In this document: in pieces, positions 1 to 64,000 of the stretch
Position numbering within the stretch: the stretch's first letter is position 1
Layout: the number at the start of each line of letters is the position of its first letter
Source: Bacteroidales bacterium
Lineage (GTDB): Bacteria > Bacteroidota > Bacteroidia > Bacteroidales > UBA932
NCBI GenBank assembly: GCA_017428945.1
Contig: JAFRPW010000006.1
Location: 62,001 to 126,000 of the forward strand
Direction: 5' to 3'
Length of the DNA stretch: 64,000 nucleotides
Made by a program: the position numbers and the translations under genes
Notes under the pieces: generated by a model
Database searches by the model: none
Told to the model about the DNA's origin: nothing
Seen by the model: the letters and a program-made list of their open reading frames with translations, nothing else

Positions 1-1422
1 CGCATTGGCCATGTTTCCGTCGGTACGGATTCTGTGCTGGCCGTCAACGGTGAGTATGTTGTAGATGTTCACCTCGCCAAGCTTGCCGTGGAACCAGAAC
101 TGGGAGCTTCCCGCAAAGTTCTTGTCGCCCATGGTAAGCACTGCGTCAAACATCCTGTAACCGTCCTTGAAGGTAACCCTGGAGCCGTTTGCGCCGGTGA
201 GTTTCACGGAACCGTCGTCCTGAATCTCGCAGCCGCTGAACTCGAAGTTCACGTCCTGGGTGAGCTCAAGCTGGGCCTCCGCACCGCCGGTGCCGGAAAT
301 CTTTACCGTGCCGGTCTTGGCCTTGAAGATGTTGTTGAAAGGAGCCGTTACCTTGAAGTGGGTGGCGTCCACCTTCTCGACGGTCCAGCCTGCGGTCTCG
401 GTGGAGGGTTCCCAGGCAATTGAGGAGTTGACCTCCAGGGTCATCTCGCCGCCAAGGCGGGGCAGTTCTGCGGAAGCGGGAGCAACTATCTCGAAGGTGA
501 ATCCCAGCTGGGATACCTCGAAGGTCTTGTCCACGCCGCCTGCCGATACGGTTACCACGGCCTTGCGGAGGGCGCCGTCGTTGGCGGCTGCCGTTGCGGT
601 GATGGTCTTGGTGGAGCCGTCGCCGGTGCCGGATGTGGCATCAAAAGTGAGCCAGCCCTTGTCGGAACTTATTTCCCAGGGAAGGTCTGTCTTGATGGTG
701 AAGGTCTTGGCTCCGCCAGCGGACGCAAAGGTTTCGGAGAGTTCGGTCACATTGAAGGTGCCCTTCTGGGTGACGTCGAAGCTTTCTTCCTGGTCACCTG
801 CGGTAACGGTAACGGTGGCGGTACGCTCAATCACGTTACTTGCCGCTGCAGTGGCGATGATGGTGAGGGTACGGCCTTCCGGATCCGGCTCGCCATTTTC
901 ACGGTTGAAGGTGAGCCAGCCCTCGCTGGAGCGGACCGCCCAGGACTGGTTGGTCTGGATGGTGAAGCTGAGCGGGCCTCCGGCGGCGGAGTAGTCACTT
1001 ACCATCGGCGTAATGAACAGTTTGCCTGCACGCGCCTGCTTGATGGTGATTATCCTGCCGTTGGCGATATTGTCTCCGCGGAGAGTGAGCGTTGCGCTGC
1101 GGTCTGCGGCTCCGGTATTCTCCTTTGCGGTTACCACCACGTCGGTGATGAGGGCGCTGCTGGAGCTGGAAGAAGGAGTGACGTTGAGCCAGTCGGCACC
1201 GCTGGAAAGGGTGATTGTCCAGGGCGTGTTGGAGCTCACGTTGAAAGTGATACTGCCCGGATTCTGGGCCGGGAGGTTGTAGGTGTCCACGGCACTGCAC
1301 TCCATACGGATGGATGCAGCAGCCTTCTCGGGGGTCATCTGCGTGTCTATCTCGTACATCTGGCAAGCCGCCACGGTGCCGAGCACAGCCAAACCGGCAA
1401 AGATTTTTGTAAGGGTTTTCAT
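1..1422 (-). CDS. Multi-BACON-domain surface lipoprotein, 3' end outside window
   Basis: I read this frame directly: it stays open from the start at 1422 to the window edge, 474 codons, so the C-terminus is missing. The first 20 residues are a lipoprotein signal ending in TVAAC (Cys20). Next come about four beta-sandwich repeats of 80-90 residues (roughly 38-130, 134-220, 221-306, 308-390), each with a W-x-hydrophobic start and a GWLTF-like core typical of BACON domains. The last visible part (about 391-474) is a different, unassigned beta-rich domain. It follows the second SusD by 29 nt, the usual place for a surface glycan-binding protein of a PUL. BACON domains are linked to carbohydrate or mucin binding in Bacteroidota. 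Glycan capture at the outer membrane is inferred. An enzymatic domain beyond the edge cannot be excluded. Confidence 0.85.
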   Translation of the reverse strand, partial: MKTLTKIFAGLAVLGTVAACQMYEIDTQMTPEKAAASIRMECSAVDTYNLPAQNPGSITFNVSSNTPWTITLSSGADWLNVTPSSSSSSALITDVVVTAKENTGAADRSATLTLRGDNIANGRIITIKQARAGKLFITPMVSDYSAAGGPLSFTIQTNQSWAVRSSEGWLTFNRENGEPDPEGRTLTIIATAAASNVIERTATVTVTAGDQEESFDVTQKGTFNVTELSETFASAGGAKTFTIKTDLPWEISSDKGWLTFDATSGTGDGSTKTITATAAANDGALRKAVVTVSAGGVDKTFEVSQLGFTFEIVAPASAELPRLGGEMTLEVNSSIAWEPSTETAGWTVEKVDATHFKVTAPFNNIFKAKTGTVKISGTGGAEAQLELTQDVNFEFSGCEIQDDGSVKLTGANGSRVTFKDGYRMFDAVLTMGDKNFAGSSQFWFHGKLGEVNIYNILTVDGQHRIRTDGNMANA

Positions 1423-1451
1423 ATGGCTTTTATTATTATTCATAGGTTAGA

Positions 1452-3155
1452 CTACCATCCGGTATTTTGAGTGAGGTTGGGATTGTTGAAGGTCTCGGCC
1501 TGCGGGATGGGGTACAGGTTCATCTTGTCTGCCCAGGTGCGGGTTTCGACCGTCTTCCTGCTGTAGGTGAGGGTTGCACCGTTCTTGACTATTTCCACAC
1601 CGTCCAGCTGGCCCATCACGCTTTGTGCGATGCTCCAGCGGCGGATGTCCCAGAAGCGGTGGTCCTCGAAGGCGAACTCAACCCTCCATTCGCGGCGCAC
1701 CGCATCGCGGAATGCCGTCTGGCTGGTTGCGGTGACGTCCGGCATACCGGCGTTGGCGCGTACCTGGTTGAGTGCGTCGAGTGCGCTCAGGGTGAACGTG
1801 CCGTCCGTTGCGGTGGGACCGCCCAGATACTCGTTGAGGGCCTCCGCATAGCTCAGGAGAGCCTCTGCGTAGCGGTAAACGATCCACTGGTGCTTGTTGG
1901 TCACCGTGTTCTCAGGAGTGAAGCTTGTGCTCTCCTGGATGTAGCGGCGCAGGTAGTAACCGGTTACGGTACCCAGCTCCGTGCGGGTTGCGGAATAATC
2001 CTTGCCGCCCACGAAGGTCTCTATTGTGGAACCCTTGAAAGCCATACCGTTGGCAAGGATCGCACGCGCGAAACGGGGATCGCGGCCGTCGTAGGGCTTG
2101 GTCACGTCAAATGCGGGATCGGAGGTCTGCCAGCCGTTTGCGCCCAGGGTGATGTCGTAGCCGCCCAGGGTCTGGAAGGCATCCACCAGCTGCTGGCTGG
2201 GATAGGTGCCAGCCATAGAGGTGCGCTCGCTCTCGGTGAAGCGTACGGGGAAGTTGTACCTCTCGAAGCTCTGGCTCTCACTGCGCGCGATAGCCATAAT
2301 CACTTCCGGAGAGAGGTAGTTGTTGGCCTTCTCCGCAGCGTCCAGCTTGTAGACGTTGAGGTCGATGATCTCCTTGGCTGCAGCAGCGGCCTTCTGCCAT
2401 TTTTCCTTGTTGCCGGAAGGGTTGTGCTGGGGAGAGGCGGCGTAAAGGAGAGCCTTTGTCTTTACGGCAAGGGCGAATCCCTTGGTTACGCGGCCAATCT
2501 CATCGTCCAGCATTCCCACGTAGGTGTTGGGAAGGTAGGGAGCCGACTCGTCGCATTCCTTGACGATGAAGTCGATGACCTCGTCGAAAGGAGTCTTGGA
2601 GATGGCGTTGGCTTCCTCGGCAGTGAGCATAGTCAGAGGCATTGCGATGTCGCCGTAGCGGCGGGCAAGCTCGAAGAAGAAGTATGCGCGGAGGACCTTG
2701 GCCTCGTAGGGATACACGTTCAGGTGCTCCCACCACTTCTTGTACTTGCTCTCGTACTGGTACATAGACAGGTCGAAGGTGGCCTGGAGGACACCGTTCT
2801 CGTCCGCCTGCCAGTGAGTGAGGAACTCGTTGGCGCTGCGGATGCCGTAGTAGAGGCTCCACTTGTCGTCAACGGTCTGTATGGGAGTCCAGTTGCCGTT
2901 GGTGAAACGCTGCACGGAGGCATCGGGGTCTGCGTATTCCGCATCGTCCGAGCCGCAGTCGCGGAGGGCGCTGGACACATCGGCAATATCCTTGTTGGGC
3001 ATATAGCCGTAGATGTTGGTGAGCATCTTCTGGATATTGCTGTAGGTCTTGTACATATCATCCCGGGAGTACTGGCTGGAGGACTCGTCAAAGTCCAGGA
3101 CATTGCAGGATGCTGCCAGAATGAAAGCACTTAAAATGTAGAAAAGTTTTTTCAT
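1452..3155 (-). CDS. SusD/RagB-family glycan-binding lipoprotein (second pair of the PUL)
   Basis: This 567-residue SusD/RagB-family protein has a lipoprotein signal ending LAASC (Cys17). It has the alpha-helical TPR-like fold signature, including an ALRDCGSDDAEYAD segment near the N-terminus, RAYFFFELARRYGDIAMPL around 155-175, and the conserved C-terminal block RREWRVEFAFEDHRFWDIRRW. It ends NPNLTQNTGW, a typical SusD tail. SusD proteins sit on the outer surface and act as a lid on the SusC channel. It lies 15 nt after its SusC partner, so the two are almost certainly co-transcribed. Specificity cannot be read from the sequence, but neighbouring GH20 and GH2 genes suggest glucosamine-type oligosaccharides. 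Confidence 0.95.
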   Translation of the reverse strand: MKKLFYILSAFILAASCNVLDFDESSSQYSRDDMYKTYSNIQKMLTNIYGYMPNKDIADVSSALRDCGSDDAEYADPDASVQRFTNGNWTPIQTVDDKWSLYYGIRSANEFLTHWQADENGVLQATFDLSMYQYESKYKKWWEHLNVYPYEAKVLRAYFFFELARRYGDIAMPLTMLTAEEANAISKTPFDEVIDFIVKECDESAPYLPNTYVGMLDDEIGRVTKGFALAVKTKALLYAASPQHNPSGNKEKWQKAAAAAKEIIDLNVYKLDAAEKANNYLSPEVIMAIARSESQSFERYNFPVRFTESERTSMAGTYPSQQLVDAFQTLGGYDITLGANGWQTSDPAFDVTKPYDGRDPRFARAILANGMAFKGSTIETFVGGKDYSATRTELGTVTGYYLRRYIQESTSFTPENTVTNKHQWIVYRYAEALLSYAEALNEYLGGPTATDGTFTLSALDALNQVRANAGMPDVTATSQTAFRDAVRREWRVEFAFEDHRFWDIRRWSIAQSVMGQLDGVEIVKNGATLTYSRKTVETRTWADKMNLYPIPQAETFNNPNLTQNTGW

Positions 3156-3170
3156 ATCTCTGATCCCGGT

Positions 3171-5909
3171 TTAGAAGTTGAACTTGACACCCACCCAGTA
3201 GGTACGGGTGGAAGGATAATATGCACCCAGCTGTTCAGGATCGGCAAAATGGATGTTGTCCAGGCTGAACAGGTTGGTGGCGGTGATGGACACCGTGGCG
3301 TCGCAGGCTTTCATCACGTCCTTTGGAATGGTGTAGGACAGGCCCAGGTTCCTGAGCTTGATGAATGAGCCGTCGCGGTACCACAGCGAGTTGCTGCGAT
3401 AGTTGTTGTTCTCCTGCGTGGTGAGGCGGGGCATAGTTGCGTAGGCCTCACGTCCGGGAGCCCAGGTGATTTCCCTGTCAAGGAAGGTCTGGGAGATGGT
3501 TCCGTTGTTCACCAGAGGCTGGTACAGCGGGGAATCCAGGAGGCTCACGGTAACACCGGTCACGCCCTGGAAGTCCGCGTACATCCTGAAGTTCTTATAG
3601 TCCGCGTGGAGACCGAAACCAAACTGCAGGAGCGGGGTGGAACTACCGAACATCTTCACAACGTCCTGGCTGTCAACAATGCCGTCACCATTCTGGTCAC
3701 GGTACTTGAGGTCGCCGGGACGGACCTCGCCGAAGGTCTGCTGGGGGCTGTTGTTTATCTCCATCTGGCTCTGGAAGATGCCGATGACCTCAAGGCCGTA
3801 CTTCTGGCCCACAGGGTTGCCCTTGCGGTAGAGGTAATCGTACATCTGGTAGGCCTGGCCGTCGTTGATGACCTTGGTGAACAGCCATCCGCCGTTGGCG
3901 TATGCGCCGTACTTGAAGTCACCCGCCTGGTCGTTCCAGGAGAGGGAAAGGTCTATGCCTTTGTAGCTTTCCTCGCCAAGGCTCTGGTCGTTGACACCGA
4001 TACCGATGACGCCGGAGATGTTGGACGGGCTGATGAGGATGTTGCTACGATGCTCATAGAAAGCTTCAGCATTGACAATGAGGCGGTTGCGGAAGTATTT
4101 GACTTCCGTGCCAAAGGTAGCCTTGGAAGAAAGCTCGGGAGCAAGGGTGACGGCAGGCATATCGCCTTCCTTGCGGCCGCTGTAGCTGGTTCCGCCGTTG
4201 CCGCCGAAGTAGTAGCTGTTACCGCTCACGTAGTTCTCCCTCCAGAGCTCGTGCTCAAGGTCTCCGTCCGATCCGGACTTGCCGGCCGAGGCGTATGCCT
4301 TGATGTAAGGCTCGCTCTCGCGGATGATGGCGGCAACGCTCACTGCGGGATACCAGTGGAAGCGCTTGCCCTTGGGCATATAGGCGCTACCGGAGTAGTT
4401 GAGAACTGCGTCAACGAAGTAGCGTTTATCGTAGTTCCAGCTTGCGGTGCCAAGGATTTCCTGAGTCTTGGAGGAATTGTTCTGTCCGCTGTAGATCCAG
4501 GAGCGCTGCCTGTAGGCGGCGTGGGTCTCAAAGTGGTTCTTTCCAAACTCGCGTTCCCAGTTAAGACGGCCCTGGACCTCGAATTTCATCTGCAGCTTGC
4601 TGAACCAGTGGCTGAATTCCACAATCTTGGAATTGGTGCCGTAGTACATCTGCTGGCTGATGATGTAGCTCTGGTCTCCGGCAGTTGCAAGGGTGTTCAC
4701 AAGCTCTGAGTATGCAAACTCCTTGGCGGCGTCCTCGGACAGGCGGCCGATGTAGTCGAAGCCAACCTGGACGTCTGCGGTGAGACCGGGGGTGATGGAA
4801 GAGAGTTCCTGGCTGAGCAGCATATCGGCCAGCACCTTGGTCTGGGAATACTGCTTCTGGCCGCTCTCCTGCATCTGGGCAACCGGGTTCACGGCGCCGT
4901 AGATGGAGGAGCCGCCGTAGATGCCGTCGGCCTGCTTCACAGGGAAGGCGGCTGCGGGAAGGCTGTACAGGGTCTTTTCAATGCGGGTGTCGTAATTGCC
5001 TTTGTTGAATTCTCCCAGACGGGCCATCACGCCCACCTTCATAGAGGTGGTCTCCGTGATGTTCACGTCAACGTTTGCCCTGATTCCCAGGCGGTTGTCA
5101 TAGTGATTGGCGTTGTAGCGGTCGTCGGCCGTGGCCTTCTTGTAGAGGAAGTCCTCCTTGAGGTAGTCCACTACGGTGAAGTAACGGAAGTTGCGGTTGC
5201 CGCCCTCAAAGGTGAACTGGGCACGGTGATTGTCTCCGTGATCACGGAAGACCTCGTTCCACCAGTCCACATTGGGGTATGCATACGGATACTGTCCGCT
5301 GTAGAGAGCAAGGAGTTCGGCGTCGTTGTACTTGGCGGGAAGGCCGTCCAGGGAACGGGCCTCGTTCACCATAAAGCCATAGGTATAGGCGTCGGCGAAT
5401 TCCGGTTCGCGGTACATCTTTGCCAGACCGTACTGGTACTTGGCGCTGACTTTCAGAGGGGAATCCTTGCCTCGCCTTGTAGTAATCATCACTACGCCGT
5501 TACCGCCCTTTACGCCGTAGAGCGCGGCGGCGGCAGCGTCCTTGAGGATGCTTATGTTGTCTATCTCCAGGCCGGTGAGGTCGTCCAGCTCGCGGGGGAG
5601 ACCGTCAACCAGTACCAGCGGGCTGTGGCCGTGCAGACGCAGGCTGAGCTTTAGCTTGGACTGGTTGGAGTCATACACGCTGGAGCCGTTCCTGACCAGA
5701 AGGCCGGAAAGCTGCCCGTAAAGGGCGTTGGCGATATCCACTTCGGGGCTCTTTTCAAAGAGGTTGTTGCCGGCCGTCTGGTTCACGTTGGCCTGGAAGT
5801 GATAAGCGTTGCCCAAAGAAATGGAGTCAAGCTTAGACACTTCCTGCGCGAAAGCCGTGGTTCCGGCAAGGAGAAGCGGAAGAACTATATATGTTATAAG
5901 TCTTTTCAT
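3171..5909 (-). CDS. SusC/RagA-family TonB-dependent transporter lacking the N-terminal regulatory domain
   Basis: This is a SusC-like outer-membrane TonB-dependent channel of about 912 residues. I prefer the start at 5909, which gives signal peptide MKRLITYIVLPLLLAGTTAFA; an in-frame ATG at 5921 adds four residues. After the signal it goes almost straight into the plug (VLVDGLPRELDDLTGLEIDN and DISILKDAAAAALYGVKGGNG-like motifs within residues 95-150) and then a large beta-barrel ending in aromatic VGVKFNF. The carboxypeptidase-like beta-sandwich that normally precedes the plug is absent, making it about 140 residues shorter than the other SusC of this PUL. It starts about 20 nt after the first SusD and is followed 15 nt later by its own SusD. 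Confidence 0.93.
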   Translation of the reverse strand: MKRLITYIVLPLLLAGTTAFAQEVSKLDSISLGNAYHFQANVNQTAGNNLFEKSPEVDIANALYGQLSGLLVRNGSSVYDSNQSKLKLSLRLHGHSPLVLVDGLPRELDDLTGLEIDNISILKDAAAAALYGVKGGNGVVMITTRRGKDSPLKVSAKYQYGLAKMYREPEFADAYTYGFMVNEARSLDGLPAKYNDAELLALYSGQYPYAYPNVDWWNEVFRDHGDNHRAQFTFEGGNRNFRYFTVVDYLKEDFLYKKATADDRYNANHYDNRLGIRANVDVNITETTSMKVGVMARLGEFNKGNYDTRIEKTLYSLPAAAFPVKQADGIYGGSSIYGAVNPVAQMQESGQKQYSQTKVLADMLLSQELSSITPGLTADVQVGFDYIGRLSEDAAKEFAYSELVNTLATAGDQSYIISQQMYYGTNSKIVEFSHWFSKLQMKFEVQGRLNWEREFGKNHFETHAAYRQRSWIYSGQNNSSKTQEILGTASWNYDKRYFVDAVLNYSGSAYMPKGKRFHWYPAVSVAAIIRESEPYIKAYASAGKSGSDGDLEHELWRENYVSGNSYYFGGNGGTSYSGRKEGDMPAVTLAPELSSKATFGTEVKYFRNRLIVNAEAFYEHRSNILISPSNISGVIGIGVNDQSLGEESYKGIDLSLSWNDQAGDFKYGAYANGGWLFTKVINDGQAYQMYDYLYRKGNPVGQKYGLEVIGIFQSQMEINNSPQQTFGEVRPGDLKYRDQNGDGIVDSQDVVKMFGSSTPLLQFGFGLHADYKNFRMYADFQGVTGVTVSLLDSPLYQPLVNNGTISQTFLDREITWAPGREAYATMPRLTTQENNNYRSNSLWYRDGSFIKLRNLGLSYTIPKDVMKACDATVSITATNLFSLDNIHFADPEQLGAYYPSTRTYWVGVKFNF

Positions 5910-5929
5910 CTTCGGGTACATTTTTTAGT

Positions 5930-7783
5930 TTACCAACCCGGATTCTGAGTCATGCCGTAGTTCTTGTTGATTTCCACGGCAGGAATGGGAGCGAAATACC
6001 ATTTGGTATCCCAGTCGGTATACCACTTGCGGTCCGGATAGGCAAGCTTCACTGCAGGAAGGCCCCTGGAAGGGTCTCCGTATGTGAAGGAGGTTGCTTC
6101 CTTCTGGGTGTTCCCGATGGAGGTGAGGCCGTGCAGCGGAGTTGTAAAGGCTGCAGTAAGACCCCAGCGCACCATGTCGAACCAACGAACTTCCTCGAAG
6201 CCGAATTCCAGTTCGCGCTCAAGGATGAGGGCGTCACGGAACTGTTCCTTGGTAAGGCCTTCCGGCAGGCCGGGCAGGCCCACGCGGGCACGCACGGCGT
6301 TCACCCAGGTGTAGGCCTTGTCGGAAGGACCGCCATCGGCCTCGTTATAGGCCTCTGCCGCATTCAGGAGCACTTCTGCGAAACGCATCATACACCAGTG
6401 GGGCGGGTTAGAACGGTCGCCGTTCTGCTGAAGGACATACTTCATCATGAGGAAACCGGGGCAGCCGTCGCCATGGCCCTTGGCGTTGTCGTAAGCGGGG
6501 CCCACGGAACCGCCCTTCCAGATGTCTCCCGGAACACAGATGTTCTCATAGAGGCGTGGGTCACGGGTCTCGGTGAAGGAGGAGTTGCCCACCTTCAAGG
6601 TGCCGAGGGGATCCGGTTTGAAGAAAGGATACTCGGGCCAGTTGGCCTTGTTCTCCCAGTCGAAGTCGGCCGGGAAGGGATCTCCGTTGGCCCAGGTGAA
6701 TTTGTTCACCCATTCAAGCGTGGCGCCGGAACCGTAGTCGTCCTGGACGTCGATGTGCTTGTCGTGGTAGCTGGTGCTGTTGGACTTGCGGATGGAAATG
6801 ATGCACTCCGAAGAGCCGCGGTCGAAGTAACCGCTGCGGTAGGCAAGGCGGTATGCGCGCGGCGTAATCTGGCCGGTGATTGCATCCGGGGTGGCCTGTA
6901 CAAGGGCATACCCGCCGTTGGAGAGCTGCTCCTTCATAAACTCGTCTGCAGCAGCCTTTGCAGCCTGCCAGCGGGCGGGATCATAATTGGTGTAGCAGGT
7001 GTACTCATCGGCCTTGGGATGCCACAGAGTGTTGGAGTTGAGGGTGGGCGAAGCGGCGTAGCACAGGATACGGAGCTTGAGGCCCAGGGCAGCTGCGCGT
7101 GTAAGGCGGCCGTCATCGGCGGCGGAAACCTTCCAGGGCAGATCCGGTGCGGCTTCGTCACAGAGTTTCACTATATAGTCGATGGTCTCAGCGAAGGTGT
7201 TGCGGCGGAATTCCATCTTTTCGTCGGTACGTACGGCATGGTCGATAATGGGGACGCCGCCAACGAAACGCACCATATTGGCATAGCAGATGGCCATAAC
7301 CATCTTGGCCTCGGCCTTCTTCTGTGCCAGTGCGGCGGGATCGGCATTGGGAATGCGGTCTGCGTTCTCCAGGAACAGCCAGGCGTAACGGATGGCCTTG
7401 TAGTCCTGCTCGGAGCCGAAGCGGTAGGTTTCACCGCCTACTCCGTGGCCGGACATATTGGCGCTGAGGCCGCCGGTGTAATAGAGGTCGTTGGGGCCGT
7501 CACCCTCGGTATGCTTACCGCTGATGAAGTGGTCAGTAATGGATTCAAGGAAGTCCGATCCCATCTTGCTGTCGTCACTTGTGACGATGCCGTAAGGGAG
7601 GTAGTAATATGCCTGTACAAGCACCTTATCAGCGTCCTTGAGGGAAGCAAACAGGGTGTCGATGGTTGCGCCGGAGGTTTCCGGAGCCTTGGACAGGCCT
7701 GCGTCGCCAAGCTTCATGCTTTCACAGGCAACCAGTCCTGCCGCCAGGGCGGCGATAGCCAAGTATTTAACTGTATTGTTCAT
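5930..7783 (-). CDS. SusD/RagB-family glycan-binding lipoprotein (first pair of the PUL)
   Basis: This 617-residue SusD homologue has a lipoprotein signal ending GLVAC (Cys20). It shows the family core, with RYAWLFLENADRIPNA and a MAICYANMVRFVGGVPIID segment. The C-terminal SusD block includes LILERELEFGFEEVRWFDMVRWG, and the tail is NYGMTQNPGW. It is longer than the second SusD because of an insert around residues 330-460 rich in Trp, Pro and Gly. It follows its SusC partner by 12 nt and precedes the second SusC by 8-20 nt. Role: surface binding and lid for SusC-mediated import. Substrate inferred only from the PUL context. Confidence 0.95.
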   Translation of the reverse strand: MNNTVKYLAIAALAAGLVACESMKLGDAGLSKAPETSGATIDTLFASLKDADKVLVQAYYYLPYGIVTSDDSKMGSDFLESITDHFISGKHTEGDGPNDLYYTGGLSANMSGHGVGGETYRFGSEQDYKAIRYAWLFLENADRIPNADPAALAQKKAEAKMVMAICYANMVRFVGGVPIIDHAVRTDEKMEFRRNTFAETIDYIVKLCDEAAPDLPWKVSAADDGRLTRAAALGLKLRILCYAASPTLNSNTLWHPKADEYTCYTNYDPARWQAAKAAADEFMKEQLSNGGYALVQATPDAITGQITPRAYRLAYRSGYFDRGSSECIISIRKSNSTSYHDKHIDVQDDYGSGATLEWVNKFTWANGDPFPADFDWENKANWPEYPFFKPDPLGTLKVGNSSFTETRDPRLYENICVPGDIWKGGSVGPAYDNAKGHGDGCPGFLMMKYVLQQNGDRSNPPHWCMMRFAEVLLNAAEAYNEADGGPSDKAYTWVNAVRARVGLPGLPEGLTKEQFRDALILERELEFGFEEVRWFDMVRWGLTAAFTTPLHGLTSIGNTQKEATSFTYGDPSRGLPAVKLAYPDRKWYTDWDTKWYFAPIPAVEINKNYGMTQNPGW

Positions 7784-7795
7784 GGTCAGCTTGGT

Positions 7796-10700
7796 TTAGA
7801 AGGTGATGTTGAGTGCAAGGTTATAGGTCTTCACCAGAGGATACTGGCCGTCGGAGTCGTCGGAACGGGCTTCAGGGTCCTGAAGTTTCATCTTGGAGAA
7901 GGTAAGGAGGTTGTAGCCTGTGAACATAAGGCCGAGGGAACGGATGCCCATCTTCTCAAGGAGCCTGCCCTTGGAGAAGGTGTAGCCGAAGCTGGCGCTC
8001 TTCAGACGCAGATAGGAAGCGTCCACGGTCCACAGGGTGGAGTCCATTGAGTTCCAAGGGTAGTTGGTCTTGGTGAAACGCGGCAGGGTACCGTCTTCGC
8101 GGCCGGGGGCCCAGTCGTTGTCGTCCGGGATCCAGCTGTTCTCAGCAAAGTAGGTAAGGAGGCCGCGGTGGCCGGAGTTGGTGAAAGGAATGCGGTAGTC
8201 CATGTTCCACACACGGCTCACGTTGGTTGCGGCAACCCAGTTGAGGTTCAGGTTGAAGCCCTTGTAACCGTATTTCCAGTTGGAGCCGAACACATATTCC
8301 GGACGGTCAGGATAACCGTCAATCATCATATCGTTACCGTCGATGACCATATCGCCGTTGAGGTCCTCGTACATACAGTCACCTGGATAGACGGTGGTAT
8401 TGGGCTGGGGAAGGTCGGCATTCAGGCGCTGTACGCCGTTCTCGTCGATATAGAAGTCGCTCTTCTGATACAGGCGCTCGTACTGGTACAGTTTGTGACG
8501 GTTTGTGGGGCCGCCGGTTTCCGCCTGGTAGGGGTACTCCGGTTCAACCTCGTCCATATCTATGATCTTGTTGCGGGCGAAGGTTACGTTGGCGCCGATA
8601 TCGTAGGTGAAGCTGCCGATGTGGTCCTTATAGCCAATCTCTATCTCATAACCGTGGTTGTCCACAACACCAAGGTTCATGTTGTTTGGCGTGAAGGCGA
8701 TGACGCCCGGCAGGGACTTCGGGGAGATCAGGATACCGGTACGGTGCTCCCTGAAGATATCTCCGGAGAAGTGCAGCTTGTAGTTGAACATATCCAGGTC
8801 AAGGCCGATGTTGGACTTGACGGCGGTTTCCCAGGTAACGCCCTCGTTGCCGGGGGTCCCCATCTCATAGCGGGGAACACCGTCGCTCTTGCCTGTGCCG
8901 AAGTAATACGCTCCGGCTTCGGTCCAGACACCCTCCATATACATGAATCGGGCGCTGCTTCCCTTGTCGGAACCAACCTTACCGATGGATCCGCGCAGTT
9001 TGAGGAAGTCGATGGCCTTGGCCCTCTTCATGAACTTTTCTTCGCTTATGACCCAACCGAGGGAGATTGACGGGAACAGACCGTAGCGGGTCTTGCCGGG
9101 AGCGAAGTTCTCGGAACCGTTGTAACCGGCGCTCACGTCAACCAGGTATTTGTCTGCATAAGCATAGGTGGCGCGCCCTACCCAGCCAACATATCCGCGG
9201 GGCAGCCAGGAATACCTGCTGGGATAGTAGTCGCGGGACTGGTTGTAAAGGAACAGGCCGCTCACGGCGTGCTTCCCGAACTTGCGGCTGTAATCCAGGC
9301 TGGCCTCGAGGTACCAGCTCTTGTCGTCAGAGGTGGACTCGCTGTAGCTGAGCGTGGGTTCACTTCCTGAAAGGACCAGGATATAGGAGCGGTCAAAGGC
9401 GGGATCTGCCAGGCTCAGGCCGGAATCGTTGGCCCAGGAGGCGTACTCCACAGTCTGGTGGTAACCGCCGCTTCCGCTGTGCTTCTTGGTGATGGACATG
9501 GTGGTGTCGTAGCTGCCTTTTACCTTGAACTTGAGGCCCTTGGTGATAAAGTCCAGCTTCTGTGTGATGGTCATGTCCATGCCCAGTGTGGTCTTGTACT
9601 TGTTCTGGTAACCAGTCCAGTAGTAGTATTCCCAACCATTCCACTTAGTCAGGGCGTCAGGCAGGGCCTGAGTGGAAACCACCGTGACGGGGAGGCCGTT
9701 CACCGTGCCAGGGCTGGCAGTAGGGTGTGACCACAGCATGGAGCGCATCCAGATGTTGTCCGCTCCGGCTATCGGCTCCTGGGTATTGCCTATCATACCG
9801 CTGATGTTGAACTTCATGTCCGTGGTTTCGGTGAGCTTGAAGTCCAGGTTGGCACGGTAGTTATAACGGTTGTAGGAGAAGTTGTTGTTGTAGGTTACGC
9901 CGGGAATCTGCTTCAGGAGACCGTCCTGGAACATATAACCCATTGAGACGAAGTATTTCACCTTGTCCGAGCCGCCGCTGATGTTCACGTTGTTCTTGGT
10001 CTGGAGGAAGGCCTTGCGGAACATTTCCTCGTTCCAGTGGGTGTTGGGGAACATCAGGGGATCGCTTCCCGTGCGGTAGGCCTCGATGGCCTCGCGGGTG
10101 AAGTACTGCTTGTAGTCGGTGATGCCGTCGTTCTGCTTGTACACGTTGTAGTAGCGTGCATAGTCATAGCTGTCGCACTGGGTGATATAGGCCATAGGGA
10201 CCTGCACACCGGTGATGGACGACGCCGTGATCTTGGGCTTGCCCACGTCACCGCGCTTGGTGGTGATGATGATGACACCGTTAGCGCCTCGCACACCGAA
10301 CACTGCCGTTGAGGCGGCGTCCTTCAGGATGGAAAGGCTCTCGATTTCATTGGGGTCTACCGTGTTCATAGGACGTTCCACACCATCCACAAGGATGAGA
10401 GGAGTGGAAGCGCTCTCACTCAGGGAGCCGACGCCTCTGATGTAGATCTTGGCGTTGTCTTCACCGGGCTGACCGGTTTCCTGGACGGTGGAGACACCGG
10501 GCATCTGGCCGGCCAGCACGTTGGTCACGTCGGCAACGGGAGCCTTGATGAGGGCTTTGTTGTCGATGGCCGTGACGGCGCCGGTAACCGTAGCCTTGGT
10601 CTGCGTGCTGTACGCAACCACAACCGTGGCTTCGATGGACTGGGTGTCATCCCTCAGAACCACCGTGAAGCTCCGCTGCTTGCCCACGGTGACCTCTTCG

Positions 10701-10957
10701 GTCACGTAACCAAGGGCGGAAACCTCCAGGACAGCAGTCTCGGAAGGGACCGTCAGGACAAAGTTGCCGTCGAAGTCCGCAGCCGCGCCGGTGGTGGTTC
10801 CCTTTACGGTAACGCCCGCACCGATGACCGGAAGTCCTTCGGAGTCTATGATCTTACCTTTTACGGTAATTCCTCTCTGCGCCAGGGCCTGAGGGCTCAG
10901 CATCAGGAGCAGACTCCCAAGAACAGCCAGTCTTAGTAAATGGACTACTTTTTTCAT
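7796..10957 (-). CDS. SusC/RagA-family TonB-dependent transporter (first pair of the PUL)
   Basis: This full-length SusC homologue has 1053 residues. It has a signal peptide ending PQALAQ, then a carboxypeptidase-regulatory-like beta-sandwich (about 29-110, with GKIIDSEGLPVIGAGVTVKG). A TonB-box-like stretch follows near 112-122, then the plug (about 125-240, with the family motif SILKDAASTAVFGVRGANGV) and the barrel, ending NLALNITF. It imports oligosaccharides across the outer membrane using TonB energy. It follows the alkaline phosphatase gene by 42 nt, and that gap carries a tandem AACTAACC just before the start codon. The SusD gene follows 12 nt later. Confidence 0.96.
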   Translation of the reverse strand: MKKVVHLLRLAVLGSLLLMLSPQALAQRGITVKGKIIDSEGLPVIGAGVTVKGTTTGAAADFDGNFVLTVPSETAVLEVSALGYVTEEVTVGKQRSFTVVLRDDTQSIEATVVVAYSTQTKATVTGAVTAIDNKALIKAPVADVTNVLAGQMPGVSTVQETGQPGEDNAKIYIRGVGSLSESASTPLILVDGVERPMNTVDPNEIESLSILKDAASTAVFGVRGANGVIIITTKRGDVGKPKITASSITGVQVPMAYITQCDSYDYARYYNVYKQNDGITDYKQYFTREAIEAYRTGSDPLMFPNTHWNEEMFRKAFLQTKNNVNISGGSDKVKYFVSMGYMFQDGLLKQIPGVTYNNNFSYNRYNYRANLDFKLTETTDMKFNISGMIGNTQEPIAGADNIWMRSMLWSHPTASPGTVNGLPVTVVSTQALPDALTKWNGWEYYYWTGYQNKYKTTLGMDMTITQKLDFITKGLKFKVKGSYDTTMSITKKHSGSGGYHQTVEYASWANDSGLSLADPAFDRSYILVLSGSEPTLSYSESTSDDKSWYLEASLDYSRKFGKHAVSGLFLYNQSRDYYPSRYSWLPRGYVGWVGRATYAYADKYLVDVSAGYNGSENFAPGKTRYGLFPSISLGWVISEEKFMKRAKAIDFLKLRGSIGKVGSDKGSSARFMYMEGVWTEAGAYYFGTGKSDGVPRYEMGTPGNEGVTWETAVKSNIGLDLDMFNYKLHFSGDIFREHRTGILISPKSLPGVIAFTPNNMNLGVVDNHGYEIEIGYKDHIGSFTYDIGANVTFARNKIIDMDEVEPEYPYQAETGGPTNRHKLYQYERLYQKSDFYIDENGVQRLNADLPQPNTTVYPGDCMYEDLNGDMVIDGNDMMIDGYPDRPEYVFGSNWKYGYKGFNLNLNWVAATNVSRVWNMDYRIPFTNSGHRGLLTYFAENSWIPDDNDWAPGREDGTLPRFTKTNYPWNSMDSTLWTVDASYLRLKSASFGYTFSKGRLLEKMGIRSLGLMFTGYNLLTFSKMKLQDPEARSDDSDGQYPLVKTYNLALNITF

Positions 10958-10999
10958 TGGTTAGTTGGTTAGTTTATTGGTTTTTATAGTTAAATATCT

Positions 11000-12163
11000 C
11001 TATTTCAGGAGTTTTCTTACAAGTTCACCAACTTCGGAATTCTCGTGAATGCCGGCAAAATCCTCTGCATGGGGACCGTAGGCGAAAACCGGAACCACTA
11101 TGCCGTCGTGACCCTTGGTGGAGAAGTGAACCTTCACGGTCCTCTCTTCAAGGCTGCCCTTCAGGAGGGTAAGGCCGCCGGTATTGTGGTCTGCGGTTAC
11201 AAGGACAAGGGTGTGGCCGTCCTTTTCTGCCCATTCCAGGACGGCCCCGATCACCTTATCGAAATCGAAGAGCTCTTCGCACATATAACCAACCTTATTG
11301 CGATGGCACCAGTCATCAATCTGGGAGCCCTCGACCATGAGGAAGAAGCCCTTCTTATTGTCCAGCATCTGAATTGCCTTCATGGTGCTCTCCATGAGGA
11401 TGGGACCACGGTCAAGCGCGGGTTTGAGGTCGTACTCGTCGTACAGGCCCAGGAACTTGTCCCCCTGGGCACCGGCAATGTCTTCAAGCTTGTCTACGTA
11501 TGTGTACCCCTTGGCCTTCATCTCGTCAATGAGGTTGCGGCCGTCGGAGCGCTTGTTCCAGAAATGGGTGCCGCCGCCGGAGATGAAATCAACTCCGGAG
11601 TCCACATACTGGGCGGCAAGGCCTTCCTCGTCCTTGCGGGAAGGGCCGTGGATGGCAAAATCGGCCGGAGTGGCGTCATTGATGCGGCAGGTGACGGCAA
11701 GGCCTGTCTTCATACCCTTTTTCTGCGCCAGGTGGAGCGAGGTCACAAAGGGATTCTGGTCCTTGTCTATGCCGATGTATCCGTACTTGGTCTTCTCTCC
11801 GGAAGACAGCGCGGTGCCGCCGGCGCAGGAATCCGTGATGAGACGGTCCGTGCAGTAGGTACGGGAATATCCGCACACCGGCATCTGGTCTATGTTGAGG
11901 GCGCCTCCATTGGCCACCCAGCCCACGGACCACTGGCTGAGGCCGGTTCCGTCGCCTATAAGGAAGATGATGTTCTTCACCTTCTTGCTCTTTGGCTGCT
12001 TTACGGTAACCGTCCGGTAAGGGGTCTCGACGGTATACTGGTCGTCCTTGGAGAAGGAGTAGGTGGCGTATTTTGACCTGTCACGGTCAAGGTCTTCGGG
12101 GGTCTGGGCAAAGGCCCATGCGCCAAGGAGCAGGGCTCCGGCTGCAAGCATTATTTTTCTCAT
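11000..12163 (-). CDS. Alkaline phosphatase, secreted, encoded in the PUL
   Basis: This is a PhoA-type alkaline phosphatase of 387 residues, a metal-dependent phosphomonoesterase exported to the periplasm by signal peptide MRKIMLAAGALLLGAWAFA. All key residues of the family are visible: metal ligand D71 in FLIGDGTG, nucleophile S112 in TDSCAGGTA, Arg160, the E278/D283/H287 triad in VEGSQIDDWCH, D325-H326 in TADHNTGG and H352 in KGHDG. An upstream in-frame ATG at 12172 exists. I chose 12163 because that ATG overlaps the TGA of the upstream GH2 gene as ATGA, implying translational coupling, and gives a cleaner signal peptide. Phosphatases are not standard PUL members, so removing phosphate from the imported glycan is a reasonable inference. 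Phosphate scavenging is the alternative. Confidence 0.95.
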   Translation of the reverse strand: MRKIMLAAGALLLGAWAFAQTPEDLDRDRSKYATYSFSKDDQYTVETPYRTVTVKQPKSKKVKNIIFLIGDGTGLSQWSVGWVANGGALNIDQMPVCGYSRTYCTDRLITDSCAGGTALSSGEKTKYGYIGIDKDQNPFVTSLHLAQKKGMKTGLAVTCRINDATPADFAIHGPSRKDEEGLAAQYVDSGVDFISGGGTHFWNKRSDGRNLIDEMKAKGYTYVDKLEDIAGAQGDKFLGLYDEYDLKPALDRGPILMESTMKAIQMLDNKKGFFLMVEGSQIDDWCHRNKVGYMCEELFDFDKVIGAVLEWAEKDGHTLVLVTADHNTGGLTLLKGSLEERTVKVHFSTKGHDGIVVPVFAYGPHAEDFAGIHENSEVGELVRKLLK

Positions 12164-14619
12164 AGATTCCATCCTTCAAGTGTTATGTTTGCGTCTTTTT
12201 CCGTGCAAAGCACAGTGCGGGTCTCTCCGGGAACCAGGGAGAAGAAGTTGTCCTCCCAGATTGCGCCGCCCTTCAGCTTGCCGCAGCCGCACTTGGCCTT
12301 GAGGATAAGCTGGTAGGCTACCACCGGGGAATTGTTTTTAAGCGTTACAAGGACGCCGTCCTCCGCAGGCTGAGTGGTCATCTCAACGCTTGCCTTGGGA
12401 AGGTTGGTAACGAAGGAGAGGTCTGCGTATCCGGTCATGGGGATGCCCCACCAGTCGGCCTTCTTCCATTCATATTCTCCGCCTGCAGCGGGGACGCAGT
12501 AGAAATTGTGCGCAACCACCTTGCCTTCCGCATCTTTGAGCTCCAGGGAAAGGAAGCCTTCCCCTTCCGGGAGGGTCTCCACCACAAACGGCCTTCTGGC
12601 CTTGCTGCGGAAGCGGTAGTCGTTGCAGCTCACCGTGCGGGACCTGGAGTCCAGATAGCGGACGGTTGCGCTGTAATAGGCCTCGGGCACAACGTCGTTC
12701 ACGCACCAGACTTCGCGCGTACCATAATTATATATAAGCTGTACGGGCGCACACGCGTTCTTGACGCCATAGTAGCCCGCGGTTGGCACAAGGTACCAGT
12801 CGTAAAGCTGCCAGTACATGGACGGCCAGGCGCTGTTGAGCATCCAGTTCACAATGCCCGTTGCCTGCTTGTCTATATTGCAGCGGAAGGCCTCGTACAT
12901 GGCGCGGGTGGCGTCGTAGTCCAGGGCGTGGGCCTTTTTGATATAATCGTCAAAGGAGGTGGCCTTCCCGTAGGTACCGTCCATAACGTTCACCTGGAAG
13001 TCCATGTTGTTCATGTGGGACGATGAAGCCGTGCAGTGATAGTCCCAGGTCTTGTTCAGGGGCCACTCGGGGGCTCCGCCAAGCAGGCGCTTCACGTTCT
13101 CTGCCTGGGGGATGTTGAGGCCGGGATTGGTCTCCGTGTTAAATCCGTAGGCACCTCCCCTCTCGGTGTCGATATACCAGTAATCGGGACCCACGTACTC
13201 GTACGGGCCGGCCATCTTCATGCCGGAGTGTCCTGTAACTTCGCTCCTGACTGCGCTGGCGGAGCAGACATAGGGCCTGTACTCGTACTTGTCGTATATC
13301 TTCATGTATTCCTTCTCGAGGCTGGGTAGTGGAGCACGGTCGCTGCCCGTGAGCCATGCAATCACGGAAGGATGGTTCCTGAGGCGGATAATCTGGTCCC
13401 TGAAGTACCTGGCGGCCAGGGTTTCCCAGGGCTCGCCGGAGATGCAACCGTTGCGTCTTGTCTCCGGAAGGCCGCAGTAGTCTTCCCACTCCCACTGGCA
13501 GCTGAAGCCCACTATCGCCAGGAGGCCCAGCTGGTCGCAGAGGTTGTAGATGGTGTCGTCCTTTCCCCAGATATCCTCGAAGCGGATGCTGTTGAGGCCC
13601 ATGTCCTTGACCATCAGGGCCTGCTTCAGGAGGCTTTCAGGGGTGTCCTGCATGAAGATATCGTCCGTCCAGCCGGCACTCTTGATGAGGACCTTCTTTC
13701 CGTTGAGGATGAAGCGGCGGTACTTGCCGTCAACCAGCTCGGACTGAATGTCCCTGAGGCCGAAGGTAATATCCCTGCTGTGCGATATTTTCTTTCCCAC
13801 GGCAAACACGGCGCTGAGGTGATAGAGCTCCGGAGAACCCATTTCCGCACTCCACCAGATCCGGGGATTCACAACCTTTTCCTTATGGGTAATCACCTTT
13901 GTCTCCCCTGCCGCAAGGCTCACGGGAATCTCAATATATCCGCCGCCCTCGTATGCGGCCTTGAGCGTACCCTTCACCGGCTTTACGGCACGGTTCACAA
14001 GGGTGGCCTCCATTATGAATGAGGCATCGGACAGGTCCTTTACGTTTACCTCGGGCTTCACAAACAGGTCCTGGATCTGGACGTTGGGGGTGGCTATGAG
14101 CGTAACGGCGCCAAGGATACCCATGGTCTCGTCCACGGGGCGGGGATTCCAGTCCACATAACCGTGGTTGAGGCTCTGGGCGGGGGCCTTGAAGACCTTT
14201 ACCTGGAGGGTGTTGTTGGCCTTGACTATGCCGCTCAGATCATATTCCCTGACGATGTAGGGGCCCACCGTGGTGTCCGCGGTGGCGAGGGTCTTGCCGT
14301 TGAGGACAATCTCCGCGCTGTATCCCAGGCTGTTGAAGCGGAGCACGTTACGGAGCGTGGTGTTGGCCTTGAACTTTGTGGTGTACACCCACGGCGTGTC
14401 AAAGAGGGTCTTGTCTATGCTCTTGTAGTTCTCACCTTCCAGGACGTTCTTGCCAAACACCCCGGCATTGTTGAGGGCGCCGGCCACTGTACAGGGAACG
14501 GTTACCTTTATGCTCTGCTTTGAGCCTTCCTGGTTAAGGGTCCACTGGGTGAGCTCCTGCGCACCTGCGCATGCGCTCGCGAGCATCATGATAGTTGCAG
14601 CTATAATCTTTATTTTCAT
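12160..14619 (-). CDS. GH2 exo-beta-D-glucosaminidase-like glycoside hydrolase
   Basis: This glycoside hydrolase family 2 protein has 819 residues from the start at 14619. That ATG lies 4 nt after the ROK gene stop and begins signal peptide MKIKIIAATIMMLASACAGA; an ATG at 14649 would run into the ROK gene. Domain order is the jelly-roll sugar-binding domain (about 30-185), an Ig-like domain (190-290), the TIM barrel (295-600) and C-terminal beta domains. The nucleophile is Glu496 in GGAYGFNTETNPG, a motif close to that of characterised exo-beta-D-glucosaminidases (CsxA type). The acid/base position reads GSD with Asp427, as in that subfamily, rather than the Asn-Glu of beta-galactosidases and beta-mannosidases. 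Predicted reaction: release of GlcN from the non-reducing end of chitosan-type chains. Substrate not proven. Confidence 0.88.
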   Translation of the reverse strand: MKIKIIAATIMMLASACAGAQELTQWTLNQEGSKQSIKVTVPCTVAGALNNAGVFGKNVLEGENYKSIDKTLFDTPWVYTTKFKANTTLRNVLRFNSLGYSAEIVLNGKTLATADTTVGPYIVREYDLSGIVKANNTLQVKVFKAPAQSLNHGYVDWNPRPVDETMGILGAVTLIATPNVQIQDLFVKPEVNVKDLSDASFIMEATLVNRAVKPVKGTLKAAYEGGGYIEIPVSLAAGETKVITHKEKVVNPRIWWSAEMGSPELYHLSAVFAVGKKISHSRDITFGLRDIQSELVDGKYRRFILNGKKVLIKSAGWTDDIFMQDTPESLLKQALMVKDMGLNSIRFEDIWGKDDTIYNLCDQLGLLAIVGFSCQWEWEDYCGLPETRRNGCISGEPWETLAARYFRDQIIRLRNHPSVIAWLTGSDRAPLPSLEKEYMKIYDKYEYRPYVCSASAVRSEVTGHSGMKMAGPYEYVGPDYWYIDTERGGAYGFNTETNPGLNIPQAENVKRLLGGAPEWPLNKTWDYHCTASSSHMNNMDFQVNVMDGTYGKATSFDDYIKKAHALDYDATRAMYEAFRCNIDKQATGIVNWMLNSAWPSMYWQLYDWYLVPTAGYYGVKNACAPVQLIYNYGTREVWCVNDVVPEAYYSATVRYLDSRSRTVSCNDYRFRSKARRPFVVETLPEGEGFLSLELKDAEGKVVAHNFYCVPAAGGEYEWKKADWWGIPMTGYADLSFVTNLPKASVEMTTQPAEDGVLVTLKNNSPVVAYQLILKAKCGCGKLKGGAIWEDNFFSLVPGETRTVLCTEKDANITLEGWNL

Positions 14620-14623
14620 ATCC

Positions 14624-15451
14624 TTAGTTGGTAAGTTGAGATGCGCCAAGAACGGGAATATCCCCCTGGGGAAGAACTTCTATCTTAAGGGTTTCAAGGG
14701 CTTTTACGTACGGATAGCGCATGGCCAGGGTCTTCTCCATGGAGCATTTGAAATGCCTGAACGAATTTGCCACGCCCCCGCCGAAGACAATGCGGTCTGC
14801 GTCGTAAGCGTACATTACCACGGCCAGGAATTCTCCAAGATGACGGCCGAATTCGTCAAACACCGCCAGGGCGTTCTCGTCACCGTTATCTGCCTGTTCA
14901 CAGATCTCTTTTCCGCCAATCTTACGAGCAGTGAAGAACTTCTTGGAGCAGAACTCTTCATAGTCGTGGCCGTTATAAGGCAAAGCGCCTATCTCCCCTA
15001 CGCCGCAATGAGAGCCGTCCATGAGTTTACCGTCAACGATTACACCCACGCCCAGGCCGGTGCCCAGCGTGATGCCAACGACTACCTTTTCCTTAGCGCC
15101 CAGCTTTGCGGCCGCGCCAAGAGCGAAGCAGTTGGAGTCGTTATTTACCGATACGGGAATCCCGAAGCACTTTTCCACGGCTTCCTTGATGTGGACCTCG
15201 TCCCAGGAAGGGATGTTGGCGGCCTGGTAAGCAATGCCTTTGGCGGGATCCACAAGCGTGGGGACCCCAATGCCGATGTGCGTTACCTCGGGGGTGATGA
15301 TTTCAGAAATCTTTACACAGAGATAGTCCAGCGTCTGCTGTTTATTCCATTCGTATTCGAAGGAAGGGACGGTTTTCTTCACAACAATGTCTGAGCCCTG
15401 TACAAGGCCCATATTGATAGTGGTACCGCCGATGTCGATTCCCAGGAGCAT
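14624..15451 (-). CDS. ROK-family sugar kinase
   Basis: This 275-residue cytoplasmic kinase of the ROK family most likely phosphorylates a hexose or amino sugar released by the PUL. It has the phosphate loop GIDIGGTTIN at the N-terminus, the sugar-binding and catalytic NNDSNCFALG motif (Asp near residue 106), an adenosine-binding GITLGTGLGVG and a late FGGGVANS motif. The zinc-binding CxCGxxGCxE cluster of many ROK members is not present; the equivalent segment reads SHCGVGEIG. In this context GlcNAc or GlcN kinase activity is inferred; glucokinase is the alternative. A TAnnTTTG box 33 nt upstream suggests an internal promoter. GH2 starts 4 nt downstream. Confidence 0.9.
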   Translation of the reverse strand: MLLGIDIGGTTINMGLVQGSDIVVKKTVPSFEYEWNKQQTLDYLCVKISEIITPEVTHIGIGVPTLVDPAKGIAYQAANIPSWDEVHIKEAVEKCFGIPVSVNNDSNCFALGAAAKLGAKEKVVVGITLGTGLGVGVIVDGKLMDGSHCGVGEIGALPYNGHDYEEFCSKKFFTARKIGGKEICEQADNGDENALAVFDEFGRHLGEFLAVVMYAYDADRIVFGGGVANSFRHFKCSMEKTLAMRYPYVKALETLKIEVLPQGDIPVLGASQLTN

Positions 15452-15484
15452 GCGATTATCAGTGGTTATCAGGTTTAGTTACCA

Positions 15485-15492
15485 CAAAAATA
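15485..15492 (-). promoter_or_regulatory. -7 box TATTTTTG upstream of the ROK kinase
   Basis: This match to the Bacteroidota -7 element TAnnTTTG lies on the minus strand, 33 nt before the ROK start codon, in the only gap larger than 45 nt between genes inside the PUL. A TTTG lies 16 nt further upstream but the spacing is short of the usual 19 or so. It may drive the kinase and the genes after it. Confidence 0.4.
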
Positions 15493-15503
15493 ATCGAAGA
15501 AGA

Positions 15504-15547
15504 ACTCCCAAATTACGAAATATGCGTATTTATACTCCCAATTTGCG
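15504..15547. promoter_or_regulatory. Direct repeat ACTCCCAA(A/T)TT, candidate regulator operator
   Basis: Two copies of ACTCCCAA-TT (15504-15517 and 15534-15547) are in direct orientation, 30 bp apart start to start, about three helical turns. They flank the 3' end of the LacI/AraC-type regulator and lie just upstream of the candidate -7 box at 15485-15492. AraC-family proteins usually bind direct repeats, so this is a candidate binding site. The role is inferred. Confidence 0.35.
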
Positions 15548-16699
15548 CAGGTCCTGTTTTCTGTATTCTGTGGGAGTACATCCCTTGAGCGCCCGGAAAC
15601 GGCGGGATATGCTCTTTGTATCGGGCTCGTCCATACGGGCGGCTATCTCCGAAACCGTGTCCGAAGACGACACCAGCTGCTGGGCGAAATAGTCCATCCG
15701 GAGGTTGGAAATGACTGTATAGATGCTGGATCCGGTGACGTCCTTGAAGCGCTGCTCCAGCAGCCTCCGGGACACCGGGACCTGCTTTATTACATCTGAA
15801 ACCTGAATTTTCCTTGAGCGATTCTGATAGATATAGCGCAAGGCTTCCGCCACCACAGGGTCCTTTGTGGCCATTATACCGGTTGAGCCCCTTCCTATTA
15901 TGGCTATGGGACGTATTACGATATCCTGTCCGGGATATGTAGGGTCCTCCACCATTCTTGTGGCCATTTCCGCCACCTCGTACCCGGCCTTCTCGATGTC
16001 CATGTTCACCGACGTAATTGCAGGAACGGTAAGGTTGCATGTAACCTCGTCATTGTCCACACCGATTATGGCAACGTCCAGAGGAACATTTATTCCCATC
16101 GCCTGACATGTTTCCAGCAGGATTTCCGCCTGATTGTCGTCACATGCAAAGATGCCGATAGGCTTTGGCAGGGACAGAAGCCACTGCTGCAGATCCGCCG
16201 TATCATAATTCCACATGGACGAAAGCTGCCTGTCCACAAAGACATGGATGCTGTTCACGTGGAACTGGCCCCTGAGCATGTCCTCATATCCTTTCCTGCG
16301 GCCGTCGCTCCAGCAAACGGACTCGTACCCGAAGAAGCCGAAGTTCTTGAAGCCGTGTCCGCACAGGCGGGCAGCCACCATTGATCCGGTAAGCTCGTAG
16401 TCCGCCGTGATGTTGGGGATTTCGTCAAACTTGGAGATATAGTCCTGGGCTATGGCCACTATTCCGTTTTTCCGGAAAAGGGAGACGTCGTCGCCGGGGT
16501 CGAACTGGCCTATGACCACGTTCGCCCTCCAGTTCTGAGCCCACCGGACCACGCCCTTTATGCCGATTTTCCTCTTGTAGGACGGCGGCATCTTGCACAC
16601 CACCCACGGCTGCTCCGAGCGCCTGGACCAGGCCATGATGCCGCGGAGCAGCCTGTAAGGAAACTGCTCTGTGAAATCCGATATTATAAGTAGTCTCAT
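15530..16699 (-). CDS. XylR-like regulator: LacI-type sensor domain fused to AraC HTH
   Basis: This 389-residue transcription factor has the layout of E. coli XylR. Residues about 1-270 form a periplasmic-binding-protein-like sensor (GIFACDDNQAEILLETCQ, VAIIGVDNDEVTCNL, PAITSVNMD motifs) and the last 100 or so are an AraC-type double helix-turn-helix (VSRRLLEQRFKDVTG and SEIAARMDEPDTKSISRRFRA). It probably senses a mono- or disaccharide from the PUL and controls its transcription. Its ATG overlaps the stop of the GH20 gene (TGATG), so the two are coupled. Unlike hybrid two-component or SARP-type PUL regulators it should sense the sugar in the cytoplasm, after import. The inducer is unknown. 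Confidence 0.93.
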   Translation of the reverse strand: MRLLIISDFTEQFPYRLLRGIMAWSRRSEQPWVVCKMPPSYKRKIGIKGVVRWAQNWRANVVIGQFDPGDDVSLFRKNGIVAIAQDYISKFDEIPNITADYELTGSMVAARLCGHGFKNFGFFGYESVCWSDGRRKGYEDMLRGQFHVNSIHVFVDRQLSSMWNYDTADLQQWLLSLPKPIGIFACDDNQAEILLETCQAMGINVPLDVAIIGVDNDEVTCNLTVPAITSVNMDIEKAGYEVAEMATRMVEDPTYPGQDIVIRPIAIIGRGSTGIMATKDPVVAEALRYIYQNRSRKIQVSDVIKQVPVSRRLLEQRFKDVTGSSIYTVISNLRMDYFAQQLVSSSDTVSEIAARMDEPDTKSISRRFRALKGCTPTEYRKQDLRKLGV

Positions 16700-18756
16700 C
16701 AGTTAACGTGATAAGAAATGCCAATCTTCTGATAATAAGGAAGTTCCTTGTCGTTTATAATGCTGTAGAACTTGTTGAAGTCGTCCACGAAGGCGGGATC
16801 GTCGGAGACTGTGGTGCCTTCCCATACGGGAGAGGCGTTCCAGCCGCGCTCGAAAAGGCCCAGGGCCTTCGGGAAGAGATAGTAGGTTACATGGTCGAAG
16901 CTGCGGATGGTCTCGCTCCAGAGCTGTCCCTGTACGCCTATGATATTCTCCTTTGCCACCAGAGGAGTCTTTCCGTCCGGGGCATCTGCAATCTTCTTTA
17001 TCTTGCCGTGGTCGTCCCAGCGGACGCTGCGGTACATGCTGTAAGGCAGCAGGGAGAATGTCCTGCGCTCGTCTACGAATCCGCCCCAGTTGTGTCCCCT
17101 CTCCAGCTTGGAGTCGTTGTACGCAAAGTCCAGGTAGGCATTGGGGGCCGATGAGATGACCACCGGGATGCCCTGGTTTGCAAACTGGTAGGGAAGTTCC
17201 TCCCTGCCGTGGGATACCGTCCATACGTTGGTAAAGCCAAGGCCGGAGGCCAGTTGGGCTGCGTTTTCCGGCTGCAGGTTCTGCACCAGCTCCTGCCATC
17301 CGGCCACCTTGACGCCCTTTGCCGCTGCAATGTCCAGCACCCGGCCCACATAGTAGTCCTTGAGCCTGTCAACGCTTGTCCAGCCGTTCTCCGCCATAAG
17401 CTTCTGACATGCGGGAGATCCAATCCATGCTCCTTCAGGAACCTCGTCACCGCCCACATGGATAACCTCCAGCGGCACACCGGCCTCTTCATAAAGGGCG
17501 ATGAGCCCGTCAAACACGGTCTCGATGAACTTGTAGGTGGACTCCAGCGCCACGTTTATGGCGTTGTCCGTATAGTCCTGTACGGAAACGTACTTGGAAG
17601 TGTCTTCCGGCTCGGAAAGCAGGCAGGAGGTGTCTCCGGTGCGCTCCGCCCTCTTTTCCATGGCCTTGATGGCGGCCCTGGAATGACCGGGGGTGTCGAA
17701 CTCGGGAATAACCCTTATATGGTGCTCCGCGGCATATTTCAGGATTTCCACAAAGTCCTTGTGGGAATAGTAGCCGCTGGCGGTTCCGGCAAGGTCGTTG
17801 CGGTCCAGGGATGCGCTGTAGGTGGGCTGCAGGGCATCGGGCTCGGAAATGGAGCCGTCTTCATTCAGTACCGGAAGGCCGCGGAAGGCGCCGTAGGAGG
17901 TGAGCTCCGGGAGGGCGTCTATCTCCACTCTCCAGCCCTCGTCGTCACCCATGTGAAGGTGAAGGACGTTTGCCTTGTAGCGGGACATGAGGTCGATGAG
18001 CCTGAGAAGGCCCTCCTTCTTTGTGAAATTGCGGCTTACATCCAGCATTATTCCGCGGTACGGGAGGTCCGGCCAGTCCTCGATGACCATGCTGGCAACC
18101 TTGGCACCTGCGGCGCTTTCGCGGATCTTGCCAAGGGTTGTGCCTGCCCAGTACTCTGCGTCCGCATCGGCGGCCTCAAGGAGAGCCTTATCGTCCATAA
18201 GGGTAATCCTGTACCAGCCGGGGCACTTGTCCCGGACGGTGGCAACGGACGTCCACTGCGCAGGAACTGAGGTTTCACCGTCCCCTTTCTCCACGCTCTT
18301 GAGGCGGGGAATCATGTCCTCGACACCTGTGTTCACGTGGCTCCATTCAAACGAGTGCTTTGGCTCGGCCGGAAGGTAATCGTACTTTACTTCCAGCTTC
18401 ACGGGACGCTTGCCGGGCTTCACAAGGTAGAAGGCTTCAGGCGCACGGCACTGGTTCACAAGGGTGCGGGCGGTGTAATTCAAGTGAAGGGTTTCCCCCT
18501 TGGTGTCTGCCTCGGGAACAATCCTGTAAAGAGTACCGCTTATGTGCTCAATCTTGCCCTCAGATCCCTCCAGCATGGTTGTGGGGGTCCTGAACTGGCT
18601 GAACCAGATGTACCAGCCCGTCCCTGCGGGAGGGTTCTGGATTTCCATGGTGAAGCTGGAATGCCTCTTGTCTACGGACTCCCCTTCTTTCCAGGAGACG
18701 GAGGTCTTGCCACAAGATACAAGCGCAAGCGCGATAAGTAGGATAAACTGCTTCAT
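16699..18756 (-). CDS. GH20 beta-N-acetylhexosaminidase, chitobiase-like lipoprotein
   Basis: This 685-residue glycoside hydrolase family 20 enzyme has a lipoprotein signal ending ALVSC (Cys15). Residues about 30-125 resemble the carbohydrate-binding CHB_HEX domain of chitobiases (TGWYIWFSQFRTP), followed by the small alpha/beta GH20b domain and the TIM barrel from about 230. The catalytic pair is Asp437-Glu438 in HVGGDEVPEGAW. Other barrel landmarks are GIMLDVSRNF and IPEFDTPGHSRAA. Predicted reaction: release of terminal GlcNAc from chitobiose and related oligosaccharides. The chitobiase-type N-domain fits the exo-glucosaminidase four genes on. Its stop overlaps the regulator start by one base. 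A 12-nt gap separates it from the upstream PD40/SPOR gene. Confidence 0.94.
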   Translation of the reverse strand: MKQFILLIALALVSCGKTSVSWKEGESVDKRHSSFTMEIQNPPAGTGWYIWFSQFRTPTTMLEGSEGKIEHISGTLYRIVPEADTKGETLHLNYTARTLVNQCRAPEAFYLVKPGKRPVKLEVKYDYLPAEPKHSFEWSHVNTGVEDMIPRLKSVEKGDGETSVPAQWTSVATVRDKCPGWYRITLMDDKALLEAADADAEYWAGTTLGKIRESAAGAKVASMVIEDWPDLPYRGIMLDVSRNFTKKEGLLRLIDLMSRYKANVLHLHMGDDEGWRVEIDALPELTSYGAFRGLPVLNEDGSISEPDALQPTYSASLDRNDLAGTASGYYSHKDFVEILKYAAEHHIRVIPEFDTPGHSRAAIKAMEKRAERTGDTSCLLSEPEDTSKYVSVQDYTDNAINVALESTYKFIETVFDGLIALYEEAGVPLEVIHVGGDEVPEGAWIGSPACQKLMAENGWTSVDRLKDYYVGRVLDIAAAKGVKVAGWQELVQNLQPENAAQLASGLGFTNVWTVSHGREELPYQFANQGIPVVISSAPNAYLDFAYNDSKLERGHNWGGFVDERRTFSLLPYSMYRSVRWDDHGKIKKIADAPDGKTPLVAKENIIGVQGQLWSETIRSFDHVTYYLFPKALGLFERGWNASPVWEGTTVSDDPAFVDDFNKFYSIINDKELPYYQKIGISYHVN

Positions 18757-18768
18757 GGTTATTGGGTT

Positions 18769-20289
18769 TTATTGTTTATTTTCTTCCTGCCTTGCCTGCT
18801 GGACGGGAATCTGCCGCCCGTCCTTCCAGGCCACTACGGTTGCCTCCGGGAATCCCTGCTTCCGGACCAGGTTAAGCTCCATCACGGCATCGTCATACTT
18901 CCGGAACATGCCCACGGTATACACGCGCTGGAGTTTGGCCGTTATCCTGTCGTACACGGGCCACAGTCCGCCGAAGTCCTCTATGCTCAGACGTTTGAGG
19001 GTGCTCGCGAACTGAATCTGGTACACCAGGCCCTCGGGCAGGGTCATGTCCTGCGCCATTCGGCCTATCTTGCCTATGTTTATGGTACCGCTTCGGCGGG
19101 CCCTGGCCATCTTTATCCTTATCCTGGGCCCCATGAGGTTCTTGCTGAAGGTGTAGCTTCCGCCTGCGCCCACGACCTCCTTGTCCTGGCTCCCGGAAGC
19201 CGACGCCATGCCCTCCTTCAGGAAGGCATCGCTCAGAAGCTGCTTTTCCAGCTGGACGTCCTGCAGCTGGCGCTGGAGCTCCTCAAGGCGCTGCCTGGAC
19301 TCATCGTTCTGGTGCTTCGCGACGGAGTCTCTCAGGGCGCGCTCCTCGTTGGACTTCTGCATGTAGAGGCGTGAGTTGGCCGATTCTTCAAAGCCCGCGG
19401 AGAAGGAATCGTGGTCCAGGCGGCCCAGCTCCTGGGCTGGGCGAAGGGAGGCTATCCGGAGTATCTCCTCGTGGCTCGAGACCACCTTGCGTTCACGGGA
19501 ACCGGCATAATCCACCACATACACATAGACACTGTCCTTTGAGCAGTCCCGGTTGGAGGCGAATATTGTGTATTTGCCGTCCTCGGTGTCCATAAGGAGG
19601 AAATCGTCCGCCGGAGAATTGAAGGGGAAACCCATGTTCACGGGGTCCTGCCAGGTTTTTGTGACGGGGTCCCAGGTGCTGGAATAAAGGTCGTAACCGC
19701 CCATGCCGTAGAGCTCGTCGGAGGCGAAGTAAAGGGTTTTCCCATCGGGAGAAAGCATGGGGAAAATCTCGTTTCCCATGGTTGTAAGTGATTCTCCAAG
19801 AAGGCGCGGGGCCGTCCAGAGGGTGTCTGTCATGTGTGTGATGAAGAGGCTTCTGGTTCCGGCAAAATCTGCCGCGCTGAAGATAATGCTCTTATCTCCC
19901 CTGGGATAGTATGTGGGATATCCTTCCAGAGAATCCAGGGGGTTGGGACTGGCATGCCAGCTCTGGGATTTAAGCGGATAGTACTGGAAGAAATCCCTGC
20001 GGGAGAACCTCTGGCGCTCCACCACGTTGGGATCGGCACAGAAATCCGCCATGTTGCTGGCGTTCATGGCCTGCTGGGTGCGCTTCATAAGGAGGGTCAG
20101 GGTGCTCTCGTCCTCCGCAAACTCCGAGGCCTGGGAGTACACGTCCTGCGCTTCCTCGAAATAGTACGCCCGGAGCAGGCTGTCAGCCTGGTCCACAAGA
20201 TGCCGTACCCTCGGGGGCATGTCCTGCCCCCGCAGGGAGAATCCCGCGGCAACGAGCGAAAGCAGTATGCAAGCCAGACCTCTGCGCAT
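18769..20289 (-). CDS. Envelope protein with TPR, PD40 beta-propeller and C-terminal SPOR-like domain
   Basis: This 506-residue exported protein has a signal peptide of about 20 residues. A short TPR-like helical part (about 28-75) is followed by WD40-like PD40 propeller repeats (about 120-290, with PMLSPDGKTLYFASDELYGMGGYDLY), a Gln/Glu-rich coiled coil (about 305-365), and a C-terminal segment (about 420-500, VYQIQFASTLKRLS and VYTVGMFRKYDDAVMELNLV) that looks like a SPOR peptidoglycan-binding domain. PD40 plus TPR resembles PorE-type envelope proteins. I cannot name a function. It lies 12 nt upstream of the GH20 gene and has its own -7 box, so the PUL may be read through from here; alternatively it is an unrelated housekeeping gene. 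Confidence 0.75.
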   Translation of the reverse strand: MRRGLACILLSLVAAGFSLRGQDMPPRVRHLVDQADSLLRAYYFEEAQDVYSQASEFAEDESTLTLLMKRTQQAMNASNMADFCADPNVVERQRFSRRDFFQYYPLKSQSWHASPNPLDSLEGYPTYYPRGDKSIIFSAADFAGTRSLFITHMTDTLWTAPRLLGESLTTMGNEIFPMLSPDGKTLYFASDELYGMGGYDLYSSTWDPVTKTWQDPVNMGFPFNSPADDFLLMDTEDGKYTIFASNRDCSKDSVYVYVVDYAGSRERKVVSSHEEILRIASLRPAQELGRLDHDSFSAGFEESANSRLYMQKSNEERALRDSVAKHQNDESRQRLEELQRQLQDVQLEKQLLSDAFLKEGMASASGSQDKEVVGAGGSYTFSKNLMGPRIRIKMARARRSGTINIGKIGRMAQDMTLPEGLVYQIQFASTLKRLSIEDFGGLWPVYDRITAKLQRVYTVGMFRKYDDAVMELNLVRKQGFPEATVVAWKDGRQIPVQQARQEENKQ

Positions 20290-20306
20290 TTTGTGAGTAT
20301 AGCTTA

Positions 20307-20314
20307 CAAATGTA
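20307..20314 (-). promoter_or_regulatory. -7 box TACATTTG upstream of the PD40/SPOR gene
   Basis: A TAnnTTTG match on the minus strand, 17 nt before the start codon at 20289. It is a candidate promoter for the PD40/SPOR gene and possibly the whole leftward cluster. Confidence 0.5.
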
Positions 20315-20419
20315 ACAAATAGTTATGACATACTTCCCTTTTAAGGGAAAAATCGTACCGCCGCCGATGTTTTTGGTATAAATACTTGAAAGTATATGCG
20401 GTTTATTGGAAAAAAGTAG

Positions 20420-20427
20420 TAAATTTG
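20420..20427 (+). promoter_or_regulatory. -7 box TAAATTTG upstream of secDF
   Basis: A TAnnTTTG match 76 nt before the secDF start. The resulting leader of about 70 nt is GC-rich, then AT-rich near the start codon. No clear -33 TTTG at the usual spacing. Confidence 0.5.
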
Positions 20428-20503
20428 CAGCCTATTTTGCCCTGACGCCTACCGCGCCGGGGTCAAATGGGCTGAAATAATTCAAATTTAAAGATAAACT
20501 GAT

Positions 20504-23440
20504 ATGCAAAGCAAAGGTTGGATCCGTCTTGTGGCTATCCTGCTTGGTCTTGCCTCTATCTGGCAGCTTTCCTTCACCGCGGTAACCCGCATTGAGGAAA
20601 ACAAGGCCAGGAAAGCGGCAGAACAGCAGGCACTGCAATTCGTCGAAACTAACAACGTGGCCGCGGAAGTACGCGAGTTCGTGCTTGACTCCGTCGCCAA
20701 CATCCGTAACAGGGCTTATGTAGATTCCATCAGCGCTGAGAAAGTGTTCATGGGATACACCTACAAGAGCGCAAAGGAAAAAGAAATCAATCTTGGCCTG
20801 GACCTCAAGGGCGGTATGAACGTCATGCTTCAGGTGCAGCTGGAAGACCTTGTGAAGGCCCTCTCCGGCAACAGCACGGACCCGGACTTCATCGCCGCAA
20901 TGGACGAGGCAAAGAAGAATAACGTCAACTCCAGCGCAGACTTCATCGGCCTGTTCCGTGAAGCCTGGGAGAAAGTGGCCCCGGGCCGCCGTCTGGCAGA
21001 GGTCTTCGCAACCTACGAGCTCCGCGACAAGATTGCCAACGATGCCACCAACGACAAGGTCATCGAGGTCATACGCGCAGAGGCCAAGAGCGCTGTGGAC
21101 AACTCCTTCAACGTTCTCCGCAACCGTATCGACCGCTTCGGCGTCACCCAGCCCAACATCCAGCAGGTAGGTACCTCCGGCAAGATTCTCATCGAACTTC
21201 CCGGTGTCAAGGATCCTGAGCGTGTGCGCAAGCTCCTCCAGGGCACCGCATCCCTCGAGTTCTGGCCCACCTTCATGGGTAACGAGGTAGACCTCTATGC
21301 CGTAGACGCCCGCGTGAGCGAGATCCTCGGCAACCTGGGCGACAGCACCGCAGTTGCAAATCCCCTCTTCCGCGTCCTCAGCCCCAGCGGCTGGAACAAC
21401 GCCTGCATAGGTTTTGCACAGGGTGTCGACACCGTTACCGTAAACCGCTACCTGGCCATGGCAGAGGATGTTCTCCCCCAGGGCTTCCGCGGTATGTGGT
21501 CCGTAAAGCCTTCAGAACTTGTCCAGGGCAACAACCTGTACGAACTCGTAGCCATCAAGGTCACCTCCCGTGACGGCAAGGCTCCCCTTGACGGCGGTGT
21601 GGTAACCGACGCCCGCGTGAACTTCAACGGTGCACAGCGCGGCGGCAGCGGCGCTCCTTCCGTGTCCATGACCATGAACGCAGAGGGCGCCTCCATCTGG
21701 GCCCACCTCACCAAGGACAACATCGGCAAGCAGGTCGCTATCGTCCTTGACGGTCTGGTGTACTCTTATCCTACCGTAAACACGGAAATCACCGGCGGTT
21801 CTTCCGAGATCACCGGTAACTTCGACGTCCAGGAAGCAGAAGACCTTGCAAACGTGCTCAAGTCCGGTAAGCTCCCCGCCCCTGCCACCATCATCCAGGA
21901 GCAGGTGGTCGGTCCTACCCTGGGCTCCGCATCCATCAAGGCCGGTCTCATAAGCTTCCTCATCGCTTTCTGCCTGGTGCTCATCTACATGGTATTCTTC
22001 TACCAGGGCGCCGGTCTCATTGCCGATGCAGCACTGCTCTGCAACGTCCTTCTCCTGTTCGGTGTCCTCGTAAGCTTCGGCGCTGTCCTCACCCTGCCCG
22101 GTATCGCGGGTCTGGTCCTGACCCTGGGTATGGCAGTGGACGCCAACGTTATTATCTATGAGCGCATCAAGGAAGAGCTTGCTGCGGGCAAGGGCTTCTC
22201 CCTGGCCGTTTCCGACGGTTACAAGAACGCCTACTCCGCAATTATCGACGGTCAGCTCACAACCCTCATCACCGGTATCATCCTCTATATCTTCGGTTCC
22301 GGTCCTGTCCAGGGCTTTGCCACCACGCTGATCATTGGTATCATCACTTCCGTGCTCACCTCCATCTTCATCACCCGCATCATCTTCGACGACCGCATCA
22401 AGGCCGGCAAGACCGTTGCCCTGTCCAACAAGCTCACCCAGAATATTCTCAAGAATACCAAGGCAGACTTCATCGGCGCAAAGAAATGGTCTTACCTCAT
22501 CTCCGGTGCCCTCATCGTGATTTCCATCGCCAGCATCGCCTTCAAGGGCTTCAGCTATGGTGTAGACTTCACCGGTGGCCGTACCTACGTTGTTCGCTTT
22601 GACAAGGCCGTTACCGCAGAAGATGTGCGCGCATCCGTGGAAGACGTGTTCAAGGCCGCTGCAGAAGCAGAGGGTATCGGCCAGTACTCCGTGGAAGTGA
22701 AGCAGTTCGGCGGTGACTCCCAGATGAAGATCACCACCCAGTACAAGAACGACAGCGAAAGCACTGCAGTTGACGCAGAGATCGAAGGTCTCCTGTTCAA
22801 CGCCCTCAAGGGCTTCTACGCAGAGGAAATAACCCTGGCAAACTTCACCTCAACCCTGGAGAACCCCAACGGTATCATCTCCTCCGACAAGGTTGGTCCT
22901 ACCATCGCCCGCGACATCACCCGCAGCGCAGTCATCGCCGTCATCCTTGCCCTCATCGCCATCTTCATCTACATCGCACTGCGGTTCAAGGGATGGACCT
23001 GGGGCCTTGGCGGCGTGGTCTCACTGGCCCACACGGCTATCATCGTCATCGGCTTCTTCTCCCTGTTCAACGGTATCCTGCCGTTCAACCTGGACGTAGA
23101 CCAGACCTTCATTGCAGCTATCCTCACCATCATCGGTTACGCCATCAACGATAACGTGGTTATCTTCGACCGCATCCGTGAGCAGAGGGGCCTGCACCCG
23201 AAGGAAGACTTCCGCACCACGGTGAACACCGCCCTTAACGCCACCCTCACCCGTACCCTCAACACCTCCGTATCCACCCTCCTTCCTATGATTGCAATCG
23301 CAATCTGGGGCGGTGAGTCCATCAGGGGTCTTGCAGTGGCACTCTGCCTGGGTGTTGTTATCGGCACCTACGCATCCATCATGATCGGTACCCCCATCAT
23401 GTACGATGCCACCGCTGCAGCAGCCAAGAAGAAGGCGTAA
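20504..23440 (+). CDS. secDF: SecDF fusion, protein-export membrane subunit
   Basis: This 978-residue protein is SecD and SecF in one chain, the common form in Bacteroidota. It is an inner-membrane RND-type subunit that uses the proton gradient to help the Sec translocase finish export. The SecD half has one N-terminal membrane helix (about 5-25), the GLDLKGGMNVML motif, the P1 periplasmic domain and five helices around 480-650 with TLGMAVDANVIIYERIKEE. The SecF half begins near 665 with GVDFTGGRTYVVRF and ends with helices carrying GYAINDNVVIFDRIREQ. It has a basic tail (AAAKKKA). It is monocistronic and convergent with dnaE. Confidence 0.97.
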   Translation: MQSKGWIRLVAILLGLASIWQLSFTAVTRIEENKARKAAEQQALQFVETNNVAAEVREFVLDSVANIRNRAYVDSISAEKVFMGYTYKSAKEKEINLGLDLKGGMNVMLQVQLEDLVKALSGNSTDPDFIAAMDEAKKNNVNSSADFIGLFREAWEKVAPGRRLAEVFATYELRDKIANDATNDKVIEVIRAEAKSAVDNSFNVLRNRIDRFGVTQPNIQQVGTSGKILIELPGVKDPERVRKLLQGTASLEFWPTFMGNEVDLYAVDARVSEILGNLGDSTAVANPLFRVLSPSGWNNACIGFAQGVDTVTVNRYLAMAEDVLPQGFRGMWSVKPSELVQGNNLYELVAIKVTSRDGKAPLDGGVVTDARVNFNGAQRGGSGAPSVSMTMNAEGASIWAHLTKDNIGKQVAIVLDGLVYSYPTVNTEITGGSSEITGNFDVQEAEDLANVLKSGKLPAPATIIQEQVVGPTLGSASIKAGLISFLIAFCLVLIYMVFFYQGAGLIADAALLCNVLLLFGVLVSFGAVLTLPGIAGLVLTLGMAVDANVIIYERIKEELAAGKGFSLAVSDGYKNAYSAIIDGQLTTLITGIILYIFGSGPVQGFATTLIIGIITSVLTSIFITRIIFDDRIKAGKTVALSNKLTQNILKNTKADFIGAKKWSYLISGALIVISIASIAFKGFSYGVDFTGGRTYVVRFDKAVTAEDVRASVEDVFKAAAEAEGIGQYSVEVKQFGGDSQMKITTQYKNDSESTAVDAEIEGLLFNALKGFYAEEITLANFTSTLENPNGIISSDKVGPTIARDITRSAVIAVILALIAIFIYIALRFKGWTWGLGGVVSLAHTAIIVIGFFSLFNGILPFNLDVDQTFIAAILTIIGYAINDNVVIFDRIREQRGLHPKEDFRTTVNTALNATLTRTLNTSVSTLLPMIAIAIWGGESIRGLAVALCLGVVIGTYASIMIGTPIMYDATAAAAKKKA

Positions 23441-23463
23441 ACGTCATCAGGCGGGCCCGTGCC

Positions 23464-23489
23464 GTCATCCCCGACCTGATCGGGGATCT
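23464..23489. repeat. REP-like hairpin GTCAT...ATCT, copy 1
   Basis: A 26-bp palindromic element with stem ATCCCCGA/TCGGGGAT and a 5-nt loop. The same layout (GTCAT + GC palindrome + ATCT) occurs between genes at 31234-31260 and 34030-34055, so this is a small dispersed repeat family. Here it lies 23 bp after secDF. Confidence 0.6.
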
Positions 23490-23510
23490 CAACCACAGTT
23501 TTGTCACGGG

Positions 23511-23634
23511 CGGCCACGTTTTGGCTCACAAATGTAAAAGGTTCGGTTTTTTTGACCGAACCTTTTACATTATACGCCTTGTGGGGCTATTTTACGTAAA
23601 TGGTTCGGCACTTTTTTCCGAACCTTTCACATTT
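23511..23634. repeat. 124-bp double-hairpin repeat, copy A (inverted relative to 27530-27653)
   Basis: This 124-bp element matches the reverse complement of 27530-27653 with five differences by my reading. It holds two hairpins made from the same arm, TGTAAAAGGTTCGG. The first is a perfect 17-bp stem (23531-23547 with 23555-23571, 7-nt loop); the second is imperfect (23596-23608 with 23618-23630). It sits between convergent secDF and dnaE and could act as a two-way terminator. It carries no ORF, so it looks like a MITE- or REP-like element. The pair brackets dnaE. Confidence 0.8.
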
Positions 23635-23642
23635 CTGGAGAG

Positions 23643-26600
23643 TTACCTGCGGGAAACTTCGTAGTGGTCCAGGCCAATGCGGTGGAGATCCTGGATGAAT
23701 TCCTGGGTAACGGCAACCTGGTACTTCTTGGAGTAGAACTGGATGCGGTAGCGGGTCTGGGGGTCGTAGATGAAGATGTTGAGCGGGATGCTGCCCTTGT
23801 GGTTCTTGATCACCTTTACGAAGTCCTTGCGGAAGGTTTCCGTGAGCATGGGGGTTTCTATATCCAGGTTAAAACCGGTGAGGACCTCGTCAGAAAGGTT
23901 GCCAAGGAGCGTCACCTTGCGCAGTTTAAAGGCGTAGGGAGCCGTTTTACCCTGGGCTTTTTCCTCCGGTTTTAGGAAGAATTTCTCTTCTATCACGCCC
24001 TCCAGGAACAGCGAGGCGCGAGGGCTCATGTACTGCATGAAGGTCTCGTGATCCTTGCCGAAGAGAGCCAGCTCGTAAGAGCCGCTGTAGTCTTCCAGCG
24101 TGGTGCGGGAATACGGCTTTCCGCCCTTCGTAGTGAGGTTTTTCACATCGGCAACTATTCCTGCAACATAGACCTTGGCGCTCTGCTTTTTGCTCTCACA
24201 CTCGGCAACATAGTTGGAAAGCTCGGCCAGCTTCTGGTTGGTGAAGTTCTTTATTTCAAAGCTGTAGCGGTCCAGCGGATGAGAGCTCAGGTACATGCCC
24301 ACGAGTTCCTTTTCCCGCTGGAGGACGTCCAGGATGTCCATATCGCCCTCGTTCTCCGGCAGGGGAGGACGCTCCGGCTTCATTTCCTCCATGTCTCCGA
24401 AGAGCGATACTCCGCCGCTCAGGCTGTCGTTCTTGTAGAGCTCTCCGTAGCGCACTATCTCGTCTATGAACATGTCTGCGGTGCGGCCGGGCTGGAAGAA
24501 CATTGACCTTTTGTGGCCGAAGCTGTCAAAGGCGCCGGAGTTCACAAGGCACTCGAAACTCTTGCGGTTAACGCTGCCGGCCATTCGTTCCACAAAGTCG
24601 TAAACGTCTGTAAACAAGCCGTTTTCCTCGCGTTCTTTAATGATTGCGTCTACAATGTTGGCGCCGAAACCTTTGATGGAACTGAGGGCAAATCGGACAT
24701 CGCCGTCCTTGTTTACGGTGAAGCGGCCGGTGCTCTCATTCACGTCCGGGCTAAGGACCTTGATGCCGTGGCCCTTGCAGTCGTCCATTATCTTGACGGT
24801 TTCCTCCATGCTCTTGGCGCTGTCAAGGCAGGATGCAAAGAACTCCGAGGGGTAGTGAGCCTTGAGCCAGCCGGTCTGGTAACTGACCCAGGCATAGCAG
24901 GTTGCGTGAGACTTGTTGAAGGCGTACTGGGCAAATTTCTCCCAGTCTTTCCATATCTTGTCCAGAACCTTTTCCGGGTGGCCGTTGGCTATGCCGCCAC
25001 TCATGAATTTGTCCTTCAGGGAGTTCAGGATGTCTATCTGCTTCTTACCCATGGCCTTGCGGAGCTTATCAGCCTCGCCTTTGGTAAAGCCGGCAAGCTT
25101 CTGGGACAGAAGCATCACCTGCTCCTGATAGACAGTAACGCCGTAGGTGTCCTGAAGGAACTCTTCCATCTCCGGAAGGTCGTATTCAATAGCTTGCTCT
25201 CCCTGCTTTCGGGCAACAAAATCAGGAATGTAGTCCATGGGGCCGGGCCTGTAGAGAGCGTTCATTGCTATGAGGTCCTCGAAACGCTCCGGGCGCAGGC
25301 GCTGCAGCCACTGTTTCATGCCCTCGGATTCAAACTGGAACACGGAAGTGGTGTCTCCACGGCCGTAAAGCTCGAGGGTGGCCTTGTCGTCGATGGGGAT
25401 GGCTTCTATGTCGATATCCTGGCCGTAATGCTCCTTAATGAGGTCCAGGCAATTGTGGATGATCTGGAGCGTAATGAGGCCAAGGAAGTCCATCTTGAGC
25501 ATTCCTACATCCTCTATATAATGGCCGTCATACTGCGACGTACGTACGTCCAGGCCCGTTTCCTTATCTTTGGACAGGCATATGGGCAGATAATTGGTAA
25601 GGTCTCCCCTGCCGATGATGGTTGCGCATGCGTGCATGCCTACCTGGCGGACGCTGCCTTCCAGGGCCTGGGCGTATTTGAGGACCTCCTTATTTATTTC
25701 AGGGCCGTTCTGGAGCTCGTTTATGAATTCCGGGACAAGACGGTAGCAGTTCTTGAGGGTAATCTTTACATCAACGTCTTCCAAGCCCTTCTGGAACATT
25801 TTTCCATCGTGTTCCACGACCTTGAAACCGGGCTTGAGCTCGTCCAGCTTGGGGTTGTAAGGGTACTCTTTCTCCTTTTTTTCCGACAGGCGGTCCGGAA
25901 CCATCTTGGTGAGGCGGTTGCTCTCGTCGATGCTTACGTGGCTTATGCGCGCAACATCCTTGATGGCGCTCTTTGCCGCCATGGTACCGAAGGTGATGAC
26001 GCGGGACACGTGGTCCGCTCCGTATTTCTTCTCCACATAGTCGTGGGCCTTTGTGAGGTCTTCGAAGTCTACGTCGATATCCGGCATGGAAATGCGGTCC
26101 GGGTTCAGGAAACGCTCGAACAGGAGCTGGTACTTGATTGGGTCCAGATTGGTGATTCTGAGGCAGTAAGCTACAACCGAGCCAGCCGCGCTGCCACGTC
26201 CCGGCCCCACCATGCTGCCCATTGCGCGGGAAGCTGCAATATAGTCCTGGACTATGAGGAAATAGTCCGGGAAGCCCATGCGGCAGATGGTCTTGAGTTC
26301 GAATTCTATGCGCTCCTGCTGCTCCTGGGAAAGGGTTTCACCGTACCTTTCGTGCGCGCCCTTGTATGTGAGGTGGCACAGATATGCCACAGAGTTGCAG
26401 AAGCCGTCACCGCGGTAGGTTCCGTGCTTGTCAAAGCGGCCCTCGTCAATGATTTCCTTGTACTGCTCCAAGTACTTGCCAATCTCTCCCATGAAGGCGG
26501 GGTCTATATCGAAAACCGGGAGCACGGGGTCCCTGTCTATAGAGTACTCTTCTATCTTTGAAGCCACTTCAAGGGTGTTTGAGATGGCTTCCGGATGGTT

Positions 26601-27380
26601 GGGGAACAATTCAAGCATTTGTTCCTCAGTCTTGATATACTCCTGCTGGGTATAGCGGAGGCGCTGTGGATCGTCTATGAAGGCGTTTGTGGTGAGGCAG
26701 ATGAGGCGGTCGTGAACCGGACCGTCTTCCTTGCGTACAAAATGGGCGTCGTTTGTGGCGATTACCTTTATGCCGTGCTTTTCCGCAAGCTTGAAGATTT
26801 CTTCCGTGTAGTAGCACTGGTCCTCGTACAGCTGGTTGTCCAGGCCCGGGACCTCCGTCTTGTGCTTCATCACCTCAAGGTAATAGTCCTCTCCGAAGAC
26901 TCTCTTGTGCCAGGTAATGGCTTTGTCTATGGCCTCCGTGTCACGTGCCATTATGGCCCTGGGGACCTCTCCGGCAAGGCAGGCGCTGCTGCAGATAAGG
27001 CCCTCGTGGTACTTTTCAATGACCTCGTGGCTCACGCGCGGCCTGTAGTACATTCCGTTCACATGGCCCTCCGAGACTATCTTTACCAGATTGAGGTATC
27101 CCTGATAGTTCTTGGCCAGAAGAATGAGGTGATAGTAGCCCTTCTCCTTCTTCCTGTGGTTCCCTTTAGACACATAGATTTCACAACCTATTATGGGCTT
27201 TACGGAAGGGTGCTTCTTGGCGTATTTGAAGAACTCTTTTACGCCGTACATATTGCCGTGGTCCGTTATTGCAAGGGCCGGCATGCCAAGCTCTTCTGCC
27301 CGGTTAAAAAGGTTTTCTATGGAAGACTGCCCGTCCAGAATGGAGTACTGGGTGTGGACATGAAGGTGCACGAAACTCAT
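23643..27380 (-). CDS. dnaE: DNA polymerase III alpha subunit
   Basis: This 1245-residue protein is the replicative polymerase of the C family. The N-terminal PHP domain starts HLHVHTQYSILDG, and the polymerase catalytic Asp residues lie in MPDIDVDFED (about 435-445). The palm and fingers contain GPGRGSAAGS and YQEQVMLLSQ, and an OB-fold follows near 1050-1130. There is no N-terminal proofreading domain, as expected for DnaE. The start at 27380 is chosen over an ATG at 27407 because MSFVHLHVHT is the usual beginning and a TATCTTTG box sits 4 nt before it. The gene is monocistronic, flanked on both sides by copies of the 124-bp repeat. Confidence 0.97.
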   Translation of the reverse strand: MSFVHLHVHTQYSILDGQSSIENLFNRAEELGMPALAITDHGNMYGVKEFFKYAKKHPSVKPIIGCEIYVSKGNHRKKEKGYYHLILLAKNYQGYLNLVKIVSEGHVNGMYYRPRVSHEVIEKYHEGLICSSACLAGEVPRAIMARDTEAIDKAITWHKRVFGEDYYLEVMKHKTEVPGLDNQLYEDQCYYTEEIFKLAEKHGIKVIATNDAHFVRKEDGPVHDRLICLTTNAFIDDPQRLRYTQQEYIKTEEQMLELFPNHPEAISNTLEVASKIEEYSIDRDPVLPVFDIDPAFMGEIGKYLEQYKEIIDEGRFDKHGTYRGDGFCNSVAYLCHLTYKGAHERYGETLSQEQQERIEFELKTICRMGFPDYFLIVQDYIAASRAMGSMVGPGRGSAAGSVVAYCLRITNLDPIKYQLLFERFLNPDRISMPDIDVDFEDLTKAHDYVEKKYGADHVSRVITFGTMAAKSAIKDVARISHVSIDESNRLTKMVPDRLSEKKEKEYPYNPKLDELKPGFKVVEHDGKMFQKGLEDVDVKITLKNCYRLVPEFINELQNGPEINKEVLKYAQALEGSVRQVGMHACATIIGRGDLTNYLPICLSKDKETGLDVRTSQYDGHYIEDVGMLKMDFLGLITLQIIHNCLDLIKEHYGQDIDIEAIPIDDKATLELYGRGDTTSVFQFESEGMKQWLQRLRPERFEDLIAMNALYRPGPMDYIPDFVARKQGEQAIEYDLPEMEEFLQDTYGVTVYQEQVMLLSQKLAGFTKGEADKLRKAMGKKQIDILNSLKDKFMSGGIANGHPEKVLDKIWKDWEKFAQYAFNKSHATCYAWVSYQTGWLKAHYPSEFFASCLDSAKSMEETVKIMDDCKGHGIKVLSPDVNESTGRFTVNKDGDVRFALSSIKGFGANIVDAIIKEREENGLFTDVYDFVERMAGSVNRKSFECLVNSGAFDSFGHKRSMFFQPGRTADMFIDEIVRYGELYKNDSLSGGVSLFGDMEEMKPERPPLPENEGDMDILDVLQREKELVGMYLSSHPLDRYSFEIKNFTNQKLAELSNYVAECESKKQSAKVYVAGIVADVKNLTTKGGKPYSRTTLEDYSGSYELALFGKDHETFMQYMSPRASLFLEGVIEEKFFLKPEEKAQGKTAPYAFKLRKVTLLGNLSDEVLTGFNLDIETPMLTETFRKDFVKVIKNHKGSIPLNIFIYDPQTRYRIQFYSKKYQVAVTQEFIQDLHRIGLDHYEVSRR

Positions 27381-27384
27381 GTAA

Positions 27385-27392
27385 CAAAGATA
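27385..27392 (-). promoter_or_regulatory. -7 box TATCTTTG, 4 nt before the dnaE start
   Basis: A TAnnTTTG match with only TTAC between it and the ATG. In Bacteroidota transcription begins a few bases after this box, so the mRNA is predicted to begin at or within a base or two of the start codon, i.e. leaderless. Confidence 0.6.
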
Positions 27393-27439
27393 AGAAATCT
27401 CCCCCAATCTTCACAATAAAGTTTTCAACAACTCCCCCA

Positions 27440-27516
27440 TCCACCAAAACACCCCATTTCCGTGGACAAACTGCCAAAAACACCAACTTGTCCACCAAAA
27501 ACGCCAAATCGGTGGA
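27440..27516. repeat. Two tandem imperfect repeats with short hairpins
   Basis: TCCACCAAAA...GGA units at 27440-27466 and 27491-27516 recur with a 51-bp period, with CACC/GCCAAA microrepeats between. The second closes a TCCACC/GGTGGA stem. The stretch 27381-27690 (310 bp) between dnaE and the DUF4923 gene holds only the dnaE promoter, these repeats, the 124-bp element and GGGATGACGG duplicates at 27655-27684. I see no gene in it. Confidence 0.5.
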
Positions 27517-27529
27517 TAGACCCGGAAGA

Positions 27530-27653
27530 AAATGTAAAAGGTTCGGAAATAAGTGCCGAACCATTTACGTAAAATGGCCCCACAAGGCGTATAATGTAAA
27601 AGGTTCGGTCAAAATAACCGAACCTTTTACATTTGTGGGCCAAAACGTGGCCG
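27530..27653. repeat. 124-bp double-hairpin repeat, copy B (inverted relative to 23511-23634)
   Basis: This is the second copy of the element described at 23511-23634, in opposite orientation and about 96% identical. It contains two hairpins built on TGTAAAAGGTTCGG arms. It lies downstream of the DUF4923 gene and upstream of dnaE. Differences from copy A fall mainly in the loops, and the stems are kept, which suggests selection for RNA or DNA folding or recent spread. Confidence 0.8.
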
Positions 27654-27690
27654 ATGGGATGACGGTGCCAGGACCGCCGGGATGACGGGT

Positions 27691-28353
27691 TTACTGCTGT
27701 CTGGCCAGTTTGAAGCCAATCTTGTAGTTGTCGTAGCCGGAGGCAAGCTTTGCAATCTGGCCTATGTCGGTCTTCTTTTCTCCAAGCTTGGCGAGCGCCC
27801 TCTTGATGAACTCAGTGGTCTTTTCCGAGGAGAAGAGCATCTTGACACCGTCAAGGGTGAGGTCCAGGCTGCCGGTCATTGTGAAGAACTTCATGCTGCG
27901 GCCGAAGTTGAGCGTGATGGCATCCATTTCCGGGGTCACCTGGAAGGTTCCGTTCAGAGGGAAGCCGCCGATGGTCCAGACAAAGGTCATGTCGGCCTCG
28001 TAGAACGTTATGCTCATTGTTCCAGGCTTAATGCCGAACTTGGTGAGGTATTCGTCAACCTTGGCCTCCACTGCGGAAGAAGCAGCGGTGCCGGCAAGAT
28101 TGGAAACCACACCGCCGTCGTTGGTGGTCATGGAAACAGCCACGCCACTGTAATTGTAAGTGCCCTCCAGCTTGGGAACTACAACTTTGCCAAGAAGGTC
28201 ACCAAGAACATTGCCGATGGCATTGTCTACGGTAGCATTGCCCGTGGAAGTTCCGCCAAGAATACCACCAAGAAGGTTTCCAAGGGTATTCTGCGCCTGT
28301 GCAGTGAAAGTGAACGCTGCCGCAAGGGCTGCAATTGCAAGGATTCTTTTCAT
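27691..28353 (-). CDS. DUF4923-like exported protein, lipocalin-like fold
   Basis: This 220-residue protein has signal peptide MKRILAIAALAAAFTFTAQA. A low-complexity Gly/Leu segment follows (about 22-60, LGNLLGGILGG), then a beta-rich domain with LEGTYNYSGVAVSM and a C-terminal end SGYDNYKIGFKLARQQ. The layout matches Bacteroidales DUF4923 proteins as I remember them: Gly-rich N-part, a GTW/Y-Y beta start, an EAKVDEYLTKFGIKPG helix, and a GYDNYKIGF end. Function unknown; periplasmic or outer-membrane location is inferred from the signal. It is monocistronic, on the minus strand upstream of dnaE. Confidence 0.75.
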   Translation of the reverse strand: MKRILAIAALAAAFTFTAQAQNTLGNLLGGILGGTSTGNATVDNAIGNVLGDLLGKVVVPKLEGTYNYSGVAVSMTTNDGGVVSNLAGTAASSAVEAKVDEYLTKFGIKPGTMSITFYEADMTFVWTIGGFPLNGTFQVTPEMDAITLNFGRSMKFFTMTGSLDLTLDGVKMLFSSEKTTEFIKRALAKLGEKKTDIGQIAKLASGYDNYKIGFKLARQQ

Positions 28354-28406
28354 TGTATTATGTCCGTTAAATTAGTTTCAGCGTGTAAATATAACAATTA
28401 TTGTGC

Positions 28407-29402
28407 TTAATCTTCCGGCCAGCCCTGGGATTTCATCGGAAATTCCACCCCTTCCGGCGTCACCAGGACGTCTCCCACTTCGGGTTGCGCAAGGTGGCCG
28501 ATTACGTCGAAGGTCTGAAAATCCCTCCGGAACTTCTCCAGGTGCAGGATGGGTACAACAAAGAGAAGACGGTTATCGTCCCCGCCGTTCATTGCGGCCG
28601 ATACCGGATCCATGTCCAGCTCCTTCCCCAGCGCGAAGGAATTGCCTTCGAAAGGGATTTTATCGGCATAAATCTTTGCCCCGAGGCCGCTGTCGCGGGT
28701 GAGGCGCTTCACTGCATCGGCAAGGCCGCGTGTGACGAAATAGCCGTAGGGAGGGTAGATTTCGAGGTCTTCCAGATGCGAGACAACGCCGGCATCCAGA
28801 GACGGGCGGAGGTATTCCCCCACCAGCATCCTGTAGGCCGACATGTCCGGCTGGGCACCCTTCTCCGTAAACTCCTTTGCGCCCCTTTCCAGCACCTGAA
28901 GGCCAAGATATGCCGCCCCGAGGCTGCCGGAAACGCAGATGAGGTCCTTACTCTTTGCCGCCATCCGGCGTTTGGAAGTGAGCAGCAACGTCTCTCCTGT
29001 TGCCGCCATGGAGATGTACAGCCCGTTGTTGGAGGGCTGCAGGTCCAGGTTCACCGCCTCGAAGCCGTGCTCCTTGGCCGCCACCGTAATCCCCATCCAG
29101 AGGTCCTTTATCTGGTCGAAGTCCAGTTTTGCCGATACTCCAAGCACCACATTCAGGAGCCTGGGGTGGGCGAGAGACGCGTAAAGTTCCCCCACCGTTC
29201 CCACTACACACTTGTACCCCAGGTGTTTAAGCGGAAAATACACCAGATTGAAGTCTATCCCTTCCAGGAACATACGGGACGATGTTATGACGATACCGCC
29301 CTCCGACTTGCAGGACAGCCCGCTCACGGGATTATACGCAGACAGGCGGTACAACTGGGATATCGCCTCTACTTTGCCAAGAGATGAGAATGTTTCTGCC
29401 AT
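28407..29402 (-). CDS. ThiL-like (AIR synthase fold) protein lacking the catalytic metal-binding motifs
   Basis: This 331-residue protein has clear overall similarity to Bacteroidota thiamine-monophosphate kinase: FLEGIDFNLVYFPLKHLGYK, DLICVSGSLGAAYLGLQVLER, AAMNGGDDNRLLFVVP and a SQGW end. The motifs that bind Mg-ATP and TMP are gone. The G-x-GDDAA site near residue 30 reads SGLSCKSEGG, the GGDT site near 118 reads NLDLQP, and the DISDGL site near 222 reads YFVTRGLAD. The frame is uninterrupted, so this is a preserved divergent paralogue, probably not an active kinase. I chose the start at 29402 because MAETFSSLGK fits the family and a TATCTTTG box is 4 nt upstream; longer frames reach into the divergent gene. 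Confidence 0.75.
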   Translation of the reverse strand: MAETFSSLGKVEAISQLYRLSAYNPVSGLSCKSEGGIVITSSRMFLEGIDFNLVYFPLKHLGYKCVVGTVGELYASLAHPRLLNVVLGVSAKLDFDQIKDLWMGITVAAKEHGFEAVNLDLQPSNNGLYISMAATGETLLLTSKRRMAAKSKDLICVSGSLGAAYLGLQVLERGAKEFTEKGAQPDMSAYRMLVGEYLRPSLDAGVVSHLEDLEIYPPYGYFVTRGLADAVKRLTRDSGLGAKIYADKIPFEGNSFALGKELDMDPVSAAMNGGDDNRLLFVVPILHLEKFRRDFQTFDVIGHLAQPEVGDVLVTPEGVEFPMKSQGWPED

Positions 29403-29406
29403 ACTG

Positions 29407-29414
29407 CAAAGATA
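29407..29414 (-). promoter_or_regulatory. -7 box TATCTTTG, 4 nt before the ThiL-like start
   Basis: A TAnnTTTG match on the minus strand followed by CAGT and the ATG at 29402, predicting a leaderless transcript. It is divergent to an identical box at 29429-29436, 14 nt away. Confidence 0.6.
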
Positions 29415-29428
29415 ACAATTATTTAGTG

Positions 29429-29436
29429 TATCTTTG
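29429..29436 (+). promoter_or_regulatory. -7 box TATCTTTG, 5 nt before the TPR/HTH regulator start
   Basis: A TAnnTTTG match followed by CACAG and the ATG at 29442. Same sequence and spacing as the opposing box for the ThiL-like gene; also predicts a leaderless mRNA. Confidence 0.6.
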
Positions 29437-29441
29437 CACAG

Positions 29442-30287
29442 ATGAAGTTCTGGCAGATCATACTTCCCGTCCTGGCCCTTGCCTCCTGCACACGCAACCA
29501 TGCACTCAGGGAGGCCGGCCGCCTTGTGGAAAGCTATCCGGACAGCGCCCTCACCATCCTGGAAGGCGTTTCCCCGGAGGCTCTCTCCCAGCGGGACAGG
29601 GCAGAGTACGACTACCTCAGCGCCCAGGCCTTCTACAACACCTACTTCTTCCTGGACGATCACCACTCCATTGGCCTTTCCCGCGCGTACCGGTACAGGG
29701 AGCAGCAGAGAAACAGGGTCTCCAACATCGCCCTGCTGGTTGCTGCAATCCTTGCAACGCTTGTCCTTTACTTCTGGGCAAAGAAAGCCCAGACGGAAAA
29801 ACAGCTCCTTATCCAGAAAGAGGAAAACGACCGCCTGCTCTCAGCTGCGGAAGAGCTCCGCTCCCGGATGGGCGCCATCGTCAAAAATGAAAAAAAGCAG
29901 GGGAGTACCTTCGACGCGCTGGACCGCCTGTGCGAGCAGTACTACATATATGAAGGAACGGAAAACCTCCAACCCCGCATAATCCGGGAGGTACGCTCCA
30001 TAGTTGAAGGCCTGCGCTCTGACAGCTCCGTCCAGAAGAATCTGGAGCAGTCGCTGAGCGCAAAATACCCAGGAGTAATGACCCGCCTCCGCGCAGATTT
30101 TCCCAAATGGAAAGACGAAGATTTCCTACTTTACCTCTTCAGCGCATCGGGCTTCTCTTCCACTACAATTTCCACCCTCCTTGAGAAAGAAAAACCCTAC
30201 ATCTACAACCGGATTTACAGGCTCAAAGAGCGAATCAAAAATTCTGATACCACAGATAAAGAGCTGTTTCTCAGCTTATTATCATAA
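29442..30287 (+). CDS. Membrane-anchored TPR/coiled-coil protein with C-terminal HTH-like domain, short form
   Basis: This 281-residue protein begins with a lipoprotein-like signal ending ALASC (about Cys16). A single TPR-like unit (LVESYPDSALTILEGV) follows, then one transmembrane helix (about 93-113) and a basic coiled coil (114-150). The C-terminal domain (about 155-281), with DEDFLLYLFSASGFSSTTIS and IYNRIYRLKERI, looks like a helix-turn-helix. This is the layout of Bacteroidota TPR-TM-HTH regulators, but those usually carry several more TPRs. Here the sequence passes from NTYFFLDDHHS directly to the membrane segment, so much of the sensor part seems deleted. Target unknown. A terminator overlaps its stop codon. 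Confidence 0.7.
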   Translation: MKFWQIILPVLALASCTRNHALREAGRLVESYPDSALTILEGVSPEALSQRDRAEYDYLSAQAFYNTYFFLDDHHSIGLSRAYRYREQQRNRVSNIALLVAAILATLVLYFWAKKAQTEKQLLIQKEENDRLLSAAEELRSRMGAIVKNEKKQGSTFDALDRLCEQYYIYEGTENLQPRIIREVRSIVEGLRSDSSVQKNLEQSLSAKYPGVMTRLRADFPKWKDEDFLLYLFSASGFSSTTISTLLEKEKPYIYNRIYRLKERIKNSDTTDKELFLSLLS

Positions 30288-30309
30288 CGCCCGCAAATGG
30301 CGTTTTTTT
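30286..30309 (+). terminator. Intrinsic terminator after the TPR/HTH gene
   Basis: AACGCC (30286-30291) pairs with GGCGTT (30299-30304) across a 7-nt loop, followed by a run of T. The 5' arm overlaps the TAA stop codon. Confidence 0.75.
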
Positions 30310-30491
30310 AATGGTTTTCGACAGGCGCTCACCCCTTTGCGAGATTGTTTTTTGTCACACCAGTTATAAACACCTGATTTTTAACACATTACAAAACCGA
30401 CTCTGCGAGATTTTTTAAGGCGGAATATTTTTTTCTCCCAATTTTTGTTCCGACCTTTGTATCAGAAGAAAAACCTCTAAAATTTTGAGTT

Positions 30492-31184
30492 ATGGAAATC
30501 AAGAAAAGCCCTAAAGCAAGTCTCGAAAACAAGAGACTTCTCCTTCTTGAGCTGGGTCTTGTTGCCGCACTCGCTATCGTTTATGTAGCATTCAACGTTT
30601 CCTCCAAGGAAGCCAAGGTTGCAGCTCTTGAAGACACCACCCAGGTGGTCATCGAAGAAGAAATGGTGGCCATTGAAAACGAGACTCCACCCCCGCCGCC
30701 GGAGGCTCCGTCAGTCCCCGTCCTGTCAGACCAGATCGACATCGTTGACGATGACATCAAGCTTGACGACGACATGTTCATGAACCTGGAAGACGACAAC
30801 ACCGGCGTAGAGATCCAGGAGTACAGGGAAGCGGAAGTTGAGGAAGAGGAAGTGGAAGAGGAAGCCATTCCTTTCCAGCTTGTGGAAACCAAGCCTTCCT
30901 TCAACGGAGGCGACGCCAACGAGTTCTCCAAGTGGGTTAACTCCCGCCTTGTCTATCCTGAGATTGCAAAGGAGAACGGCGTTCAGGGCCGCGTAACCCT
31001 CCAGTTCACCGTAGAGGCCGACGGCCGCGTAACCAATGTAAAGGTTCTCCGTGGCGTAGACCCTTCACTTGACGCAGAAGCTGTCCGCGTGGTGAAGACC
31101 TCTCCCAAGTGGAAACCCGGACGCCAGCGCGACCGCGCAGTTAAGGTCACCTACACCTTCCCGGTTATCTTCCAGCTGCGTTAA
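30492..31184 (+). CDS. TonB-family energy transducer
   Basis: This 230-residue protein has one inner-membrane helix near residues 18-35. A proline patch (about 65-72) and a very acidic linker (about 85-125, rich in Asp/Glu) lead to a C-terminal TonB domain (about 128-230) with PSFNGGDANEFSKWVNSRL, YPEIAKENGVQGRVTLQF and WKPGRQRDRAVKVTYTFPV. It couples the ExbBD proton motor to outer-membrane receptors and could serve the SusC and other TonB-dependent receptors here, though no exbB or exbD is nearby. It has its own transcription unit. The preceding gap (30310-30491) is AT-rich and holds only a weak GACCTTTG box. Confidence 0.93.
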   Translation: MEIKKSPKASLENKRLLLLELGLVAALAIVYVAFNVSSKEAKVAALEDTTQVVIEEEMVAIENETPPPPPEAPSVPVLSDQIDIVDDDIKLDDDMFMNLEDDNTGVEIQEYREAEVEEEEVEEEAIPFQLVETKPSFNGGDANEFSKWVNSRLVYPEIAKENGVQGRVTLQFTVEADGRVTNVKVLRGVDPSLDAEAVRVVKTSPKWKPGRQRDRAVKVTYTFPVIFQLR

Positions 31185-31203
31185 ACGTCTGATTTTCAAA
31201 ATT

Positions 31204-31231
31204 AAAGCCCGGCCTTTCGGCTGGGCTTTTT
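31204..31231 (+). terminator. Intrinsic terminator after the tonB-family gene
   Basis: AAAGCCC (31204-31210) pairs with GGGCTTT (31223-31229), with an inner GCC/GGC pair, ending in a T run. Confidence 0.75.
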
Positions 31232-31233
31232 GC

Positions 31234-31260
31234 GTCATGCCCGGCTAAGACCGGGCATCT
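31234..31260. repeat. REP-like hairpin GTCAT...ATCT, copy 2
   Basis: A 27-bp palindrome, stem ATGCCCGG/CCGGGCAT with a 6-nt loop, between the tonB terminator and the end of glyS. Same family as 23464-23489 and 34030-34055. It may also end glyS transcription. Confidence 0.6.
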
Positions 31261-31264
31261 AAAA

Positions 31265-32803
31265 CTACAGATTGCGAAGCAGATTAACCATGGAGACTTT
31301 CTTGTCTATCATGTCGCGGAGATCTTCTATCTTCACGCGCTCCTGGGTCATGGTGTCGCGGTCACGGACGGTTACGCAGCCGTCAATAAGGCTGTCATGG
31401 TCTACCGTCACGCAGAAAGGAGTGCCTATGGCATCCTGGCGGCGGTAGCGCTTGCCAATGGAGTCTTTCTCGTCGTACTGATAGGAGAAATCGTACTTGA
31501 GAAGGTCCACGACCTTCTGTGCGAGCTCCGGCAGGCCGTCCTTCTTGACAAGCGGCATGACGGCCACCTTGATGGGGGCGAGGGGAGCGGGAATACGCAT
31601 TACAACGCGCTCTTCGCCGTTTTCCAGCTTCTCCACCGTGTAAGAATGAGCCATGACGGCAAGGCACATACGGTCCACGCCGATTGAGGTCTCTATAACA
31701 TAGGGAGTATAGGAAACGTTGTCCTCGGGGTCGAAGTACTCTATCTTCTTCCCGGAGAACTTCTGGTGGTTGCCAAGGTCGAAGTTGGTACGGCTGTGGA
31801 TGCCCTCAAGCTCCTTGAAGCCGAAGGGGAAGTTGAACTCGATGTCGGTAGCGGCATTTGCATAGTGGGCAAGCTTCTCGTGGTCGTGGAAACGGTAATT
31901 CTCTGCTCCCATACCCAGGTTCACATGCCATTTCATGCGGGTTTCCTTCCACTTTTTGAACCAGTCAAGCTCTGTTCCGGGCTTGATGAAGAACTGCATT
32001 TCCATCTGCTCGAACTCCCTCATGCGGAAGATGAACTGGCGGGCTACGATCTCATTGCGGAAGGCCTTTCCTATCTGGGCGATGCCGAAGGGAATCTTCA
32101 TGCGCCCGGTCTTCTGGACGTTAAGATAGTTCACGAAAATGCCCTGGGCGGTCTCAGGACGCAGGTAGATAGTGTTGGCGCCATCGGCCGTGGAACCCAT
32201 TGAGGTAGAGAACATCAGGTTGAACTGACGCACTTCCGTCCAGTTGCAGGTGCCGGAAATGGGGCAGACTATGTTGCAGTCGATGATTATCTGACGATAC
32301 TCTGCAAAGTCGTTGGCCTTTTCTGCCGCCACATAGCGGTTATGGACCTCGTCCCACTTGGCCTTCTCGCGGAGGACGTTGGGGTTGGTGGCGCGGAACT
32401 GGGCCTCGTCAAAGGCGTCTCCAAAGCGTTTTTTACCCTTTGCAACCTCTTTTTCTATCTTCTCTTCAATCTTGCCCAGGTAGTCCTCTATAAGGACGTC
32501 GGCACGGTAGCGCTTCTTGGAATCTTTGTTGTCGATGAGGGGGTCATTGAAGGCTCCTACGTGGCCTGAGGCCTCCCAGATGCGGGGATGCATGAAGATG
32601 GCGGAGTCTATACCCACTATGTTCTCATTGAGGCGGGTCATTGCCTCCCACCAGTAGGTTTTGATGTTGTTCTTGAGCTGCACACCCATCTGGCCGTAGT
32701 CATAAACGGCTGCAAGGCCATCGTAAATCTCGCTGGAAGGGAATATGAATCCATACTCCTTGCAATGGGCTACAAGCACCTTGAAAAGTTCGTCCTGTGT
32801 CAT
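31265..32803 (-). CDS. glyS: Glycyl-tRNA synthetase, single-chain type
   Basis: This 512-residue class II synthetase of the alpha2 (eukaryote/Bacteroidota-like) type charges tRNA-Gly. Visible signatures are the N-terminal GFIFPSSEIYDGLAAVYDYG, motif 2 FRNEIVARQFIFRMREFEQME, the YLRPETAQGIFVNYLN segment and a C-terminal anticodon-binding domain (about 405-500, APIKVAVMPLVKKDGLPELA). It is the last gene of the sufS-sufE-DUF59-folK-glyS run, 11 nt after folK. Confidence 0.97.
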   Translation of the reverse strand: MTQDELFKVLVAHCKEYGFIFPSSEIYDGLAAVYDYGQMGVQLKNNIKTYWWEAMTRLNENIVGIDSAIFMHPRIWEASGHVGAFNDPLIDNKDSKKRYRADVLIEDYLGKIEEKIEKEVAKGKKRFGDAFDEAQFRATNPNVLREKAKWDEVHNRYVAAEKANDFAEYRQIIIDCNIVCPISGTCNWTEVRQFNLMFSTSMGSTADGANTIYLRPETAQGIFVNYLNVQKTGRMKIPFGIAQIGKAFRNEIVARQFIFRMREFEQMEMQFFIKPGTELDWFKKWKETRMKWHVNLGMGAENYRFHDHEKLAHYANAATDIEFNFPFGFKELEGIHSRTNFDLGNHQKFSGKKIEYFDPEDNVSYTPYVIETSIGVDRMCLAVMAHSYTVEKLENGEERVVMRIPAPLAPIKVAVMPLVKKDGLPELAQKVVDLLKYDFSYQYDEKDSIGKRYRRQDAIGTPFCVTVDHDSLIDGCVTVRDRDTMTQERVKIEDLRDMIDKKVSMVNLLRNL

Positions 32804-32814
32804 ATACTTATTAA

Positions 32815-33261
32815 TTACTTATAAATTTCCTTTAAGGGTTTCTTCACGAAATCCCGCTGCTCAATTAGCGGATGTGGGATTGTAAGTTCTTCTGTATTAA
32901 TAGTTTCTTTACCGTAATAAAGAATATCGATGTCTATTGTCCTGTTGTGATAGACGCGCTTTCCGTCGGGGTCGTATTCCGGATCATCGTCTCTTCCAAG
33001 GGCCTTTTCAATCTCCTTCATCTTGTGGAACAGGTCCGTAACGTGTTCTACGGAGGGTGATTCCACCGGCAGCCGGTAAAGGATGCACATATTCAGGAAA
33101 GCTGGACCGTCAAAGCCCCAGGAGGGCGTTTCGTATACCTTGGATATACGTTCAGGAGTGACCCCGAAAGCCTGATCCATGAGGGTAACGGCCCTCATCA
33201 GGTTAACCTCGCGGTTCCCCAGATTAGACCCCAGTCCCAAATATAAGTCAACCTTAGTCAT
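32815..33261 (-). CDS. folK: 2-amino-4-hydroxy-6-hydroxymethyldihydropteridine pyrophosphokinase
   Basis: This 148-residue HPPK enzyme of folate synthesis transfers pyrophosphate from ATP to the pterin alcohol. Motifs seen: YLGLGSNLGNRE at the start, ETPSWGF, and RTIDIDILYYG with the metal-binding Asp pair, then IPHPLIEQRDFV. I placed the start at 33261 (MTKVDLYLGLG). It overlaps the DUF59 gene by 8 nt, so translation is probably coupled. A folK gene inside a SUF-type cluster is a genomic neighbour, not a pathway partner. Confidence 0.96.
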   Translation of the reverse strand: MTKVDLYLGLGSNLGNREVNLMRAVTLMDQAFGVTPERISKVYETPSWGFDGPAFLNMCILYRLPVESPSVEHVTDLFHKMKEIEKALGRDDDPEYDPDGKRVYHNRTIDIDILYYGKETINTEELTIPHPLIEQRDFVKKPLKEIYK

Positions 33262-33634
33262 TGAGTTTGCCGTAATCATCCTCGTCGTAGTCCATGCCCA
33301 GTTCTACGCGGGCTTCGTCAGAGAGCATGGAGCGGTCCCACTGAGGCTCGAAAGTGAGTTCTATGGTGCACTTGGTAACGCCCGGAACCGCCTCTACGCC
33401 ATGCTGAACCTCTCCTATCACCTGATCTGCCATGGGGCAGTTAGGAGCGGTAAAGGTCATAAGGATAAACACCTCGTGGGCCTTGTTTATGGTGAGCTCA
33501 TATATGAGGCCAAGGTCGTAGACATTAACGGGAATCTCGGGGTCATAGACCTCCTTGATTGCCGCTATCACGGCCGCATACATTGGCTGCAGCTGCTGCA
33601 CATCCTCGGCTGTAAGTACTTCTTTATCTGGCAT
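33254..33634 (-). CDS. DUF59 / SufT-like iron-sulfur assembly protein
   Basis: This small MIP18/DUF59-family protein has about 126 residues from the start at 33634 (MPDKEVLTAED). It shows the family core VYDPEIPVNVYDLGLIYEL and MTFTAPNCPMADQV, the second with the conserved Cys. These proteins help in Fe-S cluster maturation. The start overlaps the end of sufE by 11 nt; an alternative ATG lies at 33652. Its place after sufS and sufE supports the role. Confidence 0.92.
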   Translation of the reverse strand: MPDKEVLTAEDVQQLQPMYAAVIAAIKEVYDPEIPVNVYDLGLIYELTINKAHEVFILMTFTAPNCPMADQVIGEVQHGVEAVPGVTKCTIELTFEPQWDRSMLSDEARVELGMDYDEDDYGKLND

Positions 33635-34025
33635 TTTTCTTAATTGTTTCAATCATTGACACAAGCCCGTTCGCCCTGGTGGGGGAGAGGTTCTCCCTGA
33701 GGCCGATTTCCTCCAGGAAGGCAAAATCGTCCCCGGCAATTTCCTCCGGTGTGCAGCCGGAATAGACGTCTATCAGGAGGGAGATGATTCCCTTAGTGAT
33801 GATAGCGTCGCTGTCCGCGGTGAACCAAAGGCGGCCGTCACGCTTCTCACAGTCCAGCCAAACCCTTGACTGACAGCCTTTTATAAGGCGGTCTTCCGTC
33901 TTTTTCTCTTCCGGGAACGGCTGGAGCCCTTTCCCAAGTTCTATAAGGTACTCGTACTTGTCCAGCCACTCGTCAAACTGGGAAAAGTCTTCTACTACCT
34001 GCTGTTTTTTCTCTTCTAAACTCAT
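33624..34025 (-). CDS. sufE: SufE cysteine desulfurase activator
   Basis: This 133-residue SufE accepts the persulfide from SufS. The acceptor cysteine sits in LIKGCQSRVWL (about residue 48), and other family traits are the YLIELGKGL and LRENLSPTRANGL segments. Start at 34025 (MSLEEKKQ) rather than 34034. It is separated from sufS by a 29-nt gap filled by a REP-like hairpin, which may tune expression between the two genes. Confidence 0.95.
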   Translation of the reverse strand: MSLEEKKQQVVEDFSQFDEWLDKYEYLIELGKGLQPFPEEKKTEDRLIKGCQSRVWLDCEKRDGRLWFTADSDAIITKGIISLLIDVYSGCTPEEIAGDDFAFLEEIGLRENLSPTRANGLVSMIETIKKNAR

Positions 34026-34029
34026 ATTT

Positions 34030-34055
34030 GTCATTCCGGACTTGATCCGGAATCT
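34030..34055. repeat. REP-like hairpin GTCAT...ATCT, copy 3
   Basis: A 26-bp palindrome, stem ATTCCGGA/TCCGGAAT with a 5-nt loop, exactly filling the gap between the sufS stop and the sufE start. In the mRNA it would form a hairpin just before the sufE start codon. Confidence 0.65.
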
Positions 34056-35281
34056 TAAATCAACATATCAATTGCCTTATAAAGGCATTTTACAAAGCTT
34101 TCTGCCTCTTCAAGTGTATTATACGGCGCAAAGGACACCCTCACCATTCCCGTGGTCCCAAAGCGGTCCATAAGAGGTTCTGCGCACATCTGGCCGGAAC
34201 GCACAGCAATTCCCATCTTATCAAGCAGGAGGGCCAGATCTTCGTGATGGGCTCCCTCTACACTGAAGGAGAATAGCGGTATTTTCTCTCCGGTTCTACG
34301 TGGAACCCCGTATAGTTTTATCCTTGTATCCCGGGAAAAAACGCCAAGCAGATACTCTGTAATGGCGTTTTGCTCCGCTTCAACCTCCTTGCTGTCACGG
34401 ACAGAATTAACAAACTCAATAGCCGGAACAAGCGTTGGCGTAGCATTAAGGTTCTGCGTGCCGGCCTCAAATTTAGCAGGAAGGGGAGCGTAAGTGGTTC
34501 CGGAAAAACTCACCGTGTGAATCATTTCTCCGCCCCCCATATACGGAGGCATTGCATCCAGCCAATTCTTCTTTCCATAAAGAACTCCCGTGCCCGTTGC
34601 GGCATATAATTTATGCCCGGAGAACGCATAGAAATCACAGTCCAGAGCCTGAACGTCTACACGCTCGTGAACAATTCCCTGGGCTCCGTCAACAAGCACA
34701 GGAACCCCGTGTTTATGACAGGCGGTCACTAGTTCCTTAACCGGATTAACAAGGCCTAACACATTGGAAATGTGAGAGATAGCTACTATTTTCGTTTTCT
34801 CTGAAATGAGTTTCTCCAGTCTTTCCGGGCTAAGGGAGCCGTTATCTTCAATCTCAAGGACCTTTAAGGAAGCGCCCTTTCTCTGGCACATCATCTGCCA
34901 GGGGACGATATTGGAATGATGCTCAGCGTCGGAGACAATGATCTCGTCCCCCTCATGAACATACGCCTCTCCAAAAGAAAAAGCAACAAGATTGATGGAC
35001 GCAGTGGCTCCAGAAGTAAAGATGATTTCTTCCCTGGAAGACGCGTTTAGAAAGTCCTTGACCGTGTTTCTGGTGCTCTCATACTCATCTGTAGCGTCAG
35101 CGGCAAGCTTATGGACAGCCCGGTGAATATTGGCATTGGAGGTGTGGACAAGAGCGTTCCACTTAGATACAACGCTCTCGGGCCTCTGGGCCGTGGCTGC
35201 ATTGTCCAGGTAAATAAGAGGCTTTCCGTACACCTTTGTGTCCAGAACAGGGAACTGAGCTCTTGTTTCTTTTATTGTCAT
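34055..35281 (-). CDS. sufS: Cysteine desulfurase SufS
   Basis: This 408-residue PLP enzyme takes sulfur from cysteine for Fe-S clusters. It shows YLDNAATAQRP at the start, the PLP lysine in AFSGHKLYAATGTG (about 225) and the active-site cysteine in RSGQMCAEPLMDRFG (about 360), the form seen in group II desulfurases. I chose the start at 35281 (MTIKETRAQF), because an ATG at 35344 would reach into ruvA. It heads the run of five minus-strand genes and is divergent from ruvA with back-to-back promoters. No sufBCD is in the window. Confidence 0.95.
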   Translation of the reverse strand: MTIKETRAQFPVLDTKVYGKPLIYLDNAATAQRPESVVSKWNALVHTSNANIHRAVHKLAADATDEYESTRNTVKDFLNASSREEIIFTSGATASINLVAFSFGEAYVHEGDEIIVSDAEHHSNIVPWQMMCQRKGASLKVLEIEDNGSLSPERLEKLISEKTKIVAISHISNVLGLVNPVKELVTACHKHGVPVLVDGAQGIVHERVDVQALDCDFYAFSGHKLYAATGTGVLYGKKNWLDAMPPYMGGGEMIHTVSFSGTTYAPLPAKFEAGTQNLNATPTLVPAIEFVNSVRDSKEVEAEQNAITEYLLGVFSRDTRIKLYGVPRRTGEKIPLFSFSVEGAHHEDLALLLDKMGIAVRSGQMCAEPLMDRFGTTGMVRVSFAPYNTLEEAESFVKCLYKAIDMLI

Positions 35282-35298
35282 AGCGTTGTATAAGTCTG

Positions 35299-35306
35299 CA
35301 AATTTA
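35299..35306 (-). promoter_or_regulatory. -7 box TAAATTTG for sufS
   Basis: A TAnnTTTG match on the minus strand, 17 nt before the sufS start. It is back-to-back with the ruvA box at 35309-35316, two bases between them. Confidence 0.55.
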
Positions 35307-35308
35307 CA

Positions 35309-35316
35309 TAATTTTG
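35309..35316 (+). promoter_or_regulatory. -7 box TAATTTTG, 4 nt before the ruvA start
   Basis: A TAnnTTTG match with only CGTT before the ATG at 35321, predicting a leaderless ruvA mRNA. It abuts the divergent sufS box. Confidence 0.6.
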
Positions 35317-35320
35317 CGTT

Positions 35321-35908
35321 ATGATTGATTATATAAAAGGACAAATAATAGAATTAACTCCTACGGAGTTGGTTCTGGATAACCACGGAATAGGGTACAG
35401 CATCCTGATTTCCCTCCAGACATATGAGGCTTTCCAGCTAAAAACAGAGGCCGTAGCATACATCTATCACTACATAAGAGAGGACGAGGAACTCTTCTTT
35501 GGGTTCGCCACAAAGGACGAAAGGGAACTATTTCGCCTCCTGATCAGTGTCTCAGGTATTGGTGTGGCCTCTGCCAGAATGATGCTTTCAACATTGACAT
35601 CGGAAGAAATACGTCATGCAATACTGTCAGAAGACGTAAACAAGATAAAAAGCGTAAAGGGAATAGGCCTCAAAAGCGCCCAGCGCCTGGTGCTTGAGCT
35701 GAAGGACAAAGTGGTGAAAGGGGAGGGCGCGGAAACGCCGGCTCTATTCAAAACCGACGGCGGCGCACTGGTGGAAGAAGCCACAACGGCACTCACAATG
35801 CTGGGCTTCACAAAGGCAAATATTTCCAAGGTAATGCCCGCAATTTTAAAGGAAAACCCCACCGCAAAGGTGGAAGAAATCATCAAGGCCGCCCTGAAAA
35901 AACTTTAG
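35321..35908 (+). CDS. ruvA: Holliday junction helicase subunit RuvA
   Basis: This 195-residue RuvA binds four-way junctions and loads RuvB. It has the N-terminal OB fold (MIDYIKGQIIELTPTELVLD, and YHYIREDEELFFGFATKDE), two helix-hairpin-helix motifs (LLISVSGIGVASA and IKSVKGIGLKSAQRLVLEL), and a C-terminal UBA-like domain that contacts RuvB. It stands alone; ruvB lies 20 kb away in this window, as is common in Bacteroidota. It converges with mnmG with a 24-nt gap. Confidence 0.97.
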   Translation: MIDYIKGQIIELTPTELVLDNHGIGYSILISLQTYEAFQLKTEAVAYIYHYIREDEELFFGFATKDERELFRLLISVSGIGVASARMMLSTLTSEEIRHAILSEDVNKIKSVKGIGLKSAQRLVLELKDKVVKGEGAETPALFKTDGGALVEEATTALTMLGFTKANISKVMPAILKENPTAKVEEIIKAALKKL

Positions 35909-35932
35909 TGACTAACGGCGGTTTGCCGGTGG

Positions 35933-37801
35933 TCAACGTCCAAAATACACCAGTAGAACAGAGATATCTGCGGGAGACACACCAGAAATTCTGGAGGCCT
36001 GGGCAATAGTCCCGGGCCTATATTTTTTAAGCTTTTGGCGGCACTCGATAGATAGCCCGGAAAGGGTGTCGAAGTCAAAGTTCTCAGGAATCTTTATATA
36101 ATCTAAACGGGCATTTTTCTGCGCCTGGAGCTTCTCCCTTTCAAGGTAACCGGAGTATTTTATTGACGTCTCCACAGAACTGATTACTTCGGAAGAATAA
36201 CCATCCATTGTTCCACGTGGAACAAAATGGAGCAATTCTTCAAGAGAAAGCTCAGGCCTGGAGACTAAATCAGATAAATGTTTAGACTCTGAAATAGGAG
36301 AAGATCCCTTGGAAACAAGGTAATCATTAATCTGAGACGCCTTAACTTTGAACGAGGAGCAATAAGAAAAGAGTTCTTCTACATGTTCTTCTTTCTTCTT
36401 CACAAGCCTGTAGCGATGTTCAGAGGCAAGTCCAAGGGCGTAAGAAAGCTCAGTGAGGCGTAAATCGGCATTATCCTGACGAAGCAAAATCCGATACTCG
36501 GCACGTGAAGTAAACATCCTATAGGGCTCATCTACTCCTTTACAAATAAGGTCGTCGATAAGAACACCAATGTAAGCCTGATCTCTTCTAAGAACAAAAG
36601 GATCCATTCCAGAAATCTTCAAATGCGCATTTATGCCGGCTATAATACCCTGTGCGGCAGCTTCTTCATAACCAGTAGTGCCATTGACCTGACCGGCAAG
36701 GAACAAATTGTCTATTACCCGCGACTCCAGAGTATAATTCAAATACTGCGGATCAAAATAATCATACTCCACAGCATATGCGGGTTTAAACACCTCAACT
36801 TTCTCCAGACCCTCAATAGCATGCATGGCCTCCATCTGTATTTCAAGAGGAAGCGAGGAAGAGAAACCCTGAAGGTAATACTCGGGAGAGTCCTTACCCT
36901 CCGGCTCAAGGAACAGCTGATGGGAATCCTTATCGGCAAACGTGCGAAGCTTGTCTTCAATGCTGGGGCAATACCTTGGACCCTTTCCCTGGATCATGCC
37001 GGTGAAAAGGGGAGACTCATCAAACCCGGATTTCAGAATTTCGTGAACCTTGAGGTTTGTATGCAGGATATAGCAATCCATTTGGGTATTCCCGCTTTGT
37101 ATTGCCGAAGGGACATCAAGGAATGAAAACCTCTCTGGAGAGACATCTCCTTCCTGACGAAGTAACCGGCTAAAGTCCACTGAGCGGATATCTATCCTGG
37201 GCGGGGTGCCAGTCTTCATTCTTGCAACAGGAATACCCGCCGATGCCAATTGGTCCGATATTCCATAACTCGCCTTCTCTCCAATGCGGCCGCCTTCAAA
37301 GGAGTGTCGCCCTACGAACATCTTTCCGTTCAGGAAGGTACCCGCTGTCAAAACAACTGCCTTAGAGTGAAATATTGCACCCGTAACTGTTCGAATTCCG
37401 CGGATTTTTTGATTCTCAAAGAGAAAACTCTCAGCAAAATCGGCGTAAATCCTTAGTTTAGAGTTACTTAGAAGGAAACTTAACCATGTCTTGGAAAAGA
37501 GCTGTTTGTCGCACTGCGCGCGCGGACTCCACATTGCCGGACCTTTTGACCTGTTAAGCATTCGGAACTGGAGGGTGGAGGCGTCAGTGACCAGCCCCAT
37601 ATATCCCCCAATGGCATCTATCTCACGGACTATCTGTCCTTTGGCTATGCCGCCCACTGCCGGGTTGCAACTCATCTTGGCAAGGCCGTTCAGGTCAGGA
37701 GTCACAAGCAAAACAGACGACCCCATGTTTGCCGCAGCCATTGCGGCTTCGCATCCGGCATGTCCGCCACCTACAACAATTATGTCAAAGCAGTCTGTCA
37801 T
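35933..37801 (-). CDS. mnmG: tRNA uridine 5-carboxymethylaminomethyl modification enzyme MnmG
   Basis: This 622-residue FAD enzyme works with MnmE to modify U34 of certain tRNAs. It has the FAD-binding DIIVVGGGHAGCEAA at the start, PAVGGIAKGQIVREIDA, LTAGTFLNGKMFVG, TGTPPRID, and the conserved late LFLAGQVNGTTGYEEAAAQG and FTSRAEYRILLRQDNADLRL. The start overlaps the ybeY stop as ATGA, so the two are coupled. Confidence 0.97.
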   Translation of the reverse strand: MTDCFDIIVVGGGHAGCEAAMAAANMGSSVLLVTPDLNGLAKMSCNPAVGGIAKGQIVREIDAIGGYMGLVTDASTLQFRMLNRSKGPAMWSPRAQCDKQLFSKTWLSFLLSNSKLRIYADFAESFLFENQKIRGIRTVTGAIFHSKAVVLTAGTFLNGKMFVGRHSFEGGRIGEKASYGISDQLASAGIPVARMKTGTPPRIDIRSVDFSRLLRQEGDVSPERFSFLDVPSAIQSGNTQMDCYILHTNLKVHEILKSGFDESPLFTGMIQGKGPRYCPSIEDKLRTFADKDSHQLFLEPEGKDSPEYYLQGFSSSLPLEIQMEAMHAIEGLEKVEVFKPAYAVEYDYFDPQYLNYTLESRVIDNLFLAGQVNGTTGYEEAAAQGIIAGINAHLKISGMDPFVLRRDQAYIGVLIDDLICKGVDEPYRMFTSRAEYRILLRQDNADLRLTELSYALGLASEHRYRLVKKKEEHVEELFSYCSSFKVKASQINDYLVSKGSSPISESKHLSDLVSRPELSLEELLHFVPRGTMDGYSSEVISSVETSIKYSGYLEREKLQAQKNARLDYIKIPENFDFDTLSGLSIECRQKLKKYRPGTIAQASRISGVSPADISVLLVYFGR

Positions 37802-38220
37802 AAAAGAGTCTTTCGCAGCTCCAGATAAAAGTCTTCCTTCGCACGCATCTGGGCAATATCTGTCTCTGTATGGTCGTCATATCCTATAAGATGAAGAAGG
37901 CCATGCACAATGACGCGATTTAACTCATCTTCGAAGCAAGTTTTGTAAAAATCCGCATTTTCCTTAACGGAGTCTATACTGATAAGAAGGTCTCCGGAGA
38001 GCAAAGCGCCTTCACAGTAATCAAAGGTAATAATATCAGTAAAATAATCGTGCCCCAGATATTTTATATTGACATCCAGCAAATAATTATCGGAACAAAA
38101 TATAACCGACACATCGCCAAGCTTCTTGTTCTCGGCAGAAGCAACAAGCTTAAGCCATTTGGAAGTAAGGCGTTTATACTTAAAAGAGAAGCTAATATCC
38201 TCTGTATGAAAATACAACAT
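37798..38220 (-). CDS. ybeY: Endoribonuclease YbeY
   Basis: This 140-residue single-strand RNase acts in 16S rRNA processing and quality control. The zinc motif H-x3-H-x5-H is intact in HGLLHLIGYDDH, and the substrate-side DIITFDYCEG is present. It is the first gene of the ybeY-mnmG pair, with its promoter box 15 nt upstream, back-to-back with that of hflX. Confidence 0.95.
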   Translation of the reverse strand: MLYFHTEDISFSFKYKRLTSKWLKLVASAENKKLGDVSVIFCSDNYLLDVNIKYLGHDYFTDIITFDYCEGALLSGDLLISIDSVKENADFYKTCFEDELNRVIVHGLLHLIGYDDHTETDIAQMRAKEDFYLELRKTLL

Positions 38221-38235
38221 ATTTTAAATTTTATG

Positions 38236-38243
38236 CAAAATTA
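38236..38243 (-). promoter_or_regulatory. -7 box TAATTTTG for ybeY
   Basis: A TAnnTTTG match on the minus strand, 15 nt before the ybeY start. Together with the hflX box it forms the 17-bp palindrome CAAAATTA-G-TAATTTTG. Confidence 0.55.
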
Positions 38244-38244
38244 G

Positions 38245-38252
38245 TAATTTTG
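38245..38252 (+). promoter_or_regulatory. -7 box TAATTTTG, 6 nt before the hflX start
   Basis: A TAnnTTTG match followed by TAGGAT and the ATG at 38259. It predicts a leaderless or near-leaderless hflX mRNA. One base separates it from the opposing ybeY box. Confidence 0.6.
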
Positions 38253-38258
38253 TAGGAT

Positions 38259-39443
38259 ATGAGCCAATTTAAGACAAATAAAGCCGTATTTGTAGGAGCC
38301 ATCCTGGAAAAGGGAGGGGAGCGCAAGGTACAGGAATACCTTGAGGAGCTTCAGTTCCTGGCAGAAACCGCGGGAGCAACGGGAGACAAAATGTTCACCC
38401 AGCGCATGGACCGACCGGACAAGGCAACATACATCGGCCCGGGAAAACTTGAAGAGATAAAAAACTACTGCGAGGTAAACGAGATTGAGTACGTCATCTT
38501 TGACGATGAGCTCACCGGCATGCAGCAGCGTAACATCGAAAAAGTTATTGCCTGTTCCGATGTTATCGACAGGACAAGCCTTATCCTTGAAATCTTCGCA
38601 CAGAGGGCAAAGACTTCCTATGCAAAAATGCAAGTTGAGCTGGCCCATTATCAGTATATGCTGCCGCGCCTGGCCGGGATGTGGACACACCTTGAACGCC
38701 AGAGGGGCGGCATGGGAACACGCGGCGGTATGGGTGAAACCCAGATAGAGATTGACCGCCGCATAGTTAAGCAGCGAATAGCCAAACTGAAGGAAGACCT
38801 CAAAAAGGTAGACCGCCAGATGGCAACGCAGCGCGGCAACAGAGGTTCTCTCGTGCGCCTTGCCCTGGTTGGCTACACCAACGTGGGCAAGAGCACCATC
38901 ATGAACCTCCTGGCAAAGTCGGACGTATTTGCAGAGAACAAACTCTTCGCTACGCTGGACACCACGGTAAGGAAAGTGGTGATAGAAAACGTGCCGTTCC
39001 TTCTTAGCGACACAGTGGGATTTATAAGAAAGCTCCCCACTCAGCTGGTGGAAGCATTCAAAAGCACTCTCGATGAGGTACGCGAAGCAGACGTCCTTCT
39101 CCATGTAGTAGACATCTCGCACCCGGATTTTGAAGAGCAGATGCAGGTTGTAGAGGAGACACTGAAAGACATCGGCGCAAACAACAAACCGATATATGTA
39201 ATCTTCAACAAGGTGGACGCATACACTTACGAACCTTACGACGAGTTCTCTCTTACGCCCAAACAGCCCGTGAACCGGACGCTTGAAGAGCTCAAAAACA
39301 GCTGGATCGCAGAGGAGAAAACTCCATGCATCTTTATGTCGGCAAAAGAACGCATAGGAATAGAAAAACTCAGGAACGACCTCTACAATATAGTGTCCGA
39401 AATTCACGCCGGACGTTACCCTTTCAACAACTTTTTATGGTAA
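38259..39443 (+). CDS. hflX: Ribosome-associated GTPase HflX
   Basis: This 394-residue GTPase splits or rescues stalled ribosomes. The HflX N-domain is followed by a coiled linker with the RGGMGTRGGMGETQIEIDRR glycine-rich motif, then the G domain with G1 GYTNVGKST (about 207-215), G3 DTVGFIRKLP and G4 NKVD. Its end overlaps by 7 nt the start of the TonB-dependent receptor gene, so it may head that operon. Confidence 0.96.
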   Translation: MSQFKTNKAVFVGAILEKGGERKVQEYLEELQFLAETAGATGDKMFTQRMDRPDKATYIGPGKLEEIKNYCEVNEIEYVIFDDELTGMQQRNIEKVIACSDVIDRTSLILEIFAQRAKTSYAKMQVELAHYQYMLPRLAGMWTHLERQRGGMGTRGGMGETQIEIDRRIVKQRIAKLKEDLKKVDRQMATQRGNRGSLVRLALVGYTNVGKSTIMNLLAKSDVFAENKLFATLDTTVRKVVIENVPFLLSDTVGFIRKLPTQLVEAFKSTLDEVREADVLLHVVDISHPDFEEQMQVVEETLKDIGANNKPIYVIFNKVDAYTYEPYDEFSLTPKQPVNRTLEELKNSWIAEEKTPCIFMSAKERIGIEKLRNDLYNIVSEIHAGRYPFNNFLW

Positions 39444-42400
39444 ATGACATTAAAAAGGGGCTAAAGACCACTATAATGGTGGTATTCGTAAGCGTTTGTC
39501 AACTTTCAACAACTTTTGACATAAACGCGCAGGGCAAAATGGACTCTCTCCAGAAAACCTATCTGGAAGAGGCCGGCAGCCGCTCAACTCTATACCGTGG
39601 AAGACTCCCGCGACAGTATTTTACCGCATACAACGGCAACCCTTTCTGGGAATCCAAGGCCTATACTCCGGGAGAAATCATGTTCAACGGCAAATTGTAC
39701 CAGGACGTTCTCCTTAACATAGACGCATGTCATATGGATCTCCTGTGCAGGTTCTCAAACAGCGTCACTCCCATTGTCCCGGACAGAAATAATGTCCAAT
39801 ATGCCAGGATTGGAAATTCGCTGTTTGTAAACCTCAGAGAAATTGGTTTCCTGTCCGCCCCGGAGGGGTACCTGAAAGTTGAGAAAGACGGCCCGGCTGC
39901 CCTGTTCTCGCAGGTGAGGAAAATCTTCCGCTCCGACGGCCTCAACCATAATAATAAAGAAATAGGTTACTATGATCCCGAATACAAGGAGAAACTCACA
40001 ACCTATTTTCTCAAAGAGGAAAAGTTCTACACTATAAAAGACGGGCAGGTTAAGAGAATCAGCGCCAGAGCATTCCGCAAAGCCCTTAACAGCCAAACCC
40101 CAGAGACGCCATACGTAGAAGAAATGGCCTCCAGATGGAAGGGGACAACGGCTCCTGCCGGCAACATATCGCTGACCGCAGCCAACATCAAGGGCGTAGG
40201 TCTCCCGGACGGCTACTTTGACAGCGAGACCACAAACAAAGAAGATTCTGCCCCAGACGACCAGGCCACGCTCAAAGCCACCTACAGGAATAAGATATAC
40301 ATCATCGGCAAGGGAGAGGGAAACCCGACTGTAACCCTCGAGGGCACAATCACAGAACTGGAGACCCAGGAACCCATGGCCGGAGTGGTTATTTTTGACG
40401 ATGTTACCTCCACCTTCGAGAGGAGCAACCGCCGCGGTCACTTCTCAATCACCCTCCCCGGCGGAGAGAACGTCATCAATTTCAGGGCCGATGGCAAAGA
40501 GGACATCTCCCTCCACGTGCGCCTGCTGTCGGATGGCAGCCTGAACGTTGAACTTCCGGACAAGATAGAGGCCCTGGAGGCATCTATCGTGTCTGCAGAA
40601 AGCATGGCTAATCACAGGACCACGACGATGGGTATCCAGTCGGTGTCCATGAAAACCATGAACAAGGTTCCGTCGGCATTCGGTGAAGGCGACATCCTCA
40701 AGGCAGTCCTTACCCTTCCCGGAGTTAAAACCGTAGGCGAGGCCTCAGGCGGATTCAACGTCAGGGGAGGCTCCCAGGACCAGAACCTTGTCCTCTTCAA
40801 CGGAAACACCATCTATAATCCAAGCCACCTGTTTGGCATTTTCTCCGCCTTCAACCCGGATGTGATAGACAATATCGACCTTTACAAAAGTGCAATTCCG
40901 GCCGAATATGGCGGAAGAATTTCCTCGGTGCTGTCTGTAAGGACCAAGGACGGGGACAGGAACCGGTTCAGGGGCTCTGCCGGCATAGGCCTACTCACCA
41001 GCCGCCTGCACGCAGAGGGACCGATAGGCGACAAAACCAGCATAATCGCCGCAGCAAGAAGCAGTTACTCCAACTGGCTTCTGAACCAGCTGCCCAAAAA
41101 CAGCGCCTATCACGGCGGCGGAGCCAATTTTTACGATGCCAATCTGGGCATAACCCACCATTTTAACAACAAGAACACCCTCAGCGCATACGGATACCTG
41201 GCCAGGGATAATTTCAGCTTCAGCCCGGACTCCGTCTACAACTATTCCAACGCCAACTTTTCCGTGCTGTTCCGCCATAAGGGGGCTGGCGGCGGCGGAT
41301 TCAGGATCAATGCCGGATACGATTTCTTCTCAAATACAACCGGGATTTCCTCCTGGCAGAGCGGTGCATTCAACCTCTATACAGATATCCAGCAAGGCTT
41401 TATCCGCTCGCAGGCATACAATAGCATCGGCCAACATAATCTGGCATACGGCCTGGATGTGGTCTTGTATTCCCTTAATCCGGGAAAGCTTTCCCCAAGG
41501 GGAGATGAGTCTGACGTACTTATCCGGAAGCTTGACAGGGACCGTGCTATCGAGCCCGCGGCCTATATTCAGGACAACTGGTCCATCTCTGAAAAGGTTT
41601 CTGTAGAAGGCGGTATCCGAGTCACTTCCCTTGTCTCATTGAACGACAAGAGCAGTAATATCGGCCCGGAATTTCGCCTCTCCGGAAGGTACTCACCGCT
41701 GGACAACCTATCCTTCAAGGCGGGATTCAGTTCTATGAGGCAGAATATCCACCTCATTTCCAACAGTGCATCCATATCGCCCATGGACACCTGGAAGCTG
41801 AGCGACGCCCGCATCGCCCCCACAACCGGCTGGCAAATTGCCTCCGGGGCCTATTGGACGCTCCTTGGATCCGGTATAGACCTGTCAGTAGAACTGTACT
41901 ATAAGCACACAAGAAATGCGCTGGACTTCAAGCCGGGAGCCATCCTGAGTATGAATCCCAACCTTGCCGACGAGCTGATTCCCGTATTCGGGAAGAGCTA
42001 CGGCATAGAACTGATGGCAAAGAAGTCAACCGGCAAACTCACCGGGTGGGCGTCATACTCCTACTCCAAGTCCCTGTTCAAGGAAATGGGAGACCGGGGT
42101 TACGAGGCTATTGCCGCCGGAAACTGGTATAATACCCCGCATGACAAGCCCCACGAAGTCAAGATTTCCGGTAATTACGCCCTTTCTCACAGATACAGCA
42201 TCTCCGCCAACCTGGACTATTCCACCGGACGCCCCATAACCATTCCCATGGGTTATTATGAGAGCAGCGGCCGCTTCTATATGGCCTATTCGGAAAGGAA
42301 CAGCTATCGCCTTCCGGACTATTTCCGCCTGGATGCGGCCCTGAACATAGACCCGGGGCACTATAAAAGAGCCCTGTTTCACACGACGTTTACAATAGGA

Positions 42401-42532
42401 GTCTACAATCTGACAGGACGAAAGAACGCCTATTCCGCCTTCTTTGTAATGGAGCCTACCGGTGTAAAATCCTATATGCTCTCCGTTTTCGCCACTGCAA
42501 TTCCCTACGCCAACATCAATATCCTGTTCTGA
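39437..42532 (+). CDS. TonB-dependent receptor with a long N-terminal extension
   Basis: This is an outer-membrane TonB-dependent receptor of about 1031 residues from the start at 39437 (MVNDIKKGLK, then a signal with a hydrophobic core). Upstream frame is open, but it runs inside hflX. Residues about 30-230 are an extension I do not recognise. After it come a carboxypeptidase-regulatory-like domain (about 290-370, LEGTITELETQEPMAGVVIF), a plug (about 395-510, VLTLPGVKTVGEASGGFNVRG and PSHLFGIFSAFNPDVIDNID) and the barrel. The plug resembles FecA/CirA-like Bacteroidota receptors paired with DUF4249 rather than SusC. It is 1 nt from the DUF4249 gene. Ligand unknown. Confidence 0.88.
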   Translation: MVNDIKKGLKTTIMVVFVSVCQLSTTFDINAQGKMDSLQKTYLEEAGSRSTLYRGRLPRQYFTAYNGNPFWESKAYTPGEIMFNGKLYQDVLLNIDACHMDLLCRFSNSVTPIVPDRNNVQYARIGNSLFVNLREIGFLSAPEGYLKVEKDGPAALFSQVRKIFRSDGLNHNNKEIGYYDPEYKEKLTTYFLKEEKFYTIKDGQVKRISARAFRKALNSQTPETPYVEEMASRWKGTTAPAGNISLTAANIKGVGLPDGYFDSETTNKEDSAPDDQATLKATYRNKIYIIGKGEGNPTVTLEGTITELETQEPMAGVVIFDDVTSTFERSNRRGHFSITLPGGENVINFRADGKEDISLHVRLLSDGSLNVELPDKIEALEASIVSAESMANHRTTTMGIQSVSMKTMNKVPSAFGEGDILKAVLTLPGVKTVGEASGGFNVRGGSQDQNLVLFNGNTIYNPSHLFGIFSAFNPDVIDNIDLYKSAIPAEYGGRISSVLSVRTKDGDRNRFRGSAGIGLLTSRLHAEGPIGDKTSIIAAARSSYSNWLLNQLPKNSAYHGGGANFYDANLGITHHFNNKNTLSAYGYLARDNFSFSPDSVYNYSNANFSVLFRHKGAGGGGFRINAGYDFFSNTTGISSWQSGAFNLYTDIQQGFIRSQAYNSIGQHNLAYGLDVVLYSLNPGKLSPRGDESDVLIRKLDRDRAIEPAAYIQDNWSISEKVSVEGGIRVTSLVSLNDKSSNIGPEFRLSGRYSPLDNLSFKAGFSSMRQNIHLISNSASISPMDTWKLSDARIAPTTGWQIASGAYWTLLGSGIDLSVELYYKHTRNALDFKPGAILSMNPNLADELIPVFGKSYGIELMAKKSTGKLTGWASYSYSKSLFKEMGDRGYEAIAAGNWYNTPHDKPHEVKISGNYALSHRYSISANLDYSTGRPITIPMGYYESSGRFYMAYSERNSYRLPDYFRLDAALNIDPGHYKRALFHTTFTIGVYNLTGRKNAYSAFFVMEPTGVKSYMLSVFATAIPYANINILF

Positions 42533-42533
42533 T

Positions 42534-43649
42534 ATGAAACGTATTACCACATATTTACTTGCATGCCTGATGCTGTCTGCATGCATATACCCGCTGGATA
42601 TACAATCTGAAGATAATCTCCAGGATATTCTCGTGGTTGACGGAACCATCATCATAGGAGCGGAGTCCACCATTACACTTAGCCGTATGCTCCCCCTGAA
42701 CAACGACGGGAAGGGCGCCTTCAAGTATCTTACCTCAAGAATCGAAGCTTCCGTTACCCTGGAAAACGACGGCGGCCTTTCCATAACAAAAGACAATTTC
42801 CCGTACGTCTTTGACACCAGCACCGCAGACCCGGAAAAATCGTACAGGCTCACTGTGGTTTGTGCCGGAAAAACCTACAGGACCTCCTGGATAAAACCGA
42901 TGCCGGCGCCAAAAATTACCTCAGTAGACTTTTCTGCCGATGACACCAATGTCTTTGTTAAATTGTCCCTGGACGGCACCCAAAACGGTCTTGGCTACGC
43001 ATCGGCACAATATGACGCCATCTGGAAGTTTCATGCCGATTATGTCCGTATACTCGACTATATCCCCGAGGATAACGCCATTGTGGGCATCGAAGATCCG
43101 GATTATACCTTCTATGAATGCTGGATGAAAACAATCGGACGCCAGCAGACCATCATTGATTATGCCAATACAGGCGGCATAGCAAAGGACTATCCCCTGC
43201 TGTTCTTCCCTCGTACAAGCAACCGTAACCATTACAATTACAGCATTCTTGTCAAGGTCAGAAACCTTACTGAGCAGGAGTACCGTTACTGGAAACAACT
43301 CAGCGACACCGAGGGTCAGGCAAGTACCCTGTTTTCTCCCGAACCCGCAAACGCTTCCAGTAATCTGGTATGTGAATCTGACCCTTCCGTGAAAGTCTTT
43401 GGTTATGTGGGTGTATCCAGAATGGAGTACTATATTGCCAGTATCGGGTCTGAATACCTTATCTATGGCCAACCGCCAAGGTTGACCGTGATAGAACCGG
43501 AAGATTACTACTCTTATTACTCATTGGGCTATTATCCCATTACCGTGACAACCGGCGGCTTTGGATGGGGGCCAAAGAGCTGCTTCAACTGCGTCTCCGC
43601 CGGCGGCACTCTTCAGCGTCCCTCTTTTGATCTTCCTAAAGATTATTAA
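42534..43649 (+). CDS. DUF4249-family surface lipoprotein
   Basis: This 371-residue lipoprotein has signal MKRITTYLLACLMLSAC (Cys17). The DUF4249 signature is visible: LQDILVVDGTIIIGAESTITLSR near the start, a VTLENDGG strand, YRLTVVCAGKTYRTSW, and a late SNLVCESDPSVKVFGYVGVS. DUF4249 proteins usually sit next to TonB-dependent receptors in Bacteroidota and are thought to be their surface-exposed partner, comparable to SusD, but the function is not established to my knowledge. It lies 1 nt after the receptor gene and 2 nt before the MG2-like gene. Confidence 0.88.
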   Translation: MKRITTYLLACLMLSACIYPLDIQSEDNLQDILVVDGTIIIGAESTITLSRMLPLNNDGKGAFKYLTSRIEASVTLENDGGLSITKDNFPYVFDTSTADPEKSYRLTVVCAGKTYRTSWIKPMPAPKITSVDFSADDTNVFVKLSLDGTQNGLGYASAQYDAIWKFHADYVRILDYIPEDNAIVGIEDPDYTFYECWMKTIGRQQTIIDYANTGGIAKDYPLLFFPRTSNRNHYNYSILVKVRNLTEQEYRYWKQLSDTEGQASTLFSPEPANASSNLVCESDPSVKVFGYVGVSRMEYYIASIGSEYLIYGQPPRLTVIEPEDYYSYYSLGYYPITVTTGGFGWGPKSCFNCVSAGGTLQRPSFDLPKDY

Positions 43650-43651
43650 CC

Positions 43652-45319
43652 ATGAAAAGACTCGTCTGCATCATATTATCGGCCCTTGCATTATGCACGG
43701 GTGCAACGGCGGCCGAAAGGGTTTTTGTCTCTACGGACCGCGATGTCTACATCGCAGGGGACGAGGTCTGGTGTTCGCTCTTCTGCATAGACTCGGAAAC
43801 CGGCCTTTTCTCGCATTTCAGCGCCGTCGCCTACCTTGAACTCATCTCCGACGACGGAACGGCTGTAACGGCAAAAGTCAGCCTTATGGAAGGCCGTGGA
43901 GCCGGCAGGTTCAGGATTCCGTCATCGGCTCCCACCGGCAATTACCGGCTGGTCGCATACACCGCCCTTAACATAAACGAAGACGGGGACGGCCGTTTCT
44001 GCGGGTCAAAGCTGCTGTCTGTATTCAACACCACCTCGTCCGCCAGGGTTAAAGACGGAGTGAGTATCCTCTCCGAGGACATCTACGAGGACCTTCCCCG
44101 CCAAGAAGCCTCAACCGCCGGCGCAATAACCGCAACTGTAAACTCCAGAGGCGGAAACCTTTCTCTCTTTATTAACAACCCCGGCCCGGCCGCAACCCTC
44201 TCCGTATCGGTTTTCCACCTGGACGATATCGTACCTCCGGCAAATAATGGAATAGACACTTTCCTTGAGTCTGTAAAGGGAACACTATCCCCGGTCTATT
44301 CAAAGCAAAGAACGCCAGAATACGAAGGTGAAATTATTTACGCCGCGGTGGAAGGTCTTGAAAAAGAAGCCCTTGATATTATTGAGGGCGTTTCCATAGC
44401 AACGCTTTCTGCTGCAGGTTCTCCTTCCGACATATATGTGGGAAAGGTCCACGACAACGGCCGTATCGCCTTCTTTACAAACAATATTTTCGGTGACAGG
44501 GAGCTTGTCTGCGAGCTTAACACCGCGGCCGGTTATAAGGGTCATATAGCCCTTGCCGATAATTTCATCTACCCGTCCCCCGGGAACATCCCGCCCCTGC
44601 CCATAGCAAAGAACCTGTTCTCCTCCCTGGTTAACAGAAAAGCCGCCATCGGCTCCGCCATTCAGGCCGATACCCTTGTCTCATTCCTTCCCCGCCGCCA
44701 GGACGGGCTTATAGAATCCATAGAGAAGAAGAGTTATCACCTTGACGATTTCAACCGCTTCCCCACAATGGAAGAACTTGTAGTGGAGATCCTGCGCGAG
44801 GTTAAAATAAGGGACAGGCGCGGAAAAAACATACTTACCCTTACTACAAACGATGCCTCCGGCTCAAAAAAGATAGAGAAGGAAAACATCATCGTCATGC
44901 TTGACGGCGTTGTGATTTCCGACTTCTCCCTCATCGAAAAAATGGATGCCATGCTCATAGAAGACGTTGACCTGTACCTGCAAAGCTTTGCAATAGGAAC
45001 CGTTTCTTTTGATGGCGCCATTAACTTCATTACCGGAAAGAACTATGTTACCGCCGTCAATTTCCCGCAGAGCGTGCGCGTAACAGACTTCAAGGGTGTT
45101 TCTTTCCCTGTTGCCTACACCGGCAGGTTCCACTCCCAGGGCGGAGATGACTACCGTCAGCTCCTTTACTGGCATCCTCTCCTTGAAGCTGGTGCGGGAC
45201 AGTCCATAGGAATACAGCTGACCGCCCCTTCATACACCGGAACATTTGCCGTTTCCCTTCAGGGAATATCTGAGGACGGCACGCCGGTAAGGTCCGTTAC
45301 TCTATTCGACATCAACTAA
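43652..45319 (+). CDS. Exported MG2-like (macroglobulin-type) protein
   Basis: This 555-residue exported protein has signal peptide MKRLVCIILSALALCTGATA. The first domain (about 22-130, VFVSTDRDVYIAGDEVWCSL, then FSAVAYLELISDDGTAVTAK and SAPTGNYRLVAYT) looks like the MG2 beta-sandwich of alpha-2-macroglobulins. A second beta-rich part follows (about 165-300), then a segment near 400-460 (IVMLDGVVISDFSLIEKMDAMLIEDVDLYL) resembling plug-domain motifs of TonB receptors. No thioester CGEQ motif is present. It completes a three-gene set with the receptor and DUF4249 protein. Its job is unknown; a periplasmic or surface accessory is the best guess. Confidence 0.75.
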   Translation: MKRLVCIILSALALCTGATAAERVFVSTDRDVYIAGDEVWCSLFCIDSETGLFSHFSAVAYLELISDDGTAVTAKVSLMEGRGAGRFRIPSSAPTGNYRLVAYTALNINEDGDGRFCGSKLLSVFNTTSSARVKDGVSILSEDIYEDLPRQEASTAGAITATVNSRGGNLSLFINNPGPAATLSVSVFHLDDIVPPANNGIDTFLESVKGTLSPVYSKQRTPEYEGEIIYAAVEGLEKEALDIIEGVSIATLSAAGSPSDIYVGKVHDNGRIAFFTNNIFGDRELVCELNTAAGYKGHIALADNFIYPSPGNIPPLPIAKNLFSSLVNRKAAIGSAIQADTLVSFLPRRQDGLIESIEKKSYHLDDFNRFPTMEELVVEILREVKIRDRRGKNILTLTTNDASGSKKIEKENIIVMLDGVVISDFSLIEKMDAMLIEDVDLYLQSFAIGTVSFDGAINFITGKNYVTAVNFPQSVRVTDFKGVSFPVAYTGRFHSQGGDDYRQLLYWHPLLEAGAGQSIGIQLTAPSYTGTFAVSLQGISEDGTPVRSVTLFDIN

Positions 45320-45320
45320 T

Positions 45321-45357
45321 AAAATTGGGCGACCCCTTGAAGGGCCGCCCAAAATTA
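45321..45357. terminator. Bidirectional terminator between convergent operons
   Basis: TTGGGCGACCC (45325-45335) pairs with GGGCCGCCCAA (45342-45352) around a 6-nt loop, with A/T runs on both sides. It lies in the 54-bp gap between the MG2-like gene and the convergent lipoprotein gene. Confidence 0.8.
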
Positions 45358-45373
45358 TTCCAAGGGAAACAGA

Positions 45374-47344
45374 TTATTTGTTATCTGCAAATTCCTTGAG
45401 TTCCATATTCTTTACAGAATAATTACGGACAGATTCAATAACGTCGTCAGCATTTATGCCAAGCTTGTTAAGTTTGACCTTTGCTGCCTTTGCAGGAACG
45501 CCGGAAGGTTCTTCCAGGATAGCGGGATCCACAAGCAGGACGTAATCGCGGGTTCTGAATGCGCCTGCAATTGAATTATCCTGTACGGCAAAGAATCCAA
45601 AGCTATTGAAATTACCATTGTCAGAATTGGTGACGAACGCCATGATGCCATCTGCTACATATGCAGCATATGAAGAGTACTTTCCACCAAGAGAACCTGT
45701 AGAAACGTCATAGGCTGCAACATACACCGTATAACCATTATACTCTGCAATAGCCTGGCCGCCAAGTACATAAACGACGCCATCGTAATACTCCATCGTA
45801 AATGTATCATCAAAGGCTGTGGCGGGCACGTTGGCAAGTCCCGAGCAGGTAATGAGGTCGTCGCCGGCTTCGTTATCCTCTGCATCTGCAAAGGTGACAT
45901 ATGAGCAGGCCGCCCTGTCTGCAGGAGAATCACCCGCGAAGGCAATCCACTGGGTTCCAAGGAGTTTTTCCTTCGTAACGCCGGAAATGATGTCATCTCC
46001 TGTATAATCCATGAGAAGAGGATCTACACTGCCATAGGCAAAGCTCTCATAGACAAGGTAATCCCACTCTAACTCACCATCCCCGTTTACGGGAACTGCG
46101 GCAAGAGTATAGAAGCCGTCCTCTGCATCTTCAATCATAGGAAGTTTGAAGGAACCAGCCTCAGATACTACCATAGCGCTATTAGGAACCTCTGTCTCTG
46201 CATTCTCAAGAGCGTCTTCTACATCCTCAAGGGCATCCTTGCCGGGAACAATAACAATGTTAACGTCGGTTACATCACCGCCGATGATCTCAAGATTACC
46301 CATTACAAGTTCGTTGCCGTCCTTGTCTGTAAGGAGACCTTCATAGCTGATGGCTACTTCATAGTCTACAGCAAATGAGCAAACAAAGATATCCTGACCG
46401 CCACCAAACTGATAGCCGTTGCCGGTAGGTGCACCGCCTGACATGATGTAGAACCAGTCGCCAAGATAGAAGCGACCTTCTCCGTCATAGTAAGGGAACG
46501 GATCTCCGTCGGGTGCCCAGGCCGCCCTGCGGGCGTCGTGGAAGGCAAACCATGCGTCGGTGCCCTGCTCAAGACCGGAACCATTCTTGCCGGGTTCCTG
46601 AGTGTTCCAGTACAGGTTATAGAAAGCGGCCTCATCAGAGACATGAACGTCTCCGCTGGAGGTTGAATAACCGATATACTGTGAAGGAACGTAGCAATAG
46701 TTGGTCTCAGTGTTCCAGTACCAGACATAAGGCTGAACCGGATAGGTAGGTCCACTGCTGGCGCCCCAGCAATTGTCAATCTTGCAATAGCGGAGGTTAT
46801 CGGAGATCTGCTGATAATACATTTCCTTTCCGGGCTCTTCCTCGCCCCACCATGTCTCAATAAGGAGACCGTCGGAGAACCTGATCCAAGGCAGTTCGAT
46901 ACCAAGCTTGAAAGAGAATCCGTTGGAACCATAGAGCGAAGTAAGGGACTCGTCGGTTACGGAGAGAGACAGGTCGTAATACTCGTTCATGGGCATGGCG
47001 TTCACGTCCTTTGCGCTGACGGTAATCTTGGTTTCCTTCTTGTCAGCAGCAAAAGAGGCCTTGGCCGGAACGTTGAAATACTTGGTTGCATCACCGGAAG
47101 CAGTAATGGCAACATCAAGAGCGGGCAGCTCGGAAGATGCCCTTGCCAGAGTAATATCCACTGAAGGGGTGCTCTTTGTAAGTTTAACTGTACCTGTAGG
47201 AACATTTACAAAATAAACCAGTGCACCGCTCTCCTGTGCTGCGGGCTCGTAAGCCGGAGCAGGATTAGCCTCAGGGAAGCAGGCCGTGAGTGTCATCACG
47301 GCTGCTGCCATGGTTAAAACTATATTATTAACTGATTTGTTCAT
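45374..47344 (-). CDS. SusCD-associated surface lipoprotein, unknown specificity
   Basis: This protein of about 656 residues starts at 47344 (MNKSVNNIV; an ATG at 47356 adds four residues). The signal ends MTLTAC (about Cys22). The next 100 or so residues (VYFVNVPTGTVKLTKSTPSVDITLARA) look like a Calx-beta or similar Ig-like domain. The rest, rich in Trp, Tyr and Gly, is not recognised. It follows the SusD gene by about 32 nt, the place of a SusE/SusF-like surface binding protein. It is not similar to the BACON protein of the first PUL. No enzyme motifs seen. Confidence 0.75.
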   Translation of the reverse strand: MNKSVNNIVLTMAAAVMTLTACFPEANPAPAYEPAAQESGALVYFVNVPTGTVKLTKSTPSVDITLARASSELPALDVAITASGDATKYFNVPAKASFAADKKETKITVSAKDVNAMPMNEYYDLSLSVTDESLTSLYGSNGFSFKLGIELPWIRFSDGLLIETWWGEEEPGKEMYYQQISDNLRYCKIDNCWGASSGPTYPVQPYVWYWNTETNYCYVPSQYIGYSTSSGDVHVSDEAAFYNLYWNTQEPGKNGSGLEQGTDAWFAFHDARRAAWAPDGDPFPYYDGEGRFYLGDWFYIMSGGAPTGNGYQFGGGQDIFVCSFAVDYEVAISYEGLLTDKDGNELVMGNLEIIGGDVTDVNIVIVPGKDALEDVEDALENAETEVPNSAMVVSEAGSFKLPMIEDAEDGFYTLAAVPVNGDGELEWDYLVYESFAYGSVDPLLMDYTGDDIISGVTKEKLLGTQWIAFAGDSPADRAACSYVTFADAEDNEAGDDLITCSGLANVPATAFDDTFTMEYYDGVVYVLGGQAIAEYNGYTVYVAAYDVSTGSLGGKYSSYAAYVADGIMAFVTNSDNGNFNSFGFFAVQDNSIAGAFRTRDYVLLVDPAILEEPSGVPAKAAKVKLNKLGINADDVIESVRNYSVKNMELKEFADNK

Positions 47345-47376
47345 AATTACTATCATTAATCGTAAAACAAACAGCT

Positions 47377-49020
47377 TTAATTACCAGGGGCAAACTCACC
47401 GACGGGAGTAGGTCCTGTAACGGTTGCCGTAGGATTAGGATTGTTATGACCTACAAGAGCCCTGTTGGCCTGAACCTCGGTCAGAGGAATGACAAAGTTC
47501 CAGTTGGGTTTGATACCCTTGCAGTTGATCTTGAAGATGTCGGCAGGAGCATTGGTTCCTTCGTAGTTCTGGATAATGTCGGGTTTGATGCGCTTTGCAT
47601 TGGGGAAGCCCCAGCCTTCGCCCCAGAACTCGATACGTTCCTGGGTGAGAACCTCTATCTGGAATGCCCTTGCGTCGGCAGTTGTGAAGTTGTAATCGGG
47701 CTGACGATACTTGGTCATGAAGTCTTTCAGGAGAGCTACACCTTCTGCAACACTCTTGGACAGACCTGTGGCCTCTGCCTCTATCAGGTACATTTCCTCA
47801 ACACGCATGATGGGAACATCAACTGCACCGCCAACCTCATAAGACTCCCAGTCACCGTTAAGGCAACGGAACTTGAGGGAAAGATATGCGGGAGCGTCGT
47901 TGATGTAAGCGGCGTCGCGGGATGTCTCATAAGGATAGAAATCGAACTTCTGAGGATCCAGGAAGCTGTACTTACGGAAGTCGTTGTTGGCAATCTTGTC
48001 ATACAGGGACTTGTCGATGCTGGGACGTGTAAGTGATGAATATCCCCAGTCGGCCTCGCCGGACATCCAACCAATGAAGTTGCACAGGTTACCCATGTTC
48101 TCTGCAGAATAGTGGGTGTACCACATCCATGCCTGGTTTGCAGTATTGAAACCGGTCTTGAGGTCGTTCCACTGTGCGGCGGTAACGGGAGTGCCACCGA
48201 AGGTATCGATTGCAAGACGGGCATACTTTGCAGCGTTTGCATAGTCCTCATCCCACATGTGAACCTTTGCGCGGATACCATAGACAACTGCCAGGCTGGG
48301 CATGAGCTTGGAAGAAGGAGTGTAACCCTTCAGGAGCTCTTCTGCAGCGGTAAGGTCCTCGATCATGAAGGCAATAACCTCATCATGAGTCATACGGGGA
48401 TTGTTTTTGGAGGCTTCTGCATCGGTTTTCTCATCGACCCTCACCACGGTGAGTCCTTTTACTTCAGATACGTTGGTGTAGATATTCTCTACAGGCTCGA
48501 ACATGACGGTAAGGAGATAGTAGTCGAAAGCGCGGCATGCACGGGCCATACCCACAGCTGCTTTTGCAAAGTCGGAGGTTGCCGGATCGTCTACATCAAC
48601 TGCGCCGATGATGTCGTTGGCACCCTTGATGAACTGATAGCAGGTGAACCAGGGAAGATATGCAAAATAGCTGTTGTCGCCAAAGTTACCATTGAAGGTA
48701 TTGTAGTTACGATACCAGTCGTAACCGGAGTTGGAACCGAGGGGATACATATCACCAAGGAGCTCGGTGAAGGCAATCATAAACTGCGGGAAAGCCATAT
48801 CGGTCTCGTGAACCTGCTCTCCATACACCAGATAACCCTGGGCCATCTGAGCCGGAATACCGTTCAGGGAAGCTTCCATAGCAGAAGATGATTCAGCAAT
48901 CTGATCTGCTGTAGCATAGCTGTCACTGGGGAATGTCTCCTTAATACAAGAAGCAAAAGAAACAGCAGCAACAACTACAAGCACTAAGATGTTAAATATC
49001 TTTTTCATAGCCATATTCAT
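47377..49020 (-). CDS. SusD/RagB-family lipoprotein, enzyme-free locus
   Basis: This SusD homologue has 547 residues. Starts at 49020 and 49008 are both possible; the second gives the neat signal MKKIFNILVLVVVAAVSFASC. Family features include MARACRAFDYYLLTVMFEPVENIYT in place of the usual R-A-Y/F helix, VPIMRVEEMYLIEAEATGLS, and LTQERIEFWGEGWGFPNAKR. The C-terminus after PLTEVQANRALVGHNNPNP carries an extra PTATVTGPTPVGEFAPGN tail. It directly follows its SusC partner. With no hydrolase around, the ligand could be a peptide or a pre-cut sugar. Confidence 0.93.
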   Translation of the reverse strand: MNMAMKKIFNILVLVVVAAVSFASCIKETFPSDSYATADQIAESSSAMEASLNGIPAQMAQGYLVYGEQVHETDMAFPQFMIAFTELLGDMYPLGSNSGYDWYRNYNTFNGNFGDNSYFAYLPWFTCYQFIKGANDIIGAVDVDDPATSDFAKAAVGMARACRAFDYYLLTVMFEPVENIYTNVSEVKGLTVVRVDEKTDAEASKNNPRMTHDEVIAFMIEDLTAAEELLKGYTPSSKLMPSLAVVYGIRAKVHMWDEDYANAAKYARLAIDTFGGTPVTAAQWNDLKTGFNTANQAWMWYTHYSAENMGNLCNFIGWMSGEADWGYSSLTRPSIDKSLYDKIANNDFRKYSFLDPQKFDFYPYETSRDAAYINDAPAYLSLKFRCLNGDWESYEVGGAVDVPIMRVEEMYLIEAEATGLSKSVAEGVALLKDFMTKYRQPDYNFTTADARAFQIEVLTQERIEFWGEGWGFPNAKRIKPDIIQNYEGTNAPADIFKINCKGIKPNWNFVIPLTEVQANRALVGHNNPNPTATVTGPTPVGEFAPGN

Positions 49021-49021
49021 T

Positions 49022-52000
49022 TTAGAACTTGATAGTTACACCACCGGAAACGGTCTTCATAGGAGAATAGTAGGTGGCATTGGTGTCTGTGTTACCGGAA
49101 CCCTGCCTGGGATCGAAGCCCTTACGCATGGACCAGTAGTTGAGGTTCTGGGCGGTTGCATATATACGAAGGCTCTGGATACCAAGCTTTGTGGTAATCT
49201 TTGCAGGGAGAGTATAACCGAATGTTATGTTCTCGATGTTGAAGTAAGTAGCCTTGGTGAGGAAGCGTGAAGAACCGCCTGCACTGTAGGTGTCACCAAA
49301 CTGCCAGCGAGGAATGGTTTCACTGGGCTTATCTGCCGTCCATGCGTTGAGAACGTCAACGTGGAAGTTCTGACCGGTATTGGTGGTAAGAGGAGTTCCC
49401 ATGAAGCTGGCATACGTTGCATCATACTGATAGCCGCCAAACTGATAGGAAGTGTTGATGGCAAAGTCAAATCCACCTACATAGAGGGAAGTACCGATAC
49501 CGCCGTAGAAATCAGGGATAGCAGTCTTGTTGGTCACATAGTAATCTGCCTTGGACCAGTCGTCTGTGGTGGTTGTGCTTTCGAAAGTCTTGTGCTCGTT
49601 TCCGAATTCATCGGTCTCTTTCTTATCTACAGGGTTACCGTCTGCATCCTTCTTATCCGGATCCTTTACATAGACATTCATGTACCACAGAGACTTTCCG
49701 GTTTCAGGATCTACGCCTGCAAACTCTTTCTCTCTCCAGGTATACATGGGAAGACCTTCTGCAAGGAAAGCACCGTTGGAGGCATATCCCTGATAATAGT
49801 TACCGTTAAGATCCCAGATATCGGTGGTCTTCTTGTCCTGGTGAAGTTTGGTAATCTGGTTCTTGATGGTGGTAACGTTGAAGTTGACATCCCAGCGGAC
49901 AGCCTTGGTGTCGATGAGATTCAGGCTCAGGTCAATTTCCCAACCCTTGTTGTAAAGGTCACCAACGTTATCCCAGTATGCGGAATAACCAAGTGAAGGA
50001 GCAACTGAGAAGGAGAACAGCATATCGGTAGTGGTACGCTTGAAGTACTCGACGCTACCGGTAAGGCGGTTGAATAGGTTGAATTCAACACCGGCATTGA
50101 AGTTGGTGTTGGTTTCCCAGGTGATATCCTTGGTACCCTTTGAACGGAAGGAAGTACCCAGGTTCCCGGAGGAGTTGGTAATATCGAAGGTGTCGATATA
50201 ACGGTAGCTACCGATATTGTCGTTACCCTGGGAACCGATGGAAGCCTTAAGCTTCAGTTCCTTGATTGCGTCTGTGTTGAACCAGGACTCCTTGGAAACT
50301 ATATAGGCAGCGCCAGTTGACCAGAAATTACCCCAACGATATTCAGGACCGAAACGTGAGGATGCATCCTTACGGAATGATCCGCTCAGGAACAGTTTGG
50401 ATGCAAGGTCGTACTGTGCATTTGCAAAGTAACCCTCGTTATTGTACTCGGTGAAGTAAGAACCGGAGCTCTGACCATCCTGAATTGCACCGTTAAGTTC
50501 CTTGTTCTTCTGAGAGAACATCTTGGACTTGGAAGCAGAGAGAACTGCATATGTGTTGTCCGTATACTCATGACCCAGGGTGATGGTAATATGATTATTA
50601 CCAATAGTGGGGTTGTAACGGAGCAACTGCTGGAAGTTGGTGTTGAAAGTACGGCTGTGAGACTTGTAAACGGTACCGCCGGTGCTGCGGAACTGACCAT
50701 AGTAAGGATTCAGGACCTCAGTGAAGCGGGTTTCGTCAAGCTGGTATGTGCCGTTGATGATAAGGGTAAGGTTGGGAAGGATGTTGATGTCAGCTTCCAT
50801 GTTTCCGGTGGATGCATTCCATACAGACTCATCGGTATTGAGGAGAACCTGCTGGAGAGCGTTTGCATCGGAAAGGAAAGGACGGGAATATCCGGGAAAA
50901 CCACCCCTTTCAATGATACCGTTACCATAGTCCATCACATCGATCCCGTTGGAATCTTTGTAGATGGTACCGTCGGCATTACGTACCCACAGAGGATAAA
51001 TCGGGGCGATGTTGGATGTGAAAGCCCAGATGTTACCGGTGGAAGTGTTGCTACCGTTGTTGGAAAGGGTGTTGGTAACAGCGTGGGTGAAGGAAACGTT
51101 GGAGGCAAGTTTGAACCAGGGCTTTACCTGATAGTCTGCACGGAGACGACCGGTAAGACGCTCCAGGTCTGATCCCTTGGTAATACCTTCTTCGTTAAGG
51201 TAAGACAGAGAGGAATAGAAGGAACCCATCTCGTACGACTTGGCAGCGGAGAAGTTGTATTCTTTACGGATACCCTTGCGATAACCATAATCTTCCCACT
51301 TGTCAGGAGTCATGTAGTAATCTCCCACAACACGACCGAGAGTGGCGTTGGGGTTGATTTTTCCATTCTTACCAATGAAAGCCTGTCCTTCCGGAACGGT
51401 ATATACAATGTAACCAAGACCGCCGTTACCCTGCTCGGAACCAATGTTTGCATTGGCTGATGCCCAAGCCTCGGAGGCACTCATCTTACGCTCATTGGTA
51501 TAATAATTTACCAGAGCCTTGTAATGAGTTTCGTAATACATTGCGGGATCCGTAATGACATCGTAGTTCTTCAGAGCCTTGGTATTGACACCGACCTTTG
51601 CGTCAAAAGTAATGAGAGCCTCTCCGGCTTTTGCCCTCTTGGTGGTGATCATAATAACACCGTTAGCACCACGGGCACCATAAAGGGCGTTGGAAGCAGC
51701 ATCCTTGAGAACGGTCATGGTCTCAATGTCGTTGGCATTGATATTTGAAATATCTCCGCTGTAAGGAGCACCGTCAACAATGATAAGCGGATCCAGACCG
51801 GCGTTGATAGAGCTGTATCCACGGATACGGATCGTTGACGATGAACCAGGAGCACCGTTTGAAGATGTGAGCTGCACACCGGCAACTGCACCTGCAAGGG
51901 CATTGGTGACAGAAGCAACCTGGCTCTTGGAGAGCTTTTCTTCTCCCACGACCTTTGCAGATCCGGTAAATGCTTCACGTGTAGTGGTACCGAAGGCAAC

Positions 52001-52330
52001 TACTATGGTTTCATCAAGAACCTGGCTGTCGTCTTCAAGGACGATGGTGATGTTCTTGTTTCCTGCCACAGCAACTACTTGCTTTTTGTAACCAAGGAGA
52101 TGCACTTCAAGATTACCGTCAGAAGGAACTTTCAAGGTGAAAGCACCATCGAGGTCGGTCATAGTGTAAACGGTATTGCTTCCCTGAAGGACGACATTGG
52201 CTCCCACGAGGGGCTCACCGGAGGCATCCTTAACAGTTCCCTTCACAGTAATATCCTGTGCAAAAGCCACAAGGGAAGTTGCCATTAATACCATGACAGT
52301 GAAAAAAACGCGAATTTTTTTCATAAGCAT
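49022..52330 (-). CDS. SusC/RagA-family TonB-dependent transporter, enzyme-free locus
   Basis: This full-length SusC homologue has 1102 residues (start 52330, or 52324 for MKKIRVFF). It has a signal peptide ending SLVAFAQ, a carboxypeptidase-like domain (about 27-105, VKGTVKDASGEPLVGANVVL), a TonB-box-like stretch near 108-115, and a plug with TVLKDAASNALYGARGANGV (about 205-225). The barrel follows, ending SGGVTIKF. It contains a lysine/aspartate-rich insertion near residues 905-945 (KDPDKKDADGNPVDKKETDE). It starts an operon of three genes (SusC, SusD, surface lipoprotein) after an AT-rich 280-bp leader region. Confidence 0.96.
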   Translation of the reverse strand: MLMKKIRVFFTVMVLMATSLVAFAQDITVKGTVKDASGEPLVGANVVLQGSNTVYTMTDLDGAFTLKVPSDGNLEVHLLGYKKQVVAVAGNKNITIVLEDDSQVLDETIVVAFGTTTREAFTGSAKVVGEEKLSKSQVASVTNALAGAVAGVQLTSSNGAPGSSSTIRIRGYSSINAGLDPLIIVDGAPYSGDISNINANDIETMTVLKDAASNALYGARGANGVIMITTKRAKAGEALITFDAKVGVNTKALKNYDVITDPAMYYETHYKALVNYYTNERKMSASEAWASANANIGSEQGNGGLGYIVYTVPEGQAFIGKNGKINPNATLGRVVGDYYMTPDKWEDYGYRKGIRKEYNFSAAKSYEMGSFYSSLSYLNEEGITKGSDLERLTGRLRADYQVKPWFKLASNVSFTHAVTNTLSNNGSNTSTGNIWAFTSNIAPIYPLWVRNADGTIYKDSNGIDVMDYGNGIIERGGFPGYSRPFLSDANALQQVLLNTDESVWNASTGNMEADINILPNLTLIINGTYQLDETRFTEVLNPYYGQFRSTGGTVYKSHSRTFNTNFQQLLRYNPTIGNNHITITLGHEYTDNTYAVLSASKSKMFSQKNKELNGAIQDGQSSGSYFTEYNNEGYFANAQYDLASKLFLSGSFRKDASSRFGPEYRWGNFWSTGAAYIVSKESWFNTDAIKELKLKASIGSQGNDNIGSYRYIDTFDITNSSGNLGTSFRSKGTKDITWETNTNFNAGVEFNLFNRLTGSVEYFKRTTTDMLFSFSVAPSLGYSAYWDNVGDLYNKGWEIDLSLNLIDTKAVRWDVNFNVTTIKNQITKLHQDKKTTDIWDLNGNYYQGYASNGAFLAEGLPMYTWREKEFAGVDPETGKSLWYMNVYVKDPDKKDADGNPVDKKETDEFGNEHKTFESTTTTDDWSKADYYVTNKTAIPDFYGGIGTSLYVGGFDFAINTSYQFGGYQYDATYASFMGTPLTTNTGQNFHVDVLNAWTADKPSETIPRWQFGDTYSAGGSSRFLTKATYFNIENITFGYTLPAKITTKLGIQSLRIYATAQNLNYWSMRKGFDPRQGSGNTDTNATYYSPMKTVSGGVTIKF

Positions 52331-52612
52331 GAAAAGTTAGTTAAACATAAATATTGATACAAAAATTCTTTTCTTTGCATCTGATACACTACTCTATTAT
52401 CCACAAAAATCTGCGGATAATCGGTGCAAAAATGCTAAAACAAAATCAAAAATGCAAATCTGTTGAATCAGGCAAAATTAAGGGTATAATAAGTTTAATA
52501 AGCGTTTTTAAGGTTTTTTATTATAGTTTCGCTCGAAATATACTGATAATTTTAATCTTTTCAAACAGTTTTTCTTTCGATTTTTAATTATAAAAATTTT
52601 TAAAAAAAATAA
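52331..52612. other. AT-rich intergenic region upstream of the SusC operon
   Basis: Together with the frdB terminator this gap is 326 bp. It is strongly AT-rich and lies between the SusC start and the end of frdB, both on the minus strand, so it should hold the SusC promoter. I find only degenerate -7-like sequences (for example TATGTTTA close to the start). A 77-codon frame inside it looks like chance. Nothing else seen. Confidence 0.5.
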
Positions 52613-52637
52613 AAAGCCCGGTATAATCCGGGCCTTT
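52613..52637 (-). terminator. Intrinsic terminator after the frdAB genes
   Basis: On the minus strand GGCCCGG pairs with CCGGGCT across a 6-nt loop, followed by a T-rich tract (plus-strand AAAAA and the A-rich run before it). Confidence 0.75.
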
Positions 52638-52656
52638 ATCAATGATTTTTAACTGT

Positions 52657-53400
52657 TTATTCACTAAATCTGGCCTTCAGATATTCCCTGTTGAGACGTG
52701 CAATATGGTCAATTGTAACGTGTTTAGGGCACTCCATTTCGCAGGCGCGGGTATTGGTGCAGTTGCCGAATCCGAGCTCGTCCATCTTGGCAACCATGGC
52801 GCGGGCACGGCGCGCTGCCTCAGGCTTACCCTGAGGAAGGAGAGCCAGGGAACTTACACGTGCTGCCACGAACAGCATTGCAGAACCGTTCTTGCAGGTT
52901 GCTACGCAGGCGCCACAGCCAACGCAGGCGGCAGCATCCATGGACAGTTCCGCATTGTCATGTGAAATGAGGATATTGTTGGCATCCTGGGCCGATCCTG
53001 CACGGACGGTAATGAAACCTCCTGCCTGCAGAATCTTGTCGAATGCCGTGCGGTCCACAACCAGATCCTTTATCACAGGGAAAGCACCGCTGCGCCAGGG
53101 TTCTACAGTAATGGTAGCACCCGGTTTAAAGTGACGCATGAAGAGCTGGCAGGTGGTAACCTGGTCGTCCGGTCCGTGCGCGCGCCCGTCTATATATAAG
53201 GAACAGGCACCGCAGATACCTTCGCGGCAGTCGTGATCGAATGCGACGGGCTCTTTACCTGCACGGATAAGCTGGTCGTTCATTATGTCCAGCATCTCAA
53301 GGAACGATGCATCTTCCTCCACATCCGTAACGTGGTAGGTCTCGAAATGGCCTTTTGCTTTAGCGTTCTTCTGACGCCATACCTTTATATTATATTCCAT
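52657..53400 (-). CDS. frdB: Fumarate reductase/succinate dehydrogenase iron-sulfur subunit
   Basis: This 247-residue iron-sulfur subunit carries electrons between the quinone site and the flavin. The [2Fe-2S] ligands are in [15 protein letters not shown] plus a later Cys (VTTC), the [4Fe-4S] cluster in [11 protein letters not shown], and the [3Fe-4S] ligands lie in the segment [15 protein letters not shown]. In anaerobic Bacteroidales this complex mainly reduces fumarate to succinate with menaquinol. It lies 1 nt after frdA and is followed by a terminator. No membrane subunit gene is adjacent. Confidence 0.95.
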
Positions 53401-53401
53401 A

Positions 53402-55351
53402 TCAGTCTTTGTAGTTACGGGTGGCTATCTTGATGTTTTCATACTTGAGTTCTTCCTTATGAAGTTCCGGGGCTGCTCCTTCACCCTTGTACTCCCAGGC
53501 GGCAACATACATGAAGTTCTTGTCGTCGCGGAGGGTTTCTCCCTCCTCGGTCTGCATTTCCTCGCGGAAGTGACCGCCGCAGGATTCCTTACGGTTAAGG
53601 GCGTCGCGGGCCATGAGTTCTCCAATATCGAAGAAGTCTACAAGACGGAGGGCTTTCTCAAGTTCCTGATTGAACTCCTCGTTGGTTCCTGGAACGCGGA
53701 CCTTCTGCCAGAATTCTTCGCGGAGTTTGCCAATTTCTTCAATTGCTTTCTTAAGACCCTCTTCATTCCTTGCCATACCCACGTATTCCCACATTATATT
53801 GCCAAGTCTCTTGTGGATACTGTCTACGGTCTCTGTACCGTTAACAGCAAAAATCTTGGCTATGCGCTCCTTGACTGCCTTTTCTGCGGCATCGAATTCA
53901 GGTGCGTTGGTATCCGTCTTAGGCTCTGCAAACTTATGGGAAAGGTAATCGCCGATGGTGTAAGGCAGGATGAAATATCCGTCTGCAAGACCCTGCATAA
54001 GGGCCGATGCGCCCAGGCGGTTTCCGCCGTGGTCGGAGAAATTGGCCTCGCCTATGGCGTACAGTCCGGGAATGGTGGTCTGGAGGTCGTAGTCTACCCA
54101 GAGACCGCCCATTGTGTAGTGAATTGCGGGATAAATCATCATAGGCTCTTCCCAGGGAGAGGACGATGTAATCTTCTCGTACATCTGGAAGAGGTTTCCG
54201 TAACGCTCCTCTACCCTCTGGTGGCCAAGGCGCTTGATGGCATCGGCAAAATCAAGGAATACGGCAAGGCCTGTCTCGTTTACGCCGAATCCGGCATCGC
54301 AGCGCTCCTTGGCGGCACGGGATGCAACGTCACGGGGAACCAGGTTTCCGAATGCAGGATACCTGCGCTCGAGGTAGTAGTCACGGTCCTCTTCAGGAAT
54401 CTGGGAAGGCTTTATTTCATGCTTGCGCAGTTTAAGCACATCTTCCATTTTCTTGGGAACCCAGATACGGCCGTCGTTACGAAGGGACTCACTCATAAGG
54501 GTGAGCTTGCACTGCTGGTCTCCGTGTACAGGAATACATGTAGGATGAATCTGTGCGAAGCAGGGATTTGCAAAATATGCTCCTTTCCTGTATGCCTGCA
54601 TGGCGGCGGAGCCGTTGGAGTTCATTGCATTGGTGGAAAGGAAATAGGCATTTCCGTAACCGCCGGTTGCAAGCACCACTGCATGTGCACCGAAGCGCTC
54701 AATCTCTCCGGTAACAAGATTACGGGCTATTATTCCCTTTGCCTCACCGTTAATTATCACAAGGTCAAGCATTTCGTGCCTTGGATAACTCTTTACGGTA
54801 CCGGCGGCAATCTCCTTGTTCAAGGACGCATATGCACCCAGGAGCAGCTGCTGGCCGGTCTGGCCGCGGGCATAGAAGGTACGGCTCACCTGAACTCCGC
54901 CGAATGAGCGGTTTGCAAGATATCCGCCATACTCCCTTGCGAAAGGAACGCCCTGCGCCACGCACTGGTCTATGATAGCTGCGCTGACCTCTGCAAGACG
55001 ATAGACGTTTGCCTCACGGGAACGGTAGTCACCGCCTTTGATGGTATCGTAGAACAGACGGTATATGGAATCGTTGTCGTTCTGGTAATTCTTAGCAGCG
55101 TTTATACCGCCCTGGGCCGCAATTGAATGTGCACGGCGGGGAGAGTCGCTGATACAGAAAATCTTGACATTGTATCCCAGCTCACCCAAGGATGCAGCTG
55201 CAGATGCTCCGCCAAGACCGGTACCTACCACGATAACTTCCAGTTTCCGCTTGTTGTTGGGAGAAACAATTCGGATTTCCGACTTGCGCCTGGACCATTT
55301 TTCGGCCAGCGGTCCGTCGGGAATTTTGGAAATGAGTTTAGGATCTGCCAT
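53402..55351 (-). CDS. frdA: Fumarate reductase/succinate dehydrogenase flavoprotein subunit
   Basis: This 649-residue flavoprotein carries the active site for fumarate/succinate interconversion. It shows the FAD-binding [19 protein letters not shown] (about 41-60), the covalent-flavin His region [24 protein letters not shown], the dicarboxylate-binding [11 protein letters not shown] and [18 protein letters not shown], and a C-terminal SCGGHFREE. Length is normal for the Bacteroidota form. Upstream is ruvB (53 nt away, same strand) where the cytochrome b gene frdC would be expected. Confidence 0.96.
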
Positions 55352-55403
55352 ATTCTGAATAATGTCTTAAGTATGCAATTATAGTAATAAAAACGCACTT
55401 TTC

Positions 55404-56444
55404 CTAAAAAAGGGAGCCGCTTTCATCGGGATTGTACTTGCGCTGAGGGAGATAATTCTCCATACCGAGGTGACTGTACGCAAGTTCCGTGGCTACGCGG
55501 CCCCTTTGCGTCCTTATGATAAATCCTTCTTTTATAAGGAAAGGTTCATAGACTTCTTCAAGCGTACCGGCATCCTCAGATATGGAGGTTGCAAGTGTTC
55601 CAAGCCCCACCGGTCCCCCTTTGAACGTAATGATAAGGGTACGCAGAATCTTGTTGTCTATGGCATCCAGGCCACGCTTGTCTATCTTGAGCTTATTGAG
55701 CGCAAACCTTGCAATCTCAAGGTTTATGCGACCGTCGCCAAGCACCTGTGCAAAGTCACGGACCCTCTTCAGGAGGGCATTGGCTATACGTGCGGTACCG
55801 CGGGAACGGAGGGCAATCTCATAGGCAGCCTCATCGTCAATATCCACTCCAAGGATACCTGCGCTCCGGACAATAATCTTCTGAAGATCCTTTACATCAT
55901 AGTATTCAAGGGCGCAGTTTATGCCGAACCTGGCCCTGAGAGGAGCTGTCAGCAGACCGCTCCTTGTGGTGGCGCCGATGAGCGTGAATGGACTCAGGGA
56001 AATGCGCACGGAACGTGCCCCTGGACCTTTATCTATAAGGATATCTATAACATAGTCTTCCATTGCTGAGTACAGGTACTCCTCCACTTCAGGAGACAGG
56101 CGATGTATCTCGTCAATGAACAGCACATCACCCTTTTCAAGCGAGGTAAGAAGCCCGGCAAGGTCTCCGGGCTTGTCAAGGACGGGACCGGACGTAACCT
56201 TCATATTGACGCCCATCTCGTTTGCAATGATATGAGCCAGGGTGGTCTTTCCAAGACCGGGAGGGCCATGGAAAAGCACATGGTCCAGGGCCTCGCCCCT
56301 CATCTTGGCAGCCTTTATGTAAATCTCAAGATTTGAGACGATTTCCTTCTGTCCGGTGAAATCATCCAGTTCCTGAGGCCTTATTATTCCCTCGAATTCA
56401 CTATCTTTGCGGTCTATTGTGGAATGCGGATCAAATTCGCTCAT
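55404..56444 (-). CDS. ruvB: Holliday junction branch-migration helicase RuvB
   Basis: This 346-residue AAA+ motor moves Holliday junctions with RuvA. It has [20 protein letters not shown] at the start, Walker [13 protein letters not shown] (about 60-70), Walker [10 protein letters not shown], sensor [18 protein letters not shown], and a C-terminal winged helix ([18 protein letters not shown]). Its promoter box lies 24 nt upstream. Same strand as frdAB but probably a separate unit. Confidence 0.97.
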
Positions 56445-56468
56445 GGCGGGTGTGGTTCAATTCAGATA

Positions 56469-56476
56469 CAAATATA
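56469..56476 (-). promoter_or_regulatory. -7 box TATATTTG for ruvB
   Basis: A TAnnTTTG match on the minus strand, 24 nt before the ruvB start at 56444, at the left edge of the AT-rich divergent region. Confidence 0.45.
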
Positions 56477-56513
56477 GTTTTTATTTTTAAGAATTGGTGT
56501 TTTTATATACCGT

Positions 56514-56684
56514 TGTTGAAAAGTTAATAACTATATAAAGTATTTAAAAATCAATAGATTATAAAATATTTAAGTGTTGAAAAGCTTTTAATTGAGTGTT
56601 GGAAACCTGTTAAAAAGTAATAAGCAGTTTTACAGAGTGTTTTTTAAACACGTTATAAACAGGGTTATCAACAGCTTTTCAACA
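56514..56684. other. AT-rich divergent region with a cluster of DnaA-box-like 9-mers
   Basis: The gap between divergent ruvB and mfd (56445-56699) is very AT-rich. It holds TGTTGAAAA at 56514-56522 and 56575-56583, TGTTGGAAA at 56597-56605, TTATAAACA at 56653-56661, TTATCAACA at 56665-56673 and TTTTCAACA at 56676-56684. These are one or two changes from the DnaA box TTATCCACA or its complement. They may be DnaA sites controlling mfd or ruvB, a minor DnaA-binding locus, or chance in AT-rich DNA. No dnaA gene is in the window, so I do not call an origin. Confidence 0.35.
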
Positions 56685-56699
56685 GTAAAAACAGGGTAG

Positions 56700-59600
56700 A
56701 TGTTAATATCTGAGAAAACCACTGCTCTGCTGCGGAAAAGTATCCATGAAAGGAAGGAGTCTTTCTGCAGCGGGCTTTTCCTGTCTGCACGCTGGGCTGT
56801 CCTGTCACAGGCCGCAGAAGAAGGACTGCATCTTATAGTACTTCCGTCAAAGGAAGCGGCGGAGTATTGCAGTGCGGACCTATATAATATGGTAGAGGGA
56901 GACTGCATATTCTTCCTTCCCGAGTCCGGAAAAAGCGTTGAGCGCAGCAATTATAAATCGTCCCTGGGTGTGCAGAGGACGGCGGCGATAGGAAAGATTC
57001 TGGAAAAGCCCGATGGAAGATTATTCATCATAACTTATCCTGAAGCCCTGGAGGAAAAGATTCCGTCGGCAAAAAAACTTACCGGGGCGATGCTTACAAT
57101 AAAAGTTGGGGACCGTTTTCCCTACGAGGACCTTCGCCGTTCCCTTCAGGAAAAGGGATTCGATAAGGTGGACTTTGTCTCCGCTCCCGGCCAGTATTCG
57201 GTAAGGGGATCGGTCATAGACATTTTCTCCTATTCCCTTGAAAAGCCCTACCGCGTAAGTTATTTCGGCAACGAGATAGACCGCATAAATACCTTCGACC
57301 CAAACACCCAGCTCTCCATAGAGAAAGTGGACAAGGCCGATATTTATCCGGACATCGCCGCCCGTGAGGACGAGGAATCGGGAGAAAGCGTAATATCGCT
57401 TCTTGATACCGCCGCCACCGTGTGGCTGGACTCGTCGGACATGTACCGCGAAAGGGAGTTTTTTCCTCTGCTGGATTCTTTCCGTAAAGTGTATCTGGAT
57501 ATACCCCTTAGCCGTCAGGAGGAAGATCAGGTTAAATTCAATATATCTCCCCAGCCCGTCTTCAACAAGAATTTCGACCTTCTCATTTCCGATATCCGCG
57601 AAAAGCTTGAGAATCATTATAAAGTATATATTTTCGGAGAGAAGGAATCCCAGCTGGAGCGCCTTCGTTCCATAATGCTCAACGAGGAGCGTGCCGTTCT
57701 TCCTTCGTTTGTAAAGGGCAAGAACATCCATGCCGGCTTCATAGACCATGAGGATAAGATATGCTGCTATACAGACCACGAAATATTCGACCGCTTCCAC
57801 CGAGTCCGCATCCGCAGGAGCGTTGATAAAACGGAGCAGCTTACCCTCAACGACCTCAGTTCCTTCAACCTTGGAGACTACATAGTCCATATAGATCACG
57901 GCGTTGGGGTATTCGGCGGCCTGGTCAAGATGAAGGACGATAAGGACCGCGTCCACGAAGTTGTGAAGCTGATGTACGCCGGCGGCGATGTAGTCTTCGT
58001 ATCGGTCCATTCCCTTAACAAGATATCCCGTTTCCGCTCCCGCGAAGGGGAGGCTCCGCGCATAAATAAGCTTGGTTCAAAGACCTGGACCACCCTTAAG
58101 ACATCGGCAAAATCCCGCGTAAAGGACATAGCCAAGGAACTGATAAAACTTTATGCCAAGCGCCACGCCTCCAAGGGCTTTGCTTTCAGTGCCGATACCT
58201 ATCTCCAGGAAGAGCTGGAATCTTCCTTCATGTATGAGGACACTCCGGACCAGGAAAAGGCCACCAGGGCGGTGAAGGAGGACATGGAAGCCCCGTATCC
58301 CATGGACCGCCTCATCTGCGGAGACGTTGGTTTCGGCAAGACGGAAATAGCCATAAGGGCTGCCTTCAAGGCGGTTACAGACTCAAAGCAGGTGGCCGTG
58401 CTGGTTCCCACCACCATACTTTCCCTGCAACACTATGAGACCTTCCGCGCACGTCTGCAAAACCTTCCGTGCAATGTGGAATATGTGAGCCGCCTCAGAA
58501 GTGCAAAGCAGATTACAGACATAAAGAAACGCCTGAAAGAAGGAAAGATAGACATACTGATAGGTACACATAAGATACTTGGGCAGGGCTTTGAATTCAA
58601 AGACCTGGGACTCCTTATAATAGACGAGGAACAGAAGTTCGGTGTAAGCGCCAAGGAGAAACTCCGCCAGATGAAAAACACCGTGGATACCCTCACCCTT
58701 ACTGCAACCCCTATCCCCCGCACCCTCCAGTTCTCCCTTCTTGGCGCAAGGGACCTTTCAATTATACAGACCCCGCCACAGAACCGTATTCCCATACAGA
58801 CGGAGATTATCCTTTTCAACGAGGAGGAAATCCAGAGTATAATTAACTACGAGCTCAACCGCGGCGGGCAGGTATTCTTCCTTCACAACAAAGTGGAAGA
58901 ACTGCCTGCAATTGAGGATATCCTCCACCGACTTGTCCCGGACATGAGAATATGTGTCGCCCACGGGCAGATGGAATCCAAGACCCTTGAAGACCGCATG
59001 CTGGCCTTCATGAGGGGAGACTACGATATGCTCCTGTGCACAACAATAATAGAAAACGGCCTGGATATTCCCAACGCCAACACCATAATTGTAAACCAGG
59101 CGCAGAACATAGGCCTCAGCGACCTTCACCAGCTGCGCGGCCGTGTGGGGCGCTCAAACCGTAAAGCTTTCTGCTACCTCATAGTCCCTCCGCTCATTAC
59201 CATTACTGACGATGCGCGCCGCCGTCTCAAGGCCATTGAGGAGTTCTCCGACCTTGGCAGCGGATTCAACATTGCCATGCAGGACCTGGACATCCGCGGC
59301 GCCGGAAACCTCCTTGGAGCTGAACAAAGCGGATTCATCTCCGACATGGGTTATGAAACATACCAGAAGATACTGTCGGAGGCTATGGAAGAGCTGGGAG
59401 TGGAAACCGGAATCGTAGTGAACCGTCCCGGAGAGAAGTATGTGGAAGACTGCACCATAGAAACGGACCAGCCGGCATTCATCCCGGATACTTACATAGA
59501 TATAAGTGCAGAGAAGATAAGGATTTACAAGATGCTTGACGCCCTTACCGACGACCGTGAGATAGATTCCCTTGCCGGCCGTCTGGAAGACCGTTTCGGT

Positions 59601-59891
59601 CCCCTGCCCGACGAGGTCAGGAACCTTCTTCTTGTGGTAAAGCTCAGAAACCTCGGCACCCGCACCGGATTCGAGAAGATTATCGTAAAGAACGGCATGC
59701 AGATAATGTTCTTCGTGAACAATCCAATGAGCGCTTACTATAATTCAAAGGAGTTTGAAAAAGTGCTGGAAAGGGTGAACCAGAATCCCACGCTTTACAA
59801 GTTCAATCAGGACTCCGGAAAGCTCCGGACCGTCTCCAGAGGCATAGATTCCCTTGACAAAGCCCTCCAGATTTTGAAAAAACTGCAATAA
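56700..59891 (+). CDS. mfd: Transcription-repair coupling factor Mfd
   Basis: This 1063-residue translocase removes RNA polymerase stalled at lesions and recruits UvrA. The UvrB-like N-domain (about 1-330) is followed by the RNA-polymerase-interacting domain (about 380-450, SFNLGDYIVHIDHGVGVFGG). The RecG-like motor has Walker A GDVGFGKTEIAIRAA (about 540), the DEEQ box in LLIIDEEQKFGV and LRGRVGRSNRKAFCYL, and the C-terminal TRCF domain begins near 930. Slightly shorter than the usual 1100-1150. The coaX gene follows 18 nt later. Confidence 0.97.
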   Translation: MLISEKTTALLRKSIHERKESFCSGLFLSARWAVLSQAAEEGLHLIVLPSKEAAEYCSADLYNMVEGDCIFFLPESGKSVERSNYKSSLGVQRTAAIGKILEKPDGRLFIITYPEALEEKIPSAKKLTGAMLTIKVGDRFPYEDLRRSLQEKGFDKVDFVSAPGQYSVRGSVIDIFSYSLEKPYRVSYFGNEIDRINTFDPNTQLSIEKVDKADIYPDIAAREDEESGESVISLLDTAATVWLDSSDMYREREFFPLLDSFRKVYLDIPLSRQEEDQVKFNISPQPVFNKNFDLLISDIREKLENHYKVYIFGEKESQLERLRSIMLNEERAVLPSFVKGKNIHAGFIDHEDKICCYTDHEIFDRFHRVRIRRSVDKTEQLTLNDLSSFNLGDYIVHIDHGVGVFGGLVKMKDDKDRVHEVVKLMYAGGDVVFVSVHSLNKISRFRSREGEAPRINKLGSKTWTTLKTSAKSRVKDIAKELIKLYAKRHASKGFAFSADTYLQEELESSFMYEDTPDQEKATRAVKEDMEAPYPMDRLICGDVGFGKTEIAIRAAFKAVTDSKQVAVLVPTTILSLQHYETFRARLQNLPCNVEYVSRLRSAKQITDIKKRLKEGKIDILIGTHKILGQGFEFKDLGLLIIDEEQKFGVSAKEKLRQMKNTVDTLTLTATPIPRTLQFSLLGARDLSIIQTPPQNRIPIQTEIILFNEEEIQSIINYELNRGGQVFFLHNKVEELPAIEDILHRLVPDMRICVAHGQMESKTLEDRMLAFMRGDYDMLLCTTIIENGLDIPNANTIIVNQAQNIGLSDLHQLRGRVGRSNRKAFCYLIVPPLITITDDARRRLKAIEEFSDLGSGFNIAMQDLDIRGAGNLLGAEQSGFISDMGYETYQKILSEAMEELGVETGIVVNRPGEKYVEDCTIETDQPAFIPDTYIDISAEKIRIYKMLDALTDDREIDSLAGRLEDRFGPLPDEVRNLLLVVKLRNLGTRTGFEKIIVKNGMQIMFFVNNPMSAYYNSKEFEKVLERVNQNPTLYKFNQDSGKLRTVSRGIDSLDKALQILKKLQ

Positions 59892-59909
59892 TTGCTAACT
59901 TCGCAAGCT

Positions 59910-60635
59910 ATGTCTAATCTTCTGATAGAAATAGGAAACACCGCGGTGAAGGCCGCGTGGAGCGACAGGATGACCCTGGGAAAGACATTCCGTTACCAGG
60001 GGGAGAAATCTATGGAGTTCATCCTTTCCCTTTTGAAAAAGGAAAAGCCCGCTGTAATGGTGGTGTCATCGGTGTATCCGCTGTCGGAACAGGATATAGC
60101 GCTGCTTGAAGCAGAATGTGAGAAACTTCTTATCCTTGACAGGAATCATAAGGAACTTCTTATAGAGAGAGGCCTTCCCGTATATTTATCCTATGACAGG
60201 GCCGCATCCATCCTTGCCTCCCGCTATCTTTTCCGCGGAAAAGGCTGTACCATAGTGGACTTCGGCACCACCATGAGCATAGATTTCACATCCGGAGAGG
60301 GCCAGTACCAGGGTGGAAACATATCCCTTGGCTGCCGCACTCGTTTCAAGGCTATTAACAGATATTCCCGCGCCCTTCCCCTTGTGGATACGCCTCAGGA
60401 TCCGGAGGTAACCGGTCACTCGGAAGTGTCGTCGATAGAGAGCGGAGTTGTTTCAGGCATTGTTTTTGAAATAGAGGGCTACCTGAATCTGCACCCGGAG
60501 AATATAACGGTGTTCACCGGCGGCGACGCAAATTATTTTGCAAAACGGATGAAAAGTTCCATCTTTGTAATTTGTAACCTCGTGCTCATGGGGTTGGCTT
60601 TAATAGCTGACGAGTATGTTCAGAAGATTGGTTAG
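59910..60635 (+). CDS. coaX: Type III pantothenate kinase
   Basis: This 241-residue cytoplasmic enzyme makes the first step of coenzyme A synthesis, ATP-dependent phosphorylation of pantothenate. It matches Bacteroidota CoaX in TIVDFGTTMSIDF, YQGGNISLGCRTRFKAI and VVSGIVFEIEGY. Two small departures: the N-terminal phosphate motif usually beginning with Asp reads LIEIGNTAVKAAW with Glu, and the usual Ser-Pro-Gly in GGNISPG is SLG. The conserved D-R pair is present in YDRAAS. Start at 59910 (MSNLLIEIG); a weak TAACTTCG box is 6 nt before it. It overlaps the next gene by 20 nt. Confidence 0.92.
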   Translation: MSNLLIEIGNTAVKAAWSDRMTLGKTFRYQGEKSMEFILSLLKKEKPAVMVVSSVYPLSEQDIALLEAECEKLLILDRNHKELLIERGLPVYLSYDRAASILASRYLFRGKGCTIVDFGTTMSIDFTSGEGQYQGGNISLGCRTRFKAINRYSRALPLVDTPQDPEVTGHSEVSSIESGVVSGIVFEIEGYLNLHPENITVFTGGDANYFAKRMKSSIFVICNLVLMGLALIADEYVQKIG

Positions 60636-61899
60636 CATAGTGTGTGTTCTGCTTTCCGGCTGGGCGGCAATGGCCCAGACGGACGGTACTTATGTAGGGT
60701 ATTCCCCATATTCCGTTTATGGAGTAGGAAACCTCCACCAAAACGGAACTGCGTGGAACAAGGGAATGGCCGGCGTAGGTATAGCAACCCGTAACAAGCG
60801 CTTTGTAAATACCGCAAACCCGGCATCCCTTACAGCCAGGGACTCCCTTTCCTTCATGTCGGATTTCACCCTCAGCAGCAAGATTTCCGTTTTCAATGAA
60901 GGTGATAAAAAGGGTTTCAACACAACCTTCAACCTGGAGAACTTCGTCCTTTCTTTCCCCTTGTGGAAAAACTCCGCAATGATGGTGGGCCTGTCCCCGT
61001 TCAGCGAGGTCGGCTACAGGATATCGGATACCAAGACGGACTATTATTCCACCACCAACAGTTTCTCCACCTACGGAAACGGAGGAATGTACCAGGTATT
61101 TGCCGCCGGTGCCGTAACGCTCTGGAACCGCCTCTCGCTGGGTGTGCAGGGCACTTATATCTTCGGCAGCATCAATAAGACATCTGCAAATTCCACCGGA
61201 GACAGCAGTTTCCTCAATTTCTTTACGGGAGACTCCCTGCAGGTAAACAACTTCAGCCTTAAGGCCGGTCTCCAGTACCAGCAGCCGCTGGGAACAAAGA
61301 ACGCCGTCATCCTGGGAGCCACCTACAGGCTGTCAACGCCTTTCGGTGGCCATCGCATCCACTATCTGGAAAGCGGCAGTTACGCCCGCACCAGGGAAGA
61401 GCACCTTATAAAGGAAGACAAGGTATATCTTGGAGACGAGATCGGTGCCGGTATTTCCTTCCGGAACTCGGACGTGTGGTCCGCGGAGGTGAACTATATC
61501 CGCACAAACTGGAATAATTCCAATTTCGAGAGCGTTCCGGGCTTTTCCAACGTAGGCGTGGAATCGTCCTTCGCCTCCGGGGCCGGACAGTCCGTCCGGG
61601 CCGGATTCGAGATTACTCCCAACCGCAACGACATCCGCTATTTCTTCAAGCGGTGCACCTACCGGGCCGGGGCGTATTACGACAGTTCCTACTTCACGGT
61701 AAACGGAAAACACGTGGACGCCGTGGGTATAACCCTTGGAATGACCCTCCCCGTTTTCCGCTGGTACAACGGCCTTTCAATAGGAGTTGACATGGGACGC
61801 AGGGGCCTGGATTCCAGCCAGATAGGCCAGAACTACGTAGGCTTCAGCCTTGGTCTCAACATGTTTGACATATGGTTCCAGAAACCACGGTACGAATAG
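60616..61899 (+). CDS. Putative outer-membrane beta-barrel protein
   Basis: This 427-residue protein has signal peptide MFRRLVSIVCVLLSGWAAMA. The body is made of alternating amphipathic strands with many Tyr, Gly and Asn, and ends with the aromatic FQKPRYE, consistent with a barrel of about 14 strands. The N-terminal SPYSVYGVGNLHQNGTAWNKGMAGVGIATRN resembles FadL/PorV-like barrels of Bacteroidota. The gene order coaX - barrel - TPR - lptC - ppiD is typical for Bacteroidales and hints at a general envelope role. No specific function is known to me. Confidence 0.85.
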   Translation: MFRRLVSIVCVLLSGWAAMAQTDGTYVGYSPYSVYGVGNLHQNGTAWNKGMAGVGIATRNKRFVNTANPASLTARDSLSFMSDFTLSSKISVFNEGDKKGFNTTFNLENFVLSFPLWKNSAMMVGLSPFSEVGYRISDTKTDYYSTTNSFSTYGNGGMYQVFAAGAVTLWNRLSLGVQGTYIFGSINKTSANSTGDSSFLNFFTGDSLQVNNFSLKAGLQYQQPLGTKNAVILGATYRLSTPFGGHRIHYLESGSYARTREEHLIKEDKVYLGDEIGAGISFRNSDVWSAEVNYIRTNWNNSNFESVPGFSNVGVESSFASGAGQSVRAGFEITPNRNDIRYFFKRCTYRAGAYYDSSYFTVNGKHVDAVGITLGMTLPVFRWYNGLSIGVDMGRRGLDSSQIGQNYVGFSLGLNMFDIWFQKPRYE

Positions 61900-61944
61900 T
61901 TTAGCACGATAATTGTTTAATTGAAAGTTAAAACATCTGACGAT

Positions 61945-63267
61945 ATGAAAAAGTTAACCTTCATTATCCTCGCCGCAGCTGCCCTGTTTGCAGGTCAGAA
62001 CATAGCCTCCGCCCAGGGAAAATATGGTGCGGACAGCGCCGAGTGCCTCAAGTATCTCTCCTATTATCAGGAGTATTGGAAGCAGAAAAACTATGATTCC
62101 GCCCTTCCCAACTGGAGAAAGGCATATTCCATCTGCCCGGCTACCGCTTCGCAGAACATGTTCATCCACGGCACCCGCCTGATGACCCGTCAGCTGGACA
62201 AGATCAAGGATCCTGCAACCCGTTCCGCAATTATCGACACCATCATCACCCTTCAGGACCAGCGCATGGCCACCTATCCCAAGAAGCGCCAGGAAATCCT
62301 GAACAACAAGGGCCAGTACATGATCAACTACCGCGGTTCGGACAGCAAGTACATCTTCGAGAACCTTTCCGTCATCGTGGACGAGCTTGGCTCCAAGTCC
62401 AGCGGCTCCCTCCTGGTGAACCTTCTCCAGAGCGGCATAGCCCTTTATCGTGAGAACAAGCTCAGCGCCGACGACGTCATCGCCCTTTATGACAAGGTGA
62501 GCGGAAACATCGCCGCCGCAGAGGCCAAGAGCGACGCCGAGGTAGAGGACAACGCCAAGGCAAAAGCCACCATCGAGTCCATTTTCGCAGACTCCAAGGT
62601 CGCTTCCTGCGAGAACCTCATCGCAATCTTCGGTCCCCGCTATGAGGCCGATCCCAACAACCTTGCACTGGTCTCCAACATCGTCAAGCTCATGAACAAC
62701 GCCGACGACTGCGCCTCCAACGACCTTTATCTTAAGGCTGTCACCTCCATGTACAAGCTGGATCCTTCGTACCGCAGCGCATACGCCCTGTTCCGCCTGA
62801 ACAGCGCCCGCGGCAATGTCGCCGATGCCGGCCGCTATATCGAGGAAGCCATCGCTTCTCCTGAGTCTGACGAGGCAACCGACGCCCAGTACTACTACGA
62901 GCTTGCCCTGTTCGCATACAAGAACAATCTCCGTTCAAAGGCTGCCGACGCCGCCCGCAAGGCAGTTGACCTGGACTACGGATTCGCCGGTAAGGCATAC
63001 ATGATCCTCGGTAACCTCTGGGCCGGAGCAACCTGCTCCGGTGACGTAGAGAAGTACGCTCGCTTCTGGGCTGCTACGGACTACTTCCAGAAGGCCCGTA
63101 CCGCCGATCCTTCCCTCGCAGATGATGTAGCATCCTCCATCGCCGGAGTTGCCAGGTATTATCCCGAGGCCAGTGAGATCTTCATGTACGACCTCACTGC
63201 CGGCCAGAGCTACACCGTATCCTGCGGCGGTCTCACCGCTACCACAACCGTACGTGTAAGCAGGTAG
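61945..63267 (+). CDS. Exported TPR-repeat protein
   Basis: This 440-residue exported protein starts at 61945 (MKKLTFIILAAAALFAGQNIASAQ signal); an ATG at 61921 is less likely. TPR-like helical repeats are visible at about 35-70 (SYYQEYWKQKNYDSALPNW) and in the second half (about 280-370, YELALFAYKNNLRSKAADA). It ends with a short beta tail (YTVSCGGLTATTTVRVSR). Likely a periplasmic scaffold. Its last base overlaps the GTG start of lptC. Confidence 0.85.
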   Translation: MKKLTFIILAAAALFAGQNIASAQGKYGADSAECLKYLSYYQEYWKQKNYDSALPNWRKAYSICPATASQNMFIHGTRLMTRQLDKIKDPATRSAIIDTIITLQDQRMATYPKKRQEILNNKGQYMINYRGSDSKYIFENLSVIVDELGSKSSGSLLVNLLQSGIALYRENKLSADDVIALYDKVSGNIAAAEAKSDAEVEDNAKAKATIESIFADSKVASCENLIAIFGPRYEADPNNLALVSNIVKLMNNADDCASNDLYLKAVTSMYKLDPSYRSAYALFRLNSARGNVADAGRYIEEAIASPESDEATDAQYYYELALFAYKNNLRSKAADAARKAVDLDYGFAGKAYMILGNLWAGATCSGDVEKYARFWAATDYFQKARTADPSLADDVASSIAGVARYYPEASEIFMYDLTAGQSYTVSCGGLTATTTVRVSR

Positions 63268-63887
63268 TGACTCCAAGAAACATATTTAAGATGATTGCAA
63301 CCGCCGCGGCGGTTGCTTTCGTCGTTTATTCGTGCAAGGGAAACCTTTCCGAGGCAGAGAAGCTGGACCTTGACAGGATTCCGCTCCAGACGGTAGATTC
63401 CATGTTCTTCGTCCAGTCTGAAAACGGCCGCCTGAAAATGAGGGTGGAGGCCCCCAGGATGGAGGTTTACGAGCACGATACCGTCTCTTATGACCTTTTC
63501 CCGAAAGGGATAAAGGTTTTCGCATATGGTGAAACCGGCCTTCTGGAAACAACCATAGTGTCGGACCAGGCAAAACATCGTAAAACCGGGGGAGAACTGT
63601 GGTCGGCTTTCGGAAACGTGGTCGTAAAGAATATCGTCAAGAATGAGACCATGGAGACGGACACCCTGTACTGGGACAGCGTGAAACATGAAATCTGGAC
63701 GGACTGCTACGTCAGGATGCACTCTCCGTCCGGCCTCATGCAGGGTTACGGGATGCGCTCTGACGAGATGGCCCGCAACGCTATTCTCATGCATCCCTTC
63801 GACACGGAATTCCTCATCGAAGATGAAGACAACGCCCCCGTGCAGATAGATTCGGTCAATTTTATCGGGCCGATGTTAAAAAAATAG
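63267..63887 (+). CDS. lptC: LptC-like LPS export lipoprotein
   Basis: This protein of about 206 residues starts with GTG at 63267, overlapping the upstream TAG by one base, or with ATG at 63291. The signal ends FVVYSC, suggesting a lipoprotein. The beta-jellyroll LptC core is visible: MFFVQSENGRLKMRVEAPRM, LLETTIVSDQAKHRKTGGELWSAFGNVVVKN, and GLMQGYGMRSDEMARNAIL. In LPS transport LptC passes lipid from LptBFG to LptA in the periplasm. A gene of this type upstream of ppiD is standard in Bacteroidales. Confidence 0.88.
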   Translation: MTPRNIFKMIATAAAVAFVVYSCKGNLSEAEKLDLDRIPLQTVDSMFFVQSENGRLKMRVEAPRMEVYEHDTVSYDLFPKGIKVFAYGETGLLETTIVSDQAKHRKTGGELWSAFGNVVVKNIVKNETMETDTLYWDSVKHEIWTDCYVRMHSPSGLMQGYGMRSDEMARNAILMHPFDTEFLIEDEDNAPVQIDSVNFIGPMLKK

Positions 63888-63909
63888 TGGTTATTTGGAA
63901 GAAAATCAC

Positions 63910-63917
63910 TACCTTTG
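63910..63917 (+). promoter_or_regulatory. -7 box TACCTTTG upstream of ppiD
   Basis: A TAnnTTTG match 46 nt before the ppiD start. It suggests ppiD has its own promoter in addition to read-through from lptC. Confidence 0.45.
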
Positions 63918-63963
63918 CAGCCCTTATGCGAAAAAAATAGAATAAAATTAAAAATATAACACA

Positions 63964-64000
63964 ATGGCAGCTCTTGAGACCATCAGAACCAAATTCGGCA
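63964..64000 (+). CDS. Peptidyl-prolyl isomerase PpiD/SurA-like, N-terminus only
   Basis: The last 37 bases encode MAALETIRTKFG in frame, which matches the first residues of Bacteroidota PpiD-type chaperones with a SurA N-domain, a gene expected after lptC. Everything else is outside the window, so the call rests on 12 residues and position. Confidence 0.55.
   Translation, partial: MAALETIRTKFG

Follow-up and report, generated by a model that had tools for sequence, protein, structure and literature searches.

Why should a bacterium make an exo-acting glucosaminidase and an alkaline phosphatase from overlapping genes inside a PUL? The question is raised by a stretch of 64,000 nucleotides (the window) from the genome of a Bacteroidales bacterium, in which a GH2 gene (positions 12160..14619, minus strand; 819 aa) is followed by the gene for a PhoA-type alkaline phosphatase (AP; 11000..12163, minus strand; 387 aa). 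The GH2 stop codon TGA lies at 12162-12160 and the AP ATG at 12163-12161, so that the ATGA at 12160..12163 is common to both frames, as a first-pass annotation of this DNA had it; an in-frame ATG nine bases earlier, at 12172, is an alternative AP start. The N-termini of both proteins look, by eye, like signal peptides, and the paired enzymes are probably periplasmic.

The closest solved relative of the GH2 protein is the exo-beta-D-glucosaminidase CsxA (2vzs, 2e-103 over residues 46-811), and the protein also has an Ig_GlcNase domain (PF18368) and E496. An SD motif replacing NE is given as the mark of GH2 subfamily 16 (GH2_16) in the excerpt of PMC12243196; it is present here as S426-D427 and in 76 of 77 aligned GH2 sequences, the 77th ending before the site. 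E348, kept in 76 of the 77, aligns with Glu394 of CsxA, the amine-binding Glu that takes the place of a His/Trp near C2. By this signature the protein is predicted to be a GH2_16 exo-beta-glucosaminidase acting on GlcN oligomers; a mannosidase or endo-beta-mannosidase identity is ruled out by the SD motif together with Glu348. The phosphatase matches the PF00245 profile (9e-71), with the alkaline phosphatase 2w5v (1.9e-64) as its closest solved relative, and carries the metal and Ser catalytic set of a PhoA-type enzyme. Equivalents of D51, S102, D153, T155, R166, E322, D327, H331, D369, H370 and H412 (E. coli PhoA numbering) are all kept, in agreement with the earlier claim that the active site is intact. 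Across 81 aligned AP sequences, D71, S112, D163 and T165 are kept in 80; E278, D283 and H287 are kept in 79, D325 and H326 in 78 and H352 in 77, the remainder being gaps. R176 is replaced by Val in six fused sequences.

The bacteria that carry the glucosaminidase-phosphatase pair are gut dwellers, mostly from ruminants. We searched with an alignment of four APs already seen to be paired, the presence of GH2 forming no part of the search, and found 110 AP relatives; the best 80 were kept as loci for all counts out of 80 given here and, because of the query, represent the paired clade by design. Of these, L131, L137 and L141 duplicate contigs of the genome survey described below (G195, G084 and G170), with which they agree in length and position, and L157 and L159, two pieces of one MAG with overlap-free ends within the AP, are probably one gene. 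Viral contigs yielded no relative. GH2 lies directly upstream of the AP in 76 of these best 80 loci, and two (L104 and L109) have no detectable GH2; judged by these sequence counts, the adjacency is far beyond chance. The pair is therefore conserved, and lack of conservation, the objection that the first-pass annotation had raised against its own proposal, falls away.

In 20 of the 76 pairs the two enzymes form a single open frame of about 1190-1215 aa without an AP signal peptide. Among the 56 separate pairs the AP has an ATG at the ATGA position in 10, a one-base overlap in nine and another overlap in one, and in the remaining 36 the genes lie 0-18 bp apart. The fused or separate state takes five changes to explain on the AP tree, with at least three forced by well-supported branches. 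A frame-shift artefact is unlikely, as the fusions come from 20 loci on 20 contigs and in every one the stop codon of GH2 is missing and so is the signal peptide of the AP. The structure predicted for one of them (L152, from an alignment of 17) has a mean pLDDT of 70 and a pTM of 0.54, with a low-confidence stretch at 822-842 between the GH2 and AP parts; the 50 Foldseek matches listed are all GH2 enzymes, and the model matches CsxA with a TM of 0.79 by target length.

In a survey of 199 genomes of the bacterium's family, 9 of the 11 GH2_16 genes with an identity of at least 45% had a phosphatase directly downstream, four of them AP and five a MINPP-like histidine acid phosphatase (HAP). The second GH2_16 of the window's own genome (on C22) and that of G040 have neither AP nor HAP detected beside them, so that GH2 itself needs no phosphatase. 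HAP fills the AP slot in five loci from four genomes of g16, a different genus of this family, and a fifth g16 genome (G170) has AP instead. HAP is unrelated to AP; an RHGxR motif in the four checked, and matches of both HAPs searched to 7r5y and to MINPP entries such as 4fdt, place these proteins among the MINPP-like HAPs. Four of the five HAP genes start at ATGA, and the GH2-HAP loci bear the same operator as the GH2-AP loci. With the pair kept in 76 of 80 loci, fused in 20, and its slot open to a non-homologous phosphatase, the expectation that glucosaminidase and phosphatase are made and used together is supported. HAP also occurs within at least 45 of the 80 AP loci (counts of HAP, ROK, regulator, GH20 and Sus genes are lower bounds, from tblastn at E 1e-10 with few reference proteins in flanks of up to 10 kb).

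The genes around the pair, all on the minus strand, make up a PUL. Next to GH2 is a ROK-family sugar kinase (14624..15451; PF00480, 1.4e-37), which in at least 60 of the 80 loci is the first recognised gene on the upstream side of GH2, and beyond it are a regulator (15530..16699) and a chitobiase-like GH20 beta-N-acetylhexosaminidase with, by eye, a lipoprotein-type N-terminus (16699..18756; PF00728, 5e-87; PDB 9joq, 2.8e-95, and 1qba, 2.3e-70). On the other side lie a SusC-like TonB-dependent transporter (7796..10957; TIGR04056, 1e-276) and a SusD-like lipoprotein (5930..7783; PF07980, 3e-40), a second such pair (SusC-like, 916 aa, 3171..5921; TIGR04056, 2e-156; SusD-like, 1452..3155; PF07980, 3e-50), and a BACON-domain protein that extends past the window edge (1..1443; PF13004, 1e-31). 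The PUL region continues beyond the window, between G000:C1:39850 and 62000, with GH18 and more phosphatase genes. The window's own genome also has a GH18 that is fused to a PF13350 phosphatase and followed by a HAP, and the phosphatases clustered in this genome are of several kinds (HAPs, PF13350 and Exo_endo_phos). Counting catalytic domains alone, GH18 is present in 41 of the 80 AP loci and undetected in 39 within flanks of up to 10 kb, some ended by contig ends; both GH18 proteins checked have the chitinase 5gzu as best match.

The regulator joins a LacI-type sugar-binding domain (PF13377, 1.5e-30) to an AraC-type HTH (PF12833, 4e-15). A predicted operator at 15519..15548 (minus strand), the first half of which extends into the regulator gene at its 3' end, is a direct repeat of GCGCAAAT and ACGCATAT with 21-bp spacing; its matrix score is 26.8, against 11.8 for the next-best site in the window, and it is the sole match without mismatches to the operator pattern in its own genome. 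A promoter -7-like element, TAnnTTTG (TATTTTTG; 15485..15492, minus strand), lies 56 bp from the operator start. The same arrangement, with the direct repeat 55-57 bp from TAnnTTTG, is conserved ahead of kinase-GH2-AP, and a second operator copy precedes GH18 or SusC in eight. The local regulator probably binds this operator.

We propose, with a probability of about 0.6, that this is an aminosugar PUL for phosphate-laden chitin- or chitosan-type material in which dephosphorylation is coupled with exo-cleavage. The pairing, the fusions, the alternative phosphatase in the slot, the glucosaminidase signature, the chitinase-type GH18 and the shared operator are read directly from the sequences, and to these the proposal adds a putative order of steps and a putative phosphate-carrying substrate. 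The GH18 chitinase and the SusCD pairs would produce and import oligomers of GlcNAc and GlcN, from which GH20 would take off GlcNAc and GH2_16 would take off GlcN that is not acetylated. The phosphatase, coupled or fused, would strip phosphate that otherwise blocks exo-cleavage or keeps the freed sugars trapped in phosphorylated form; once inside the cell, the sugar would be re-phosphorylated by the ROK kinase. The most likely material would be partly deacetylated chitin or chitosan from the walls of fungi (or protists), its phosphate either covalent or present as polyphosphate or inositol phosphate held on the cationic GlcN chain. Zygomycete walls appear to contain a chitosan-phosphate complex, and the phosphate has been suggested to protect the chitosan (PMC2996746 and PMC5037708, in excerpt); in the literature sampled, these wall data concern Mucoromycota, and we found no phosphorylated or phosphate-bound chitin or chitosan for rumen fungi or protists. 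More tentatively, the locus might be a hybrid of a PUL and the PUS type of locus discussed below, directed at a phosphate-armoured chitosan whose cationic GlcN chain is ionically locked by polyphosphate or inositol phosphate; three unrelated phosphatase folds (PhoA, HAP and the PF13350 Cys phosphatase), yoked by overlap or fusion to chitin and chitosan hydrolases, would then yield carbon, nitrogen and phosphorus from the same material in one step.

The main rival, which we consider rather unlikely, makes the phosphatases a phosphorus-scavenging add-on. Debris of any origin, fungal, plant or microbial, would serve them as a phosphate source through its nucleotides, inositol phosphates or phospholipid head groups; the glycosidases would work on other molecules to obtain carbon and nitrogen, and both activities would be needed at the same time. 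It would account for the clustering of several phosphatase types in one genome, and MINPP-type HAPs, which the HAPs here resemble, act on inositol phosphates and thus fit plain scavenging too. Flavobacterium, moreover, has SusCD loci with PhoA or phosphodiesterases that are induced by low phosphate, although its PUSI and PUSII are described as unlike CAZyme-bearing PULs (PMC8115612). The fusions and the strict contact of GH2 with its phosphatase nevertheless exceed the needs of co-regulation, and the operon is equipped with a regulator of the sugar type and an operator of its own that is unlike an E. coli Pho box. No E. coli-type box lies in the operon and one weak match lies outside it, at 37795, in what is a weak test as the Bacteroidota box may differ.

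The first-pass annotation had favoured envelope sugars over chitin, with a bacterial phosphoglycan (lipid A/LPS core or teichoic acid) being recycled and the phosphatase uncovering GlcN for GH2. Lipid A is indeed a beta-linked, phosphorylated GlcN disaccharide, and one relative (L066) has a D-Ala-D-Ala carboxypeptidase some 3 kb beyond the locus, a weak hint. The requirement of the GH2_16 type for free-amine GlcN (PMC6566704, excerpt) would also suit this idea. However, the GH18 proteins are closest to chitinases and the GH20 is chitobiase-like, and Pfam named no deacylase or teichoicase among the window-locus genes submitted; because GH18 occurs in about half of the loci and near the window's own PUL, the preference over chitin is unsupported, and we regard envelope recycling as improbable. 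That the AP is a generic housekeeping enzyme in the operon by chance is hardly credible. AP-superfamily proteins do occur in 186 of the 199 family genomes, but the paired AP forms a clade of its own in the AP tree (support 97*); at an identity of at least 60%, only four of the 199 genomes have it, and in all four it is paired with GH2. The repeated fusion, the HAP in the same slot, the locus and family surveys and the lack of AP and HAP in the flanks of 38 GH2_16 loci from other families rule out a hitchhiking AP.

If the proposed coupling of dephosphorylation to aminosugar release is correct, turnover of chitin and chitosan would be linked to phosphorus release. That the phosphatase is a constant partner, fused in 20 of 76 pairs and exchangeable for one of another fold, suggests that an aminoglycan bearing phosphate is eaten in the rumen, and the fusions are ready-made single-chain enzymes for testing phosphate-glycan coupling.

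Among known systems, the chitin utilisation loci of Flavobacterium johnsoniae (PMC5127042) and Chitinophaga pinensis (PMC10449523) are likewise PULs for chitin-type glycans, and the openings of the two abstracts mention no phosphatase. Like the present locus, the PusCD loci (PUS) of Flavobacterium have SusCD-like transporters next to phosphatases, PhoA-type enzymes among them; they are induced by phosphate depletion and set apart from CAZyme PULs (PMC8115612). The first-pass remark that a PhoA-type enzyme in a PUL is unusual needs some qualification, since PhoA next to SusCD is known from these loci. Unlike a PUS, which combines SusCD and phosphatases without CAZymes, the locus has GH2 and GH20 in the window and GH18 nearby, together with the ROK kinase and the sugar-type regulator, and part of these genes share an operator. 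A literature search, mainly of titles and abstracts, found no GH2-phosphatase pair or fusion. CsxA of Amycolatopsis orientalis shows near full-length homology with the window GH2, the same SD acid/base motif and the amine-binding Glu, and the model of a fusion matches it; among 38 GH2_16 loci from other families, none has AP or HAP in flanks of up to 1.5 kb. PULs pair glycosidases with sulfatases and with acetyl- or feruloyl-esterases, and in sulfatase-bearing PULs an esterase of the alkaline phosphatase superfamily removes an acidic group and thereby lets exo-glycosidases act. The esterase here, in contrast, is a PhoA-type or histidine phosphatase, fused to the exo-glycosidase itself in 20 of 76 pairs.

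On the minus strand of the window (G000:C1:62001-126000), genes for a GH20 enzyme, a regulator (LacI-type sugar-binding domain with an AraC-type HTH), a ROK sugar kinase, a GH2_16 exo-beta-glucosaminidase (GH2; 12160-14619) and a PhoA-type alkaline phosphatase (AP; 11000-12163) are followed by two SusC/SusD pairs and a BACON protein, in a genome of 2.6 Mb and 47 contigs. The overlap of AP start and GH2 stop reported in the first-pass annotation was confirmed and the observation extended: ATGA at 12160-12163 is common to both genes, both frames are full length, and the catalytic residues are intact in each. Directly upstream of the GH20 gene lies a 506-aa exported-looking protein (18769-20289); five of the 80 AP loci compared (L080, L082, L084, L102 and L142) have a relative of it upstream. 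Outside the window the same contig encodes a GH18 (C1:53991-56189) and a histidine acid phosphatase (HAP; C1:47555-48835), and this outer region (L064 and L206) also holds further BACON proteins and two Exo_endo_phos (PF03372) genes, which are adjacent, have lipoprotein-like starts and lie near the phosphatase-rich end of the region (L206:7455-9441; G000:C1:35455-37441). There is also an open frame fusing GH18 to a PF13350 (Y_phosphatase3) phosphatase (C1:39850-42528; DGIDLDWE, HCAAGRDR) with its HCX5R motif intact, followed after 8 bp by a second HAP (C1:42537-43811); the two together span G000:C1:39850-43811 (L206:11850-15811), and a match over both domains of the fusion was found, besides the own genome, only in G084 (62%) among 199 family genomes.

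Alkaline phosphatases in general occur in 186 of the 199 family genomes (E 1e-20), and the paired type (at least 60% identity) in four, with GH2 adjoining in all four. Scanning contigs with the alignment of these four APs brought up 110 relatives, and the comparison uses the best 80; in 76 of these 80 loci a same-strand GH2 lies directly upstream of the AP, so that the proposed pair is indeed kept in related genomes. Of the remaining four, L094 and L157 end at a contig edge, L157 being from the same MAG as the fused locus L159, and no GH2 was detected beside the AP in L104 and L109. The 56 separate pairs range from a 25-base overlap (first ATG) to an 18 bp gap, with an ATGA-type AP start in 10. 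For 59 of the 80 loci the record title points to a ruminant or horse host or to a rumen MAG series.

In 20 of the 80 loci there is no stop between GH2 and AP, which form one frame; the AP signal peptide is absent and a signal-like stretch is kept at the fusion N-terminus. The catalytic positions of both enzymes are all intact in the 17 fusions with both ends present, with one exception, a Val at the PhoA Arg166 site in six fused proteins, immediately followed by Arg in five of them. On the AP tree the switch between fused and separate states needs five steps, of which at least three are forced by starred branches (quick method); fusion or splitting has therefore occurred repeatedly, with gain and loss indistinguishable. 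Six fused proteins (L126, L129, L133, L144, L147 and L151) carry lipoprotein-type signal peptides (Cys at about residues 14-18, by eye), and the fusion may therefore be membrane-anchored there.

The same slot can be occupied by a different phosphatase. In another genus of the family, g16, five loci from four genomes (L068-L072) have the order regulator-ROK-GH2-HAP-SusC, the HAP ATG being at the ATGA position of the GH2 stop in four (another ATG lies at +8) and 10 bp past it in the fifth; a fifth g16 genome, G170, has AP in place of HAP, so both forms occur within one genus. A GH9 gene follows SusC/SusD in L068 (L068:17181-19649). Among the 11 GH2_16 genes of at least 45% identity in the family survey, the next gene is AP in four, HAP in five and neither in two, namely that of G040 and the own second copy (G000:C22:28822-31152; L074; 45%), which has a hybrid two-component regulator, ROK and SusCD nearby and where AP, HAP and operator were not detected. 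Outside the family, 38 GH2_16 loci from order and phylum searches gave no AP or HAP matches (E 1e-5) in flanks of up to 1.5 kb, some shorter. Elsewhere in the 80 AP loci we found HAP in 45 (33 of the 48 with at least 20.5 kb of sequence), a GH18 catalytic domain in 41 (27 of those 48), ROK in 61 and the regulator in 67. AP paralogues of 47-49% identity (L075, L077-L079) lie near SusC genes in L077-L079, with a PF13350 phosphatase neighbouring that of L077 (L077:7916-9319 region) and a HAP about 4 kb from that of the own genome (L075).

A 30-bp block lies between ROK and a divergently transcribed GH20 or regulator gene in the loci so arranged; it contains the direct repeat ACGCAAAT...ACGCAAAT with 21-bp spacing. 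Of 31 such regions (three of them from contigs already counted), 28 have an exact copy of the 8-mer ACGCAAAT or of its complement, against a maximum of seven for any 8-mer in 20 shuffles. A matrix built from 28 regions scores 26.8 at 15519-15548, the runner-up in the window scoring 11.8. One half of the window block overlaps the 3' end of the regulator gene, so that conservation in colinear loci of this kind is partly coding; divergent loci are free of this effect. As a further test we used 52 loci outside the matrix set: 32 have a site of at least 20 with ROK or GH2 as next gene, eight have a weaker site in place (7.5-19.2), six are truncated at contig ends, and six have no site in place (L093, L098, L104, L106, L147 and L151). 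A TAnnTTTG element starts 56 bp from the block start in the window, and in 75 of 92 scanned loci such an element lies 55-57 bp past the best site. The five HAP-type loci all have sites (scores 37-44) with spacing 56, the G040 locus has a weak one in place (5.4), and the AP-paralogue loci and own second GH2 locus score at most 3.5. The window site is the only mismatch-free pattern match in the own genome, two others having two mismatches. Eight loci have a second site upstream of GH18 or SusC (L065 and L066 duplicate two of them). The positions of these predicted operators place AP under the same control as the kinase and GH2; in some loci this control extends to the chitinase and SusC. The block is presumably bound by the local regulator.

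Most of the window GH2 aligns with CsxA (2e-103), and the protein carries the GH2_16 signature, in which SD replaces NE and Glu takes the position occupied by His in most groups and by Trp in mannosidases (PMC12243196). Residues E348, S426, D427 and E496 are present in 76 of 77 aligned GH2 proteins, the 77th ending short of them; roles of CsxA Glu394 and Asp469 follow PMC6566704. Given the CsxA match and this signature, GH2 should require a beta-linked GlcN, its amine free, at the non-reducing end. The GH20 is chitobiase-like by sequence match; two GH18 proteins, one from a sister locus and one from the own genome, have chitinase 5gzu as their nearest match and an intact DxxDxDxE motif. For the two HAPs searched, the nearest matches are 7r5y and MINPP entries from Bacteroides, and AP is closest to the 2w5v phosphatase (375 aa). 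AP residue D284, at the site of E. coli PhoA Lys328, is Asp in all 79 paired-clade sequences with a letter there and varies in 27 paralogues (D 12, K 7, H 3, G 3, W 1, Y 1); this Asp could bear on substrate choice.

The pairing in 76 of 80 loci, the 20 fusions and the HAP in the same slot make functional coupling of GH2 and phosphatase, as first proposed, very likely on genomic grounds. The order of steps would follow from known chemistry: GH18 and SusCD would supply oligomers, GH20 would remove GlcNAc and GH2_16 GlcN, and ROK would phosphorylate, the phosphatase removing phosphate that blocks the exo-enzymes or is released on sugar unfit for import. The best fit for a substrate is phosphate-laden chitin/chitosan. 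GlcN-rich walls with much phosphate are on record for zygomycetes, at 8-23% phosphate (figure cited in PMC5037708), and their chitosan is unextractable until phosphate is released, which PMC2996746 takes to indicate that chitosan and phosphate form a complex. Phosphate bound covalently to GlcN would be equally possible. No such walls were found for rumen fungi or protists in the literature listing searched.

The main rival explanation is that the phosphatases serve phosphorus scavenging, and phosphate depletion is what the PusCD loci of Flavobacterium respond to. No GH2-phosphatase pair or fusion was found in the literature searched. These loci, in which SusCD is joined with PhoA or diesterases, are closest in gene content; their authors contrast them with CAZyme PULs (PMC8115612). 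The window locus differs from the PusCD loci in being a PUL that carries CAZymes, with phosphatases built in.
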